Assembly: GCA_020152595.1 (NCBI GenBank)
Contig: JAIGNY010001834.1
Coordinates: 378,501-442,500, forward strand
Reading direction: 5' to 3'
Length of the DNA: 64,000 bases
Origin: Chiridota heheva
Lineage: Eukaryota; Echinodermata; Holothuroidea; Apodida; Chiridotidae
Shown here: one piece after another, positions 1 to 64,000 of the stretch
Position numbering within the stretch: position 1 is the stretch's first letter
Layout of the letters: each line of letters opens with the position of its first letter
Program-made: the position numbers and the translations under genes
The notes under the pieces: model-generated
Told to the model about the DNA's origin: nothing
The model's input: the letters and a program-made list of their open reading frames with translations, nothing else
Database searches by the model: none

Positions 1-46
1 GGGGCCACCGCAGACTCTGCAGGGGATGCAGTCGACCCCGTAGGGA

Positions 47-1077
47 GTAGGGCTGTGACTGTTTAGCGTGTACATGCTACACGCTCGCAGATCTTGTAAA
101 CGTTTATTAAATACTTTATTGCGAGTAATCGTTTTTCATACATCATAGTGTCTTGCCGTTGAAAATTAATATTCATGATTCAAATCACACACACATTCGG
201 CTGACAAAATTCCAATTAATGACTTTTTACAAACTGCAAACCCGATTAGCATAATCCTTTTTAAATGTGCAAATCGCAAATGCGCAGTAATCACCAATGA
301 ATGGGGGTATTATGCACTTTGATTTCGCTGAAATCTGAGTAATCTAACTTGTAAAATGCACAGCGAATGTGCAGCAGTAAACAGTGAAACCCACAATAGG
401 CCAAAATGCTTTCAATCCCATGCATTCAAGGCCCATTTTACAAGCTCTTAAATCGACCAAAAAACACTTGAAAAATACTTGAATTGTGACAATCAGTACA
501 TTTACATGTAAATATTACCTGATGAGTCAAATAAATTTTGCTAGAAAGAAAAGATATTGCATAATAACCAAACAGAAAAAGGTTTTAACAGAGCTGAAAT
601 TCTGCATGCGTCGCAAAGATGGCGGCCATTTTTTCGGAGGACTGATATTTTATAACTTCCTGGTGGTGGTGGTGTAGTTGAAATGTTGTACGGCGAGGTA
701 TATTATATGCCTAGTATGCAAGATTTTCACAGTAGAACTTTGAAAGCCGTAGCGAATCCAATAAAGTTACGCGGTGTTGAGTTTAAATGACATTGAAAGG
801 AAGTTATTTGCTCTTCCTAAACTGAATTTCCATGCATATTTTCCATAAGAATGATGATCTATACTGTAGAAGTAAACTTTTTACGATTTGGAAAGCAAAA
901 CTCAGCGTTTATTTGGGCAATGGAGTCAGTACTTTGGCCATACTGGTTGCGCGAATTTTTTTACTTTGCTTCGTAGTTTTTACAGTAGAAAATTGCAGTA
1001 CTAAACTCGTGTACACGATACACGCTTGTTTTTTTGTGTACACGTTTACTAAAATCCCTAAACGTTCACAGCTCTAC
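47..1077. mobile_element. Putative non-autonomous DNA transposon with imperfect terminal inverted repeats
   Basis: The left end, positions 47-66, reads GTAGGGCTGTGACTGTTTAG. The reverse complement of 1058-1077 reads GTAGAGCTGTGAACGTTTAG, so 17 of 20 positions match. Just inside both ends lie related CGTGTACA...TACACGC motifs and a GTAAACGTTTA-like or GTGTACACGTTTAC-like motif. No coding region is recognisable between the ends; the short open frames at 486-677 and 832-1089 look like chance. The terminal GGGCTGTGA is reminiscent of hAT ends, but I could not find a matching 8-bp target duplication, so the superfamily is inferred only weakly. Confidence 0.4.
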
Positions 1078-1109
1078 CTATGCCGATAAACCTCCTACAC
1101 TCACCTCAC

Positions 1110-3475
1110 AGATCCAAGCGCCGGTGGTACCAGGGGAGACGTAGCGTGCATTGACTGGCAGGTTGCCTGTAACGTGCTGATTCCTCCCGCGCCCTAGTTG
1201 ATCCCCTGCTCCAGGCAAAGCTGGTTCCTAAGGCACTGTATACTTTGAAGGAGGTGATCCACCTCGAAGTCTGTGATCTGCCACCATGACTCCAGGAGTC
1301 GAAGTCACAGCGAAAGCTTCTGGATCTGCCTCATCACAGTAGTAGCCAGGCGAGGTCACTGTCGCTTGCAGGCTAGCGTTCCTTTGCCCGCCGCTCAAGC
1401 GCCTCCTCCCTAGGTCAGGGCGGAGGTAAGCAGAAGTGTTTTTGATGATTTTTGAATCCCCTTTTTGTTAGGAGTCCAGTTGGGGGCGCCTGGGGTTGTT
1501 GCATGCTCAGTGGAAGGATATAACCTCTGACAGATGGGTACTGCACACCATCAGGGAGGGTTACAAGCTGGAGGTCACTTATCCACCCCCACAGGGGGAA
1601 GCTTTGTGTAACCCCTAAACCAAGGGATGCAAAGCAGGCCTTACTGCTGGAACAGGAGATCAACAATCTCTGGCAAAAATGAGCGATCAAGATCTGGTCA
1701 TGTCAACCTTCTTCTTAGCTCTAAAGAAAGGGGCATTTGGCGCCCCATCTTCAATCTATGGCCACCGAACAAGTTTATTCAGCCGGTCAAGTTCAAAATT
1801 GAGACTCTGTGCTCCATTTTGCCACAGCTGCACGAAGGGCTCTGGGCGACGTCGATTGACATTTCAGATGGCTATCTGCATATTCCCATTTACAGGAACT
1901 ACTACAGGTTTCTAGCCTTTCAATACGAGGACAGTTCCATTGTCTTCCAGACGTTACCCTTTGGCTTCTCCATGGCCCCTCGGGTGTTCACGAGGATCAC
2001 ACAGGTCCTGGCAGCCCATCTCCGGAAGCAAGGCAACCGGATATGTACCTGAACAATTGACTGATAGTCGTCGATGATCCAGCGACCGTGTCCGCCCACA
2101 CCCAGCGGGTGATCTTGGTGGCGCAGCGTTTGAGCTGGTTAATCAACCCCCTCAAATCGAACCTAGTTCCCTCTCAAATCGTGACCTTTCTGGGGGCGAC
2201 ATTAGATTTCGGATCAGCTTGACCCAGTAAGGGTGCAAGCTGTCTTGGAAGGAGCGGACTTGCTTTTGGCACAGCCCTTTGCCCCGGCGAGGGCCTGGCT
2301 AGTATTTTTGGGATACCTGGCCAGTGTGGTGGATATTGTTCCCATGTGCAGGTTTCACATGAGGGTTGGGGAGCATACCAAGGTCTGTCCCCAGTGTGGT
2401 GGATATTGTTCCCATGTGCAGGTTTCACATGAGGGTTGGGGAGCATACCAAGGTCTGTCCCAAGTGGCGAGACTATGGTCCAACGAGTGGAGGCTCCAGC
2501 ATATCAACGTGTTGGAACTGGATGTAGTCTTTAGGGCCTTGAAACATTTCCTCTACTGGTCAAGAACAAAGTGGTTCTGGTCAGAACAGACAACACCACA
2601 GTGGTGGCTTACATCAACAAGCAGGGCGGAATCAGGTCCAGACGCCTGTGGTTACTCACCAAGTACCTGCTGGAGTGGTGCCAGTGGCTTCATGTTCCAC
2701 TCCAGGCAATTCACCTGCCGGGCAAAGAGAACACTACAGTGGACTTACTGTCTCACCTCAAGGGAGCTCCCACAGAGTATTGCTCCAGCCACAGATAACC
2801 CAAGCGTTGTGGTCAGTTCTGGGCCTACCGAACGTTTACCTGTTTGCCTCGTTAGACAATCACAAGCTACCAATTTTCTGCGCTCTGCTTCAAACCCTTA
2901 CCCCAGACCATTGGGATCTGGGAAAGCAAGTGAGCACAGTCAAAGGTTTGCCCTCAGCCATGGTGGTAATTCATGAGGGCTTCCCTGACTGCTCTGCCGT
3001 ATCAAAGTTGGAAGCTCTGGAGAAGCCCGTAAAGGGCATGTTTTTGCAATGCCCGGCGGTTCAATATCTTTCACCGCCCTGGAGCATGCAGGTGGTTCTA
3101 GAAACCTTTGCTAAAACCCCTTTTAAGCCACTGGCCCCCTGCCCTTTCAAAGAGCTCACCATTAAAACTTTGTTCCTTATAGCAGTGGCAGCGGCTAGAT
3201 GCCGCAGTGCACTACATGCCCTATCCCTCGCAGAGGGTCATATAAGATTTGAATCTGGAGGGGTCAGGCTAATCCCTGACTCATCTTTCCTGGCCAAGAA
3301 CCAAACCTTAGATTTCTTGCTGGAACCCATTTTTCTTCCTTCTTTAATGTCTCTTATCAGATACTCAAGAAGAGGACAGAGTCTGGTCTCCAGTGCGGTA
3401 TCTCTGATACTACTTGAAGCATACCCAGCCCCTTTGCAAGGATGCCAAGTCGCTAAATTTGTGCTATGGAATTAA
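1110..3475 (+). mobile_element. Decayed DIRS-like retrotransposon (RT, RNase H, tyrosine recombinase fragments)
   Basis: Translated blocks in changing frames follow the DIRS order. About 1500-1670 carries a block ending in DRWVLHTIREGYKLE, which resembles the conserved stretch upstream of DIRS reverse transcriptase. Positions 1680-2050 carry RT motifs (DISDGYLHIPI, then LPFGFSMAPRVFT, the usual DIRS form). Positions 2571-2798 carry an RNase H block with RTDNTTVVAYINKQGG and a later LPGKENTTVDLLSH. Positions 2800-2935 carry the DIRS-type segment with VYLFASLDNHKLP. Positions 3140-3350 resemble the start of a tyrosine recombinase (TIKTLFLIAVAAARCRSALHALSL). Stops and frame changes separate the blocks and the catalytic end of the recombinase is not seen, so this is a dead fragment. 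The split inverted or terminal repeats of an intact DIRS were not identified. Confidence 0.75.
2321..2460. repeat. 70-bp tandem duplication inside the DIRS remnant
   Basis: The segment beginning CCAGTGTGGTGGATATTG at 2321 is repeated almost exactly at 2391. The period is 70 bp, which is not a multiple of three, so the duplication shifts the reading frame of the polymerase region. The near identity of the two copies suggests it is younger than much of the decay around it. Confidence 0.85.
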
Positions 3476-3894
3476 TGATATCCAATTTTTTGTTCATGTA
3501 GCTAACTTCCCCCCATTCCACTATTTTGGGGAAGGACCAAAAACAATAAGTCTGTTCTTTGGCAATTTTCTAGTCATGGGTCACAAAGAAATTGCACAAT
3601 TTATGCTAATTATTACTACTATATAATAATCGTACAACGTTATATTCCATGTGTTTTTAACAAAATCAAATTATGACAGCCAATGAAGGATTAACATTTT
3701 TCTTTTCCATTGTATAAAGACATTTGAATAGACCGTTTGTGGTGAATACACAACCTTGCCTCTACGTATACATAATACACAAATAAACCTACTGGCACTG
3801 GCACAGTAGTTTGTAAGGTTTTCTTTAGATTTATTTGATGTGCTATTTTAAATCTCCAGTTATCATTGTCATGTCATATTGTAGCTCACATATT
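3476..3894. other. Gene-free stretch
   Basis: AT-rich sequence after the DIRS fragment. I see no exon, RNA gene or clear repeat boundary. Confidence 0.5.
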
Positions 3895-3902
3895 CCCACA
3901 AT

Positions 3903-4071
3903 CAGTGGCATAGCTAGGGCCCTACGGGCTGGGGGGAGGGGGGTGGGCCCCTGTGGTATATCAGTATAATGGAATATTTTTTACAGGCCCCCCCTTATAG
4001 GGCCCGTGCTGGGGGCGGTTGCTTCCCCTTTCCCCCTTCCCCCTCCCCTGTTCCCCTTAGTCACACCCCTG
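3903..4071. mobile_element. hAT-like MITE with perfect 8-bp target-site duplication
   Basis: A 169-bp element starts CAGTGGCATAGCTAGGG and ends in the reverse complement of CAGGGGTGTGACTAAGGG. It is flanked on both sides by CCCACAAT (3895-3902 and 4072-4079). An 8-bp duplication with CAG...CTG termini is the established signature of hAT transposons. The interior is low-complexity G/C runs with no coding capacity, so the element is non-autonomous. Confidence 0.85.
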
Positions 4072-4079
4072 CCCACAAT

Positions 4080-4811
4080 CTCTACACGGTACACAAATTA
4101 TGTGAAAATTTTCAGCTTCTAGTCAAACATTGATCATTAGGGGTATTCAACCATTAACAATTTGTTCAATAGGATTTATAAGGACAAATAGTCTACAGTA
4201 TAGCAATGATGCGAAAGCTGTCACTAGCGTGTTGGAATTATGCAAAGCTGTGCTTAAAGGGATGTTGCAAGCTAAGCTTGAAAAGGTTACAGATTACTCT
4301 CTCTATTTTAAGATTACTCTCTACAGTATATACATGTAGGTCTAAATTCTACATTTTATTAACTTGTATGAACATTTAATTGTGTTATTAACTTACATGA
4401 ATGGGATCCAGCACCTATGATAGATTTAGATAAATTATATTTAATTCATTTTCATACATATGGGAAAATTAAACATGTAACACCATCACAAATTGTGTGA
4501 CAGGTGTGTATACATACAGTGTACAAAATGCAGTATGTAATATATGAAAAGTAAATTACATCAAAACTGAAGGAGATTGACAAAGTTCAGTACATTAATT
4601 TATAATTCTAGCCTTTAAAACCTTGTGTTAAGTATTTCAAATGTTCGTAGATGTGCCGATTGTATGGTTTGGGGAACTGCCACTGTAACACCCGTCACAT
4701 GTTTAAAGAAAAATTGGTATAATTCTTTACAGGGATGGAGTATACAAATTGTACTTCAAATGCACTTTGTCCATATTGATATCTTTAAATCAATTTGATT
4801 CTGTCAATAAA
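4080..4811. other. Gene-free stretch with isolated array-like motifs
   Basis: AT-rich DNA with no recognisable exon. It holds single copies of motifs that also make up the next array, for example GTAACACCATCACAAATTG near 4480 and GTAACACCCGTCACATG near 4687. They look like diverged outliers of the 70-bp repeat. Confidence 0.5.
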
Positions 4812-5930
4812 ATTACCTACATTATAAACCTCTGGTACAAAACAAAATGTGTGACACCCGTCACAAATTATGTGACATGAAATTACCTACATTACAAACC
4901 TCTGGTACTAAACAAAATGTGTAACACCTGTCACAAATTGTGTGACATGAAATTACCTACATTACAAACCTCTGGTACTAAACAAAATGTGTAACACCTG
5001 TTACAAATTATGTGACATGAAATAACCTACATTACAAACATCTGGTACTAAACAAAATGTGTAACACCTGTCACAAATTATGTAACATGAAATTACCTAC
5101 ATTACAAACCTCTGGTACTAAACAAAATAGGTAACACCTGTCACAAATTATGTGACATAGAATTACCTACATTACAAACCTCTGGTACTAAACAAAATGT
5201 GTAACACCTGTTACAAATTATGTGACATGAAATAACCTACATTACAAACATCTGGTACTAAACAAAATGTGTAACACCTGTCACAAATTATGTAACATGA
5301 AATTACCTACATTACAAACCTCTGGTACTAAACAAAATAGGTAACACCTGTCACAAATTATGTGACATAGAATTACCTACATTACAAACCTCTGGTACTA
5401 AACAAAATGTGTAACACCTGTCACAAATTATGTGACATGAAATTACCTACATTACAAACCTCTGGCACTAAACAAAATGTGTAACACCTGTCACAAATTA
5501 TGTGACATGAAATTACCTACATTACAAACCTCTGGTACAAAACAAAATGTGTAACACCTGTCACAAATTATGTGACATAAAATTACCTACATTACAAGCC
5601 TCTGGTACTAAACAAAATGTGTAACACCTGTCACAAATTATGTGACATAGAATTACCTACATTACAAACCTCTAGTACAAAACAAAATGTGTAACACCTG
5701 TCACAAATTATGTGACATAGAATTACCTACATTACAAACCTCTGGTACAAAACAAAATATGTAACCTGTCACAAATTATGTGACACGAAATTACCTACAT
5801 TACAAACCTCTGGTACAAAACAAAATGTGTAACACCTGTCACAAATTATGTGACATGAAATTACCTACATTACAAACCTCTGGTACAAAGCAAAATGTGT
5901 GACACCCGTCACAAATTATGTGACAAGTGT
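4812..5930. repeat. 70-bp minisatellite, about 16 copies, dyad in each unit
   Basis: Units begin AATTACCTACATTACAAACC and recur every 70 bp from 4812 to 5930, with one 67-bp unit near 5722-5788. Each unit holds TGTCACAAATTATGTGACA, a perfect 7-bp inverted repeat around a 5-bp spacer. Shared variants (ACATCTGG, TGTAACATGA, AATAGGTAAC) recur 210 bp apart around 5020-5160 and 5230-5370, so one block of three units was itself duplicated. Similar motifs occur singly on both sides (4480, 4687, 6319, 6343). Confidence 0.9.
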
Positions 5931-7045
5931 TTACGTAACAAAGTAAAAGATGCATTGCGCAATACAAAGAAGGTCAACAACATCCTTGATTTTAGAAATG
6001 ATGTGAACTAAAGAACATTGATCAGGATAGGCATTTATGGCATTTAAACCTTGTTTTAGGTGCTAAAATCATTGAAAATGCAGTACAGTGCAGTATGTGA
6101 ACATCATAGTGTGGTGCTACACCTTTCAGAACATGGTGTTCGTTACTGTCAGTGATATCATTCCCCAAAATTACATAGTAACCCTTTGCATTTTCATTCT
6201 GTTTGACTTGTATTAAATGCTTATTTTGTGTAATAGATATCAAAATACATTCAAAATAGATTATTCTAATTGTTAAAAGGCAAAAATCAAAACTGATCAA
6301 TAGAAATTTCAGACACCGTAACACCCGTCACATATAATGTACAGTAACACCCATCACAACAATTATTTTAGTGCCAAAACTCTTTAAGATTGTTGAATTC
6401 CTTAGCCTTTATAATGTTTTATTAGAATGAAGTGCCAACTGATTGATATTTGATGATTAAAAATTGCTAATTGCTTTTTTAACATCACAGAGTTTTACAT
6501 TTAACCATCAAATTTAAAAAACCTATGTCTGTTTTCATGTAATACCCATCATGCATGTTTGCTCGCCTCAGTCTCATTTGTTGTAGCATTTGTCTGGCTT
6601 TTTCCCTCTGAATTAGGTAGAAGCTCATATAGTACACCTAGGCATCTCTTCTAACTCCATGACCTAGGGGTGGTTCTGCATTGGGATAATACCAGTTACT
6701 ATTTGAGAGAAATTATTCTGAAGTTCAGAATTGTCTATGAATTGTAACACCCTTTACACAGAATTGAGATAGACCATTTTTTTTTTTTTTTTTGGGGAGG
6801 GGGAGGGTCAATTTTTGGCACATTAAACCACTTTTTCGATTGGTCTAACATTGGCAAAAGATAAACAATAGGCTAGGTCAACAGTCTAGAAGCGGTTAGA
6901 ATTTAAATCAGTCCAACGTTTGGCCCAACGTATTTGTGATACCATACAAAGTGCTAAGAATATATAGAAATACTTTGTATATATTATTCCACATTTGTAC
7001 ACTTATTGCTGCAGCCCGTCATGGAACATTAACAGTTTTTATTTC
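5931..7045. other. Gene-free stretch
   Basis: No exon or RNA gene recognised. It contains single GTAACACCCGTCACA-like motifs (about 6319 and 6343) related to the preceding array and a poly-T run near 6777. Confidence 0.5.
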
Positions 7046-7425
7046 ATATTCTATATCAGGGCCATTCTCTGGTCGGTCACACATGTAACATTACAGAGAA
7101 TGGCCCCAGTGGACCCCTGGGGTCTGACAGGGATCCACTGGGGCCATTCTCTGGTCGGTCACACATGTAACATAACAGAGAATGGCCCCAGTGGACCCCT
7201 GGGGTCTGACGGATCCACTGGGGCCATTCTCTGGTCGGTCACACACGTAACATAACAGAGAATGGCCCCAGTGGACCCCTGGGGTCTGACAGGGATCCAC
7301 TGGGGCCATTCTCTGGTCGGTCACACATGTAACATAACAGAGAATGGCCCCAGTGGACCCCTGGGGTCTGACAGGGATCCACTGGGGCCATTCTCTGGTT
7401 GGTCACACATGTAGCAGAGAATGGA
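7046..7425. repeat. 82-bp tandem array made of alternating inverted repeats
   Basis: About four and a half units. Within and between units, CAGAGAATGGCCCCAGTGGA is followed about 20 bp later by its exact reverse complement TCCACTGGGGCCATTCTCTG. Every 20-bp arm can therefore pair with the arm on either side. The open frames on both strands here (for example 6995-7255 and 7091-7324) simply translate the repeat. Confidence 0.9.
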
Positions 7426-8129
7426 CCATTATTAGATGTCTCTTCTAAATGATTTTCTGATGTCCATTTCTGCTTCATGTTGCACAGCACCTTGAGTTTA
7501 TTGTCAATCAAGGGTGTTGGATTGGTCACCTCTCAGTGGGGTGGCAAAAACCCCCAAAATATCCTTATTACATGTGGAAAAGCCTCAAGTTTCCTTAAAC
7601 ATTGCTGCAAATAAAGAAATCTTCTTTAAATTTTCTTCATTTTAGAGAAATTTCCTTCATTTGGGGGAAATTTTTGGAAAATATTTGCCAATTTATTACC
7701 AAAAGTTCCAATAATTTTACAAACGTTTTCATCAAATTGCACAATTTTTCTTTCCATTGTAGGCTTAGAGTTTCCTGATTTTACCTCCCAACCTGGAAGA
7801 AAGGCAACCGGGAAGGTGAAATTCTCTCAGGGGTCAGGGCAGTTTTCACCCTGCCTCCTATGCCTCTGTTGTCAATCACAAAAAAGATTAACAGCTTGCT
7901 TCATTTGAAACCTCTGCTGCAGTAGCATGCATTGATCTATTAGCTGTGTTACTGTGTTCCAGCAGGGACTTGGTTCCAGGAAGTATTTGGTTTCCTTGCC
8001 AGATACAATGAGCCTGTTCTCACTTTATCACAAGCTCATGACCAGACCCACTGCTGTTGATCAGATCTTCTACTGTTTTATTGTGAGAATGTTCACTGGA
8101 TCTGATTGGGGTCTCTTGATTTTGATCAA
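7426..8129. other. Gene-free stretch, pyrimidine-rich
   Basis: Contains loosely repeated TTTCCTTCATTT-like segments (7560-7760) and no recognisable exon. Confidence 0.45.
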
Positions 8130-8795
8130 GGGAAGAATCATGGTCCTAGTTAAGGGTAGGATCATGATCCTAGTTGAGGGTAGGATCATGATCCTAGTTG
8201 AGGGTAGGATCATGATCCTAGTTGAGGGTAGGATCATGATCCTAGTTGAGGGTAGGATCATGATCCTAGTTGAGGGTAGGATCATGATCCTAGTTGAGGG
8301 TAGGATCATGATCCTAGTTGAGGGTAGGATCATGATCCTACTTGGAGTAGGATCATGATCCTAGTTGAGGGTAGGATCATGATCCTAGTTGAGGCAGGAT
8401 CATGATCCTAGTTGAGGCAGGATCATGATCCTAGTTGAGGTAGGATCATGATCCTACTTGGAGTAGGATCATGATCCTAGTTGAGGGTAGGATCATGATC
8501 CTAGTTGAGGGTAGGATCGTGATCCTAGTTGAGGGTAGGATCATGATCTTAGTTGAGGGTAGGATCATGATCTTAGTTGAGGGTAGGATTATGATCCTAG
8601 TTGAGGGTAGGATCATGATCCTAGTTGAGGGTAGGATCATGATCCTAGTTTAGGGTAGGATTATGGTCCTAGTTGAGGGTAGGATCATGATCCTAGTTGA
8701 GGGTAGGATCACGATCCTAGTTGAGGGTAGGATCATGGTCCTAGTTGAGGGTAGGATCATGGTTCTAGTTGAGGGTAGGATCATGATCCTGAACA
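8130..8795. repeat. 24-bp palindromic minisatellite, about 27 copies
   Basis: The unit is close to GTAGGATCATGATCCTAGTTGAGG. It contains TAGGATCATGATCCTA, a perfect 16-bp palindrome. Because 24 is divisible by three, both strands stay open and translate as 8-residue repeats (MILVEGRI forward, MILPSTRI reverse). These are artefacts of the period, not evidence of a gene. A few units are 22 bp and break the frame around 8341-8470. Confidence 0.95.
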
Positions 8796-8799
8796 GGCA

Positions 8800-9880
8800 T
8801 CAGATCCACCGATGGAATTTTCAAAAACTTGTGTGAACCCGGATCTGCGATCATGTTTGTGCAATATTATGTTATAGCTTATATTGCTCTAACATGATCG
8901 CAGAACACTGATCTGGGTTCATATATCGAACAAGCAGCTAGCCTTCTTTGTGACATTGTGCAAATTTTTTAGTGACTCACCTTTGGACCCGTGCTCCGTG
9001 ATCTGCACACTGGGTCAGATTACCAGCTTGAACTCAAGTGAGAACACATGGCAATGTTATTTCTACAGTTATTGAGCTGGTTTATTGTTGGCCCATGATC
9101 TGGAGCTTAGTGAGAATGTGGCCGGCCAATGATTACCTTCTAGCAGCTCTAAGGAGGGCCCAGGGGAGTGATTATTGCCAGGTTTGACACCTTGCAAATT
9201 TGATCAAGCATGAAGTGGTTGATTTTGTGCTTATTGAAGATGCTTTCTGTAAGGGTAGATCTAAAGTATTTACTTTGTGTATGCTACAGTATGTACTCGG
9301 TAACATATCTTTCTTGAAGAAATATCCCCATGATTTTTTGATGTTGATGTATGAAAGATGACTATAAACAAATATTGGTGGAAAAACCATGTTGATATCT
9401 TATCTTGTGTAGGAGTGAGAAGATTCCACCAGTATGTTGAAAGGTGACTGATGCAGTAGTAGTACTGTCAGTCTAATTCAAAAGTTTGATGTCATAGCTG
9501 CACTCCCAAGACATTATTTATGATCAGCAGTCCACATGTTTTCCTGAGATTTCCTCAGAAATGTTAAAGTTTTTTGAGAATTCCTCAGAAAATGTTAAAG
9601 TTTCTTCAGATTTTCTCAGAAAAAGTTCAAAGTTTCTTCAGATATCCTTATGGAATTTTAGAATTTCCCTACAAAATGTTTAAAGTTGTTCAGAAACACT
9701 TAAAACAGATTGAAGACTAGTTTCCTTGAAAAGTCTACAAAACATTTGAAATTTCCTTAGAAGATAACTGTAAAATGATATAATTTTCCAATATTTTTCA
9801 GAGATACTCTAGCGTCTCTCTAGCACTGGAGATTTAAAATCCTTACAATTTTTCAAAATATTTGGACACCAACAGTTGTA
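8800..9880. other. Gene-free stretch with decayed short repeats
   Basis: No exon recognised. Positions 9540-9780 hold degenerate repeats of roughly 30 bp built on TTCCTCAGAAAATGTTAAAG. Confidence 0.45.
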
Positions 9881-9885
9881 TCAGG

Positions 9886-10190
9886 CATGATTATTAAACT
9901 CCGCCTTTATTATTGTGTTCATTTGCATGAAGTTGCTACAGTATATGAATTGACCAGTCTTTTTTATATTTAGTATGCTCAGTGAGGGAGTGTGACTGGA
10001 TGTGACCTGCATATGGACATAGGGGAGATGCCATGTGGTACATGGATGGGGGCCATGCAGGACATATGATATAATATGTACCACATGGTATACACTTAGG
10101 GCTACATCAGGCACAATTATTTGACTCCGCCTTTTTTTCTTATTCAACAGGTCATTTGCATATAAGTTATTACATGAACTGACACTTTCA
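9886..10190. repeat. Two diverged copies of an ~85-bp segment
   Basis: Positions 9886-9965 and 10104-10190 share ATCAGGCA-ATTATT-ACTCCGCCTTT followed by TCATTTGCAT-AAGTT. They lie in direct orientation about 218 bp apart. Confidence 0.6.
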
Positions 10191-10201
10191 TACTGCTTAT
10201 C

Positions 10202-10345
10202 AAAGGCCGTGGACATTGACTTGGTTGTCGATGTGTTCTCGTCCGGGTCATATTAAGCGTTTCGTGATAGCATTGTTACTATTATAACCAAATACGCAGG
10301 CGAAGACCCCGTCATTGTAATTGTGTGTGCCCTCGTCGTCGTCGA
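10202..10345. repeat. Dispersed repeat, copy A (related copy at 53931)
   Basis: Starts AAAGGCCGTGGACATTGACT and ends in a CGTCGTCGTC run. It matches 53931-54100 over its whole length except for a deletion of about 35-40 bp that removes the left arm of the foldback seen in copy B. Confidence 0.8.
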
Positions 10346-10382
10346 CATAGTATACTCAATCTGGAATTGTGATTGCCAGGAT

Positions 10383-11340
10383 GAGACTTCTTATGGGACA
10401 TGGGGTGGGATGCCATATGGGACATGGGGTGGGATGCCATGTGGAACAGGGCGGAATGCCATGTGGAACATGGGGTGGGATGCCACGAGTAACACAGAGT
10501 GTGACATAGGTTGGGATGCCATGTGTGACACAAGGTAGGAGGCTATGTGGGACATAGGGTAGGAGGCAATGGGGACATGGGAAGTGATGCCATGTGGGAC
10601 ACAAAGTAGGAGGTCATTGGGACAATGGAAGGAGACCATGTGGAACATGGTGGGATCCAATGTGGGACATAAGGTGGGAAGCCATTGATGCGGGACGTAA
10701 GGTGGGATGCCATGTAAGACACAGAGAGGGATACCATGTGGGACACAGGGAGGGATGCCATGTGGGACAGAGGGAGGGATGGCATGTGGTACATATGGTT
10801 GGAATAATGTGGTACCTACATGTAGGATGGGATGCCGTGTGGGACATAGGGTGGGATGCCATGTAGGTCATAGGGTGGGTGCCATGTGGGACATATGGTG
10901 GGTGCCATGTGGGACATATGGTGGAATGCCATGTGGGACATGGTGGAATGTCATGTGAGACATACTGTATGGTGGAATGCAATGTGGGAGAAGGCATGGG
11001 ATGGGATGTCATGTGGGACATGGGGTGGGATGTCATTTGGGGCATGGGATGGGATCCATGTGGGACATAGGGTGGGATGCCATGTGGGTCATAGGATGGG
11101 ATGCCATGTGGGGCATATGGTAGAATGCCATGTGGGAGGTATGGCGGAATACCATGTGGGACAAGGGATGGGATGCCATGTGGGACAAGGGATGGGATGG
11201 GATGTCATGTGGGACTTGGGGTGGGATGCCACATGGGAGATATGGTGGAATTCCATGTGGGACAAGTAATGGGATGTCATGTGGGACATGGGATGTCATG
11301 TAAGACATGGGATGCCATGTGGGACTTAGTGTGAGATGCC
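10383..11340. repeat. ~25-bp G-rich minisatellite, roughly 38 copies
   Basis: The unit is close to GGGATGCCATGTGGGACATA, then GGGT. Unit length wobbles between about 22 and 27 bp. Open frames on both strands (MSHMASHP-like and MPCGTYGG-like repeats) are translations of the array. A related stretch near 10010-10060 suggests older outlying copies. Confidence 0.9.
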
Positions 11341-11709
11341 ATTTTTATAATTGGCCGGGTCATATGATATGGGTGTCAATTTGCATGGGCATGCGAACCA
11401 TAACGTTTTAGTTTGAAAAAGAATTACCGCTTTCCTAATTGTTTGACAGAATGCTGTGTTTTAATTTTTGAGACAAGGTATAACATGCACTGTAAAAGAA
11501 CATGCATTGCCCATCTGTGTTCATCTAGGTAATATTTTGTAGAAGAAATAATTTGTAATTTCTTTTCATTGAAATACATAAAAAATGTTTTGAAGTACAA
11601 CTACATAGAGATTGTTATGATCTGTTTAGATTGTAACAATCAAATTAAGTGTAGCTGTTCATATACCTGTAAAATGATGTTTGTTTTCTCTTTGTTTTAT
11701 AAACTGCAG
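11341..11709. other. Upstream intron sequence of the TPD52-like gene
   Basis: AT-rich sequence ending in the acceptor TAAACTGCAG at 11709. Earlier exons of the gene, including the conserved coiled coil, were not found between here and position 1. Confidence 0.5.
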
Positions 11710-11872
11710 GTATAACAAGACAAAAGTGGGTTTACAGACAGCCAGTCAAAAAACGGGGGCAGCATTCTCATCGTTTGGCTCTGTTGTTTCAAGGAAGTTA
11801 AGCGAGGTTAAGGAATCCAACACCTTTAAATCGTTCGAGGAGAAAGTATCGACGGCAGCATCATCAGTCAAA
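11710..11872 (+). CDS. TPD52-family protein, penultimate coding exon
   Basis: The 163-nt exon lies between an AG acceptor and a GTGAGT donor. It encodes about 54 residues beginning YNKTKVGLQTASQKTGAAF and containing FGSVVSRKLSEVKES and TFKSFEEKV, the conserved C-terminal signature of tumour protein D52/D53/D54. Family members are small coiled-coil proteins linked to vesicle trafficking and membrane binding. The first base completes a codon from an upstream exon. That exon and the coiled-coil part lie outside the window or were not recognised. The last codon is complete, so the next exon joins in phase 0. Which vertebrate paralogue is closest cannot be decided from this fragment. Confidence 0.92.
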
Positions 11873-11948
11873 GTGAGTCATCATCTTTGGTATTTTCTGT
11901 TTTGCCAGTATCCGCTAACAAACCTATTAATGAATATTATGTTAATAG

Positions 11949-12288
11949 GGAGGCAGGTAGGTGAGTCGGCTGAGCGACTGAGATGCTGGAGGTTACAGGT
12001 TTAAGTCCAATGGCGATTTAACCTGCGATTTTTCCACAGATATGCAGAATGATACACCAACATCAAGCGCAGAGGTTTGTCTTCTGCATCACACCTTCTC
12101 CCCCACCCGACAATTGGAAAAAGTGGCCTATGGTTGGGTGGCGCTCACCATCCTTCAGAGGGGATGTAAAGCCGTCAGTCCCAGTGGTAGGAGTTTCACC
12201 TCTTCTGGTTCTCTGCAGTTCTCGAAAAGAGTAGGATGTTAACCTGGTGTTCATCCACTTCTCGTCCTGTCAAATGTCTTGGGTCCAT
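11949..12288 (+). mobile_element. tRNA-derived SINE with CTAT tail
   Basis: The head GTGAGTCGGCTGAGCG resembles an A box. About 35 bp on, GGTTACAGGTTTAAGTCC resembles a B box. The body ends TTGGGTCCAT and passes directly into a (CTAT)n tract, which would be its simple-repeat tail. The 3' half (from GGTTGGGTGGCGCTCACC to GGGTCCA) recurs at about 62310-62460. The element lies in the TPD52 intron. The open frames at 12042-12254 are part of it. Confidence 0.7.
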
Positions 12289-12515
12289 CTATCTATCTAT
12301 GTGACTGTCTATCTATCTATGTGACTATCCATCTATCTATGTGACTATCTATCCATCTATCTATGTGACTATCTATCCATCTATCTATGTGACTATATAT
12401 CCATCTATCTATGTGACTATCCATCTATCTATGTGACTATCTATCTATGTGCCTATCTATCTATCTATGTGACTATCTATCCATTTATCTATGTGACTAT
12501 CTATCTATCTGTATG
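12287..12515. repeat. CTAT tetranucleotide microsatellite interrupted by GTGACTAT
   Basis: Runs of CTATCTATCTATGTGACTAT recur about a dozen times. The tract begins where the SINE ends. Confidence 0.95.
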
Positions 12516-13264
12516 TCTGTGAATTTCACAATGTTGTTTCAGCATAATCATGACCCAGCCAAAGAAGGTCTTGAGCAGAAGTTGCATGTGATTATGGATA
12601 CAGCTTGTATAAACTATTTTATAGCAGGTTTAATTAGCATTGGTTTATCACGAGCCCATGGAGCTTTCTCACCTCACATTTGACTAGCCTGACTGAACTT
12701 TCTACAAGCCCTTTTCTTGACGTCTCACATAAACATACAGGAATCATTCTGAATATATGACTAGCCTGATGGAGTGATTGAAATGCTGCTAGCCCGTATG
12801 TAAAATCAAGTACATGTATCTCCGGGCTAGAGGGCTTTGCTAATTTCAACCTGCTAAATAAGCAGATTGTTTAGGCTTTGTGTACAAAAAACGCCATAGG
12901 TAATTTCACCCTCATTTTCTGCTTAGGTATGATTGTATAACGTGACTTGTAAGGTATAGCAAGGAGATGGTGAAATGGGATATGGCTTTCGTACAGTAGG
13001 TATTGCAGACGTATTGTAGATCAGTCATGTTATACAACTTCACAGGATCTGTACATGTACGATTTTTGCATAAATTTGTTAGTGTATGTAACATATCTGA
13101 AATATACATGGATTTATATCAAATCTGTCACCCACACAGCCCCACCACTGCCAACTCCACCATTCAACCACACACTAACCTCCTCAGGCATAACTCCACC
13201 TAACTTTCACATTTGCATCATGTTTCATTAATTTGAACCTTTCTGACACAATTTTGCTATGCTG

Positions 13265-13600
13265 AGCGAGGTCCCCCCTTTTCAATTTGGTCCAACAAAA
13301 ATTACACTTTACCCTTGTCGGACTGAAATTGAGGGAAGCACAGGTCCCCTCTCCAATCCCATTCTACCAGGGTTACACTTAACCATGTTCAGACTGAAAT
13401 TAAGTGAAGCTCAGGTCTCTTTCCAGTCCTGTCCTACCAGGGTTACACGTAACCCTTGTTGGACTGAAATTAAGTGAAGCATATGTTCCATTTTCTGGTC
13501 CTGCATGGTCCAACAAGGGTTACACTTAACAATTGCAGGACTGAAATTGTGAGTGATGGGCAGGTCCCTTCCACTCCCCCCGGTCAACAAAGGTTACATT
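13265..13600. repeat. Imperfect ~75-bp tandem repeat, four to five units
   Basis: Units share AGGGTTACACTTAACC, GGACTGAAATTAAGTGAAGC and a CCAGTCC-like spacer. The array lies in the TPD52 intron, ending about 80 bp before the last exon. Confidence 0.75.
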
Positions 13601-13682
13601 TTCCAATTTGACCCCTACCCACACCACCCTTTACAACACTACTCATCAAACATTTTGTCAATCTTTTCTCTTTTTCTCCCAG

Positions 13683-13811
13683 ACAAAAGTCACAGGAGCC
13701 CCGAAAGAGTCAACTTTTGACGAAGCCCTGCAAGAAAGCTCGGTTGAATCTGGAAAAGACCTTCTGGACTCACCGACCACTGACAACATTCCACTTAACT
13801 CAGACTCCTAG
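13683..13811 (+). CDS. TPD52-family protein, last coding exon
   Basis: After the acceptor TTCTCCCAG the frame runs for 42 codons to a TAG at 13809-13811. It starts TKVTGAPKESTFDEALQESS and ends in an acidic and serine-rich tail (NIPLNSDS). It joins the previous exon (11710-11872) in phase 0 across an intron of 1810 bp. The short variable tail after the FKSFEEKV block is typical of the TPD52 family. The tail itself is poorly conserved, so this assignment rests mainly on phase, position and a clean acceptor. Confidence 0.85.
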   Translation, partial: TKVTGAPKESTFDEALQESSVESGKDLLDSPTTDNIPLNSDS

Positions 13812-15253
13812 AACAGTTTATATTGAATGCTTGGTGTATAAGGGTTTACGTGATAGATCAAAGGTCACTGTGAAAATTAATTAGCTTGAAGAAATGCACT
13901 GCTTTTTGTAACTTTGGTGATGTTCACAGTACAATCTGCTGATATCACTTTTGGTGAAGGGTTTATGTAAATTTAAACAAATTGCTTCATTGATGACATT
14001 TTTGAAGCTTTAAACTAATTATGAATTTCATGTGCATGCATCTCCTTTATTCCCCAACTGCCGTTTGTGGGTAATTTCGGGAGTTTAGTAAAACAAACAA
14101 TTGACCAACATTGACCTTTAATGTCACTCATGCACAGTAAATATAAATATTGAATAGATAAATTGTTTACAAAACTAATTAATCTCTGAACAATAAGTGC
14201 AGGTGGTATAGAAATGTGTTTTATAGCAAGGAGGACAGTGGGGATATCTGCATGATTTTTAAGCAGATGTACACGATATAAGGGAGACCATTATCCAAAT
14301 AATGGAAGAACCATATATTTGCTTATTTCTTGAAAGCTGATGTTGTGGGATTTGTAATTGTTTGAGTTTCAATGAGAGTGGCATGAGGCTTATAGGATGC
14401 TATCCCGTGATCCAAGTGTTTGCCAAAATGAAGGTGAAAAATACTTCTACTTGCCTCACATGCCTTACAAACTATATCGCTGACATGGGACACAGTTTAT
14501 TAAGTATTAAACTCAAAAGTATGCTGATATTTTCCCTAATAGTTTTAAGAGAGTGTTTTTTCCTTACTCATCAACTCAAGCACATATTTAAGCTAGTATT
14601 TATTTTAACTGTGATCTTTATTTTCAGAAATTTTATTACTTTCAAATTCTGAGGAATTTTAATAAAAAAAATTAAATGTTCTGTTGTGTGTTTTTTCTAA
14701 TTTAAAAGTTATGAAAAATTCAACAGAAATTTTTTTTCGCATGTAAAAAATTGAACTAAAGGAAATGTGAAAAGTGTTTTCTTTCTAGAATAACTTGTGT
14801 TTTTTTGATAAAATGCAAAAAAAAAAAAACTTTCTGTAGTTTGAATATAGAAATATTGGAAGCAGAAAATGTGAAAAGTTCATTGTCGCTTTAATAAGCC
14901 TCAGCATGCATGTGCAACTCTTCAGGCATATCAGGCAGAGCTTTGCAAGTGGTCTGCTGATATTTGTTTGGAATTGAAATACTGGTTTTTCACTCTTGCT
15001 TATTTATTTAGAGATGTATGCCAAAACGTTCTTACAAAAGGAGTATACATACTCTACATGATAATTAGAGCAGTTGGTGTTTCTGTGAACCAAAGCACTC
15101 TCATTGGTAGAAGTATTTGATGTTGATAAATCTGTATTTATTAAGAAAATATGTGTATCATATGCCTGAGGTGATTTGTGCATTAACTGAAAATGATTGA
15201 CACCAATTTCTCCTAAGGAAAGGTATTGCATGTAAGCAAAGATACTCAACTTG
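13812..15253 (+). other. Probable 3' UTR and flanking DNA of the TPD52-like gene
   Basis: No coding sequence recognised after the stop. AATAAA near 14661, followed by an A-rich stretch, is the first plausible polyadenylation signal, although the true 3' end cannot be told from sequence alone. The 14362-14652 open frame has no family resemblance. Confidence 0.4.
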
Positions 15254-15257
15254 TTAA

Positions 15258-16491
15258 AGGAGCACTTGGTTGAAATGTGAGTGCATACTATTCTGGAGTC
15301 GAGTATATTTAAACACACTTTTCAGGTGATGGATGGTGGTACTGATAGGAATGTTCAAATTAACAATTATTGCCAATGATTTTCTTGATTGGTTTAGTGG
15401 TCAAGCATTTTCATCTTATATGAAAGGGAATTTCAAAAGAAACAAAATGGTGAAGAAAGCGTGTCAAAAATGTTATCCGTTAAGGAAGTATTCAAGTATA
15501 AAAGGTTTTGGATAATTTCTGTAAAAACGACTGAAATTAGACTTGTGATGTCACAGCCTCAGATTCCTCCGAGTCTTTATGTATTTTAAAGAAAGTTTAT
15601 TTAATTATTTTACTATTTAAATTATTTTTTCCTCAAACTTTCTTCAGGTGGTATATAATAATTACCCTTCCTAGATTCAGTTTGACTACTTTTTGACATA
15701 TCTAATGGTTTTTAAGCCACAAAATCACCGGACAAAATATGATAGAATCATAAAGAATTTGAGGAATCTGAGGCTATGACAGCACAATTAGTGATGTTGA
15801 TTTTGTAATTAATACACTAAATGATTAATCTCTAAAATTTGCGAGCGATTAGCAATTTAACTCAAAATGCACTAGCCTGGAAATTAGGTAGTCAATCCCC
15901 ATTTAGTTATTTTGTGGAACTACTGTACCTGTCTAACGCTGAATAGGGACTGACAAAAATGCTTCCTGTGATTCTCATTTCTAGGCAGCAAGAAGGAAAA
16001 AACACAATATAGCAAGGGATCTAGAAAAACAAAATTGTTTTAGCAATAAATAAAAGAAAGAGAAGAATTCAAAGAATTAATCGCATGATTGTACCTTTTA
16101 TTTTGTTATTGGTGCTAATGTGGTAGATTTGCAAATGTGATAGATTTGCGATTAATCTCTTTTGTTGGTTTAACTAAATGTTGAATAAGATTTGTAAGTG
16201 ATTAACGATTAATTGCTAATCGTCAACAATTCTTAATCACAACTAGTATGATTTTAGTCGTTTCTACACAAATGATACCAAACTTTAAACTTAAATATCT
16301 CCTTAACGGCTTAAGATTGTGAATGCTTTCTTCACCATTTTGTTTCTTTTGAAGTTGGTTTTTTTTTTTTTTTTTTTTATGATATAAACATGCTTGACCA
16401 TTACTAATTTCTTAAGTAAGAGTTTTAAAGGCATGAGTATCAAAATAAGACTTGTTTTATTTCTTAATCTACTTTTCGACCGAGAGCCCCT
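15258..16491. mobile_element. TTAA-flanked composite inverted-repeat transposon, copy 1
   Basis: Flanked by TTAA at 15254-15257 and 16492-16495. The ends are AGGAGCACTTGGTTGAAA and, in reverse complement, AGGGGCTCTCGGTCGAAA. Inside is a second inverted repeat: AAGAAACAAAATGGTGAAGA near 15440 is mirrored by TTCACCATTTTGTTTC near 16330. Central markers (AATATGATAGAAT, TCTAATGGTTTTTAAGCCAC) recur in other copies. There is no transposase. A TTAA duplication is typical of piggyBac-type transposition, so a piggyBac-mobilised non-autonomous element is a reasonable inference. Confidence 0.65.
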
Positions 16492-16756
16492 TTAATGTAT
16501 TATTAGAAGTCTAGGTATGAAAATTAACGCTAAGAATAGATAATGTGAATTCACTATCATATTGTTTATGGCCATCATAAGATAATACTCTAATCATATC
16601 CATCTTGACCTTTGACCTGCCAGCATGTGACATGTTTGAACGGTACTGTACTTTGTATTTATTATTGAGGACAACAGATATTGCTCGAATATAAATGTGA
16701 ACCTCTGTTCAAACTAATGTTACTGCTTTAGTAATAATTGAAGAGAAATGTTCTTT

Positions 16757-16845
16757 GTTTATTGATTGATTTAGAAGTTATTGATTGATTTAGAAGTTAT
16801 TGATTAATTTAGAAGTTATTGATTAATTTAGAAGTTATTGGTGAA
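16757..16845. repeat. 21-bp tandem repeat, about four copies
   Basis: The unit is close to AGTTATTGATTGATTTAGA. Confidence 0.85.
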
Positions 16846-18649
16846 TTTCATTGTTTTAAAAAGAAACAATTGAAGAACTATTTTGAATTATTTTCTGCTT
16901 TAACAAAAGTGCCTAATAGATATTGCAGCATGTGCTACTCCTGATCCTAATCCTTGTGCATTTTGACTGATATGAAGTAAACTGATTATGTCAATGGTAT
17001 GTGCTGCACGTTTGTGTACTATATTACCATGTTTGAGATTTAGTCTTCACATACTTGAAACAGTGGTACCGAGAATTGTATTTTTGAAAAGAATTATGTT
17101 CTGAAAAGATGGGTCGTTAAATTCAATATGAAATTTGCTCGGTTTTTGGACTATTTTGATCAAGCCTCTTTTTGTGAAATGTTTGATGTAGTCAAGTTAA
17201 AGGTGTATGCCTAGTTCAAGCTATGCCCCACACATTTCGTACCTCCCGCAGAGTGATGATAGTTTGGAGAAAATGGAGGTCATGCCTAGTTCAAGTCATG
17301 CCCCACACATTTCCTCCCTCCCGCATAGTGATGATAGTTTAAAGAAAATGGACGTCAAAGATTTTTTAAATTTTCGAATTTATTTTTCATTGTGATTCTG
17401 AAGAGTATAATAGTATATTTATCCCTTGTTGAAGAGGGCAGAAGATAAAGGTTTTGAAAGTTATTACGAAATTGTATTTATTACTTTTTTTTTACGTTTA
17501 ATCAGTCCCAAAGACATTTGCCAGTATGCGGTATTGATGTACCAATTTAAGGTAATACAAAATGACAATCGTCACTATGCGAAGAGGGATGATTTATGGG
17601 ATTATATTACAATTGCTCTCCAAATGAAATTAGTTATCTCTCCCATCAAAGTTGTGTAGGTATGACCAAGTAAAATAAAGATATGTAGTTGAAGTCATAT
17701 ACAATGCTTGGAATTAATATTGGAGAGGATTAAAAAATCATCTAACAAAGCAATGCCGCTGTAGCGACAGATACAGAGCAAATGTCAATACATGTGGAAG
17801 GACTGAACAACTAAGGACATGCCTTGAAAATAGTTCCTCGTAAAAGTAATCCAGACCTTTTTGTATTTTTGATGTTAATTCTGTTAAAAACTTCTTTCGA
17901 AGTAATAACCAGCTGAAATGTACAGTCTAGCATATGTTTACGATATTATATCTTCTTTCGATGAAAAATGCATGTGCATTTGTATATGTGTGCCTATTTT
18001 TCAGTGTAATTCATTCAGTATTAATTTTTATGAGAGTTGGGCGAGGTACTGCAATATAAGATCTTTCAAAACCTGAATGTGGTAGCTCAAAATGAACTCC
18101 CTTATTGATTTGGTGTAAAATTCTAATTCCTTGGTGTAACGGTTTCTCTGCATGAATTACGTTACTTGATTGTTTTTAACTTGGTGTACTTGTGAATGTA
18201 TTTTGAAGAACATTCCATTATAAGGAGAGGAAGATTTGTTTTTATATAAAGTAGCGATGCTGGAACTAATTAAAATGAGCAAAACCCTTGAATTCTGTTA
18301 TACTAGTGCAGGAGAATGTGAGTAGTATTTCTTATTCAATGAAATGATGGAATTTTGAATGTGAAATGCAATGTTTACCACCTTTTTGACATTTCAGATG
18401 CCTGATGTGAAAATCACAGACTGAAAAATTGGAAAGGTGTGACTATGTTGAAATACATAATTGTTTGTGATTTTTGATGTAGTTTGGTTTTGTTAATTGG
18501 GTGGGTATTCAGGGTGCATTGGATAGGAAATCTAGCAACATATTTGGTATTTCTTGAAATCAAGATGGTAAACATTATTTTAAGGAACCCTTGCAAATAA
18601 CATGTGTAATTCATGAACTGTTGGGTACTTGTATGTGTATTTAAACTTG
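16846..18649. other. Gene-free stretch
   Basis: AT-rich DNA with no recognisable exon apart from a duplicated segment at 17205-17350 (separate entry). An AATAAA lies near 17673 but cannot be tied to a gene. Confidence 0.45.
17205..17350 (+). repeat. Direct duplication of a ~75-bp segment that stays open
   Basis: Two copies of ATGCCTAGTTCAAG...ATGATAGTTT...AAAATGGA lie head to tail. The frame at 17207-17395 reads through both as a 25-residue repeat with PSSS-APHIS and SDDSL. No family is recognised, and a chance open frame is the simplest reading. Confidence 0.6.
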
Positions 18650-18720
18650 ATTTGAAGCTCAGTGGTAGAGAGTGTAACAGTGTTAATTCAACGGTACTGG
18701 GTTCGATACCTAACAAAATA
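18650..18720 (+). mobile_element. tRNA-like sequence, probably a SINE head or tRNA pseudogene
   Basis: AGCTCAGTGGTAGAG (18656-18670) matches a tRNA A box and GGTTCGATACC (18700-18710) matches a B box at the normal distance. No convincing acceptor stem pairs across 18645-18725, and the anticodon arm is not clear, so this is not called as a functional tRNA. Confidence 0.5.
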
Positions 18721-20925
18721 TGTAGCTCTCGTAACACTGAATTGTTCAAATAGTTTGTCATGGTAGTACTTCTCCTTTAATCAGGTTTAAAGGGAGTTCG
18801 TTAAAATGATCTGCACTACCTTCTTTGTCAAATCTTTCATGTACTTCTGAGGTTGTATATTTAGTTAGGTGTTGAAGTAAAATATTGTAAGAACTTCAGT
18901 TCGACCAAACAATCTTTCTCTTTAAGAAGCGCACTTTGGTATTTTTTTGCTACCTGTATAATCTTGCACATAATTAAGTATTACAATTCTCAACATTGTC
19001 TTCGTATTTTTGTATATTATGAAATAAATGTGTGAAATTTTAGCATTTATTAGCTGTAGAAATATTGGTAGTTGAATTGAGAGCTGTAGTGCGGACGACA
19101 GAGATGGGGGGTTGGGGGGGTTGTATAGTTTCAAACCGTTTTTTTTTTTTATTTCTCTGCAAAAAAATAATTAGATAGATAAAAATGATAGTAAAACTTG
19201 ATGTTTTTGTACTAACAAAATTATTCCCAAATCACAAGGTTTCCCCCTTAAGCCAGCTTCTGTGACAAAATAATATTCACCAACCAACTATTTCCCCCAG
19301 CCTCCACTTCATAGCACCCTCCCAATTTAAATTACACTCTACCATGACTGACCACTTGCTATATATAAAGGCCTTATATTGCCATTTTTATTTGTGCATG
19401 TAGTAAAGCATTTGTTCTACTTGTAGTCAAACAATGTTTTCTACTTGTAACATGAATGTTCTACAGAATTCATCTGGTTAATTTTTGGAGCAAAATGTGT
19501 AGTTGTTTTAGTTTGTGAAGTGGTATTTCAGAATTGCTTGTATCCCAATGCAAAATGATTGATTCTCCAGCATGAAAAGAGACAGTCCCAGGACATTCAA
19601 GTTCATGGCATTGTCTCTAGCTGCAGCCTGCAGGATTTGTTAAGTTGCAAGAACCGATACAAAGAACTTATATGAACCAATACAATTACTCTAGGAATGT
19701 TTTCCCAAGATTTTTTTTTTGATGTCACCACCTCCTAAGATAGATACTAGTGATACCATGTCCATGGCTGTTGTTGACAGTATTTGTGATAATAGATATA
19801 TCGACCAATCAGAACTGGCCTTAAATGCAAACTGCTTCTTGTTTTATAACCTTGATAACTGTGGAAAGTTGCTTCTAATATGACAAAGTAAATATAATTA
19901 TATATATAATTTTCTGCATTAATGGACGCTGTAATTGATAAAGAAATATATCATTTTAGGTTATTTAAGTCTTATGCTCTATTGCTATATACCAGTGCTG
20001 GATAAAATATTTTTGGTGTCGGTAAAAGTTAATTGTTTTGTACGAGTTGGCTCCAATGAAATTGGGCGTAATAGATCATATTAATTTAGATTTCTAATTT
20101 GAATTTATATAGCCTTAAAACTAATGTTGTTGTTGAATGTTTTCTGTTGGTCATATGACTTAACTGCTGATTTCAATTACAGCTCTATGTCTTTTATTAC
20201 AGCTTTTGTTTTTTCTTTAAAATCTTTGAAAGAGAGTTAATGAATGTTTCTCTTTGCGCAGAGATTTGTGGTTATTTGACTGAATTATTCAAATGTTCTC
20301 ACTTTACAGCATTGACCAGGTTCATGAATGTTGACCTTGAATGTCAAGATTTTAGGGAGGGCCTACACTGGATTGACTTGAGTAACACAAAGACACCCAC
20401 CTGCCCAACATGTTTAGTTTATCCACGATTTAATAGCAAGATGCAAATACAATCTTTCACCACATCAAGTGACATGGCTTGTTCATGACCAGTGACATAC
20501 AGTACTGTAGGTTTAGCCATGACCACAGACTTCTCTGTAGATATGCCTAAACAGTCAGTAATTCCTGGTTTTGACATGGTAACATTTCACCCCTACACAA
20601 AGTGGCATCAGAAGGATCACCAAAAGGGATAACACAACCAGAAAAAATGCTTGGTTGCAAGCTGAAAAATCTCTGGTAAATTATGTTCCCATCAAATCGG
20701 CTACTAAGTAGCTGTCTGAGATTTATTGTTTTCCACATAAATTTCACTTTTTTTTTTTTTTTTTTTTTAAATTTTATTTGATACTTCTCCAATCAATTTA
20801 CCTCCCAGCCAGGATAGAACCCTCTCAAAAAGCAGTCTGCCTTTCCCCATTCATATGCCTTTACACCAGCCAGCATGACTGCAGGAGATGGAAATCATTA
20901 ATTTCAGGCATAAACCAACAATCCA
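18721..20925. other. Gene-free stretch
   Basis: No exon recognised. It includes short poly-T runs (19139, 20750) and open frames with no family resemblance (18922-19134, 20240-20488). Confidence 0.45.
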
Positions 20926-21311
20926 GTGTGGAGTGATTTGAAAGTAAATCCCTGGTCAGGACTTTCAAGACCTGGGTTAGAACCTGTTGTGTTTTTAGGG
21001 TACTTTCATTTCTGCCTCAAGTGCCATAATGTGAAAAGAAAAGCTGCATTAAAGCACTTCAGGACACTCAGTAGGGGAAAAAAGAGAAGGAGGTACTCTT
21101 ACCAGAATAGAAAACACAACATTAACCTTTAAAAAAACAAAGGCAATGCATTAGAAACATAAAAAGAAGACCATTTTCAAGTATAATTTCCTCTTTTCAA
21201 TTTTATTGAAAAGGTAACAAACTTGTTTACACAGTGTCCAAAATATGAAAAAAATATTTATATTTGAACTTTCTACTTTCGATTTTGAATTTTGTTTAAA
21301 CAATTTTTTAA

Positions 21312-22122
21312 AGGAGCTGACAGCCGAGAAGTAAGGGGGTATTTATTCTTAAGTCTCAAGAAAATTTAAACAAAATTTGTGTGCATGTGATGGTACTAAA
21401 ACTTTTGATGAATGTTTCAAATTAATCAATTATTTGTAATGGATACTTTTAGAAGATTAGTTCAGGGGTCCAGCAAGTCCATCTTATATGAGAGAGTTGA
21501 AACGAAACTAAAAAGTGAAGAAAGCATTCATGAATCTTATTCCGTTAAGGAGATATTTAAGTTTACAGTTTGGTATCATTTTTGAAGAAACGTCTGAAAT
21601 CAGACTAGTTGTGATGTCACAGCCTCAGATTTCTCAAATTCTTTATGTATTCTATCATATTTTGTTCTGTGATTTTGTGGCTTAAACACTAAAGTGAGGG
21701 GATATGTCAGAAATTTAAGCAGAATCTACGAGTAAGGGTGATTATAATTTACCATCTGAAGAAAGTTCAAGATAGTAAAAAAAGTGAAATGACTTTTCTT
21801 TAAAATACTACTTTCTTTAAAATACATAAACAATCATTAAGAAAGTGAGGATGAGGGAGCTAACCTTCCATAGTAGACTTACTACACCAGTCATTTCTAC
21901 ACAAATAAGGTAGAACTTTAAACTGGAATATCTCCTTAACAGAACAAGATTTTTAAATGCTTTCTTGACCATTTTGTTTCTTTTAAAATCCTCTTTCGTG
22001 TCAGATAAACTTGCTTGACCCCTGAAATAATCCTTTTAAGTAATTCACAAGTATCAAAAATTAGATAAGTGTTACAAAAGTCCCTTGACTTAGCAAAAAA
22101 GACTTTTCGGCAACCAGCGTCT
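21312..22122. mobile_element. TTAA-flanked composite inverted-repeat transposon, copy 2
   Basis: Flanked by TTAA at 21308-21311 and 22123-22126. The outer ends are AGGAGCTGACAGCCGAGAAG and, in reverse complement, AGACGCTGGTTGCCGAAAAG. A long inner inverted repeat of about 140 bp is clear: TTCAGGGGTCCAGCAAGT at 21463 is mirrored by ACTTGCTTGACCCCTGAA near 22010. The linkers between outer and inner ends resemble those of copy 1 (15258-16491), so the two are one family rather than an accidental nesting. Confidence 0.75.
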
Positions 22123-22879
22123 TTAAGATACGAGACAATGGTACATGGTATTGCTTCTTTATACCAGCTATTTAAAAGACTTTTCTGAAGCTGAATGACA
22201 ATTCTGGATAGTATTGAGTGTCATACTTCCATAGGGGACAGCTGGGGATCTGTTTCTACCATTCTCAAGTGGGAGTAATGTAAAACAAAGTACATAGTTT
22301 GGAAACATTTTGTGACCTCACTGTATTCTGAACAGTTTGTGTCATTAAATGCTTGTATATATATGTTGCATATCTTGGTCAAACTTATGACCACCCAACC
22401 CAGCCTCCAAGATAATAGAGAACATTCCTTTTAAAGCAGAACATTTCTATTTGACATAATTGCTTTCACACTTGAGTGCTAATTATGTCAAGAAGTTCAA
22501 TCCTCCAAAAATCTGACGCTCATTTTTAACTTTTCAGCAAACTTGTAATGGCAAAAACACTTTTGAAGACATCTTAGAACAGCATGTCATCGGTGTATAC
22601 TAACACCTTGACACTGGGTGGTGGTAGCTTTCGAGAGGTCAATTTATACATGATGATCCAATGGGCCTATTAAAAACTTATCCAGAAACCCCTTGGCACT
22701 GAAACCACAATTTATCTACTGTACCAATTATCATCCTACAAAAGTAGTGTTTATTCTTTCTCTTGAAGTCCTCCAGACACTAAATGGAGAAAACTATTAG
22801 TGAATCGAATGGTTGGCTAGGCCCAGAAAATTTCATCTCCAAACCTCAATGCACTAAAAAAGGACTGTGTAGCTGTGTC

Positions 22880-23283
22880 ATTAAGAATTTTTGGCCCTTA
22901 GACCCCTCCAACCGGACAACCCCTCAATTTTCTCAAAATCAGGGTAATCCACACCAGACTCTTCACAATTCATTGACTAGCATCCAGCTATTGTTACACC
23001 ATACACAAGACAGGGGTAATATATACCTTCTTAACTGACAACATCTTCATAGTCTATTCACATTTCACTTGTTAGCAACCAGCTACTGTTACACTGTACA
23101 GAATAGGTCATTCGGCTTGTCTTCGGCTCAAGACACATAAGTGCTGTTCAGTGATGTGATTGAGATTAGTCCTTGGCAGAGCCTAAATACAAAATATTAT
23201 ATTATATGCTTGGGAGGACTTTGTGCAAAACCCATGAATGATTGATGGACCATTCCTAGTAATGATGGTTATTTCATCATGTA
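22880..23283. repeat. Dispersed ~400-bp repeat, copy A (copy B at 31206)
   Basis: Begins ATTAAGAATTTTTGGCCC and continues through TTCATTGACTAGCATCCAGC and GAGGACTTTGTGCAAAACCC. It matches 31206-31622 along its length with small indels. No coding capacity. Confidence 0.85.
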
Positions 23284-23499
23284 TAGCCAGCAATTTAGTT
23301 TGCTTACATTCACTGTGGTTAATCAAGCATTGGTGTTAATGAAAGAGTCCAGGAGAGTGAGACTTAGTGGATGACAGGGTTTGAAATATGATCTCCTGAC
23401 TTGTTCCATTTGCCAATCGGAACTTAGGGTTGGAAAGTAAGAGGCCTCTTGGATCATCATGTAGAAACACTTGCTTTAAAGGAGTGGTCCCGCAAGACG

Positions 23500-24720
23500 A
23501 TAACGACAACAACAAATAAGATTTATTATGCGCACATATTCATCCTAATGGATGCTCAAGGCGCCGTACATTTAAACATTACAAATTATACATGGACAAT
23601 AAAATATAACATAAATGAACAGTGATTTTAAATTATCTACATAATTGCATCACACATAAGATGGGTTTTTAGATTCTTTTTGAATGAGTCAACAGAACAA
23701 GACAACCTGATATCTGGATATGGAGTGGCAATCGATTCCATAGACACGGAGCTGAAATGGCAAATAATCTGTCACCCCATGTATGGTAGGATTTTGTTCA
23801 CATAAAATAAGTTTGATTACCAGAACAAAAAGGAACATCTAATTTCAGCAAGTTAGATATATAAACTGGGGCCCAACCATTTATCAATTTGTAAACAATA
23901 AGTAACATTTTGCACATGATGCAATGAGAAACTGCAAGCCAGTGCAAAATTTCAGGATGTGAGTTATGTGACATGTTTTCTTTGAGAGTTACAATCCGTG
24001 CAGCCGTGTTTTGAAGTTGTTGAAGACGATGAATCTGTTTAGGGCAATCCATGCAGCAAGGAATTTCCCATATCTAATCAAGACGTAATAAACGAATGTA
24101 CTATCTGTTCTGTCGCAGATCAATTGAGATATTTGTGCAATTTTCCAATGTTTCCGAATATGTAAAGATGCAGTGCGTGTGATATGAGAAATGTGACTAT
24201 CCATGCATGGTCCTGAAGGAGTCAAAAATAACCCCGAGATTGCGAGCTTTCACAGAGGACTCAACTTTCAACTTACCAATGATGATATTGGGTGATGAAA
24301 ACTTATAAGTTGTTGTCAAGATCCAAATAATAAAAACTCGGTTTTGTTATCATTGAGTTTTAAAAAGTTCTGTGTCATCCAAAAACGTATATCGGTTATG
24401 CAATCCTTTAAACATTTGATGGTAAGGTCATCCTGTTATTGTGAAGGTTTGAAGGCCAGATACAGTTGTGTCGTCAGCGTAAACATGATAGGATATATCA
24501 TATTTCAAAACAATGTTGCGGATGGGTAAAGTATAAATTGGAAACCACTGTGAACCAAGCACAGATCCTGTGGAACTGAGAAATCAAAGAAAACAGGTTC
24601 TGATATTGCATCTCCCACACACGTTGAGGTCTGTGAGATGGGTAAGACTTACACCATTTCAATGCAATGCCATGAATGTCAATATATTGATGTAACCGCG
24701 TCAGCAAAACATCTAAGATG
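23500..24720 (-). mobile_element. L2/CR1-like LINE fragment, reverse transcriptase C-terminal half and 3' end
   Basis: On the - strand, 24500-24707 encodes an RT palm-type segment (LLTRLHQYIDIHGIALKW, then SYPSHRPQRV). About 24000-24225 encodes DSHISHITRTASLHIR, the thumb-side segment. Positions 23798-24050 encode LQQLQNTAARIV and ILHWLAVSHCIMCKMLLIVY, the typical C-terminal block of L2/CR1-clade ORF2. The 3' region down to about 23500 has a GGCGCCTTGAGCATCC motif common at such LINE ends. Frameshifts and stops break the frame. The upstream end is lost in the satellite that starts near 24713. Confidence 0.8.
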
Positions 24721-25900
24721 CAACCCCATATGTCTTAGATGCAACCCCATCAGTCTTAGATGCAACCCCATCAGTCTTAGATGCAGCCCCATCAGTCTTA
24801 GATGCAACCCCATCAGTCTTAGATGCAACCCCCATCTGTCTTAGATGCAACCCCATCAGTCTTAGATCGACCCCATCAGTCTTAGATCGACCCCATCAGT
24901 CTTAGATCGACCCCCATCAGTCTTAGATCGACCCCCATCAGTCTTAGATCGACCCCCCATCAGTCTTAGATCGACCCCATCAGTCTTAGATCGACCCCCA
25001 TCAGTCTTAGATCGACCCCATCAGTCTTAGATCGACCCCATCAGTCTTAGATCGACCCCCATCAGTCTTAGATCGACCCCCATCAGTCTTAGATCGACCC
25101 CATCAGTCTTAGATGCGACCCCCATCAGTCTTAGATCGACCCCATCAGTCTTAGATGCCCCCATCAGTCTTAGATCGACCCCATCAGTCTTAGATCGACC
25201 CCCATCAGTCTTAGATCGACCCCCATCTGTCTTAGATGCAACCCCCATCTGTCTTAGATGCAACCCCCATCAGTCTAAGATGCAACCCCCCATCAGTCTA
25301 AGATGCAACCCCATCTTAGATGCAACCCCCATCAGTCTTAGATGCAACCCCATCTGTCTTAGATGCAACCCCCATCAGTCTAAGATGCAACCCCCATCAG
25401 TCTTAGATGCAACCCCATCAGTCTTAGATGCAACCCCACCTGTCTAAGATGCAACCCCCATCAGTCTTAGATGCAACCCCCATCAGTCTTAGATGCAACC
25501 CCCATCAGTCTAAGATGCAACCCCATCAGTCTTAGATGCAACCCCATCAGTCTTAGATGCAACCCCCATCTGTCTTAGATGCAACCCCATCAGTCTTAGA
25601 TGCAACCCCCATCAGTCTTAGATGCAACCCCCATCAGTCTTAGATGCAACCCCCATCTGTCTTAGATGCAACCCCCATCAGTCTTAGATGCGACCCCCAT
25701 CAGTCTTAGATGCGACCCCCATCAGTCTTAGATGCAACCCCCATCAGTCTTAGATGCAACCTCCATCAGTCTTAGATGCAACCTCCATCAGTCTTAGATG
25801 CAGCCCCATCAGTCTTAGATGCAACCCCCATCAGTCTTAGATGCAACCCCATCAGTCTTAGATGCAATCCCCATCAGTCTTAGATGCAACCCCCATAAAA
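24713..25900. repeat. ~21-bp satellite, roughly 56 copies, two sequence variants in blocks
   Basis: Every unit shares CCCCATCAGTCTTAGAT. Outer units continue GCAACCCC. A central block of about 18 units (about 24865-25230) continues CGACCCC. Units alternate between 20, 21 and 22 bp through the number of C residues, and scattered CTGTC and CTAAG variants also occur in short runs. The 25027-25263 open frame is just the repeat. Confidence 0.95.
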
Positions 25901-25959
25901 CAAGTAGCCGCAAAATAGTCTCAAGAGTTCCAGACGGTATATAAAGGATTATTTCAGAA

Positions 25960-26145
25960 ATAAAGGAAGTTCTTGAAAAGATCGGAAATGGAGGGGAGGT
26001 GTGATCTGGCATTCAAGTATATGGGACAGGTTAAGAGGATATGCTTGTTTGAGAGATCGGTGTTGCATGTAGGGCAGAGAGGAGCAGGGGAGCCGGAAAG
26101 TAGGTGAGAGAGGTGTGGCCGTGGCGGGTGATTACAACTTTCATC
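25960..26145 (-). mobile_element. RNase-H-type LINE fragment, C-terminal zinc-knuckle region
   Basis: The - strand encodes SGSPAPLCPTCNTDLSNKHI followed by LLTCPIYLNARSHLP, the CPxC...H...C tail found at the end of ORF2 in several LINE clades. The same family recurs at 41969, 45775 and 48935. The fragment lies between the 21-bp satellite and a fragment of the TTAA family. Confidence 0.75.
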
Positions 26146-26400
26146 AGATGTTAAATTATAATTAGATTCAGCTTTACTACTTTCTGACACACCCAATGGT
26201 TTTTAAGCCACTAAATCTCAGGAAAATATGATAGAATACATAAAGACTTTGAGGAATCTGATGCTGTGACATCACAACAACTGATTTCAGTCATTTCTGC
26301 ACAAATGATACAGAACTTAAATGTCTCATTAACAGATTAAGACTTGAATACTTTCTAACCATCTTCATATCTGATTAACTTGCTTGACCCCTGAACTCAA
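26145..26400 (-). mobile_element. Fragment of the TTAA inverted-repeat family
   Basis: Carries CAATGGTTTTTAAGCCACTAA, AATATGATAGAATACATAAAG and ends ACTTGCTTGACCCCTGAA, the central and right-hand parts of the family described at 21312-22122. Confidence 0.75.
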
Positions 26401-26479
26401 TGTACTTCAGAGCACCTACTGTACTTTAATCTGAATTACATAATGAATGGCAAAATGCTCAAGACATTGCATAGAAAAT

Positions 26480-26960
26480 TAAAGGTATATGGACAGGTAG
26501 CAACTACATGAGCTTATTAAATGGTTTGAAATGGACTAAAAACCATGAAAACAGCAGAACGTCCCATCAAAATCATTACCAATTGACCATTTTAAAACTC
26601 CAATACCAAATTAGCATAAATTGCACCATAATTTGTGACCTCAGCATGGGACATCTAGATCATGTTAACTTATTGTTTTTGGTCCTTCAAATATTTTGAA
26701 TAAGAGAAATTGGCTACAGTGAACACGAAATCAGATAATATTATAACCTTGACCTAAATTTCACAGTAGAATGCAATTTAAGAACGTTTGATATTTAAAA
26801 TTTGGGGATAAATTATCAAGAATTACATTAAAGAATGTTAGCTGTATTCCTGTTCATTCATCATTAGTTTTGTGCAATGCTGCTTTTTTTACTAACTTTG
26901 ACTTTTGTGACCATTTAAAGACCAATTTTGCTTAGAAGTTTTTCATCTGGGTAAAAAGTC
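26480..26960 (+). repeat. Dispersed ~480-bp repeat, copy A (copy B at 29165)
   Basis: Shares ATGGACAGGTAGCAA, TTTGTGACCTCAGCATGGGAC, GTTAACTTATTGTTTTT, and GTGACCATTTAAAGAC with 29165-29700. No coding capacity; superfamily unknown. Confidence 0.75.
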
Positions 26961-28460
26961 TTTATCTGTCCATGTACCTTTATGAAATTAAACAATGATT
27001 GGCAATATGCTAACAAGACATTGCATAGAATATTGAATACTACCTGTGACAAAATGCACTAAGTCTTCTAAAACTAATAAACATGAGCAAAGCTTAAAGT
27101 TTCTTTTCATGACAAGAGTTATATTTTCGGTATCTTTGTAATGTAGACACACTTTGTAATGGCCGCAACCCTACTATAACTTCAACATTGTAAGTATATG
27201 AAACACTTCCTATAATTCAGAACTCTTATAACAAGTCAGCCTTATAGATAGACCTTTTCAAATCTGGAGTGGCAATTTAAAGAAAACTTATTAAATTAAT
27301 GTCACATGGGCAAAATTCACCTGTCCATAATGGACCAATCCAGACCCCTAGCTCAATTTAAAAAGGGACAGATAGCTAGACTTGTTGAGGGGCACGACAC
27401 ATTACTGCGCGTATGAAGTGCTGCATCTTTTCGGCATGGAATCCAGGGGCCCCCTTAAGGCTCAATCACCTAGTGAAGAAGCTCTGGAACTTTAGCTATC
27501 ATACATCTCGGAATGAATATTCTGACTGACAAGGACCAGTCATTAGGTAAACAGGACAATTGCTTACTATGCTATCATTCTGTGTTCTGTATTCATGTAA
27601 GGTTTTTCATTTAAAAAAATAATAATTCAATCTAAAAAAAATGTTTCACCTTTTTATCTCATGGAGGGCAGGACGAACCCCAGGAAAGAAGGGCAGACCC
27701 ACAGAGGGGTGGGGCGGGCCACCCCTGTGAAACAGCAAAGCTCGGGGTCTGCAATTGTATACTGGAGGAATCTTATCGACCAATCAAATGGTGGGGAATA
27801 TTGACAGTCTGCACAATTCACACACGGTATGAAGTGTATTAAATAATGCTTTCAAACGCACACATCACTTGTGCGTTATACATGAAAGTAATATGCGCAC
27901 GCATTGCTGCTTACAAAATATTCCTAACAAAACTGCAGCTGATTGGCTGGGTAAAAAAAGGAAAATTTCCTCCAGCAGTTGATTTGTTGAAGTACTGAAG
28001 AAATCACGCTCGGCCAAAATCAGTTTGAAAAGGTCTATACTATTTCATTCCTTCTTACTTCAAGGGATATGGAGATGAGGCAAAATGAAATCAATTGCTT
28101 TAAATCTAACAAAAGCCATGAAAGTATTAACAAAATCAGCAAAATTGGTTGAAATAGACTATTTTACAATTTTTTGAATTTGAAGACCTACTAGTAAATT
28201 TATACAATTCTATTTTGTAAATAAGTGACATCACCAAGAGAAACCCTACAAATTATATTAATTAAATCTTATCTTTTAATCCTTCGCCAACTTGCGGTTG
28301 AATATGACTAAGAAATATTGACGCATATTCAACATACCCTCAATCACATTTGAGCAGAAGAGAGCGGTCTGCTGATTTTCAGTAACTAAAATTTATATAT
28401 TAGGCCAGAAATTAAAAGAAATTAAAAATATTTCAGACTCCGATGAAACTTTTTGCTGTG
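26961..28460. other. Gene-free stretch with a short dispersed repeat
   Basis: No exon recognised. Positions 27768-27905 (ATCTTATCGACCAATCAAA...GTGCGTTATACATGAAAG) recur in diverged form at 45256-45385. Confidence 0.45.
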
Positions 28461-28535
28461 TTATGGTTTCATTAAGGTACATGTATGGACAGGTAGCAAT
28501 AACAGGAGCTTAAATAATGTAAAACATACTAAGAA

Positions 28536-29131
28536 GTAATGCTGTCACAACATGGCTCCATTACGTATCGATTATCGTGGAGAAAAATATCGCGATATAT
28601 CGTAGCATCGTGAAACTTTTCAATAAAACTGACTCAAGACACAAATTGTTAATATCACTTACGTTATATGATCATGAAGTTACAATTAACTCCATGATAT
28701 GATGAACGCAATTTTTTTTAAAAATTTAAATCATTATTATTTGCAGATCTAGCAGACGACATGATCGCGTGACTATTACGTTCATCCAGATCACGCACGT
28801 GTTTGGTAATTCAGCCAATGTGACCATGAATCATCGAAGTGAGAGCCTGAGTGGCACATTCTAGACCAATTTTTGCCAACTTACATCGGCGCGTGCCAGT
28901 GTGTGGTGACAAAGCACGATTTTTAATAAGTTGTTTTTACGTTTCACGATTACTTTACAAGTTTTAATGGCCTAAACTTGACTTTTGGATTAAGTACTGT
29001 AACGTTAGAATTGTAGCGTACAAAGTACGCGAACATTTTTTACTTGAGTATTAGTTTTTGGTGTAGCAAGAAGCATATTTCAAGTCGTGGGAAAAGAGAT
29101 ATCGCGATAATCGATATGTCATGACAGCACT
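28536..29131. mobile_element. hAT-like non-autonomous transposon with 8-bp target duplication
   Basis: Flanked by ACTAAGAA at 28528-28535 and 29132-29139. The left end reads TAATGCTGTCA and the right end reads AGTGCTGTCA in reverse complement. Further inside, both ends carry ATCGATTATCG and ATATCGCGATAT. An uninterrupted paralogue of the target, CATACTAAGAACCATGCAAA, is present at 29226-29245, which supports the insertion point. No transposase frame is present. Confidence 0.75.
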
Positions 29132-29164
29132 ACTAAGAACCATGCAAAGAGCACACAGTCCCAT

Positions 29165-29700
29165 CTTTTCATTAAGGTACATGAATGGATAGATAGCAAT
29201 AACAGGAGCTTAAGTGGTGTAAAACATACTAAGAACCATGCAAACAGCACAGTCCTATCAATCCGGTTCAAAATTCACCATTTTACAGCATTTAAAATTT
29301 GGAGACCTAATTAGCATAACTTGTGCAATATTTTGTGACCTCAGAATGGGACAACTAGAAAAATACTCATGTTAACTCATTGTTTTTCAGTCCTTCCCTT
29401 AACTATTTTGAATGGGAGAAGTTGGCCATAGTGACAGGAAATTGCATATTATTTCAACTATGACCCAGTTTTAGCTGTAGAATGAAATTTGAGAACCTTT
29501 GATATTTGAAATTTGGGAGAAAAATATAAAAATAATAATAAATAAATGTAGCTGCATTCCTCTTCATTCATCATCACTTTTGCATATGCTGAAATTTTTT
29601 GACAAACTTTGATTTGTCAAAACTACTAACATAATATAAGCGCTATTGTGACCATTTAAAGACTTTTCTGCTCAGAATTTAATGCTCTTTCTTCCAGGTA
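29165..29700 (+). repeat. Dispersed ~500-bp repeat, copy B
   Basis: Homologous to 26480-26960. Its first part also matches 28470-28535, the host sequence into which the element at 28536-29131 inserted. It ends about 90 bp from the last TAF5L exon. Confidence 0.75.
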
Positions 29701-29790
29701 AAGAAGATGTACCTTTAAGCTCAGGTTGTTTGCTACCTTTCCAAGATCTTTAACTGGAAGACTAAACAGCCGCTACAAACACACACATGG

Positions 29791-29923
29791 TCACGTTTGC
29801 ACCACTCCTCCAATTGCAGTAATGAGGTTGTTCTTTTCAAACTGTAGATGATGGATGACGGTGGACTTGGTAGAAAAATGCTTCATCAGCTCAGGTGACG
29901 TGCCAGCAATTGGAGTCTCAGTT
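29791..29923 (-). CDS. TAF5L: TAF5L exon 14 (C terminus and stop)
   Basis: 133 nt from acceptor TCTCAACAG to TGA at 29791-29793. It encodes TETPIAGTSPELMKHFSTKS then TVIHHLQFEKNNLITAIGG and VVQT. HHLQF...NL.TA.G corresponds to the closing strand of the propeller in TAF5/TAF5L proteins. The polyadenylation site was not identified. Confidence 0.92.
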
Positions 29924-32900
29924 CTGTTGAGAGAAAAAAAAAAGGCAAAATGTATATCCTAATAAACAAATATAACCTTTTAATGACACAATACTGGCCA
30001 ACGAGAGTGCAAAATGAAGACATACCATGGCAATCATGGACAGAGGCCCTCAATGACATAGATGGAGATGGCACGGTCATGTGCTGAGGATGAAAACCAT
30101 TTAATTGCCAGCACAGCATCAAATTGGCAATCATGGGCAGAGGCCCTCGATGGCACAGTCATGTGCTGAGGATGTAAACCATTTAATTGCCAGCACAGCA
30201 TCAAATTGGACGTGAATTTGTTTTTTCGCAAACAGGATAGCAGTAGCATAAATTTTCTCTTGCCTGATGGGCTGGACCCTAATCCTAACTGAACTGCTGA
30301 GAGCGAAAGAAAGGAATTGGGCTTTAATTCGTGGATGGAAGCTAGACAGGGTAAGATGGAGGAGATTGTAATCCTCACATTCCTAACAATTGTTTTTTTA
30401 AAGAAAATTAATATAACATTTTACTATTTGAAACATTTTCCCTCAAACTTTCTTCAAGCAGTAAATTTCAATTACCCTTACCGGATTCTGTTTTACTATA
30501 TTCCTAATATATCTAATGGTTTTTAAGACACAAAACTGCAGGACAAAATATGATAGAATATATCAAACCTTTGAGGAATTTGAGGCTGTGATGTCACAAA
30601 GTCTGGTTTCAGTCCTATCTACACAAACGATACCAAACTTTCAACTTAAATATCTCCTAAACGGAATAAGATTTTTGTATGCTTTCTTCACCACTTTGTT
30701 CCTTTTGAAGTCCTCTTTCATATAAGATGGACATGCTTGACTTCTGACCTGATCCTTTAAAACAAAATAATGATTCAACAGCAACTAAAACTCACGCTTT
30801 TAGGGAGAAGTTCTTTCTCATGTCCCAGATCCTGATAGTGTTGTCCAGACCACCAGATGCCAGCATGCTACAATCTTGACTGAAAGACAGCCCATAGACA
30901 CTGTCCCCGTGACCTCTGAACTCCTTGACGACACTTCCTGAACCAAGGTCCCACACTTTTATTCTTCTGTCTTCCCCTACAAACAAAGAAGTGGATCAAA
31001 TAAATCAGTCTACGGCCATTTTATTGACATGCAAATTATAGGTATGGTCTTTGAAGTAGCAATGTAGCAATTTCTATATTGGTCGAGAGAGTATTCAAAT
31101 CTGAGCATTAGTTTGTGAATTTTGAAAATAGCACTAAATAGTTTTCGAGTTGGAAAATTTGTGATGTACAACCAAGCAGACAGCTCAAAATCTTTACAAA
31201 ACTCCATTAAGAATTTTTGGCCCGTAGACCCTTCCAACCCGACACCCCCGAATTTCTCAAAATCAGGGGTAATCCACACTATTCAACTCGAGAGACTCTT
31301 CACAATTCATTGACTAGCATCCAGCTATTGTTACACCATACACAACACAGGGGTATGTACAGTATACCTTCTAAACTGATAACATCTTCATAGTCTATTC
31401 ACAGTTCACTTGTTAGGAACCAGATACTGTTACACTGTACACAATAGGTCATTTATCTTGGGCTCAAGCTACATACTGTAACTGCTGTTCAGTGATACGA
31501 ATTGGATTAGTACTTGGCAGAGCCTTAATGAAGATATACATTATATGCTTGAGAGGACTTTGTGCAAAACCCATGAATGACTGATAGACCATTCTTCATA
31601 AGGATGGTTATTTCATTATGTCCGTCAAATTTCTTTCCTAAATCTCAGTCACTGAAAATGATAAGAAATTCTATTCCTATTAGAATTTTATCAGGCATAG
31701 CAAAAGAGTTATAGCTTATTCCTGTTTTAAGATCAAGTTGTTCCTACCTGGCCATAAATCATAAATCAAAATGCAATTGCATTTGGAGGTACAATGCAGA
31801 AGGAAACTTCATTTCAGTAACTCAACCAGAACCAAAAGGTTTTGTGGTTCCGAGGCTTTTTCATAAGCAGATTGATTTGCAAAATTTGTATTAACTGTCA
31901 TGTCAGTGCATATCATGAAATATTTGTTCCATCATATCTATTCATAAGCCACACCCACCATGCAAATCACTATAAAATTTGACATTAGCATTTGCACCAT
32001 AATTAAAAACATTATAAAAGCAAGTATGATGCAAAAAATGGTTGCTCATTTTCCTATTTCAAGAATTTTTCGTAAGCCCCGCCTACTAATTAATACTCAT
32101 GACATCTCTACCACAATATTAGAACATATATACAACCCATGATTCATCTGTGTACGACATATGGCATGAATTCCATATATCGAATTATATATATACCATG
32201 GCTTATCTGGGTACCAAATATGACATGAATCCAGTTTACCATTCTTGAGATACCGTGTTTACAAGTTCTTCTCAGCAAAATCATATTGAGCCCCGCCTAC
32301 TATGCATATTATTGAAATTCAATGTATTTCATCATAAACATGTACACACCAGCTAACATCATAATTAAACCAAATATGAAACAAAACAGACATGTGGTTG
32401 TTTAAAATAATAAATAATGAATTAATAAATATGAATATTTTATGCCCTGCCTACTCATTAATATGCATGACATCACCATAAAAAACAACATGGCACATCT
32501 ACTTTGGGCTATATATGGGCTATATGTGTATCACATATGACATGAATCCAGTAAATGGTTCTTGAGGCATCGTGTTTACAAGCTGGCCATCACATACATA
32601 CATACACACACCCATACACACATGCCATCATGACCGCATAGGTTCCTGATGCAATCGCATCGAGAAAAAAATTGTTCTTACCTGCAGAAGCTAAGTAGTT
32701 TCCATCAGGGGAGAAGGCAAGAGTTAAAACAGTACTCTGAAATGAAAAAAACAAACAAAAACATTTCATGTATGAAATTTAAGTATGAAAAGGTTTTGAT
32801 AACATTTCTGAACTGTAAGCGTACCTTTTCTTATCCTCTCTGCAATAACACGAGCAAGTTTACTTTGCAAGCACACACTTTGGTACTACAAAAAGCATAA

Positions 32901-35900
32901 ATGTTACTCCATTACATCTTAATTTATTACCCCCTCCCCCTTCCCCCTCCCGTCTCTTTCCCAGATAAAGTAGCAAACTCATTTCAAAGTACTTGTCATT
33001 TTCTATAAAGCTCTTTATAAACAAGCGCACAACAACATTACACATTAAAACTTAGTCCAACATACTTAAAGAGTTGAAAGGTTGCTAGAAGTGACTCAGG
33101 GCCTCAGAGAAAACTTTTCTTGATTTTAAAGATTTATCAAATCCCCTGATTGGTTAATTCATAATAACATGAATATTCATCTTACCCTAAGTCCTATTAA
33201 GAGCCTCACTGATTTAGCTTCTGTAAAATCCAAAAGTCTTATGGACTTGTCGTTTCAGCCGAACCCACTGATTGGTTACTTCATAATGACATGAATATTC
33301 ATCTTACCCTGTGTCCTGTTAACAGCCTCACTTCTGTGATATTCAAAAGTCTTATGGACTTGTCGTTTGAGCCAAACCCACTGATTGCTTAATTCGCAAT
33401 GACATGAATATTCATCTTACCCTGTGTCCTGTTAACAGTCTCGCTAATTTAGCTTCTGTGATATCCAAGTCTTATGGACTTGTCGTTTGAGCCACACCCA
33501 CTGATTGGTTAATTCATAATGACATGAATATTCATCTTACCCTGTGTCCTGTTAACAGCCTCACTGATTTAGCTTCTGTGATATCCCACAGTCTGATGGA
33601 CTTGTCGTTTGATCCTGTGGCTAAATATTTACAGTTAGGATGAAATCGAACACACTGAAAAGAGAAAACAGCAACTTGATCAATTTTTGGATTATCAGTA
33701 TTCATCATCTTATAAGCATACAATCCACACAGCGTTTCAAGGATCCAAAACAAGATGATACCACTCTACTCAGATAGATATCCTTCAATCCGTGTATTTG
33801 TTTATAAGTGTTACTTATTCTTTGTCAAACTTAATTCATCCTGTCTACTCAACTAACTTTGTGTTCTTATAGTGTGAAGTTCCCCCTTAAACAAATATGC
33901 TGCATGATTAAAAAAAAAAATTTACATCAAGAAAATATCAATCTTTTGGTCATTTCTCACTAATTTGCATAATGACTATTACAGTAAACCCTCAACATTA
34001 TAATGCTGCATAATAGCCAACTACAAACTGCTTTTAAAAAAGACTTTCCCTATTTTATTGTTTTATGATAGCTTTTAAAGTAACAGAGCTAATAAGACTA
34101 GATGTCCATAAAACAGTGATACTTTGTGAGTTCCTTTAAAGGAGCACTAGACCGACATGTGAGGGTGCATTTATTTTGGGTCCCCCCAAAATTGAATGCT
34201 TATATAGTATGCAACTGTATGGTAATTTTCTGGTTAATATGAATATTCAAGTCTCCTTTACAATCATGTAGTCTGTGGAATATGGAGGCATGAATTTTAG
34301 CAATCTATTGTGGATAATATATCTATGAAATTCACAAAAACGAATGCCCTTACTTTTCGGTCTAATGATCCTTTAAATCAAACTTACATCAACATCCATG
34401 AGATGACCACAAAGAATTCTCAAAGGAAAGGTTCTTTCCAGGGTCCATAACCGGGCAGTATGGTCCTTAGATGCTGTGGCAAAGAATAGACTAAATGGAC
34501 TCACGTCCAGGTCCCAGATGGGATAATTGTGGCCCTTATAAAGGGCAATATTTGTCCAGGTGAGCTTGCTCCAGGCTCGAACTGAAAGGGGAGAAAACGA
34601 ATTAGAAACAGCGGCAGAATCTTTGATGGGTTTAATTACAGACCTGCCAACCTTTAGAATCACCAAACTGTATTCTGGAACTACATAAGCTGTATTTTTG
34701 ATAAAAAAAACTGTACTCTTCAAAGAAAATGTACAAAACAAAGATTTAGTGGCTGAAAAAAAATTACCACTGTACTTTCAGTTTCTCTTATTGTACGAAT
34801 CTGAATCTGAATCGATTAAGTTAGGAAAATCAATCCTTCAATAGGACACGAACGCCAACCGAGCGTAAAAAGTATAAGTGAAAAAAAATTTAAAAAATAT
34901 ATTAAAATAAATAAATCGTATTTTGGTGCCAAAACACGTACAATCGTATTCTCAACATTTTCTTGTATTAAATACGGTAAAATCGTACTAGTTGGCAGGT
35001 CTGTAATTACAGAAACATTCAGAATACAGAGCATCAATGTGAACCACCACCATCTGCTTGTAGCTAAAAAATACCACTACACTGAGGTTGCTTACCTCGT
35101 GCAGCTGACCGCAACAATCATATTCAGGCAGACATACTTTTATTTACATGTCATACAACCAGTTTTATGGTAAAAATGTGTTACATATTTACAAAGTTCT
35201 TAAAGAACATAATTTTACTCACGGACAACCAGAAATACAGCGGTCATTGCCAAGTGGACAAGTTACCTTCAGGGAGATTGATCAATTTCTGCCTTTAAAG
35301 ACCGCTATTATCCTCCTTTTCAAAAACTTTTTTTTAATTCTAGTTTTTAGGGATCACATAGTTTCAATGTATAGAATATACAATACTATTGCATCTAGCT
35401 ATTACCAGCACAATTACTCAACAACTATGAAAAGGAAGATTTTGAATTCTTTTGTCGCTAGAAGCATCTGATTGTTATATTTATGCAGCTTGGTCAATTA
35501 TCCTCAGAGAAATATCAAATTAACTATTTTTACCTGTTGCGTCTTCTGAGCATGTTAAAAGGACACTTGAATCTGGCACAAAATTACAGCTATACACAGG
35601 CCCCGAGTGACCTCGTAAAGTTCTGCTCTCTGACCCCGATCTGTGAAAAGATGGAAAATCAAAACACTAAAAGAAGAAACTAACAAAAATCATGGTAACC
35701 CCTTGCAATGTCTGATAAAAGTGTCAAAATGAGTTTCTGCCAAGTGCATTATGCAAGTTTCAAATTGTAATTAGCTATTCTGAAATGAGTTTCGATTAGC
35801 TATTATGATTGCATTTGATTAGCAGTTATTGTGATTCAAATTGTGATTAGCTATATGATTAAGTTTAATATTTTCTATTTGTTCTAATTTATCCTATGAA

Positions 35901-38900
35901 CCTATAGCTTCTGTTTGTTGAGTAGGATTTACTTCTATGTTAATCTTTAACGACACTCTTTTATTCCTGCCTTAATTTTCAGTCACTAAAAAAAAGATGA
36001 GATGATTTTCTTCCCTCAAAATTCTAATAAAGGGTACGATGGAGATTCAAAACCTCTTGGCCAACTGCTCCCATTCAAGTAATATTGGAGTAAAGTTTAA
36101 AAACAATCAGTTAATATCAGCAAATTCATTGGTTTTCTTGATGTGATGTCATGCAATTTCAATCAAATTTGCATAATTTATCATAACAAAATCTAAAATG
36201 CTGTAACAGTGAACATTTATCACATTTTGATTTATTTTTTGGGGCTGTTTTCATTGTTTTCCTTCCAATTAAGCTTAACTTGTCTCTAGATCTGAAAGGA
36301 TTTACTATCTTACACACAGCAGATTAAATAAAATTTTGCTTCACACTGACTTACATATCTTCGTTGCTCTCCTGCGGTCGGTATACACCAGCAAGGTTAA
36401 CCCTTGACACATCCACTTCTGGAGGTCTACTATGAGGTATTTTCTGAGGAGTAACGCTCCAAACTCGCACTGCAGAATCTTCAAATCCACCCACAAGCAG
36501 GTCACAGGAGGGTGACATCTTGGCACAGCAAAGACTAAGATGGAAAACAAACCTTGATTAAAGCACAGGAAAAAATCTTAGAAATATTAAAATATGTTCA
36601 TGTATGGCTAACGTGTGTAATAAACAGTTACTCATTGAAAGTATGTGTATAAAATAACACAGTAACTCATTGAAAGTATGTGTAATAACACAGCTACTCA
36701 TTGAAAGTATGTGTGTAATAACACGGTTACTCATTGAAAGTATGTGTGTAATAACATGGTTACACATTGAAAGTATGTGTGTAATAACACAGTTACTTAT
36801 TGAAAACACGTGTGTAATAACACGGTGACTCATTGAAAGTATGTTTGTAATATCATGGTTACTCATTGAAAGTACGTGTAATAATAGTTACTCATTGAAA
36901 GTATGTGTGTAATAGCACGGTTACTCATTTAAAGTACGTGTAATAACACGATTACTCATTGAAAGTACGTGTGTAATAATACGGTTACTCATTAAAAGTA
37001 TGTGTAATAACACGGTTATTCATTGAAAGTATGTGTGTAATAACACTGTTACTCATTGAAAGTACGTGTGTAATAATAACATGGTTACTGATTGAAAGTA
37101 TGTGTGTAATAACACGGTTACTCATTGTAAGTACGCGAACGAATATGCTGGTTTACTATTAGCTTGTTTAATAAGCAAAATTGAATGTTCCAAACTGTAT
37201 TCAAAACATCACACATTTGACAGTATAATATAATCCATGATTTGAACAAACACTGCCATATAATTACTTGTTACGTTTGTTGTCCTTCAGATGCCGTTCC
37301 ATGATATCTGCACATACACAGAGTTGGAATTAATCATAAAAATTTCCCACAGTTCTCAATAAAAGTGTTAAAAATCTTCCCACCTGACAGAAATAATATT
37401 GATGTAGTGAATACATATTCATATTCTTCCCTCCTTGTAATTTAATGTATTATTCATTGCACAATTACATTGGGACGTTTTTAAAGCACATATTTACCAC
37501 ATATACTGTTGCTTACTCAAGAAATCTAAAAAAGTTTTTGATTTTTATTGCTTTATGATTTAAAAATTTCTTCCTGAGAATTCTTACTATTATTATATTT
37601 TTCCAGGTCTACATATACAGTAACACAGTAGTGTCAGTTTACTTGTCTAACCCTATCACATACATGGGCTTTTCAAAGACTAAAGGTTGACTGGATCATG
37701 AGCATTGTTGGCACATCAACAGCAAAGGTCAAACAGTGCCACAGATATTCATTTTACCAAAATAATTTTCAAATACCAACTGGTTAATTATGATAGGAAG
37801 TCAACTAGGAGGTACAACAGTACAGCAGGTTGGAGAAGACAGTCCATGTACATATAGTGGTGATAGATTGTTGAAAGGATTAATTCATTGGTCAAGCAAG
37901 TCCATCTTATATAAAAGAGGACTTCAAAAGAAACAAAATAGTGAAAAGAGCATCTAAAAATCTTATTCCTTGCAGCTGCTAAAGCGCAGTTTAGAAGGCT
38001 TCAGATTGCTAGTAATGACAACACCTAGATCCCTTTCTTGATCAACACAACCAAGATTTCAACCATTCATGCAGTAATCAAAACCCAAATTGCTCTGACC
38101 AAACAAAATTAATAAGTTTGCATTTATCAACATTGAATGACATCTGCCACGTTGAGACCAAAAAACTAACTTATCCAGATCACTTTGCAACAGTGAAAAA
38201 TCCCTAGCATCATCAACAATCATGTAGAGTTTGGTGTCATCAGCAAATTTACAAATCCTGGAGCCAAGCAAAACATAAATATCATTAATGAAGATTAAGA
38301 AAAGAAGCGGACCCAATACAGAACCCTGAGGAAGACCATTTGTAACCTTCTTCCATAGAGTTACTTCACCACTAACATAACAACAACTCTTTGTGACTTG
38401 TAACCAGGAATTTATCCAACTGGCATACTTTCCCTCCACACCAAGTGCTCTTGTCTTCATCATGAGCCATGTTAACAGGCAATGTCAAATAGTACCGGAG
38501 AGGTCAAATTATACAAAAATAATTTCAAAGAACAGCTGCTGCATTCCAAAAAAAAGGAACCTAAGAGGTGTAAATGTACAACAGGTTGGAAGAAAGAGTA
38601 GGAAGTGGCGTTTGATTGGTGGATGAGACTTGTTGGAACACGCGAACAGTGATCGTCAGATAGTACCAGGGATGACAAATTATACCAAAATAAATTGAAA
38701 TAAGAAACAACGAGTTCTGATAGAAGGTAGCATACAAGGTGTAAAAGGACAATGGTATGTGCATAGATGTGGAAAACGGCAGGTATGTGTGATTGTTTGT
38801 GTTTGTTTGTTTGTTTAATGAGGGCTTAATGGCACCACGACAACGAGGGTCAAATTGTGCCTGAGAGGTCAGATCATTCTAGAGGTAGGAAGAAAAGGAA

Positions 38901-41900
38901 ACAGGGGGAGAATGAGAGAAATTCAAGAACAAAAGGTCAGAAAGCTGTGATCGAGAGGGGAGGTGCATGGTTGAAACAAAAACAAAGTAGAGAGTATAAA
39001 TTGATTGATGGAACTTGTGGCACATGAACAGTGCACGCTAAACCATGCCAGATAGGTAACATTGTACCAAAACAATTTCAAGAACAAAGGTTTAAGTTTC
39101 TAAGTTAAGGTCAACTACAAGGTGGAAATAAATCGATAATTCCTAACAACGGTGTGAAAAAGAACAGCTGATTTAGAGGAGAAAAAGCATGTATGGGTGA
39201 AGGAATAAAAACACACCCTTGATACGCATTCAGGAAAGTGTACATCACGATGGAGGGCAGAGAGGGCGACCCATCCCTCACTTTCTGGGTTGTTTCCTTC
39301 AGTCGAGCCCCATCTTCTCCAGGTGTGGTAGCCACTTGGTCATCTAAGGAAGGTGGTGATACATCAGGTTTCTTACTGGCCAGGTCTGGTTCTGTTTGTT
39401 GGATGGCTGCAGGATGTTTTTTGGTTCCATTTTTGACTATAAATTAGAATAAAAGATGCAAAATTAATGTCTAAAAGTGGACAAACATAATATGGGGGTG
39501 ATTACCTTATTACATCATAATTAATAACATTTTTTTTTACTAATTAAAAAAAATTGTTCAACATTTTTTTCAGGTGGAACTCACAACTACAGTACTTCAC
39601 AAAACTCTTTAATTTGATCTCTCTTGATATATATCCATGTCTTGTGAGTAACTCAACAAATCATATATCCATGTCTTGTGAGTTCCTCAACAAATCATAT
39701 ATCCATGTCTTGTGAGTACCTCAACAAATCATATACCCATGTCTTGTGAGTACCTCAACAAATCATATATCCATGTCTTTTAAGTACCTCAACAAATCAT
39801 ATATCCATGTCTTGTGAGTACCTTAACAAATCATATATCCATGTCTTGTGAGTACCTCAACAAATCATATATCCATGTCTTGTGAGTACCTCAACAAATC
39901 ATATATCCATGTCTTGTGAGTACCTCAACAAATCATATATCCATGTCTTGTGAGTACCTCAACAAATCATATATCCATGTCTTGTGAGTACCTCAACAAA
40001 TCATATATCCATGTCTTGTGAGTACCTCAACAAGTCATATATCCATGTCTTGTGAGTACCTCAACAAATCATATATCCATGTCTTGTGAGTACCTTAACA
40101 AATCATATATCCATGTCTTGTGAGTACCTCAACAAATCATATATCCATGTCTTGTGAGTACCTCAACAAATCATATATCCATGTCTTGTGAACCTCAGTA
40201 TCTCTCTTGACAAATCATGTATCCATGTCTCTCTTGACATATACCATGTCAACCTCAATGATCTCTCTTGACAAATATCCATGTCTTGTGAGTACCTCAA
40301 CAAATTTTTCCAACACAAAAACTTTCAGGGCAAGGGATAGGAGGCTGATGGCATGCCACTTCTAAACTTTTCTCAGTGATTCTTCTAAAAGATAAAGCTG
40401 TAAACTTTAAGACCTCTTTAACAGAATACAATTTTAAAATGCTTTTTACACTTTTTTGTTCCTCTTTCATCTCTACTTTGATATTAAACAAACATCTTTG
40501 ATCCGTCATTTAATATTCTATATTCTAAAGAGCCAACATAAGATGCATTTGATAGGATGGGTTTTTTAGTGCCAGACAAGCTACATTAAATGCATAAGAA
40601 GTTAGTGCAATCAAACCAAGAAGTCTAAGGGTGAGATTGAGAGGTCAGTTTACGTTGTTTACCATTTTTCATTCTCATTCTAATTCCATGTTTTGGTGTT
40701 TTTTAACTTTGAGAGAGAGGATATGGTGAATCAAACTGTCTTACTCTATATCCCCAAACAAACAAACAAGCTAATTATTAAAAGAAATGTTGTGATGTTC
40801 CCTGAGGTTTTTCAAAAGTTAGTTGAAATAAAGGTTTTTGGTTTTGATTTAAATAAAAAGGTTTTAAGTTAACTCATGGAATAAATTTTCATACAATGAG
40901 CATATTCTGGGGCAAAAAGCAGTTGGTGGTGCCAAAAGTCCATTACTTACGTGAAGTTGGAAATTTTATTTTGGTCCTGCTACTTTTTAAACATGTGTTA
41001 AGAACAGATATGCTATTAAATGGATGTGTATACTTACCAATGAAGCTAAAACCTTGGCACTCAAATCATTTACCTTACTTAACTTTAAAAATAAAGGTTT
41101 TTAAAGGTTTTAAAGGTTTTTTTGGAAGGAATAAAGGTTCAATTTGTCAATAAAGGTTTTAAAGGTTTCCGCTTGCCCCTCTCAACCAGGGTTAAGCCAA
41201 TGTGGCCTACCCCACTCCCCAATTAAATTCTGACCACTTCACATAATATTCCACAAAAAAATTATAATTAATAATCTCCCCAACAAAATAAAAGTTAACT
41301 GTACCTTCTAAATGAACATGGAAGTTAAGAACTTTCAGAATGAGGGTGGTGTCTCGACTTTGAAGGTACCGTAACAAATACTCCAGGGCATCCTTGCCAA
41401 GCTCAACCTTATACTTGCACTCCCTGCAAGAGAAACGGTCACATATTTCAATTCAAAACAAATAAGCCTATACGACACATGGTTGAATTATTGAGTTATA
41501 AGTCTATGGATGTATAGGAAACATTACTATCAGTGAAAGTGATTTATAATCCATTAAAAATAGTGAAAAGAAACAAAAATCCATGTTTTGCAAATTTTTG
41601 ATATATGACTGGGTGGCCATAGTATTTTCCCAAGTAAATCATCTGTTATTTTCCATTGTTACTTTCATAATTTCCTCATGGGGGTGTAATATTTACAAAC
41701 CTTTATTACTTCATCCTCCCTGATCTACTTTATCCTCCCTGACCACTTCATCCTCCTTAACCAGCTTAACAAGTTCTGCAACTGTCTCTCATACACAAGA
41801 TAATTCTTTTTCTTTAGGATAGATAGCCCACTGCAGAAAATTTGACCAACTAGAATTTCCTAATAAATGCCCTGGATCTAGATGATATGAGGCCCGTACT

Positions 41901-44900
41901 AATCACAATGCCCGCTGGACCTAGATGATATGAGGCCCAGTACTAATCACAATGCCCGCTGGATCTAGTTTGTTTGTTTGATGAGGTCTTAACGGCACCA
42001 CGACAACGAAGGTCAAATTGTGCCTGAGAGGTCAGATCATTTTAGAGGTAGTAAGGAAAGAGACCAGGGGAAGAATGAGAGAAATTCAAGAACAAAAGCC
42101 AGAAAGCTGTGATCGAGAGAGGAGGTGCATGGGTAAAACAAAAACAAAGTAGAGAGGGGGTGGAAGAGGAGAATTAAATATGGTTGTAGAGGGATGCATG
42201 CTGAAGAAAGGAGACTATTTTATCTGGAGGATTTTTTTGGAAGAACTCAGCAATTGAGTTGTGGGGAGCGAGGGAAGCTCTGGGAAGGTTGTACAGGGGG
42301 CAAGCAAGGAGAACGTGTTGGATTGTGAGGATGCAGTGGCAATTGTTACAGAGGGGTTGGGGGGAACCAATAAGGAGGTGGGAGTGAGTGAGGTGGGTGT
42401 GACCAATTCTAAGACAGGTAATATGAATTTTGTCGATACGAGAAAGGTTGTTGATGGTGGATTTGATCGGGATTGTGGGCTGGATAACATGGAGTTTGTT
42501 ATCAATTTGGAAGTTCCATAAGGTTTGCCAGCGGTCACGAACAAGAGAAGCGATAAGCGGTTTGATGTCAGAGAGGGTTTTGGGAAAAGGGGAAGGGAGG
42601 AGGTTAAGGGCAAGCTTAGCGGCTATATCAGCCCTGTCATTGCCAGGGATGCCAACATGGCTGGATCTAGATGATATGAGGCCCCGCACTAATCACAATG
42701 CCCGCTGGATCTAGATGATATGAGGCCCTGTACTAATCACAATGCCAGCTGGATATAGATGATATAAGGCCCCGTACTAATCACAATGCCCGCTGAATAT
42801 AGATGATATGAGGCCCCGTACTAATCACAATGCCCGCTGGATATAGATGATATGAGGCCCTGTACTAATCACAATGCCCGCTGGATCTAGATGATATGAG
42901 GCCCCGTACTAATCTTAATGCCCACTGGATCTAGATATGAGGCCCCGTACGAATCACAATGCCAGCTGGATCTAGATGATATGAGGCCCCGTACTAATCT
43001 TAATGCCCACTGGATCTAGATATGAGGCCCCGTACTAATCACAATGCCCGCTGGATCTAGATGATATGAGGCCCCGTACTAATCACAATGCCCGCTGGAT
43101 CTAGATGATATGAGGCCCGTACTAATCACAATGCCCGCTGGATCTAGATGATATGAGGCCCCGTACTAATCACAATGCCCGCTGGATCTAGATGATATAA
43201 GGCCCTGTACTAATCACAATGCCCGCTGGATCTAGATGATAGGAGGCCCTGTACTAATCACAATGCCCGCTGGATCCAGATGATATGAGGCCCCGTACTA
43301 ATCACAATACCCTCTGGATCTAGATGATATGAGGCCCTGTACTAATCACAATGCCTGCTGGATCCAGATGATATGAGGCCCTGTACTAATCACAATGCCC
43401 GCTGGATCTAGATGATATGAGGCCCCGTACTAATCACAATGCCCGCTGGATCTAGATGATATGAGGCCCTGTACTAATCACAATGCCCGCTGGATCTAGA
43501 TGATATGAGCCCGGTACTAATCACAATGCCCGCTGGATCTAGATGATATTAGGCCTGTACTAATCACAATGCCCTCTGGATCTAGATGATATGATCACAA
43601 TGCCCGCTGGATCTAGATGAATCACAATGCCTGCTGGATCTAGATGATATGAGGCCCTGTACTAATCACAATGCCCGCTGGATCTAGATGATATGAGGCC
43701 CTGTACTAATCACAATGCCCGCTGGATCTAGATGATATGAGGCCCCGTACTAATCACAATGCCCGCTGGATCTAGATGATATGAGGCCCCGTACTAATCA
43801 CAATGCCCGCTGGATCTAGATGATATGAGGCCCTGTACTAATCACAATGCCCGCTGGATCTAGATGATATGAGGCCCGTACTAATCACAATGCCCGCTGG
43901 ATCTAGATGATATGAGGCCCCGTACTAATCACAATGCCCGCTGGATCTAGATGATATGAGGCCCCGTACTAATCACAATGCCCGCTGGATCTAGATGATA
44001 TGAGGCCCCGTACTAATCACAATGCCCGCTGGATCTAGATGATATTAGGCCTGTACTAATCACAATGCCCTCTGGATCTAGATGATATGAGGCCCCGTAC
44101 TAATCACAATGCCTGCTGGATCTAGATGATATGAGGCCCCATACTAATCACAATGCCCACTGGATCTAGATGATATGAGCCCCGTACTAATCACAATGCC
44201 CGCTGGATCTAGATGATATGAGGCCCCGTACTAATCACAATGCCCGCTGGATCTAGAGGATATAAGTCCCCATACTAATCACAGTGCCCGCTGGATCTAG
44301 ATGATATGAGGCCCCGTACTAATCACAATGCCCGCTGGATCTAGATGATATGAGGCCCGTACTAATCACAATGCCGGCTGGATCTAGATGATATGAGGCC
44401 CCGTACTAATCACAATGCCCGCTGGATCTAGAAGATATAAGTCCCCATACTAATCACAGTGCCCGCTTGATCTAGATGATATAAGGCCCCGTACTAATCA
44501 CAATGCCCGCTGGATCTAGATGATATGAGGCCCCATACTAATCACAATGCCCCCTGGATCTAGATGATATAAGGCCCCGTACTAATCACAGTGCCCGCTG
44601 AATCTAGATGATATGAGGCCCCATACTAATCACAGTGCCCGCTGAATCTAGATGATATGAGGCCCCACACTAATCACAGTGCCCGCTGGATCTAGATGAT
44701 ATGAGGCCCCGTACTAATCACAGTGCCCGATGGATCTAGATGATATGAGGCCCCGTACTTATCACAATGCCCGCTGGATCTAGATGATATGAGGCTCCGT
44801 ACTAATAACAATGCCCGCTGGATCTAGATATGAGGCCCCTAACTAATCACAATGCCCGCTGGATCTAGATGATACGATGCCCCATACTAATCACAATGCC

Positions 44901-47900
44901 CGCTGGATCTAGATGATATAAGGCCCCGTACTAATCACAATGCCCGCTGGATCTAGATGATATGAGGCCCCGTACTAATCACAATGCCGGCTGGATCTAG
45001 ATGATATGAGGCCCCGTACTAATCACAACGCCAAATTACCTGAATGTCATAAGCAAAGGATTAGTGAGGATGTCCACACTGTTCATGACCTCGGTCAGAC
45101 TCTGCAGGAGCTCTCCTTGACCTGAGACCATCTGGAAGACATCTTGGTGCTTCAGGTAGAAATTGTGGGCTTGAAAATGAAAGAAAGATTAAATCAGCAT
45201 GAAGCAAAATGACTTGAAATTAAGAGGTCTAACAGCCCTTTTCAAATCTCAAAATCTTATCGACCAATCAAAATACTGAGGGATTTTTTAACTCTGCACA
45301 ATTCACGCAGGGTATAAAACAAAGAGAATGAAAAAATATCTTTCAAATGCTAATAATATATGCGTTATACATGAAAGGTAATACCAGTGTTCACATTAAG
45401 ATGCGGGATTTCCACCAAAAAATATCAAATCCCCTCTAAAAAAATCAAAAGGGGGAAAAATGCTGCAGAAAAAAGTGAACAAAGAAATTTTCGCAGAACT
45501 ACTTCATATGTTGCGGTAGTTACAGTACAAGTTGAGGCCATGATCATTTAGACCACTTTAAAATATGCAAAAATGTTGTAAAAAGTATAAAAAAATCTAA
45601 TTCAGAATAGTTTTCCTTACCCCATACTGGAAAACTCCGATAAAAGTTGGCAAAAGGAACAATAAAAGAGGCCCAGTACAGGCCTCTCACTTGGCGGTGA
45701 CATCGTTGCTCTGGTTGAAACAAATTGTGCATGTGTCATGAACATGATGAAATATACAACGTAATAGTAATGCACTCTCTTTGGTTTGGTTTGTTGATGT
45801 TTAACGGCACTACGAGTCAAATGTGCAAAGAGGGTGTAAGAAATTTAAGGTGCTAAAGTTAGGGTGAAGATGTATGGGAGAGGGAGAGGGAATAGGAAGG
45901 AATGAAAAAATCCGATGAAAAAGAAAGGTGGCAAAAAGATTTTTTTTAAAAGGAGGAAAAGGATGGTAGGGTAAAAAAGGGGGAGTGTGGGTAACGATTA
46001 GATCAGGCGGAAAGTGTTCTTGAAGAGATCAGAAATGGAGGTGGAGAGGGAAAGGAGTCATCTGGAGTTCAGGTGTAAGGGACAGGCTAAGAGGATATGC
46101 TTGATTGAGAGATCAGTATTGCAAGTGGGGCAGAGAAGTTTAGGAGAGCCTGAAAAGAGGTAGGATTGGGTGAGAAAGGAGTGACCAAGACATATGCGGG
46201 TGATAACAACATCCTCCCTATGATTGCGACTGTGTAAGAGAGGGTTGGTCCCTACTTTGGGATTGATAATGTGAAGTTTATTACTGGTCCCAAGATTCCA
46301 GGAGTTTTGCCAGATCTTCCTGGGTAGCTGAAAATGTTGAGGCAGAAGTCAGAGTGCAAAATAAGGATTGATGAAATGTGGTTCGACAGAGAGTTGTCGG
46401 CCCTCTCGTTTTCAGGGATACCAACGTGGCTGGGGATCAGAAGAAAATGATTTTCTTCCCTGAGGAAGAGAGTGCATAAATTTTGTTTAAGATTTGTAAG
46501 ATCAGTGGATTAGACTAGAGCATGTGAGAATGAGGATGCCTGTAAGAACTGATTTGGAGTCAGAGAAGATGACAAAGTAGGGGTGGAAGAAGAGTTCTGC
46601 GAAGTTTAAAGCTAGGAGGATAGCCTTTGCTTCAGCAGAATAGATGGAGGCTCCATCTGGTAATCTTGAAGAAAGGGTGAGGCCGGGACAGGCGGCGGCT
46701 GCTGCAGAGGAGCCTTAGCGTCTGGAGCCGTCTATCTCGATTAATTATGTTTAAAAAAAATAATAATTCAAAAGTGATCAAATGTCAATTTTTGTGATGT
46801 TTTGTATGACCTTTGACACTTGAATGCATCCAGGATCTACCTACCTTCAGCTTTGTGGCCATTGTAGATCATTTCCAGGAACAGATGAACAAACACAGGA
46901 AATATGAGCTGCTCTAGGTCAACCTGAAAGAGAGACAGGAAAGACACACCTTCAATAAATGCAATATGGGTACACTTTCTTGAAAATCTAGTGGGAATAT
47001 GAACTCCCCACCCCCTCCCACCTCAGAACACATCCCCTTCTAGGTAGATAACATTAACAAGGTCCCTTGGACTCATCTTTTGGATGCTGGAAACACAGCT
47101 TGTTACTTACTGTAGGTGCTAGGAGTATGAAAAGTGGGTGTGACCTATTCTTAGGTAGGTGATGGTGACCCAGTGTTTGTGGTTGCTATGTTCTTAGTAT
47201 TTTCATTTACATTAACAATAATCTCCTTTAAGATGTTTTAATTGGAAACTGCTTTAATTGTGCTGCTTAAAAAAGTTAAAGCCAATAGATTGAAGAAAAA
47301 AATCAATAAGAATAAAGAGTTTGAAAATGTGAGTTTAATATATGTTATTAACTCTTCAGTCTTCTTAGTCATTTAGTAAGGCAAAATGGTGCAAGCATAA
47401 CATTTCTGGGTTTTATTTTCATCCAGCCCTCCCCTATTGTACAGTAACAATGCTTTAACAATATAGGGCCACAACTACATCATAAAGCAGTGTATAAGAG
47501 CCTATAAAACACCATGAATGTACTTAAAAGAAATGATGCAAAAATCAACTAAAAACTGCAAAATAGCAGATATTTTACCATTCCTGGCAAAACATCAATG
47601 TAAATTGTGTAACAATAATACATTTACATAGTGCAAAAATGTGCTAAGCATTCAAAAGCGCTTCACAATAAGATCAAACTAAATAAAGGCAGTACAAAAA
47701 AAGGATGTTTTTAGCTTAGACTTATACAAACTTAGATTGTTAACTAAACTTTATGACATGGCTAAATAGTATTAGGAAGGCAGTTCATTCCAAAGGGCTG
47801 GATCTGCATAATAAAAGCTATGGTCACACTTAGTTTTGGGGACAAAAAGAATGGGAGAATCATTTGAGTGTAATGAATACCTATTGCTATGAACTAAATG

Positions 47901-48033
47901 GGCATGTGTATTTTGCTAACATGGGACCCCTACTCACTTTCCCCATAAAATTGTGAATGTGATCAGAAAGATAAAGTGCAAAAATCCCCACTAATTTATC
48001 ATTATAATTGTTTCATAATGTCCGGATAATGAG

Positions 48034-48070
<37 letters not shown>

Positions 48071-51000
48071 GAAATAGTGTCATCATCAGAGGCCTTTTAG
48101 GCAAGTTTCTTATATAAATGCAGCAGGCTCTATATTCTCTCTCTTCCTCGCAATTTGCGACCCTATGCAAATAATGGATACCTATTACCCTGAATGAGAG
48201 CTTAAGTGTTTCATTCTCAATTTAAAATGTATATCAATATGATATGATCTATTAATACATCAAAATGCAGCACGAGATTATGCAAGATTAAGCTAATGAA
48301 GCAATAGATTTGACAATAATGCAAAGCAGTTTGCATTAGAAGAAAATCAAATTATGAATTTTCAAATTTGAAATAGATGTCCATACTAGGTTGCATAATA
48401 AAGGTTATATGCCCTGGTCATACAACCCACGCTGACAGATCGCCAACCCTTCAAACACTCCAAATGCGACGCAGTGTCTGTGTTGAATTGTTCAAAGGAA
48501 ACTCTTGCGTTAATTTTGAGTCGCTCTTATATGATATGTCTCCCGTCGCTTGCATGACAGTCGGATAAAACCTTAATGACGTGTGCCCTAGCTGTTACAG
48601 TTTCTCATAAAGACTCTAACTCTTGCATTAGTTTCTCTAAGTCTTACCTTGTACTCTTCACAGGCTGACCTAACAAAAACTTCAAAATGGGAGAACTGTG
48701 TTCCTGATTCGTCTGGGTTAGGGTTACTGAAAATATACAGATGATATAAATGATCAATGTGAAGATGTAAGACTAGTTTTTCAAAACTTTAAACTATTAC
48801 AGAAAAACAATGTGCAAAATGTGTTGGATATTTTCCCTGCTTTCAATGTTTTTTATACACAGACCCCTACTTTAATAAGCTGCCCTCTATTCTGCAATCA
48901 TACCCCTTACTAACCCTTACTCTACCAGCACTATTTTGTTTGTTTGTTTGTTTGATGAGGGTTTAACGACACCACAACAGCAAGGGTCAAATTGTGCCTG
49001 AGAGGTTAGATCATTCCAGAGGTAGGAAGAAAAGAAAACAGGGGGAGATTGAGAGAAACATGTGAACTAAAAGCCAGAAACCTGGGATCGAGAGAGGAAG
49101 TGCATGGGTCAAAAAACAAAGTAGAGAGAGGTGGGTGGGAGAGGAGGACTATATAGTTGTAGAGGGAAGCATGCTGAAGGAAGAAGATAATCTATCTCAA
49201 GGATTTTTATGGAAGAGCTTGGCTATTGAGTTGTGAGGAGCGAGGGAAGCTCTGAGAAGGTTGTACAGGGGGCAAGCAAGGAGAATGTGATGGACTGTGA
49301 GGGTGCGATGGCAATTGTTGCAAAGGGATGGGGGAGCCAATAAGGAGGTGGGGGTGAGTGAGGTGTGTGTGACCTATTCTAAGGCGGGTAATGTAAACAT
49401 TGTCCACACAGGAGAGGTTGGGAATGGTGAGTTTGATTGGAATGGTGGGCTGGATGACGTGGAGTTTGTTATCAATTTGTCCCATGAGGTTTGCCAGTGG
49501 TCACAAAAAAAGGAAGTGATAAGCGGTTTGATGTCAGAAAGGGTTTTTGGAAAGGAAGTGGGGGAAGTTGAGGGCAAGCTTAGTGGCTGCATCAGCTCTG
49601 TCATTGCCAGGGATGCCAACATGGCTGGGTATCCAGAAAAAATACTTTTCCTACAGAGGGGAAGGAGGGGGGCGAAAGGAGTTTATGGGCTTAGGAGACG
49701 GGGTCAAAGATGGGCACCCAAAACAGCAATAATATCGCCACATGGTAGAGTAAGGGTTTTGAGCACAGGCTGATTATTGAAAGGTCCTTCTGTCTCCCAA
49801 GCAGCAGAGTCAAGCTCGTTCCACTTCAGTGACCAAGTGTGCCACCCACTGGGACCATGCTGCATATATATATTTTTTTTGAAAATGCACTTGGGTGGGG
49901 TCAAAGGTGGGGCACCCAAAACGGAGATATTATTGCCGCGTGGTAGAGTAAGGGTTAAATCCACCCTGCATCTTTTTCAAAAATCTTCTATATATTGTAC
50001 ACAAAACAATGCAGTTTCCTGAAATGCAAGAAGGCAGGTATATTCATTATATGTTGTATTGATTTCTCTCTTATTTACATTTGGAGTGCCCCAGTGACCT
50101 TCTTGCATGCCCCTTGATACCATGTAAGTGTCCTTTATGGTCACTGGCACCCTGTCCCTTCTGGATCAATCTAGGGATTGACACATGCTGTACTATTATT
50201 AAACCCCCATGAGGTGTCAAAAATCTTCCCACAAAAATCGTGACAGAAATAATGTTGATGTAGTAAATATATCTTTATATGCTTACCTTTATCACCCACA
50301 TTTCCACTTCCACAATTTAATTTACTACTCATTGCACAATAACATGAGGAGAAATCCATGAACCCAAAAAATGTGGAAGAAACTTTAACTTTTTCCACAC
50401 ATACTGTTGCTTACTCAAAGAAAATGTAACAAAAAAGTATTTTTCTATGAAAAAAATATTCCTGTCTTTCCTGCATTTATGACCTCTGAACCTTGGCATT
50501 TTCCAGGTTTGGATATCAGTACCTGCTATCACACAACACAGCATACTTAGCTCCTGCCGCCCTACCTGCTGTCACATGACAGCAGTCTTAGCTTCTGCCG
50601 CCCTACCTGCTATCACATGAAACAGCATTCTTAGCTCCTGCCTCCCTACCTGCTATCACATGACATAGCATTCTTAGCTCCTGCCGCCCTACCTGCTATC
50701 ACACAACACAACATTCTCAGCTCCTGCTGCCCTATCTACTATCACATGACATAGCAGTCTTAACTCCTGCCTCCCTACCTGCTATCACATTAAACACAGC
50801 ATTCTTAGCTCCTGCCTCCCTAGCTGCTATCACATAACAGCATTCTTAGCTCCTACCCCCTACCTGCAATCACATGACAGCATTCTTAGCTCCTGCCTCC
50901 CTACCTGCTATCACACAACACAGCATTCTTAGCTCCTGCCTCCCTACCTGCTATCACATAACAGCATTCTTAGCTCCTGCCTCCTACCTGCTATCACATA

Positions 51001-54000
51001 ACAACATTCTTAGCTCCTGCCTCCCTACTTGCTATTAAATAACAGCATTCTTAGCTCCTGCTCCCCTACCTGCTATCACATGACACAGCGTTCTTAGCTC
51101 CTGCCTCCCTGTGCAGCATTGCCCTGAATGCCAACTGCTCCAAAGATTCTGTTAATTGGAAATTCTTTTTGCTGAAGTTTTCAGTTGAGTCAGGCTAGAG
51201 AAGAAAGAACAAATCAAATAGTAATCAGTTTGAAATCCAACTACTGTACAGCTAAACAAAAAAGGACAATGCTGCATGCACTTCTGAAAACCTGACCTAA
51301 AGCCATAGTACAGTATAGTGTACTTGCAGTAAAAATTTGCTTTATCGCCAAAGATAGAAATAAGTCTGGTAAAATCTTAGCATACTCTAGCAGTTCTTAC
51401 AATTTTACCCAAATTTGGTTCTTGTATTACAAATTTATTCCGTTAAAAATAGCTGGAAATTTAATGAGCTTACAATTTTGTTTTATTAGCCAAAATTGAA
51501 AATGTTCTTGTTAAACTTTTGTGTTAAAAATGAAACTCAAGTCCTAAAATAAAAAGAATAATTAAAGGTAATAAACTCAAAATACATACTTAACTCATAG
51601 TTCTACCAGTATTCACCACAACCTTTTTCTTCAAATAGAGTTTGTTTGTAAGCTTTAGAATTCTCTACCAAGTGTTGTTCTGAATACTGGCAGCTTAAAC
51701 AGTTTCAAAAACAGACTAGACAAGCAATGGTGTAAGCAACCGTATTACCTTCATTACTGATACTACACAAGTCAGCTTTTTAATGACATTTCAATATCTG
51801 GCCCTTCAGGCGTTTAACGCCTTTCATCCAGTATGCATCATAGGTATCATAGGTTAAACTTAATTACCAATACAACGCAAGTCAGCTTTTAAGCAACATT
51901 TCTAGATCTGGACCATCAGGCATTTTAACGCCTTTCATCCAGTATGCATCATAGGTATCATAGGTTAACTTACTTCATTACCAATACGACGCAAGTCAGC
52001 TTTTAAGCAACATTTCCAGATCTGGACCTTCAAGCTTTTAACGCCTTTCATCAGTATTCATCATAGGTATCATAGGTTAACTTACTTCATTAAACCCTAA
52101 ATAGCAATTTACCACTTGAAAGTAGATCAAATTTCCCCAATTTTGCACCTAAGGAGGAAAGTTTTTGCATATTTCTGGCAGGGAATGGATTGTAAGGAAT
52201 TTATCTTGAAATTTTTAAGGGTCAGGGTTGGAAGACTTTTTGAAAGAATAACAAATCACCAAAATGACAGGTTTTTTCTATGCAGCGTAACACTAGTGAC
52301 CACAATGGTTGCCATTTCAAGTGTGGGCTTTAGGTATTTGGTGTACATAAGTTACATAAAAGTACATGTAACAAGATAACAGACTAAGTTACCATAAAGA
52401 AGGGTCAGTCACCCCATAAAATGCCCAAAATAGCACCATCATCACAAAAGAAAAACACAGGAAACATTTTAGAGTTAAAAAAACAATCAGTGATTTTTTT
52501 ATTTTTAATGTAATTTATTCTATTGATGATATTTTTTATCTACAGTACTGTTCCATCTCAGTTGAAAATTGCATCAGGCCAAAATGCATTTGTTTTTACA
52601 ACTGGAAAAAAGTAAGTCAGAAATGAGTCCCAAAATGCATCTCCCATCAGATTTGCATTCCCTTCAATACTCCTTTAATATTTCAACTCCCAACCCAGTC
52701 CGCCCCTGGCCTGCTGACGTATTTGCAAGCTGAACTATTATTCCAGAAAATCCACAAAGAAAACATAATTAACTTACTCTATTTTGCCGATTTTATTCTG
52801 AATATATAGTAATCCAAAACACATCTTAAATCAAGGTTGAATCCATCAAAAATATTGAAAATAAGTAGGAACACCCTATAATACACTCTGAAATATAAAG
52901 TTAACAAGATAAACTAGTTACACAAAGGTTGTAATGAAATAAGTCAGATCGGCAACTTTCTGAATTCACTTGTATTCTTGTAAACTTTGTTCCCACAGTC
53001 CACGGTCTTATTACGCCAAACCAGAGGCCAACATGTTGGGCATAGGACTCTTGGCGGGGGGGGGCCTTTGCTTGTGGGGGTCCTTGGTTGTGGAATTTAC
53101 TCCCGACTGAACTCAGATGTATTGATGGTGTATCCCTGACCTCCTTCAAAACTGGGCTTGAAACTTTTAAGGGGACATTAATCTAATGTGCAGCTTGATC
53201 CATTGTATTTCTGTTTATGTTGTCATTTCATGTTCTTGTTTTTGTTTTCGTGTCTGGTTTCCTTGTATGTAAAGCGCTTTTAAATGTTTTTACAAAATTA
53301 GCATATATAAATTTATGTATTATTATTATTATTATTATTATTAACAGTACTTACAGTTACTATACCTTCATCAGCTTCACTCCCCAAATTTCAAGGTCGC
53401 CATTTTTAAGCATGTGTTAAATTCCATTGACCCAGACTGCATAGTTTACAAAGTGTGAGCGGAAGTTCATTTTGAATCAAAAATTAGAGCAGAAGACTAT
53501 GCAATCTGGCCATTGACTTTTGCTTCAGCACACATCTTTAATTTTCAATGGAAGATTTCCTAGACCTAAAATCAGCAAAGTTTATGCAGTGAAGCTGATG
53601 AAGGTCTAGTTATAGCTAAGCGATAATAATGGCTAAACATTCACAGCACTGGATGAAATGGGTACCGGTGATTTCCACCCCAACTTCTCCATCCCCTTCC
53701 GCCCCACAATGTTGATGGCAGAAAATACCATTTAAAAACTGACCTTTTTTTTTACTTATTTGAAACAAACAAACAGGCTTTAATTCTTTTTAAGTAGCTA
53801 CAGCACATTGATGACTACTGCAAAGTGAAAATGTTGAAAATCAATTGGGCATTTGTTTATTCACATTCAAAGGGTATAAATGTTTGTGGAAATTATTGAG
53901 TGGGTCGCCAGTGCACCACAACTGGTTATTAAAGGCCGTGGACATTGACTTGGTTGTCGATGTTATGTCTGTCCATACGTCGTACCTGTGTTCTCGTTCG

Positions 54001-55201
54001 GGTCATATTAAGCGTTTCGTGATAGCATTGTTACTATCATACCCGAATACACAGGTGACGACCCCGTCATTGTAATTGTGTGTTCACTCGTCGTCGTCGT
54101 ACTTATTTGAGGAACTGAAAATTTTATATCCTGGAATGAATTGTTGAATTTAGTCAGTAAGACTGAAAGAGATAATGGCTGAATGGATTGTTGGATTATG
54201 TCGGCTAAATCTCTTCTTTACGCTAATCCTTTAGAAAACATTTTATATAAAAAGGTGGATGTACTCAGATAAACTTTTAGGTTACTTTGTTATCCCTTGT
54301 TATTCATAACATCAATACTAATCAAAGATTAATGTTCAAGCGGAGCTTTTGACTTATGATGTTCTCCTAGAAATACATCTGAGGGCAACATCCTTATACC
54401 AGCGCACTATAGGCCACACTAGAAATGGCAACCATAGGGGTCAATAGTGTTAGGCTGCACAGGAAAAACAAATTTTGATGATTTTTATTTCTTATTTAAA
54501 AAACCCGTACCCTTGGTCATGAAACTCTTAAAAATGGCGAGACAAATTCTTTAACAATCCACCATCTGCAAATAATATTCAAAAAGTTACATCCAAGGGT
54601 GCAAAATTAGGAAAAATTTGACACTTTTTGAGGCCTTAAAAATGAAATTCCAGTCGATTTTTATTAGCAAATTCAACTTAAATCATAACTATTTTAATTT
54701 GATCATGAAAAAATCTGAAATTTGGGATGAAAATATCCTTAAAAGATATATTAAATGTTATTTAGTGATTTATCAATTAGTTATGTCAATTACTTCGATA
54801 GAGGCTTAAAACAAACGGCTTTTAAACTTACATGGCTTTCAGAATAGCTTTAAATTTCCCCCAATTTTGCGCCTAAGGAAAACATTTTTTTTTTACAGGG
54901 AATGGATTGCTAACGATTTAATCTTGCCATTTTGAGGAGTTTCATTACCTTGATGCAAGAGTTTTTAAATAAATGTCAAAGTTCAACAAAATTTGAGATT
55001 TTTCCTTGCAATATAAGGAGCCTATCATTATGCCTAACACACACTGACACAGTATGACTTTAGATAGGATATGATTAACATAATGTTACCGCTCATATTT
55101 TAATATTCCAAAACAATCAACCAAATATTTACCACGTAATTTCTCTTTTTCAAATAACGAACAACTACGGCGTGGATGTCCTCTGATTTTACGCGTTTCA
55201 T
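29791..55201 (-). CDS. TAF5L: TAF5L (PAF65-beta-like) WD40 subunit of SAGA/PCAF-type complexes, whole gene, 14 coding exons
   Basis: Spliced by hand, the gene gives 1785 nt, 594 codons plus TGA; human TAF5L is 589 residues from memory. The start MKRVKSEDIH...YLKKRNYV matches the family N terminus. Residues about 66-200 form the TAF5-type N-terminal helical domain, residues 200-290 a low-complexity linker plus the conserved DGSPSLPSIVMYTFLNAY. From about 275 onward come six clear WD40 repeats and a partial seventh. TAF5L is a structural subunit of SAGA/PCAF histone acetyltransferase complexes in the nucleus, where it takes the place that TAF5 has in TFIID. TAF5L is preferred over TAF5 because of the MKRV start, overall length and details such as GHNYPIWDLDVSP and GHLMDVDCVRFHP. 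All 13 introns are GT-AG and every junction keeps phase. Introns are loaded with minisatellites and LINE pieces. Confidence 0.95.
30020..30215. repeat. Tandem duplication of a ~95-bp segment in TAF5L intron 13
   Basis: GGCACGGTCATGTGCTGAGGATG...TTTAATTGCCAGCACAGCATCAAATTGG occurs twice, at 30071-30126 and 30154-30209, each preceded by GGCAATCATGG-CAGAGGCCCTC. Confidence 0.9.
30420..30775 (-). mobile_element. TTAA inverted-repeat family, half element in intron 13
   Basis: Contains TTCCTCAAACTTTCTTCA, TCTAATGGTTTTTAAGAC, AATATGATAGAAT, GTGATGTCACA, and ends CATATAAGATGGACATGCTTGAC...GATCCTTTAA. It is the centre and one arm of the family described at 21312-22122. It lies 20 bp from exon 13. Confidence 0.8.
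30796..30976 (-). CDS. TAF5L: TAF5L exon 13 (WD40 repeats 5-6)
   Basis: 181 nt between acceptor TTTGTTTGTAG and donor GTGAGT. It ends repeat 5 (GEDRRIKVWDLGSGSVVKE) and holds repeat 6 (FRGHGDSVYGLSFSQDCSML, then ASGGLDNTIRIWDMRKNF). It is the exon with the strongest WD signature. Confidence 0.96.
31206..31622. repeat. Dispersed ~415-bp repeat, copy B, in intron 12
   Basis: Homologous to 22880-23283 along its length. No coding capacity. Confidence 0.85.
31905..32640. repeat. Decayed ~200-bp repeats in intron 12
   Basis: AAGCC-C-CCTACT followed by AT-rich sequence with TGCATGACATC recurs about four times (31944, 32074, 32290, 32446), along with GACATGAAT-CCA. The period is irregular. Confidence 0.55.
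32682..32736 (-). CDS. TAF5L: TAF5L exon 12 (fifth WD40 repeat, short exon)
   Basis: 55 nt between acceptor CATTTCAG and donor GTAAGA. It encodes STVLTLAFSPDGNYLASA and joins exon 13 to give AGEDRRIKVWD. Confidence 0.94.
33153..33540 (-). repeat. ~118-bp tandem array of partial copies of TAF5L exon 11 with its donor
   Basis: Three copies start (+ strand) CTTACCCTGTGTCCTGTTAA or a close variant at about 33180, 33300 and 33416, before the true exon at 33541. Each holds roughly the last 70 bp of the exon, the GTAAG donor, and a linker with ATTGGTTAATTCATAATGAC and ATGAATATTCAT. The copies lack the acceptor and carry indels in the RLWDI codons, so they cannot encode a blade. Confidence 0.9.
33541..33654 (-). 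CDS. TAF5L: TAF5L exon 11 (fourth WD40 repeat)
   Basis: 114 nt, 38 codons, between acceptor CTCTTTTCAG and donor GTAAGA. It encodes CVRFHPNCKYLATGSNDKSI then RLWDITEAKSVRLLTGHR. Three decayed copies of its 3' two thirds plus donor follow in the intron (33180-33540). Confidence 0.96.
34140..34372. mobile_element. Short TTAA-flanked inverted-repeat element in intron 10
   Basis: 233 bp between TTAA at 34136-34139 and 34373-34376. The ends are AGGAGCACTAGACCGACATG and, in reverse complement, AGGATCATTAGACCGAAAAG. The termini resemble those of the 15258 and 21312 elements but the interior is different. Confidence 0.75.
34388..34581 (-). CDS. TAF5L: TAF5L exon 10 (WD40 repeats 2-4)
   Basis: 194 nt between acceptor CCCCTTTCAG and donor GTAAGT. 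It ends repeat 2 (VRAWS), holds repeat 3 (LYKGHNYPIWDLDVSPFSLF, then FATASKDHTARLW) and starts repeat 4 (LCGHLMDVD). A TTAA-flanked element ends 5 bp downstream of the donor hexamer. Confidence 0.96.
34639..35003. mobile_element. MITE with CAGACCTGCCAAC termini in intron 9
   Basis: 365 bp. The first 13 bases CAGACCTGCCAAC are matched exactly by the reverse complement of the last 13. TAATTA flanks both ends (34633-34638 and 35004-35009). The superfamily is uncertain; the duplication could be 6 bp or a decayed 8 bp. Confidence 0.8.
35534..35640 (-). CDS. TAF5L: TAF5L exon 9 (second WD40 repeat, first part)
   Basis: 107 nt between acceptor CTTTTCACAG and donor GTAAAA. It encodes SGSESRTLRGHSGPVYSCNF then VPDSSVLLTCSEDAT. 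The GH and SEDAT positions fit the WD40 blade, which is finished by VRAW in exon 10. Confidence 0.95.
36355..36534 (-). CDS. TAF5L: TAF5L exon 8 (first WD40 repeat)
   Basis: 180 nt between acceptor CATCTTAG and donor GTAAGT. It encodes LCCAKMSPSCDLLVGGFEDS then AVRVWS, the first propeller blade, and the linker PEVDVSRVNLAGVYRPQESN leading to the second. The open frame listed by simple scanning in another frame here is not the gene. Confidence 0.93.
36605..37140. repeat. ~33-bp minisatellite in intron 7, about 16 copies
   Basis: The unit is close to GTAATAACACGGTTACTCATTGAAAGTATGTGT. It starts about 70 bp upstream (in transcription terms) of the exon 8 acceptor. Confidence 0.95.
37350..37645. 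repeat. Dispersed ~300-bp repeat, copy A (copy B at 50205)
   Basis: Shares AAAAATCTTCCCAC, ATGTTGATGTAGT-like, CATTGCACAATTACAT and CATACTGTTGCTTACTCAA with 50205-50530. Confidence 0.7.
37975..38463 (-). mobile_element. LINE reverse transcriptase fragment (Jockey/CR1 superfamily)
   Basis: The - strand frame 38463-38059 encodes YASWINSWLQ, GLPQGSVLGPLLFLIFIND and KFADDTKLY, which carries the catalytic ADD of reverse transcriptase. It continues LLQSDLDKLVFWSQ. After a frameshift at about 38060, DQERDLGVVITSNLKP follows, the normal next motif. The fragment is 5' and 3' truncated. Confidence 0.9.
38787..39000 (-). mobile_element. RNase-H LINE family, 3' UTR-only fragment
   Basis: On the - strand it ends in a (CAAA)n tail (TTTGTTTGTTTGTTT on +). 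Next to the tail is the 3' block seen on + as CACCACGACAACGAGGGTCA and TGCCTGAGAGGTCAGATCAT, identical in layout to 41969 and 48935. Confidence 0.8.
39217..39436 (-). CDS. TAF5L: TAF5L exon 7 (linker)
   Basis: 220 nt between acceptor TTTATAG and donor GTGTGT. It encodes a poorly conserved acidic and Ser/Pro-rich linker (KNGTKKHPAAIQQTEPDLAS, then KKPDVSPPSLDDQ) followed by the conserved KVRDGSPSLPSIVMYTFLNA. The donor GTGTGT is a weaker match to consensus than the others, but phase and homology (QG-LCCAKMSP across the junction) support it. Confidence 0.88.
39625..40290. repeat. 34-bp minisatellite in intron 6, about 17 copies
   Basis: The unit is TCATATATCCATGTCTTGTG then AGTACCTCAACAAA. It is very homogeneous between 39661 and 40190, with decayed units at both edges. 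It begins about 190 bp from the exon 7 acceptor. Confidence 0.95.
40340..40515 (-). mobile_element. Decayed fragment of the TTAA inverted-repeat family
   Basis: Contains CTCTTTAACAGAATACAATTTT, AAATGCTTTTTACACTTTTTTG and CTCTTTCATCT in the order of the family arm. Divergence is high. Confidence 0.45.
41305..41423 (-). CDS. TAF5L: TAF5L exon 6
   Basis: 119 nt between acceptor CTCTTGCAG and donor GTACAG. It encodes ECKYKVELGKDALEYLLRYL then QSRDTTLILKVLNFHVHLE, matching the family block NKYVVRLQEDSYNYLIRYLQ. Junctions to exons 5 and 7 restore Arg and Val codons. Confidence 0.93.
41870..45030. repeat. 44-bp minisatellite of intron 5, about 56 copies, split by a LINE
   Basis: The unit starts GGATCTAGATGATATGAGGC and ends AATGCCCGCT. 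Two or so units lie left of a LINE insertion (41969-42660), the rest to its right up to about 9 bp from the exon 5 donor. Variants (AGTGCCCGC, GAAGATATAAGTCCCC, TAGATATGAGG deletions) cluster regionally, as expected from local unequal exchange. Confidence 0.95.
41969..42660 (-). mobile_element. RNase-H-bearing LINE, 5'-truncated copy inserted in the 44-bp array
   Basis: The - strand encodes SHVGIPGNDRADIAAKLAL, the C-terminal end of an RNase H domain, and then CNNCHCILTIQHVLLACPLY, the zinc-knuckle tail. It ends in a (CAAA)n tail. CTGGATCTAG is present on both sides (41959-41968, 42661-42670), consistent with a 10-bp target duplication, though the array itself contains this word. Frame is intact over about 170 codons. 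Confidence 0.88.
45040..45169 (-). CDS. TAF5L: TAF5L exon 5
   Basis: 130 nt between acceptor TTTTCAAG and donor GTAATT. It encodes HNFYLKHQDVFQMVSGQGEL then LQSLTEVMNSVDILTNPLLM, the middle of the N-terminal domain. The 44-bp minisatellite of intron 5 begins only about 9 bp after this donor. Confidence 0.92.
45256..45385. repeat. Diverged copy of the 27768-27905 repeat
   Basis: Shares ATCTTATCGACCAATCAAA, CTGCACAATTCAC, TTTCAAA-GC and GCGTTATACATGAAAG in the same order and orientation. Lies in intron 4 near exon 5. Confidence 0.65.
45775..46745 (-). mobile_element. RNase-H-bearing LINE copy with longer ORF (intron 4)
   Basis: The - strand from about 46740 encodes an RNase H stretch with AEAKAILLALNFAELFFHPY and FSDSKSVLTGI. 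Later comes GHSFLTQSYLFSGSPKLLCP then TCNTDLSIKHILLACP. In-frame stops break it. The 3' end has a degenerate (CAAA)n tail (+ strand TTTGGTTTGGTTTG) and a diverged 3' UTR. It belongs to the 41969 family but is older. Confidence 0.8.
46845..46923 (-). CDS. TAF5L: TAF5L exon 4
   Basis: 79 nt between acceptor CTTTCAG and donor GTAGGT. It encodes VDLEQLIFPVFVHLFLEMIY then NGHKAE, matching the family helix PLLYPLFVYLHLNL. It ends one base into a codon completed by exon 5 (GCC, Ala). Confidence 0.92.
47630..47880. repeat. LINE-3'-end-like remnant in intron 3
   Basis: Contains AAAGCGCTTCACAATAAG and AGGCAGTTCATTCCAAAG, layouts typical of L2/CR1-type LINE 3' regions such as the one near 23560-23760. 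No frame is readable. Confidence 0.4.
48034..48065. repeat. Poly-A tract of about 32 bp
   Basis: Uninterrupted A run in intron 3. It could be a retroposon tail, but no element body is recognisable upstream. Confidence 0.95.
48648..48726 (-). CDS. TAF5L: TAF5L exon 3
   Basis: 79 nt between acceptor TATTTTCAG and donor GTAAGAC. It encodes NPNPDESGTQFSHFEVFVRS then ACEEYK, the beginning of the TAF5-type N-terminal domain, and ends in phase 0. Confidence 0.9.
48935..49650 (-). mobile_element. RNase-H-bearing LINE copy (intron 2)
   Basis: Same family and layout as 41969-42660: a (CAAA)n tail, the 3' UTR block with CACCACAACAGCAAGGGTCA on +, then on the - strand IDNKLHVIQPTIPIKLTI and RIGHTHLTHPHLLIGSP before the frame shifts. 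The - strand 5' end encodes a decayed RNase H end. Confidence 0.85.
49700..49960. repeat. Two diverged ~55-bp direct repeats about 190 bp apart
   Basis: GTCAAAGATGGGCACCCAAAAC...CATGGTAGAGTAAGGGTTTT at 49708-49760 recurs as GTCAAAGGTGGGGCACCCAAAAC...CGTGGTAGAGTAAGGGTT at 49900-49955. Confidence 0.7.
50205..50530. repeat. Dispersed ~320-bp repeat, copy B (intron 2)
   Basis: Homologous to 37350-37645. It runs directly into the exon-derived minisatellite at 50540. Confidence 0.7.
50540..51110 (-). repeat. ~41-45-bp minisatellite built from the exon 2 / intron 2 boundary of TAF5L
   Basis: On the - strand each unit reads close to GGCAGGAGCTAAGAATGCTG then a 3-7 bp variable stretch and ATGTGATAGCAG|GTAGGG. 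About 13 units lie downstream of the true junction; the most upstream unit is exon 2 itself. Most units keep the CAG|GTAGG donor. In-frame reading past the true donor meets TAG at once. Confidence 0.93.
51070..51194 (-). CDS. TAF5L: TAF5L exon 2, whose 3' end seeds a minisatellite
   Basis: 125 nt between acceptor CTCTAG and donor GTAGGG. It encodes PDSTENFSKKNFQLTESLEQ and continues LAFRAMLHREAGAKNAVSCDS. The last 40 or so bases and the donor form the unit of the tandem array at 50540-51110. The next codon in the intron after the split AG-G is TAG, so read-through would stop at once. Phase 2 to exon 3 gives DSSNPNPDE. Confidence 0.88.
51755..52095. repeat. ~110-bp tandem repeat, three copies (intron 1)
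   Basis: Units share CAAGTCAGCTTTTAAGCAAC, TTTAACGCCTTTCATC and ATCATAGGTATCATAGGTTA. The first unit is the most diverged. Confidence 0.92.
52960..53345 (+). mobile_element. L2/CR1-like LINE 3' end
   Basis: GTAAAGCGCTTTTAAATG followed by ATATAAATTTATG and a (TTA)n tail is the usual 3' terminus of L2/CR1-clade LINEs. Upstream, a GTGGAATTTACTCCC...TCCTTCAAAACTGGGCTTGA stretch corresponds to the ORF2 end (WN-LP...SFKTGLE) with frameshifts. Confidence 0.7.
53931..54100. repeat. Dispersed foldback repeat, copy B (copy A at 10202)
   Basis: About 170 bp. ACCTGTGTTCTCGTTCGGGT (53984-54003) is mirrored by ACCCGAATACACAGGT (54041-54056), giving an imperfect hairpin with a loop of about 40 bp. The sequence before and after matches 10202-10345. 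Confidence 0.75.
55133..55201 (-). CDS. TAF5L: TAF5L exon 1 (start codon)
   Basis: 23 codons from ATG (55199-55201), reading MKRVKSEDIHAVVVRYLKKR then NYV, followed by donor GTAAAT. The match to the family N terminus, which resembles a LisH-type helix, decides the start. It ends in phase 0. The 5' UTR and promoter lie at higher coordinates and show no obvious TATA box. Confidence 0.92.
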
Positions 55202-58018
<2,817 letters not shown>

Positions 58019-58026
58019 AATGGGAC

Positions 58027-58223
58027 CAGGCACGTAGCCAGAAATTTTGATGGAGGGGTGGGGGAAGGAGCATACCTCTATGAAAAATAATTTCCACCTG
58101 AGTGAACTATATATAACGTGGAAAAACTATATATAAAAAAAAAGTCCCAAAAATCGACATTCAGCAAAAGGGGAAGCCGCGGCTCTCACGGCCTTCCCAA
58201 TCTGCTCATTGGTTACGTGCCTG
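58027..58223. mobile_element. hAT-like MITE with perfect 8-bp target-site duplication
   Basis: 197 bp. Starts CAGGCACGTAGCCAGAA. The reverse complement of the end reads CAGGCACGTAACCAATG, so 13 of the first 14 bases match. AATGGGAC flanks both sides exactly (58019-58026, 58224-58231). No coding capacity. Confidence 0.9.
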
Positions 58224-58231
58224 AATGGGAC

Positions 58232-61200
58232 ACAGTTAGGGATGATCAATCCTACTAAATGTGTGACTTCCATACACAGCAATTATTTATTTAAACTAAT
58301 TAGAAGTGGTCTCATAACTTGTGACTTCTAAGAAAACAACGATTACTGTCATTTATTTCGTTCTCCTTTTAAAAATGATCTCAGTGCTATAATATAATAT
58401 AGCTATACTGTTTCTTAATGCATTATCATTCATGGCGATAGAGTACCTATCTTTTTACAATCAATAATTTTCTCTTCTACTCATTTAGAATTTCATTTGC
58501 ATGAGATTTTGTAATCACTAAGAATTCTCCCATGTTTTGCTTGTATGCAACAATCTGATTTTTGTTTTCTTTTGTGAAATGACTGCCCATTCACGCACGA
58601 AAAGCAATTCTATAACAATAAAACCACACAAGATAATGCCTTTATAAAATAATTGAAAACGCTTGACAACCAAAAAAAAAATAGCTTGTCAAAATGAAAA
58701 TGATATGCCCAAAGACTCGTTACTTCAGATCGTATTTTTACCTGCTTATTGATTACTCCTAAAGTCTTAATAGAAGTACATCATGGTAACGTATAATTTT
58801 CTTTAACAACCACTTTACAGAAGCAGTGATTTAATGGTCTATATTGATTAGAACAGACTTCTGCGGTGATCAGATCTTTAAAAAAAACGTTGCTTTGCGT
58901 AAAGTAATTTTGCCTTTGGACTGTTTGAACATTTAATTTTTGCGCAGAAAGTTACATTTATCTGTTTATGGTATGTAAATGGAGGATTAAGGAATTAAAA
59001 GTTAAACGGCGAAGAAGCTTCAGATAATGTATTGAACACATTTAGCAGCTTGGGTGTAGCCAGGGATCGATCGTTTGCCCCTAACAGTTTCCAAAAGTAT
59101 AAAAGGATAATCCTTGCCAAAAGTCCATAAATTTGCTAAGGGGTCCAAATTTTGATGCAATTTCCATTTTTGTACACTCTACTGTGCAATTTAGCCTCCA
59201 AACAGGTTAAAGACCTCAATTTGGAATTAATTTACGCTATCTGCATTTTATTCGCTTTACGACCCCCTTACCCCCTTCCTCACCGCCCCACCCCATACCA
59301 TCCACCCAATACCAAAAGCTGCATGGCTACAACCTCCATAATCGCATATAAATGTAAAAAGACATTACTAGCAGATAAGAAAACTGACGCCACACCTTTA
59401 GAATTGTTATTGTTTTATGTTTTTTTTTTAATTGGAAATTAACACAATAATTTTCAAGTTACTGACGTAAGAAACTTTATTATATTACTGGTGCTAACTA
59501 ACAGTTAAAACCCTGAATCAATGTTTCACTTGGCGGCAAAGTATAGGGGAAACCTGAATTTATAACATTCAGTGTTAGTCTAGTTTCAGATGATACCGAG
59601 GATACAAATTATGTCTCACCATGTAGAAATGACTTGTGTGGATCAGTCAACGGCGGAAGGCTGGTCCCCTCATCCTCCTTCTCTTAAAAATTTCCATTGA
59701 TACATTTTAAAGAAAACTAATGAAATCAATAAACGCTTTTACGAATCGTTCATTTTCTCTGACAAGATTTTCAGCTTCACAATAAAATACATACGACTTT
59801 AAGGAATGTAATGTCACAGCTAGTCTGATTTCACTATACGATATACACAAACCATGAGACATAACTTTAAACTTGAATACCCTCGTAACGGAATAAGATA
59901 TCTAAGTTCTTTCTTTAGTAGGCCTATTACGTTTGTATAACTTAGATAAACGTAACTGACCACTAAGATAATTCTTGAAAACCCATTTAAATCGCAAATA
60001 ATTATGATTAAGTTATAAATTGATAGGTTCTGCAGAAATTGTAAGTTTTAATATAAATAGTTACTTTCATTTTTTTCTTCTTCAAATTGTTGTAACTAAT
60101 TCCATACGTTTATTTGTTGTTTATTGCACTGCCATAATTTTTGCTTTAAATTTGTTATAGTTTGATAATACTATAATTTCTTCCCTTTTTTTGTTCGGAT
60201 TTATACACCGTTTTTCATTTAAATACAAACATTTTAAATAAAAGAAAAGGCGCAACTGTAAATTCGGCATCCAGGAAAAAGCTTTGAAAAATATCCACTA
60301 TAGGCCTACTTAAATCGTCTTTTTAATCACTTGGCAACTCATGACTTTTTGCTGTAGTTATTGTTCACAGCTAATGCATGTCTTTTCTTCACTGACAATG
60401 TACACGATTTACAGCCTTATTCAACAGAGCGACTCCGAGCTTCTGTTTTTTTTTTCATATTCTAAAAGCTTGGTAAACAATACTTAAATTGCAATTCAAA
60501 TCTATGGAATCATCGAGACTCGCAACATTTTTTTTTAATTACAGGCCATTCATCTTGATTAATTGTGGCGGCGTACATTTTTATTCCCAAACGATTTTGA
60601 TTGGTCTATCAATGTAAGTGCAAATTGCGCTGTTGTGTTTTGTCCAATAAAATCATACAAATGGAAATATATTTATCTCCACGTTAGAAACGATATCTGG
60701 CCTTTAAAGTATATTTTATTGATAAAAGTTCAATTTGTTTGTAATTAATTTCAAAGTAAGCGATGTGGGTATACGTAATGTCTCAGTAAGTATTAACTTG
60801 TTTAACTTGCAGTATCTAAGATAAACTGTACACACGTGCAGAAAAAAACAACAGTTATGCTAAATATTGTTGTAGTATTTAACATTGTTTTGATGAAAGA
60901 ACCTAATTGTTTACAAACATCAGGTATTCCACTGCATTTCTGTTAAGTAGAGAATTATTCTGAAGGTTTCGGTGTAAGATGCATTTTACAATGTTTAATC
61001 AATAACAAACTTCGAAACTGCAAGATAGGAATTTGTGTGCAACGAGCAGTACGACAAAGAAGAACGTGACGCTCGAAATAGGTCGTGATTTATTTTCAAT
61101 CAAGCACTTAAGTGATGCCATAATTTATAAAGCAAAAAACTCAATATAGATTTAGTGTAAGTCGCTGAGAATACAGACGTTCAAGACGTACTATTAAGAT

Positions 61201-61640
61201 ATCATCATATTATCCATCTAATGATTTGTTTATACTTTTGCTTTTTCGGAAATAAGTTTAGATGGTGTTCTACCATTTCTATCATAATCAACAACATCTG
61301 ATGTCCGTAGACGGAATAGTAAAAGCAGCTTTGACAATGTAGTTTTATCCATCGTGAGTTGTTGGATCTCGTTTGATAGATTCCTATGTCTTTGGCAATG
61401 ATGTCGGGATAAAACATCCTTCTACTACAATTTGGGTGTCCACCAGAAGGTTCTCAGAACATCGAATAAGAAATCGATTGATCGTTTGTTAGTAAGCAGG
61501 GTCTAGCAAATTGTTAACGTTGCCATTTTAAATTCTCTGATAAAGGAAACTGTACAGACTGTGCTATAAACATTTATTCTTTCTTTACCCATTTTTCTTA
61601 TGATCTATATTTGATTGGAAAACTATTCTGTTTTGTTATA
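58232..61640. other. Gene-free stretch upstream of the receptor gene
   Basis: No exon recognised. A diverged arm of the TTAA family is present at about 59745-59965. The region should contain the promoter and 5' UTR of the receptor gene, but I could not identify them. A polypyrimidine stretch followed by CTGTAG at 61641-61646 could be a splice acceptor for an upstream non-coding exon. Confidence 0.4.
59745..59965 (-). mobile_element. Diverged arm of the TTAA inverted-repeat family
   Basis: Contains AATGTCACAGCTAGTCTGATTTCA, ACTTTAAACTTGAATACC, GTAACGGAATAAGAT and TTCTTTCTT in family order. Confidence 0.6.
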
Positions 61641-61665
61641 CTGTAGAGTTTTACATCCATGCACG

Positions 61666-62025
61666 ATGAATCCTCAATTTCCTGTCATGCAATGCGGTAA
61701 AAGAAAGGGAATTTACTCTCGCCTGTCCGTTTTACTTTTCTTATTTCATATGCACCACTATGAGTTTAGTGCAGCACTGGATACGACTTTGTCGCCTATA
61801 AATAACACCACTTCTGTATTTTCCGAGGATGGTTCCGAAATATCTACAACAGAATCAGTTGAAACAAAGAAATTACCCATTTATCTTGGTGGGTTTTTCT
61901 CCTTCGGTGGTATTTGGGATGGCAGTGGAATTCTTGTTGCTGTTGAACTTGCACTAGAACAAGTGAACAACAGAACCGATATGTTGTATGGTTACGAGCT
62001 ACGGTTAGTGCCTGGAAATTCTAAG
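61666..62025 (+). CDS. GABA-B-receptor-like class C GPCR, first coding exon
   Basis: 120 codons from the first true ATG in frame to donor GTAAAA. An open frame extends to 61615 only through a TTG. The N terminus (MNPQFPVMQCGKRKGIYSRL then SVLLFLFHM) looks like a signal peptide with a basic n-region. A Ser/Thr-rich, N-glycosylation-prone stretch (NNTTSVF) follows. Then comes LPIYLGGFFSFGGIWDGSG and VAVELALEQVNNRTDML and YELRLVPGNSK, the first lobe of the Venus-flytrap domain as in GABBR1 (positions corresponding to IYIGALFPMSGGW and AVEMALEDVNSRRDIL). The receptor family couples extracellular ligand binding to G proteins at the plasma membrane. No sushi domains are encoded. Whether it is a true GABBR1, GABBR2 or a lineage-specific orphan cannot be decided from this part. 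Confidence 0.9.
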
Positions 62026-62199
62026 GTAAAACACTGTTTTATTTACATGGCTTATATAAATGGGGGCTACATGTAGCCTCAGGCCGCTTCCCATTAACTG
62101 ATTAACGGACCAGGATGTTTATTCCTTCTGTCGAATGTTTACTCTATCAAAAACATTACAACAAATAATTAGGCTAATATTTTTCGTACATCTGCCGGG

Positions 62200-62462
62200 G
62201 ACAAGCCATAGTCGTTTAAATCTTGGTACAAGCCCTAGTCGTTCAAATCTTGGGAGTTCCCCTGTCTATCGATTACAGAGAGGAGGGACTTATGACATAT
62301 ATGGGAAAAGTGGTCAATGGTTGGGTGGCGTCACTGTCCTTCAGAGGGCCATAATCCTGATGATAGGATATTCACCCCTGCCTGATTAACTGAAGAGTTC
62401 TCGGAAAAGCTTGTTACTTCGGTGTCCATCCACTTTCAGTCCTGGCATATCCATTGGGTCCA
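62200..62462 (+). mobile_element. Copy of the 11949 SINE family, 3' part, with a 27-bp duplication
   Basis: From GGTTGGGTGGCGTCACTGTC to CATTGGGTCCA it parallels 12136-12288. In front, ACAAGCCATAGTCGTTTAAA and ACAAGCCCTAGTCGTTCAAA form a 27-bp tandem pair. The A and B box head is not preserved. Confidence 0.65.
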
Positions 62463-63029
62463 CACCGAAAACAAGTCAAAGGTGACTTACGTGTGCTATC
62501 CCTGTGCCTAAAAGTGTAAAGCTAATATACTGATATACCCGATCTGGTGTTGGTAAGCCAAGATAAGGTAAGACATTCTCTGTTATAGAAAAAAAAAGGC
62601 CACATTTTAGGGAAATAAGAACCCCTTCCACATTACCTGCTACATACGACAGAATCGCATTGGTAAATATTATTTCCCTCAGAAGTTGTTAAACACTTTG
62701 TAAAGTTAATAATGGTTTGCAAATTTCTCATTTCACCCTCCCAACGGCCGGGGCAGTTGATATTCAACAGAGGAGATACAAACATCACTGGAGCTTTTTT
62801 CCCTTTCCATCACTTGCCACGTATCTGCATCAATGCACTAGATGCTACGATATGTGACTAGTGCTCCCGTAAAGAACATTTACCCTCGTAGGTTGTTCTA
62901 ACCGTTTATCTGTAGCAATGAAGAAACAAAACAAATCGATGTTTCAGACACTTCCACGTATTAGAAAGCTGACGCTCAGGCAATTTGTCGGGAAAGTCCA
63001 TCGTCATCTTAGTCCATTATGAGTCATGG

Positions 63030-63515
63030 CTGACTCTTTGTGACTCTTTAGTGATAAAGTTCCAACTTTGTCTATCCAGGGTTTAATAGTCGGCCACACT
63101 CAGGGACATGCCCGTCACAAATTGGATACTAACAGTCTATACCATCAGTCATCGTTTACGTCTGCTTTATACATGACCCTAGAGAAGAATCTTCTCAAGG
63201 TTGTCTCCTCCTCTTCTTGAAACATGACCATATTTTTGGAAGTTTGTTCCTGTCAATCCTCTGGCACAAGGTGAGCTCATCGCTGATCATGCCTCTGACA
63301 TATCTCTGAATTTATGCTCCTTCCAAGAATTTTTCAACATCTTACGCCGACACCTCATCTCAAAATCTTGAATTCCGATTCTGTATGCATTTCCGACAGC
63401 CCATGTCTCTGATCCATAGATGGTAATTAGGAAGACAAAAGATTTCATAACATGAATTTGTGTAGGTTTAGATATTCCTGTCATGAAGTTTGTCTCGAAA
63501 TACCGTATCCACAAT
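63030..63515 (-). mobile_element. LINE fragment, C-terminal to reverse transcriptase core
   Basis: The - strand frame 63514-63287 encodes QIHVMKSFVFLITIYGSETW, then FEMRCRRKMLKNSWKEHKF. YGSETW and FE-RCRRKML are typical of the region after the RT palm in RTE/L1-like LINEs. A further stretch to about 63180 reads ISDELTLCQRIDRNKL after a frameshift. It ends about 20 bp before the acceptor of the second receptor exon. Confidence 0.8.
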
Positions 63516-63536
63516 TAATATTTTTACTCCACACAG

Positions 63537-63674
63537 TGTGATGCTGGGTTTGGAACAAGGGCGCTCTTTGACCATGTCCACCATCATCCAATCAAGCACA
63601 TTCTAATCGGTCCTGCGTGTTCAACATCTGCCATGTCAGTTGCTCGCGCATCCCACTATTGGAATCTTATAACA
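63537..63674 (+). CDS. GABA-B-receptor-like class C GPCR, second exon
   Basis: 138 nt, 46 codons, between acceptor CTCCACACAG and donor GTAATG, phase 0 on both sides. It encodes CDAGFGTRALFDHVHHHPIK and then ILIGPACSTSAMSVA and HYWNLIT. SKCD across the junction and the GPACSTS loop match GABBR SKCDPG and PGCSSVS. In GABBR1 a serine in that loop contacts the ligand, and the serine is kept here. The gene continues past position 64000. Confidence 0.92.
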
Positions 63675-63755
63675 GTAATGGTCATGTATCTTGTTTTTTA
63701 TTTGATTGATTGACCATTTAAAGTTTTCATTTGTAATGAATTATATTTTTCGCTA

Positions 63756-64000
<245 letters not shown>

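Follow-up and report, generated by a model that had tools for sequence, protein, structure and literature searches.

A minisatellite of the mirage kind repeats the exon 2 splice donor of TAF5L in Chiridota heheva

Introduction

Turri et al. reportedly described in 1995 a minisatellite with multiple splice donors in human IFI6 (6-16, G1P3). According to the accessible part of PMC4526556, two downstream repeat donors of IFI6 are used, resulting in three mRNA species. The 'mirage' minisatellites of lancelets are known in Adh3, the globins BflGb6 and BflGb9, troponin C, and PGBD5, and the available sections of both sources report them without effect on splicing (PMC3087553, PMC3902484). In human segmental duplications, as far as the available text of PMC2812944 goes, internal tandem repeats alter gene structure. 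Here, we describe an array at the end of TAF5L exon 2 that belongs to the same known kind of structure as the lancelet mirages and human IFI6.

Results

The coding region of TAF5L spans positions 29791..55201 on the minus strand of the window, which is the whole 64,000-nucleotide stretch of DNA analyzed. The model comprises 14 coding exons, has GT-AG splice sites, and encodes 594 aa in an open frame. The full-length model retrieved human TAF5L as its best PDB match (7ktr_B, E 1.3e-152, query 1-589 to chain 1-581), and the Pfam search returned TFIID_NTD2 and WD40. Exons 2 and 3 searched alone had no PDB or Pfam match, whereas the full-length protein matched both. This complete model, collinear with human TAF5L, confirmed the gene name proposed in the initial annotation and indicates that the gene is still intact.

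Coding exon 2 (51070..51194, minus strand, 125 nt) is bounded by the acceptor TTCTTTCTTCTCTAG and the donor CAG|GTAGGG (51064..51072, minus strand), and the human TAF5L alignment across the exon 2-3 stretch has no gap at the junction. The exon limits and donor first proposed for this position were retained. The flanking introns measure 3938 and 2343 nt, and coding exon 3 (48648..48726, minus strand) carries the acceptor common to all exon 2 donors.

TRF detected a 43-bp minisatellite at 50520..51110 (minus strand; period 43, 14.0 copies, score 786), composed of 14 units spaced by 40-45 nt, the first of which is exonic. The repeat unit consists of about 40 nt of terminal exon 2 sequence followed by GTA, as had been claimed for the exon end and its GT donor. 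The array was also located correctly, except for its lower limit, which lies 20 nt beyond the earlier 50540. CAGGTA was kept in 11 and CAGGTAGG in 10 of the 14 units, both counts including the exonic unit, and variants occurred in unit 2 (CAAGTAGGG), unit 7 (CAGCTAGGG), and unit 9 (TAGATAGGG). Ten of the 13 intronic units carry CAG|GTA, one carries a weak CAA|GTAGGG, and two have lost the GT. The row of decoy donors was thus upheld, while the initial figure of about 13 decreased to these ten and the weak one. The ten include the weaker terminal site CAG|GTACTG (50517..50525, minus strand; U1 duplex -7.1 kcal/mol), which, from the geometry of the array, was probably the intron start before duplication.

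The chance that this array is an assembly artefact is next to negligible. Tandem arrays are frequently misassembled, and the available part of PMC3087553 mentions a lancelet mirage that seems misassembled in one draft genome. However, all 14 units differ from one another, which argues against assembly stutter, the locus lies in the interior of a 1.15-Mb contig, and the flanking TAF5L exons are intact. The assembly search recovered one copy of the locus, and a genome search with the exon 2 unit returned at least seven matches, all seven inside the array.

The true exon 2 donor had a U1 duplex energy of -11.2 kcal/mol, the lowest among the 13 donors of TAF5L. Nine of the 13 intronic units reached -10.7 to -11.2 kcal/mol, differing from the true donor by at most 0.5 kcal/mol, which is a measure of strength and not of use. 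Beyond the true donor, the frame reads AGG TAG, with the first in-frame TAG at 51066..51068 (minus strand) when that donor is skipped. As initially annotated, splicing at any donor downstream would therefore produce a premature stop, and a transcript leaking to these donors would likely be a substrate of NMD. In the predicted RNA structure, the unpaired probability was 0.021 at the true donor and 0.001-0.13 at the others, giving no ordering of accessibility in favor of the first donor. The donor columns of the array varied as other columns did (P=0.45; 14 units, low power), and at the same low power, the decoy columns displayed neither clear conservation nor clear purging.

Usage of the first donor nearly always is expected from exon definition. 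According to the available portion of PMC9225289, when two identical, strong donors competed under exon definition, splicing took place exclusively at the upstream one in five minigenes. The same portion reports that about 60% of all human alternative 5' splice-site events prefer the downstream site, and that a majority does so in each of the four intron classes; exon-defined exons show a preference for the upstream site only once events of near-equal strengths are selected. By analogy with these minigenes, the choice of the 5'-most donor stands as the better of the two options initially offered, and here it is a prediction. The second option was that decoy donors are used measurably and that TAF5L output is tuned by unit number, by way of transcripts destined for NMD. 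The near-equal U1 pairing of the nine units, the stop codon that any later donor would add, and the two downstream donors used in IFI6 (PMC4526556, available part) are in line with such tuning. Against it, the donor columns are no better preserved than the others (with the low power noted), unrelated genes carry similar arrays, and the partially available minigene report (PMC9225289) describes use of the upstream site only. We consider tuning very unlikely, and the copy-number claim found no support.

Exon 11 of the same gene, which encodes part of the WD40 region (33541..33654, minus strand, donor AGG|GTAAGA), ends in a second array of four 120-bp copies (TRF, 33138..33612, minus strand). Its unit combines the terminal ~72 nt of exon 11, the donor, and ~48 nt of intron, and AGG|GTAAGA was kept in all four copies. 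The initial annotation had passed over both this array and the fact that such structures were already described. One further locus, L105, is probably TAF5, the paralogue of TAF5L, as suggested by WD40 similarity; its match ends at GHK, the same residue as the exon 11 end, and the next match starts there.

A third array, with a 44-bp unit (42660..45032, minus strand, two adjacent TRF rows merged), starts 8 nt downstream of the donor of exon 5, which is not part of the repeat. Three of the seven larger arrays listed in TAF5L, chosen by hand from the TRF list with short arrays excluded, thus start at -75 to +10 of a donor, a pattern that, in this gene, may exceed chance. TRF arrays cover 16% of the window; within the TAF5L introns, the share is 21%. 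Under random placement of the seven arrays, at least two spanned a donor in 69% of placements; the test was uninformative because long arrays easily overlap donors, and left-edge densities were used instead.

In the genome survey (1.1 Gb), 3 of 78 exon-hit ends were repeated together with the donor, the denominator being ends of matches (68 myosin matches and 10 kinesin windows) and not proven donors. The three positive loci were two myosins and one kinesin (L021, L076, and L117). All 68 listed myosin matches were taken, a lower bound with 65 of 169 candidates scored, and 10 among the 120 kinesin matches listed entered the survey. A donor-like site near the match end agreed at five or more of nine positions in 66 of the 78, at six or more in 54, and at seven or more in 40, and the frame was still open 150 nt beyond the match end in 4 of 78. 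As the discovery gene, TAF5L was excluded (2 of its 13 donors are repeated). The 30 kinase loci (L040-L069) and four kinase stretches (L106-L109) were also excluded because many of these matches are long single open frames whose ends are not exon ends. Among the kinases, L108 has a repeated acceptor (96 bp, 3.5 copies), L066 a 310-bp duplication in two copies, and L058 a short repeat in two copies. Small arrays lie no more than 60 nt from the match, without overlap, in myosins L022, L028, and L037; that of L037 is a 45-bp unit in 1.9 copies immediately upstream.

The left edges of arrays occurred at 0.61 per kb at -75 to +10 of the hit end (four edges), at 0.71 per kb at +11 to 100 (five edges), and at 0.51 per kb at +101 to 200 (four edges), with the kinesin match ends placed at one approximate position. 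Within this limited sample, arrays start at donors no more often per kb than in the adjacent intron. These densities bear on the proposal that minisatellite growth in this genome begins preferentially at donors or at transcribed exon ends. Such a preference would fit the two TAF5L arrays beginning inside exon ends and the third just past a donor, and a kinesin array (L119) starting about 6 nt beyond its donor. It would also fit the flanks of the surveyed myosin exons, where arrays cover roughly twice as much of the 400 nt on the donor side as of those on the acceptor side. However, the equal edge densities and the genome-wide count of the triple CAGGTAAGT pattern, 152 matches versus 363 for the reversed version (matches, not arrays), speak against it, and we regard preferred starts as unlikely.

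Discussion

We favor the reading, with a probability of roughly 0.78, that the TAF5L array is a 5' splice-site mirage minisatellite whose first donor is used and which is a mostly neutral side product of a minisatellite-rich genome. A stretch of about 43 bp, comprising the terminal ~40 nt of exon 2 together with GTA, would have been duplicated in tandem up to 14 units. The left-most unit would have stayed as the coding exon end, the others turning intronic, and the old intron start GTACTG would now sit after the last unit. The internal unit junctions would have become CAG|GTAGGG, with better U1 pairing than GTACTG. The long flanking introns and the 125-nt exon would favor exon definition. The first donor lies closest to the exon 2 acceptor and none of the others is stronger, so splicing should almost always take place there. 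A transcript spliced at a later donor would gain 41-547 nt, with a stop codon in frame at once, and would probably be an NMD substrate. The use of two downstream repeat donors in IFI6, as given in the available part of PMC4526556, is a point against this reading and makes leakage possible. The array may persist as a largely neutral product, in keeping with the small survey, where array starts showed no excess at donors, and with the donor columns, which vary like the others. That the first copy is the one spliced is the most likely reason why the gene tolerates the array.

More tentatively, with chances somewhat short of even, exon-end arrays of 5' splice sites may be a standing genome-wide feature, in which those duplicating donors survive as often as those starting just inside the intron. 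If so, a few per cent of donors, possibly in thousands of introns, would be affected, and the genome would amount to a large experiment of nature in which rows of near-identical donors are silenced by exon definition alone. Such rows, varying in unit number, provide a natural setting for testing how one of several equal 5' splice sites is selected by the spliceosome. Should the 3/78 frequency hold, 5'-most choice could be tested over many genes with one long-read transcriptome.

The kind of structure is known, and its apparent frequency is the interesting part: mirages, known from lancelets, may be common in another minisatellite-rich genome. In the internal tandem repeats of PMC2812944, as far as its available text goes, minisatellites likewise shift exon and intron limits; those cases involve recent paralogues, the lengthening of exons or introns, and newly formed introns, without a donor row at one exon end. 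With IFI6, as described in the accessible part of its source, TAF5L shares an exon-end minisatellite supplying several splice donors, several of them strong enough for use by U1 pairing, a criterion of strength only. Unlike IFI6, a downstream donor in the exon 2 array would give an immediate stop, and the AGG TAG frame provides no in-frame protein forms from alternative donors. The lancelet mirages, in the available sections of their sources, share with TAF5L short tandem repeats across an exon/intron boundary with the splice signals repeated, and share with this genome the presence of several affected genes. They occur in other genes, and for them both splicing and the instability of array length have been studied, whereas our account is read from sequence. 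Searches of the present genome for COX1, a mollusc-type haemocyanin domain, and the GFP family had no hits, the latter two run without a positive control; the lack of GFP hits speaks at most weakly against a lancelet. As in mirages, the exon 2 and exon 11 units hold exon sequence, a splice site, and adjoining intron, and the authentic boundary is one end copy in an intact gene.

Gene model and position of the exon 2 donor

Joining exons at GT-AG sites gave a TAF5L model that runs from 55201 to 29791 in 14 coding exons, with an open frame of 594 aa. Pfam recovered TFIID_NTD2 and WD40 in this protein, and its best solved-structure match was human TAF5L (7ktr_B, E 1.3e-152), which it follows collinearly through residues 1-589. 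Exon 2 spans 51194-51070 on the minus strand (125 nt). As this match is collinear and continues ungapped across the exon 2-exon 3 junction, exon 2 ends where the initial annotation had placed it. The in-frame stop proposed just past the donor was also recovered, with readthrough giving AGG TAG. The genome search placed the TAF5L exons at this single locus. Weaker WD40 matches lay elsewhere and include one that is probably TAF5, judging from its sequence.

A (TA)n array with some 276 units (55762-56312) lies roughly 560 bp upstream of the start codon. The TAF5L introns contain what we take to be RNase H-like fragments of non-LTR retroelements with the HVGIP motif (~49.6k, ~46.3k and 42174-42692, minus strand). 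Open frames at 1612-3475 (plus strand) presumably resemble a retroelement reverse transcriptase, and one at 61615-62076 (plus strand), for which Pfam returned no match, is presumably similar to the beginning of a GABA-B type receptor.

Anatomy and probable origin of the exon 2 array

The minisatellite at the end of exon 2 (50520-51110, minus strand; TRF period 43, 14.0 copies, score 786) comprises 14 units at a spacing of 40-45 nt. The exon end itself, closing with CAG|GTAGGG, forms the first unit, and the final one closes with CAG|GTACTG; units 2, 7 and 9 read CAAGTAGGG, CAGCTAGGG and TAGATAGGG. CAGGTA was retained in 11 of the 14 units. Thus, the row of intronic donors described initially is present, but its number falls from about 13 to 10 CAG|GTA decoys plus one weak site. 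All 14 units differed from one another in the unit comparison, and a two-unit DNA query against the 1.1-Gb genome returned at least seven matches (such counts are lower bounds), every one inside this array. The exon copy was among the units nearest to all others (mean identity 0.87 versus 0.84 among the rest), in line with a source copy held by coding constraint.

The array geometry is most simply read as the tandem duplication of a segment holding about 40 exon bases and GTA, which would have left the original intron start behind the last copy. The intron sequence behind the last unit starts with GTACTG. At the internal junctions, GTA runs straight into the next unit, whose first bases are mostly GGGAGG or GGGCGG. 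Such a duplication would have strengthened the present donor, because its U1 duplex is estimated at -11.2 kcal/mol versus -7.1 at the terminal-unit site; the other 12 TAF5L donors range from -4.9 to -11.0 kcal/mol.

Donor-repeating arrays in TAF5L and elsewhere in the genome

A second exon-end array was found at exon 11 (33612-33138, minus strand; 120 bp x 4), with AGG|GTAAGA intact in all four copies and readthrough giving GTA AGA TGA. The matching WD40 stretch of the probable paralogue TAF5 stops at the same residue as TAF5L exon 11. A third array (42660-45032, minus strand; 44 bp, ~54 copies, two TRF rows together) starts 8 nt downstream of the exon 5 donor, which it does not repeat.

Beyond TAF5L, the survey covered the sequence around every listed myosin-head hit (68, a lower bound) and around 10 of the 120 listed kinesin hits. 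Three of these 78 hit ends had an array starting in the exon and repeating the donor: a myosin (L021 1699-3050, 30 bp x 45, GT retained in 19/45 units under a loose pattern), a myosin VI (L076 60-368, 58 bp x 5.3) and a kinesin (L117 52-125, 18 bp x 4). These cases suggest a frequency of donor-repeating arrays of a few per cent among exon ends. Since a hit end need not coincide with an exon end (a donor-like site lay nearby with at least 6/9 positions in 54/78 and at least 5/9 in 66/78), the affected share of true donors may be somewhat higher. Outside the 78, a kinase array (L108 1-337, 96 bp x 3.5) repeats the acceptor CACAG|GGAT, a mirror case.

With TRF arrays covering ~16% of the window, and 21% of the intron sequence in TAF5L, an occasional array start inside an exon end is to be expected in this genome. 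Preferred seeding at donors is hinted at by three of the seven larger TAF5L arrays, which start at donors, and by the myosin exons, where donor-side array coverage within 400 nt of the 68 hits was about double the acceptor-side level of roughly 4%, at near 10% between +80 and +300, with few arrays involved. Array starts per kb relative to the hit end were 0.61 at -75..+10 (4 edges, including kinesin L119, whose array runs from about +6 and whose donor is not repeated), 0.71 at +11..100 (5 edges), and successively 0.51, 0.29 and 0.39 beyond +100 (4, 2 and 2 edges). The donor columns of the TAF5L array were as variable as the others (P=0.45; 14 units, low power). Genome-wide, three spaced CAGGTAAGT gave 152 matches versus 363 for the same word backwards, these being counts of matches with a few long arrays dominating among the listed places. 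Taken together, edge densities, column variation and spaced-word counts gave, on small numbers, no sign of preferred seeding at the exon end and none of purging. Exon interiors were nearly array-free (45 of 13,746 myosin-hit nt).

Expected splicing and comparison with known arrays

TAGGG occurs 12 times in the 551-nt array part of intron 2 versus once in the other 1793 nt. The UAGGG of each unit presumably resembles a site for hnRNP A1, a protein that favours intron-distal donors. Exon 2, between introns of 3938 and 2343 nt in the exon model, has an exon-definition layout. In five exon-definition minigenes, each carrying a pair of identical strong donors, Carranza and colleagues report exclusive use of the upstream one. 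Across their human data the downstream donor is the more favoured overall, with exon-defined exons leaning to the upstream donor once strengths are nearly equal (PMC9225289). Lancelet genes with boundary arrays are reported to yield regular mRNA (PMC3087553, PMC3902484), and in human IFI6, whose minisatellite provides multiple donors, use of two downstream repeat donors as well is described (PMC4526556). From exon definition and these precedents, splicing is expected to take the first exon 2 donor in nearly all transcripts, leaving a minor NMD-prone fraction.

The two donor-repeating arrays in a single gene, TAF5L, add to the interest of the locus. The exon 2 array, known here from DNA, fits the structural features of the mirage minisatellites of lancelets, tandem repeats across an exon/intron boundary, and is a sound further example of this already known kind of structure.
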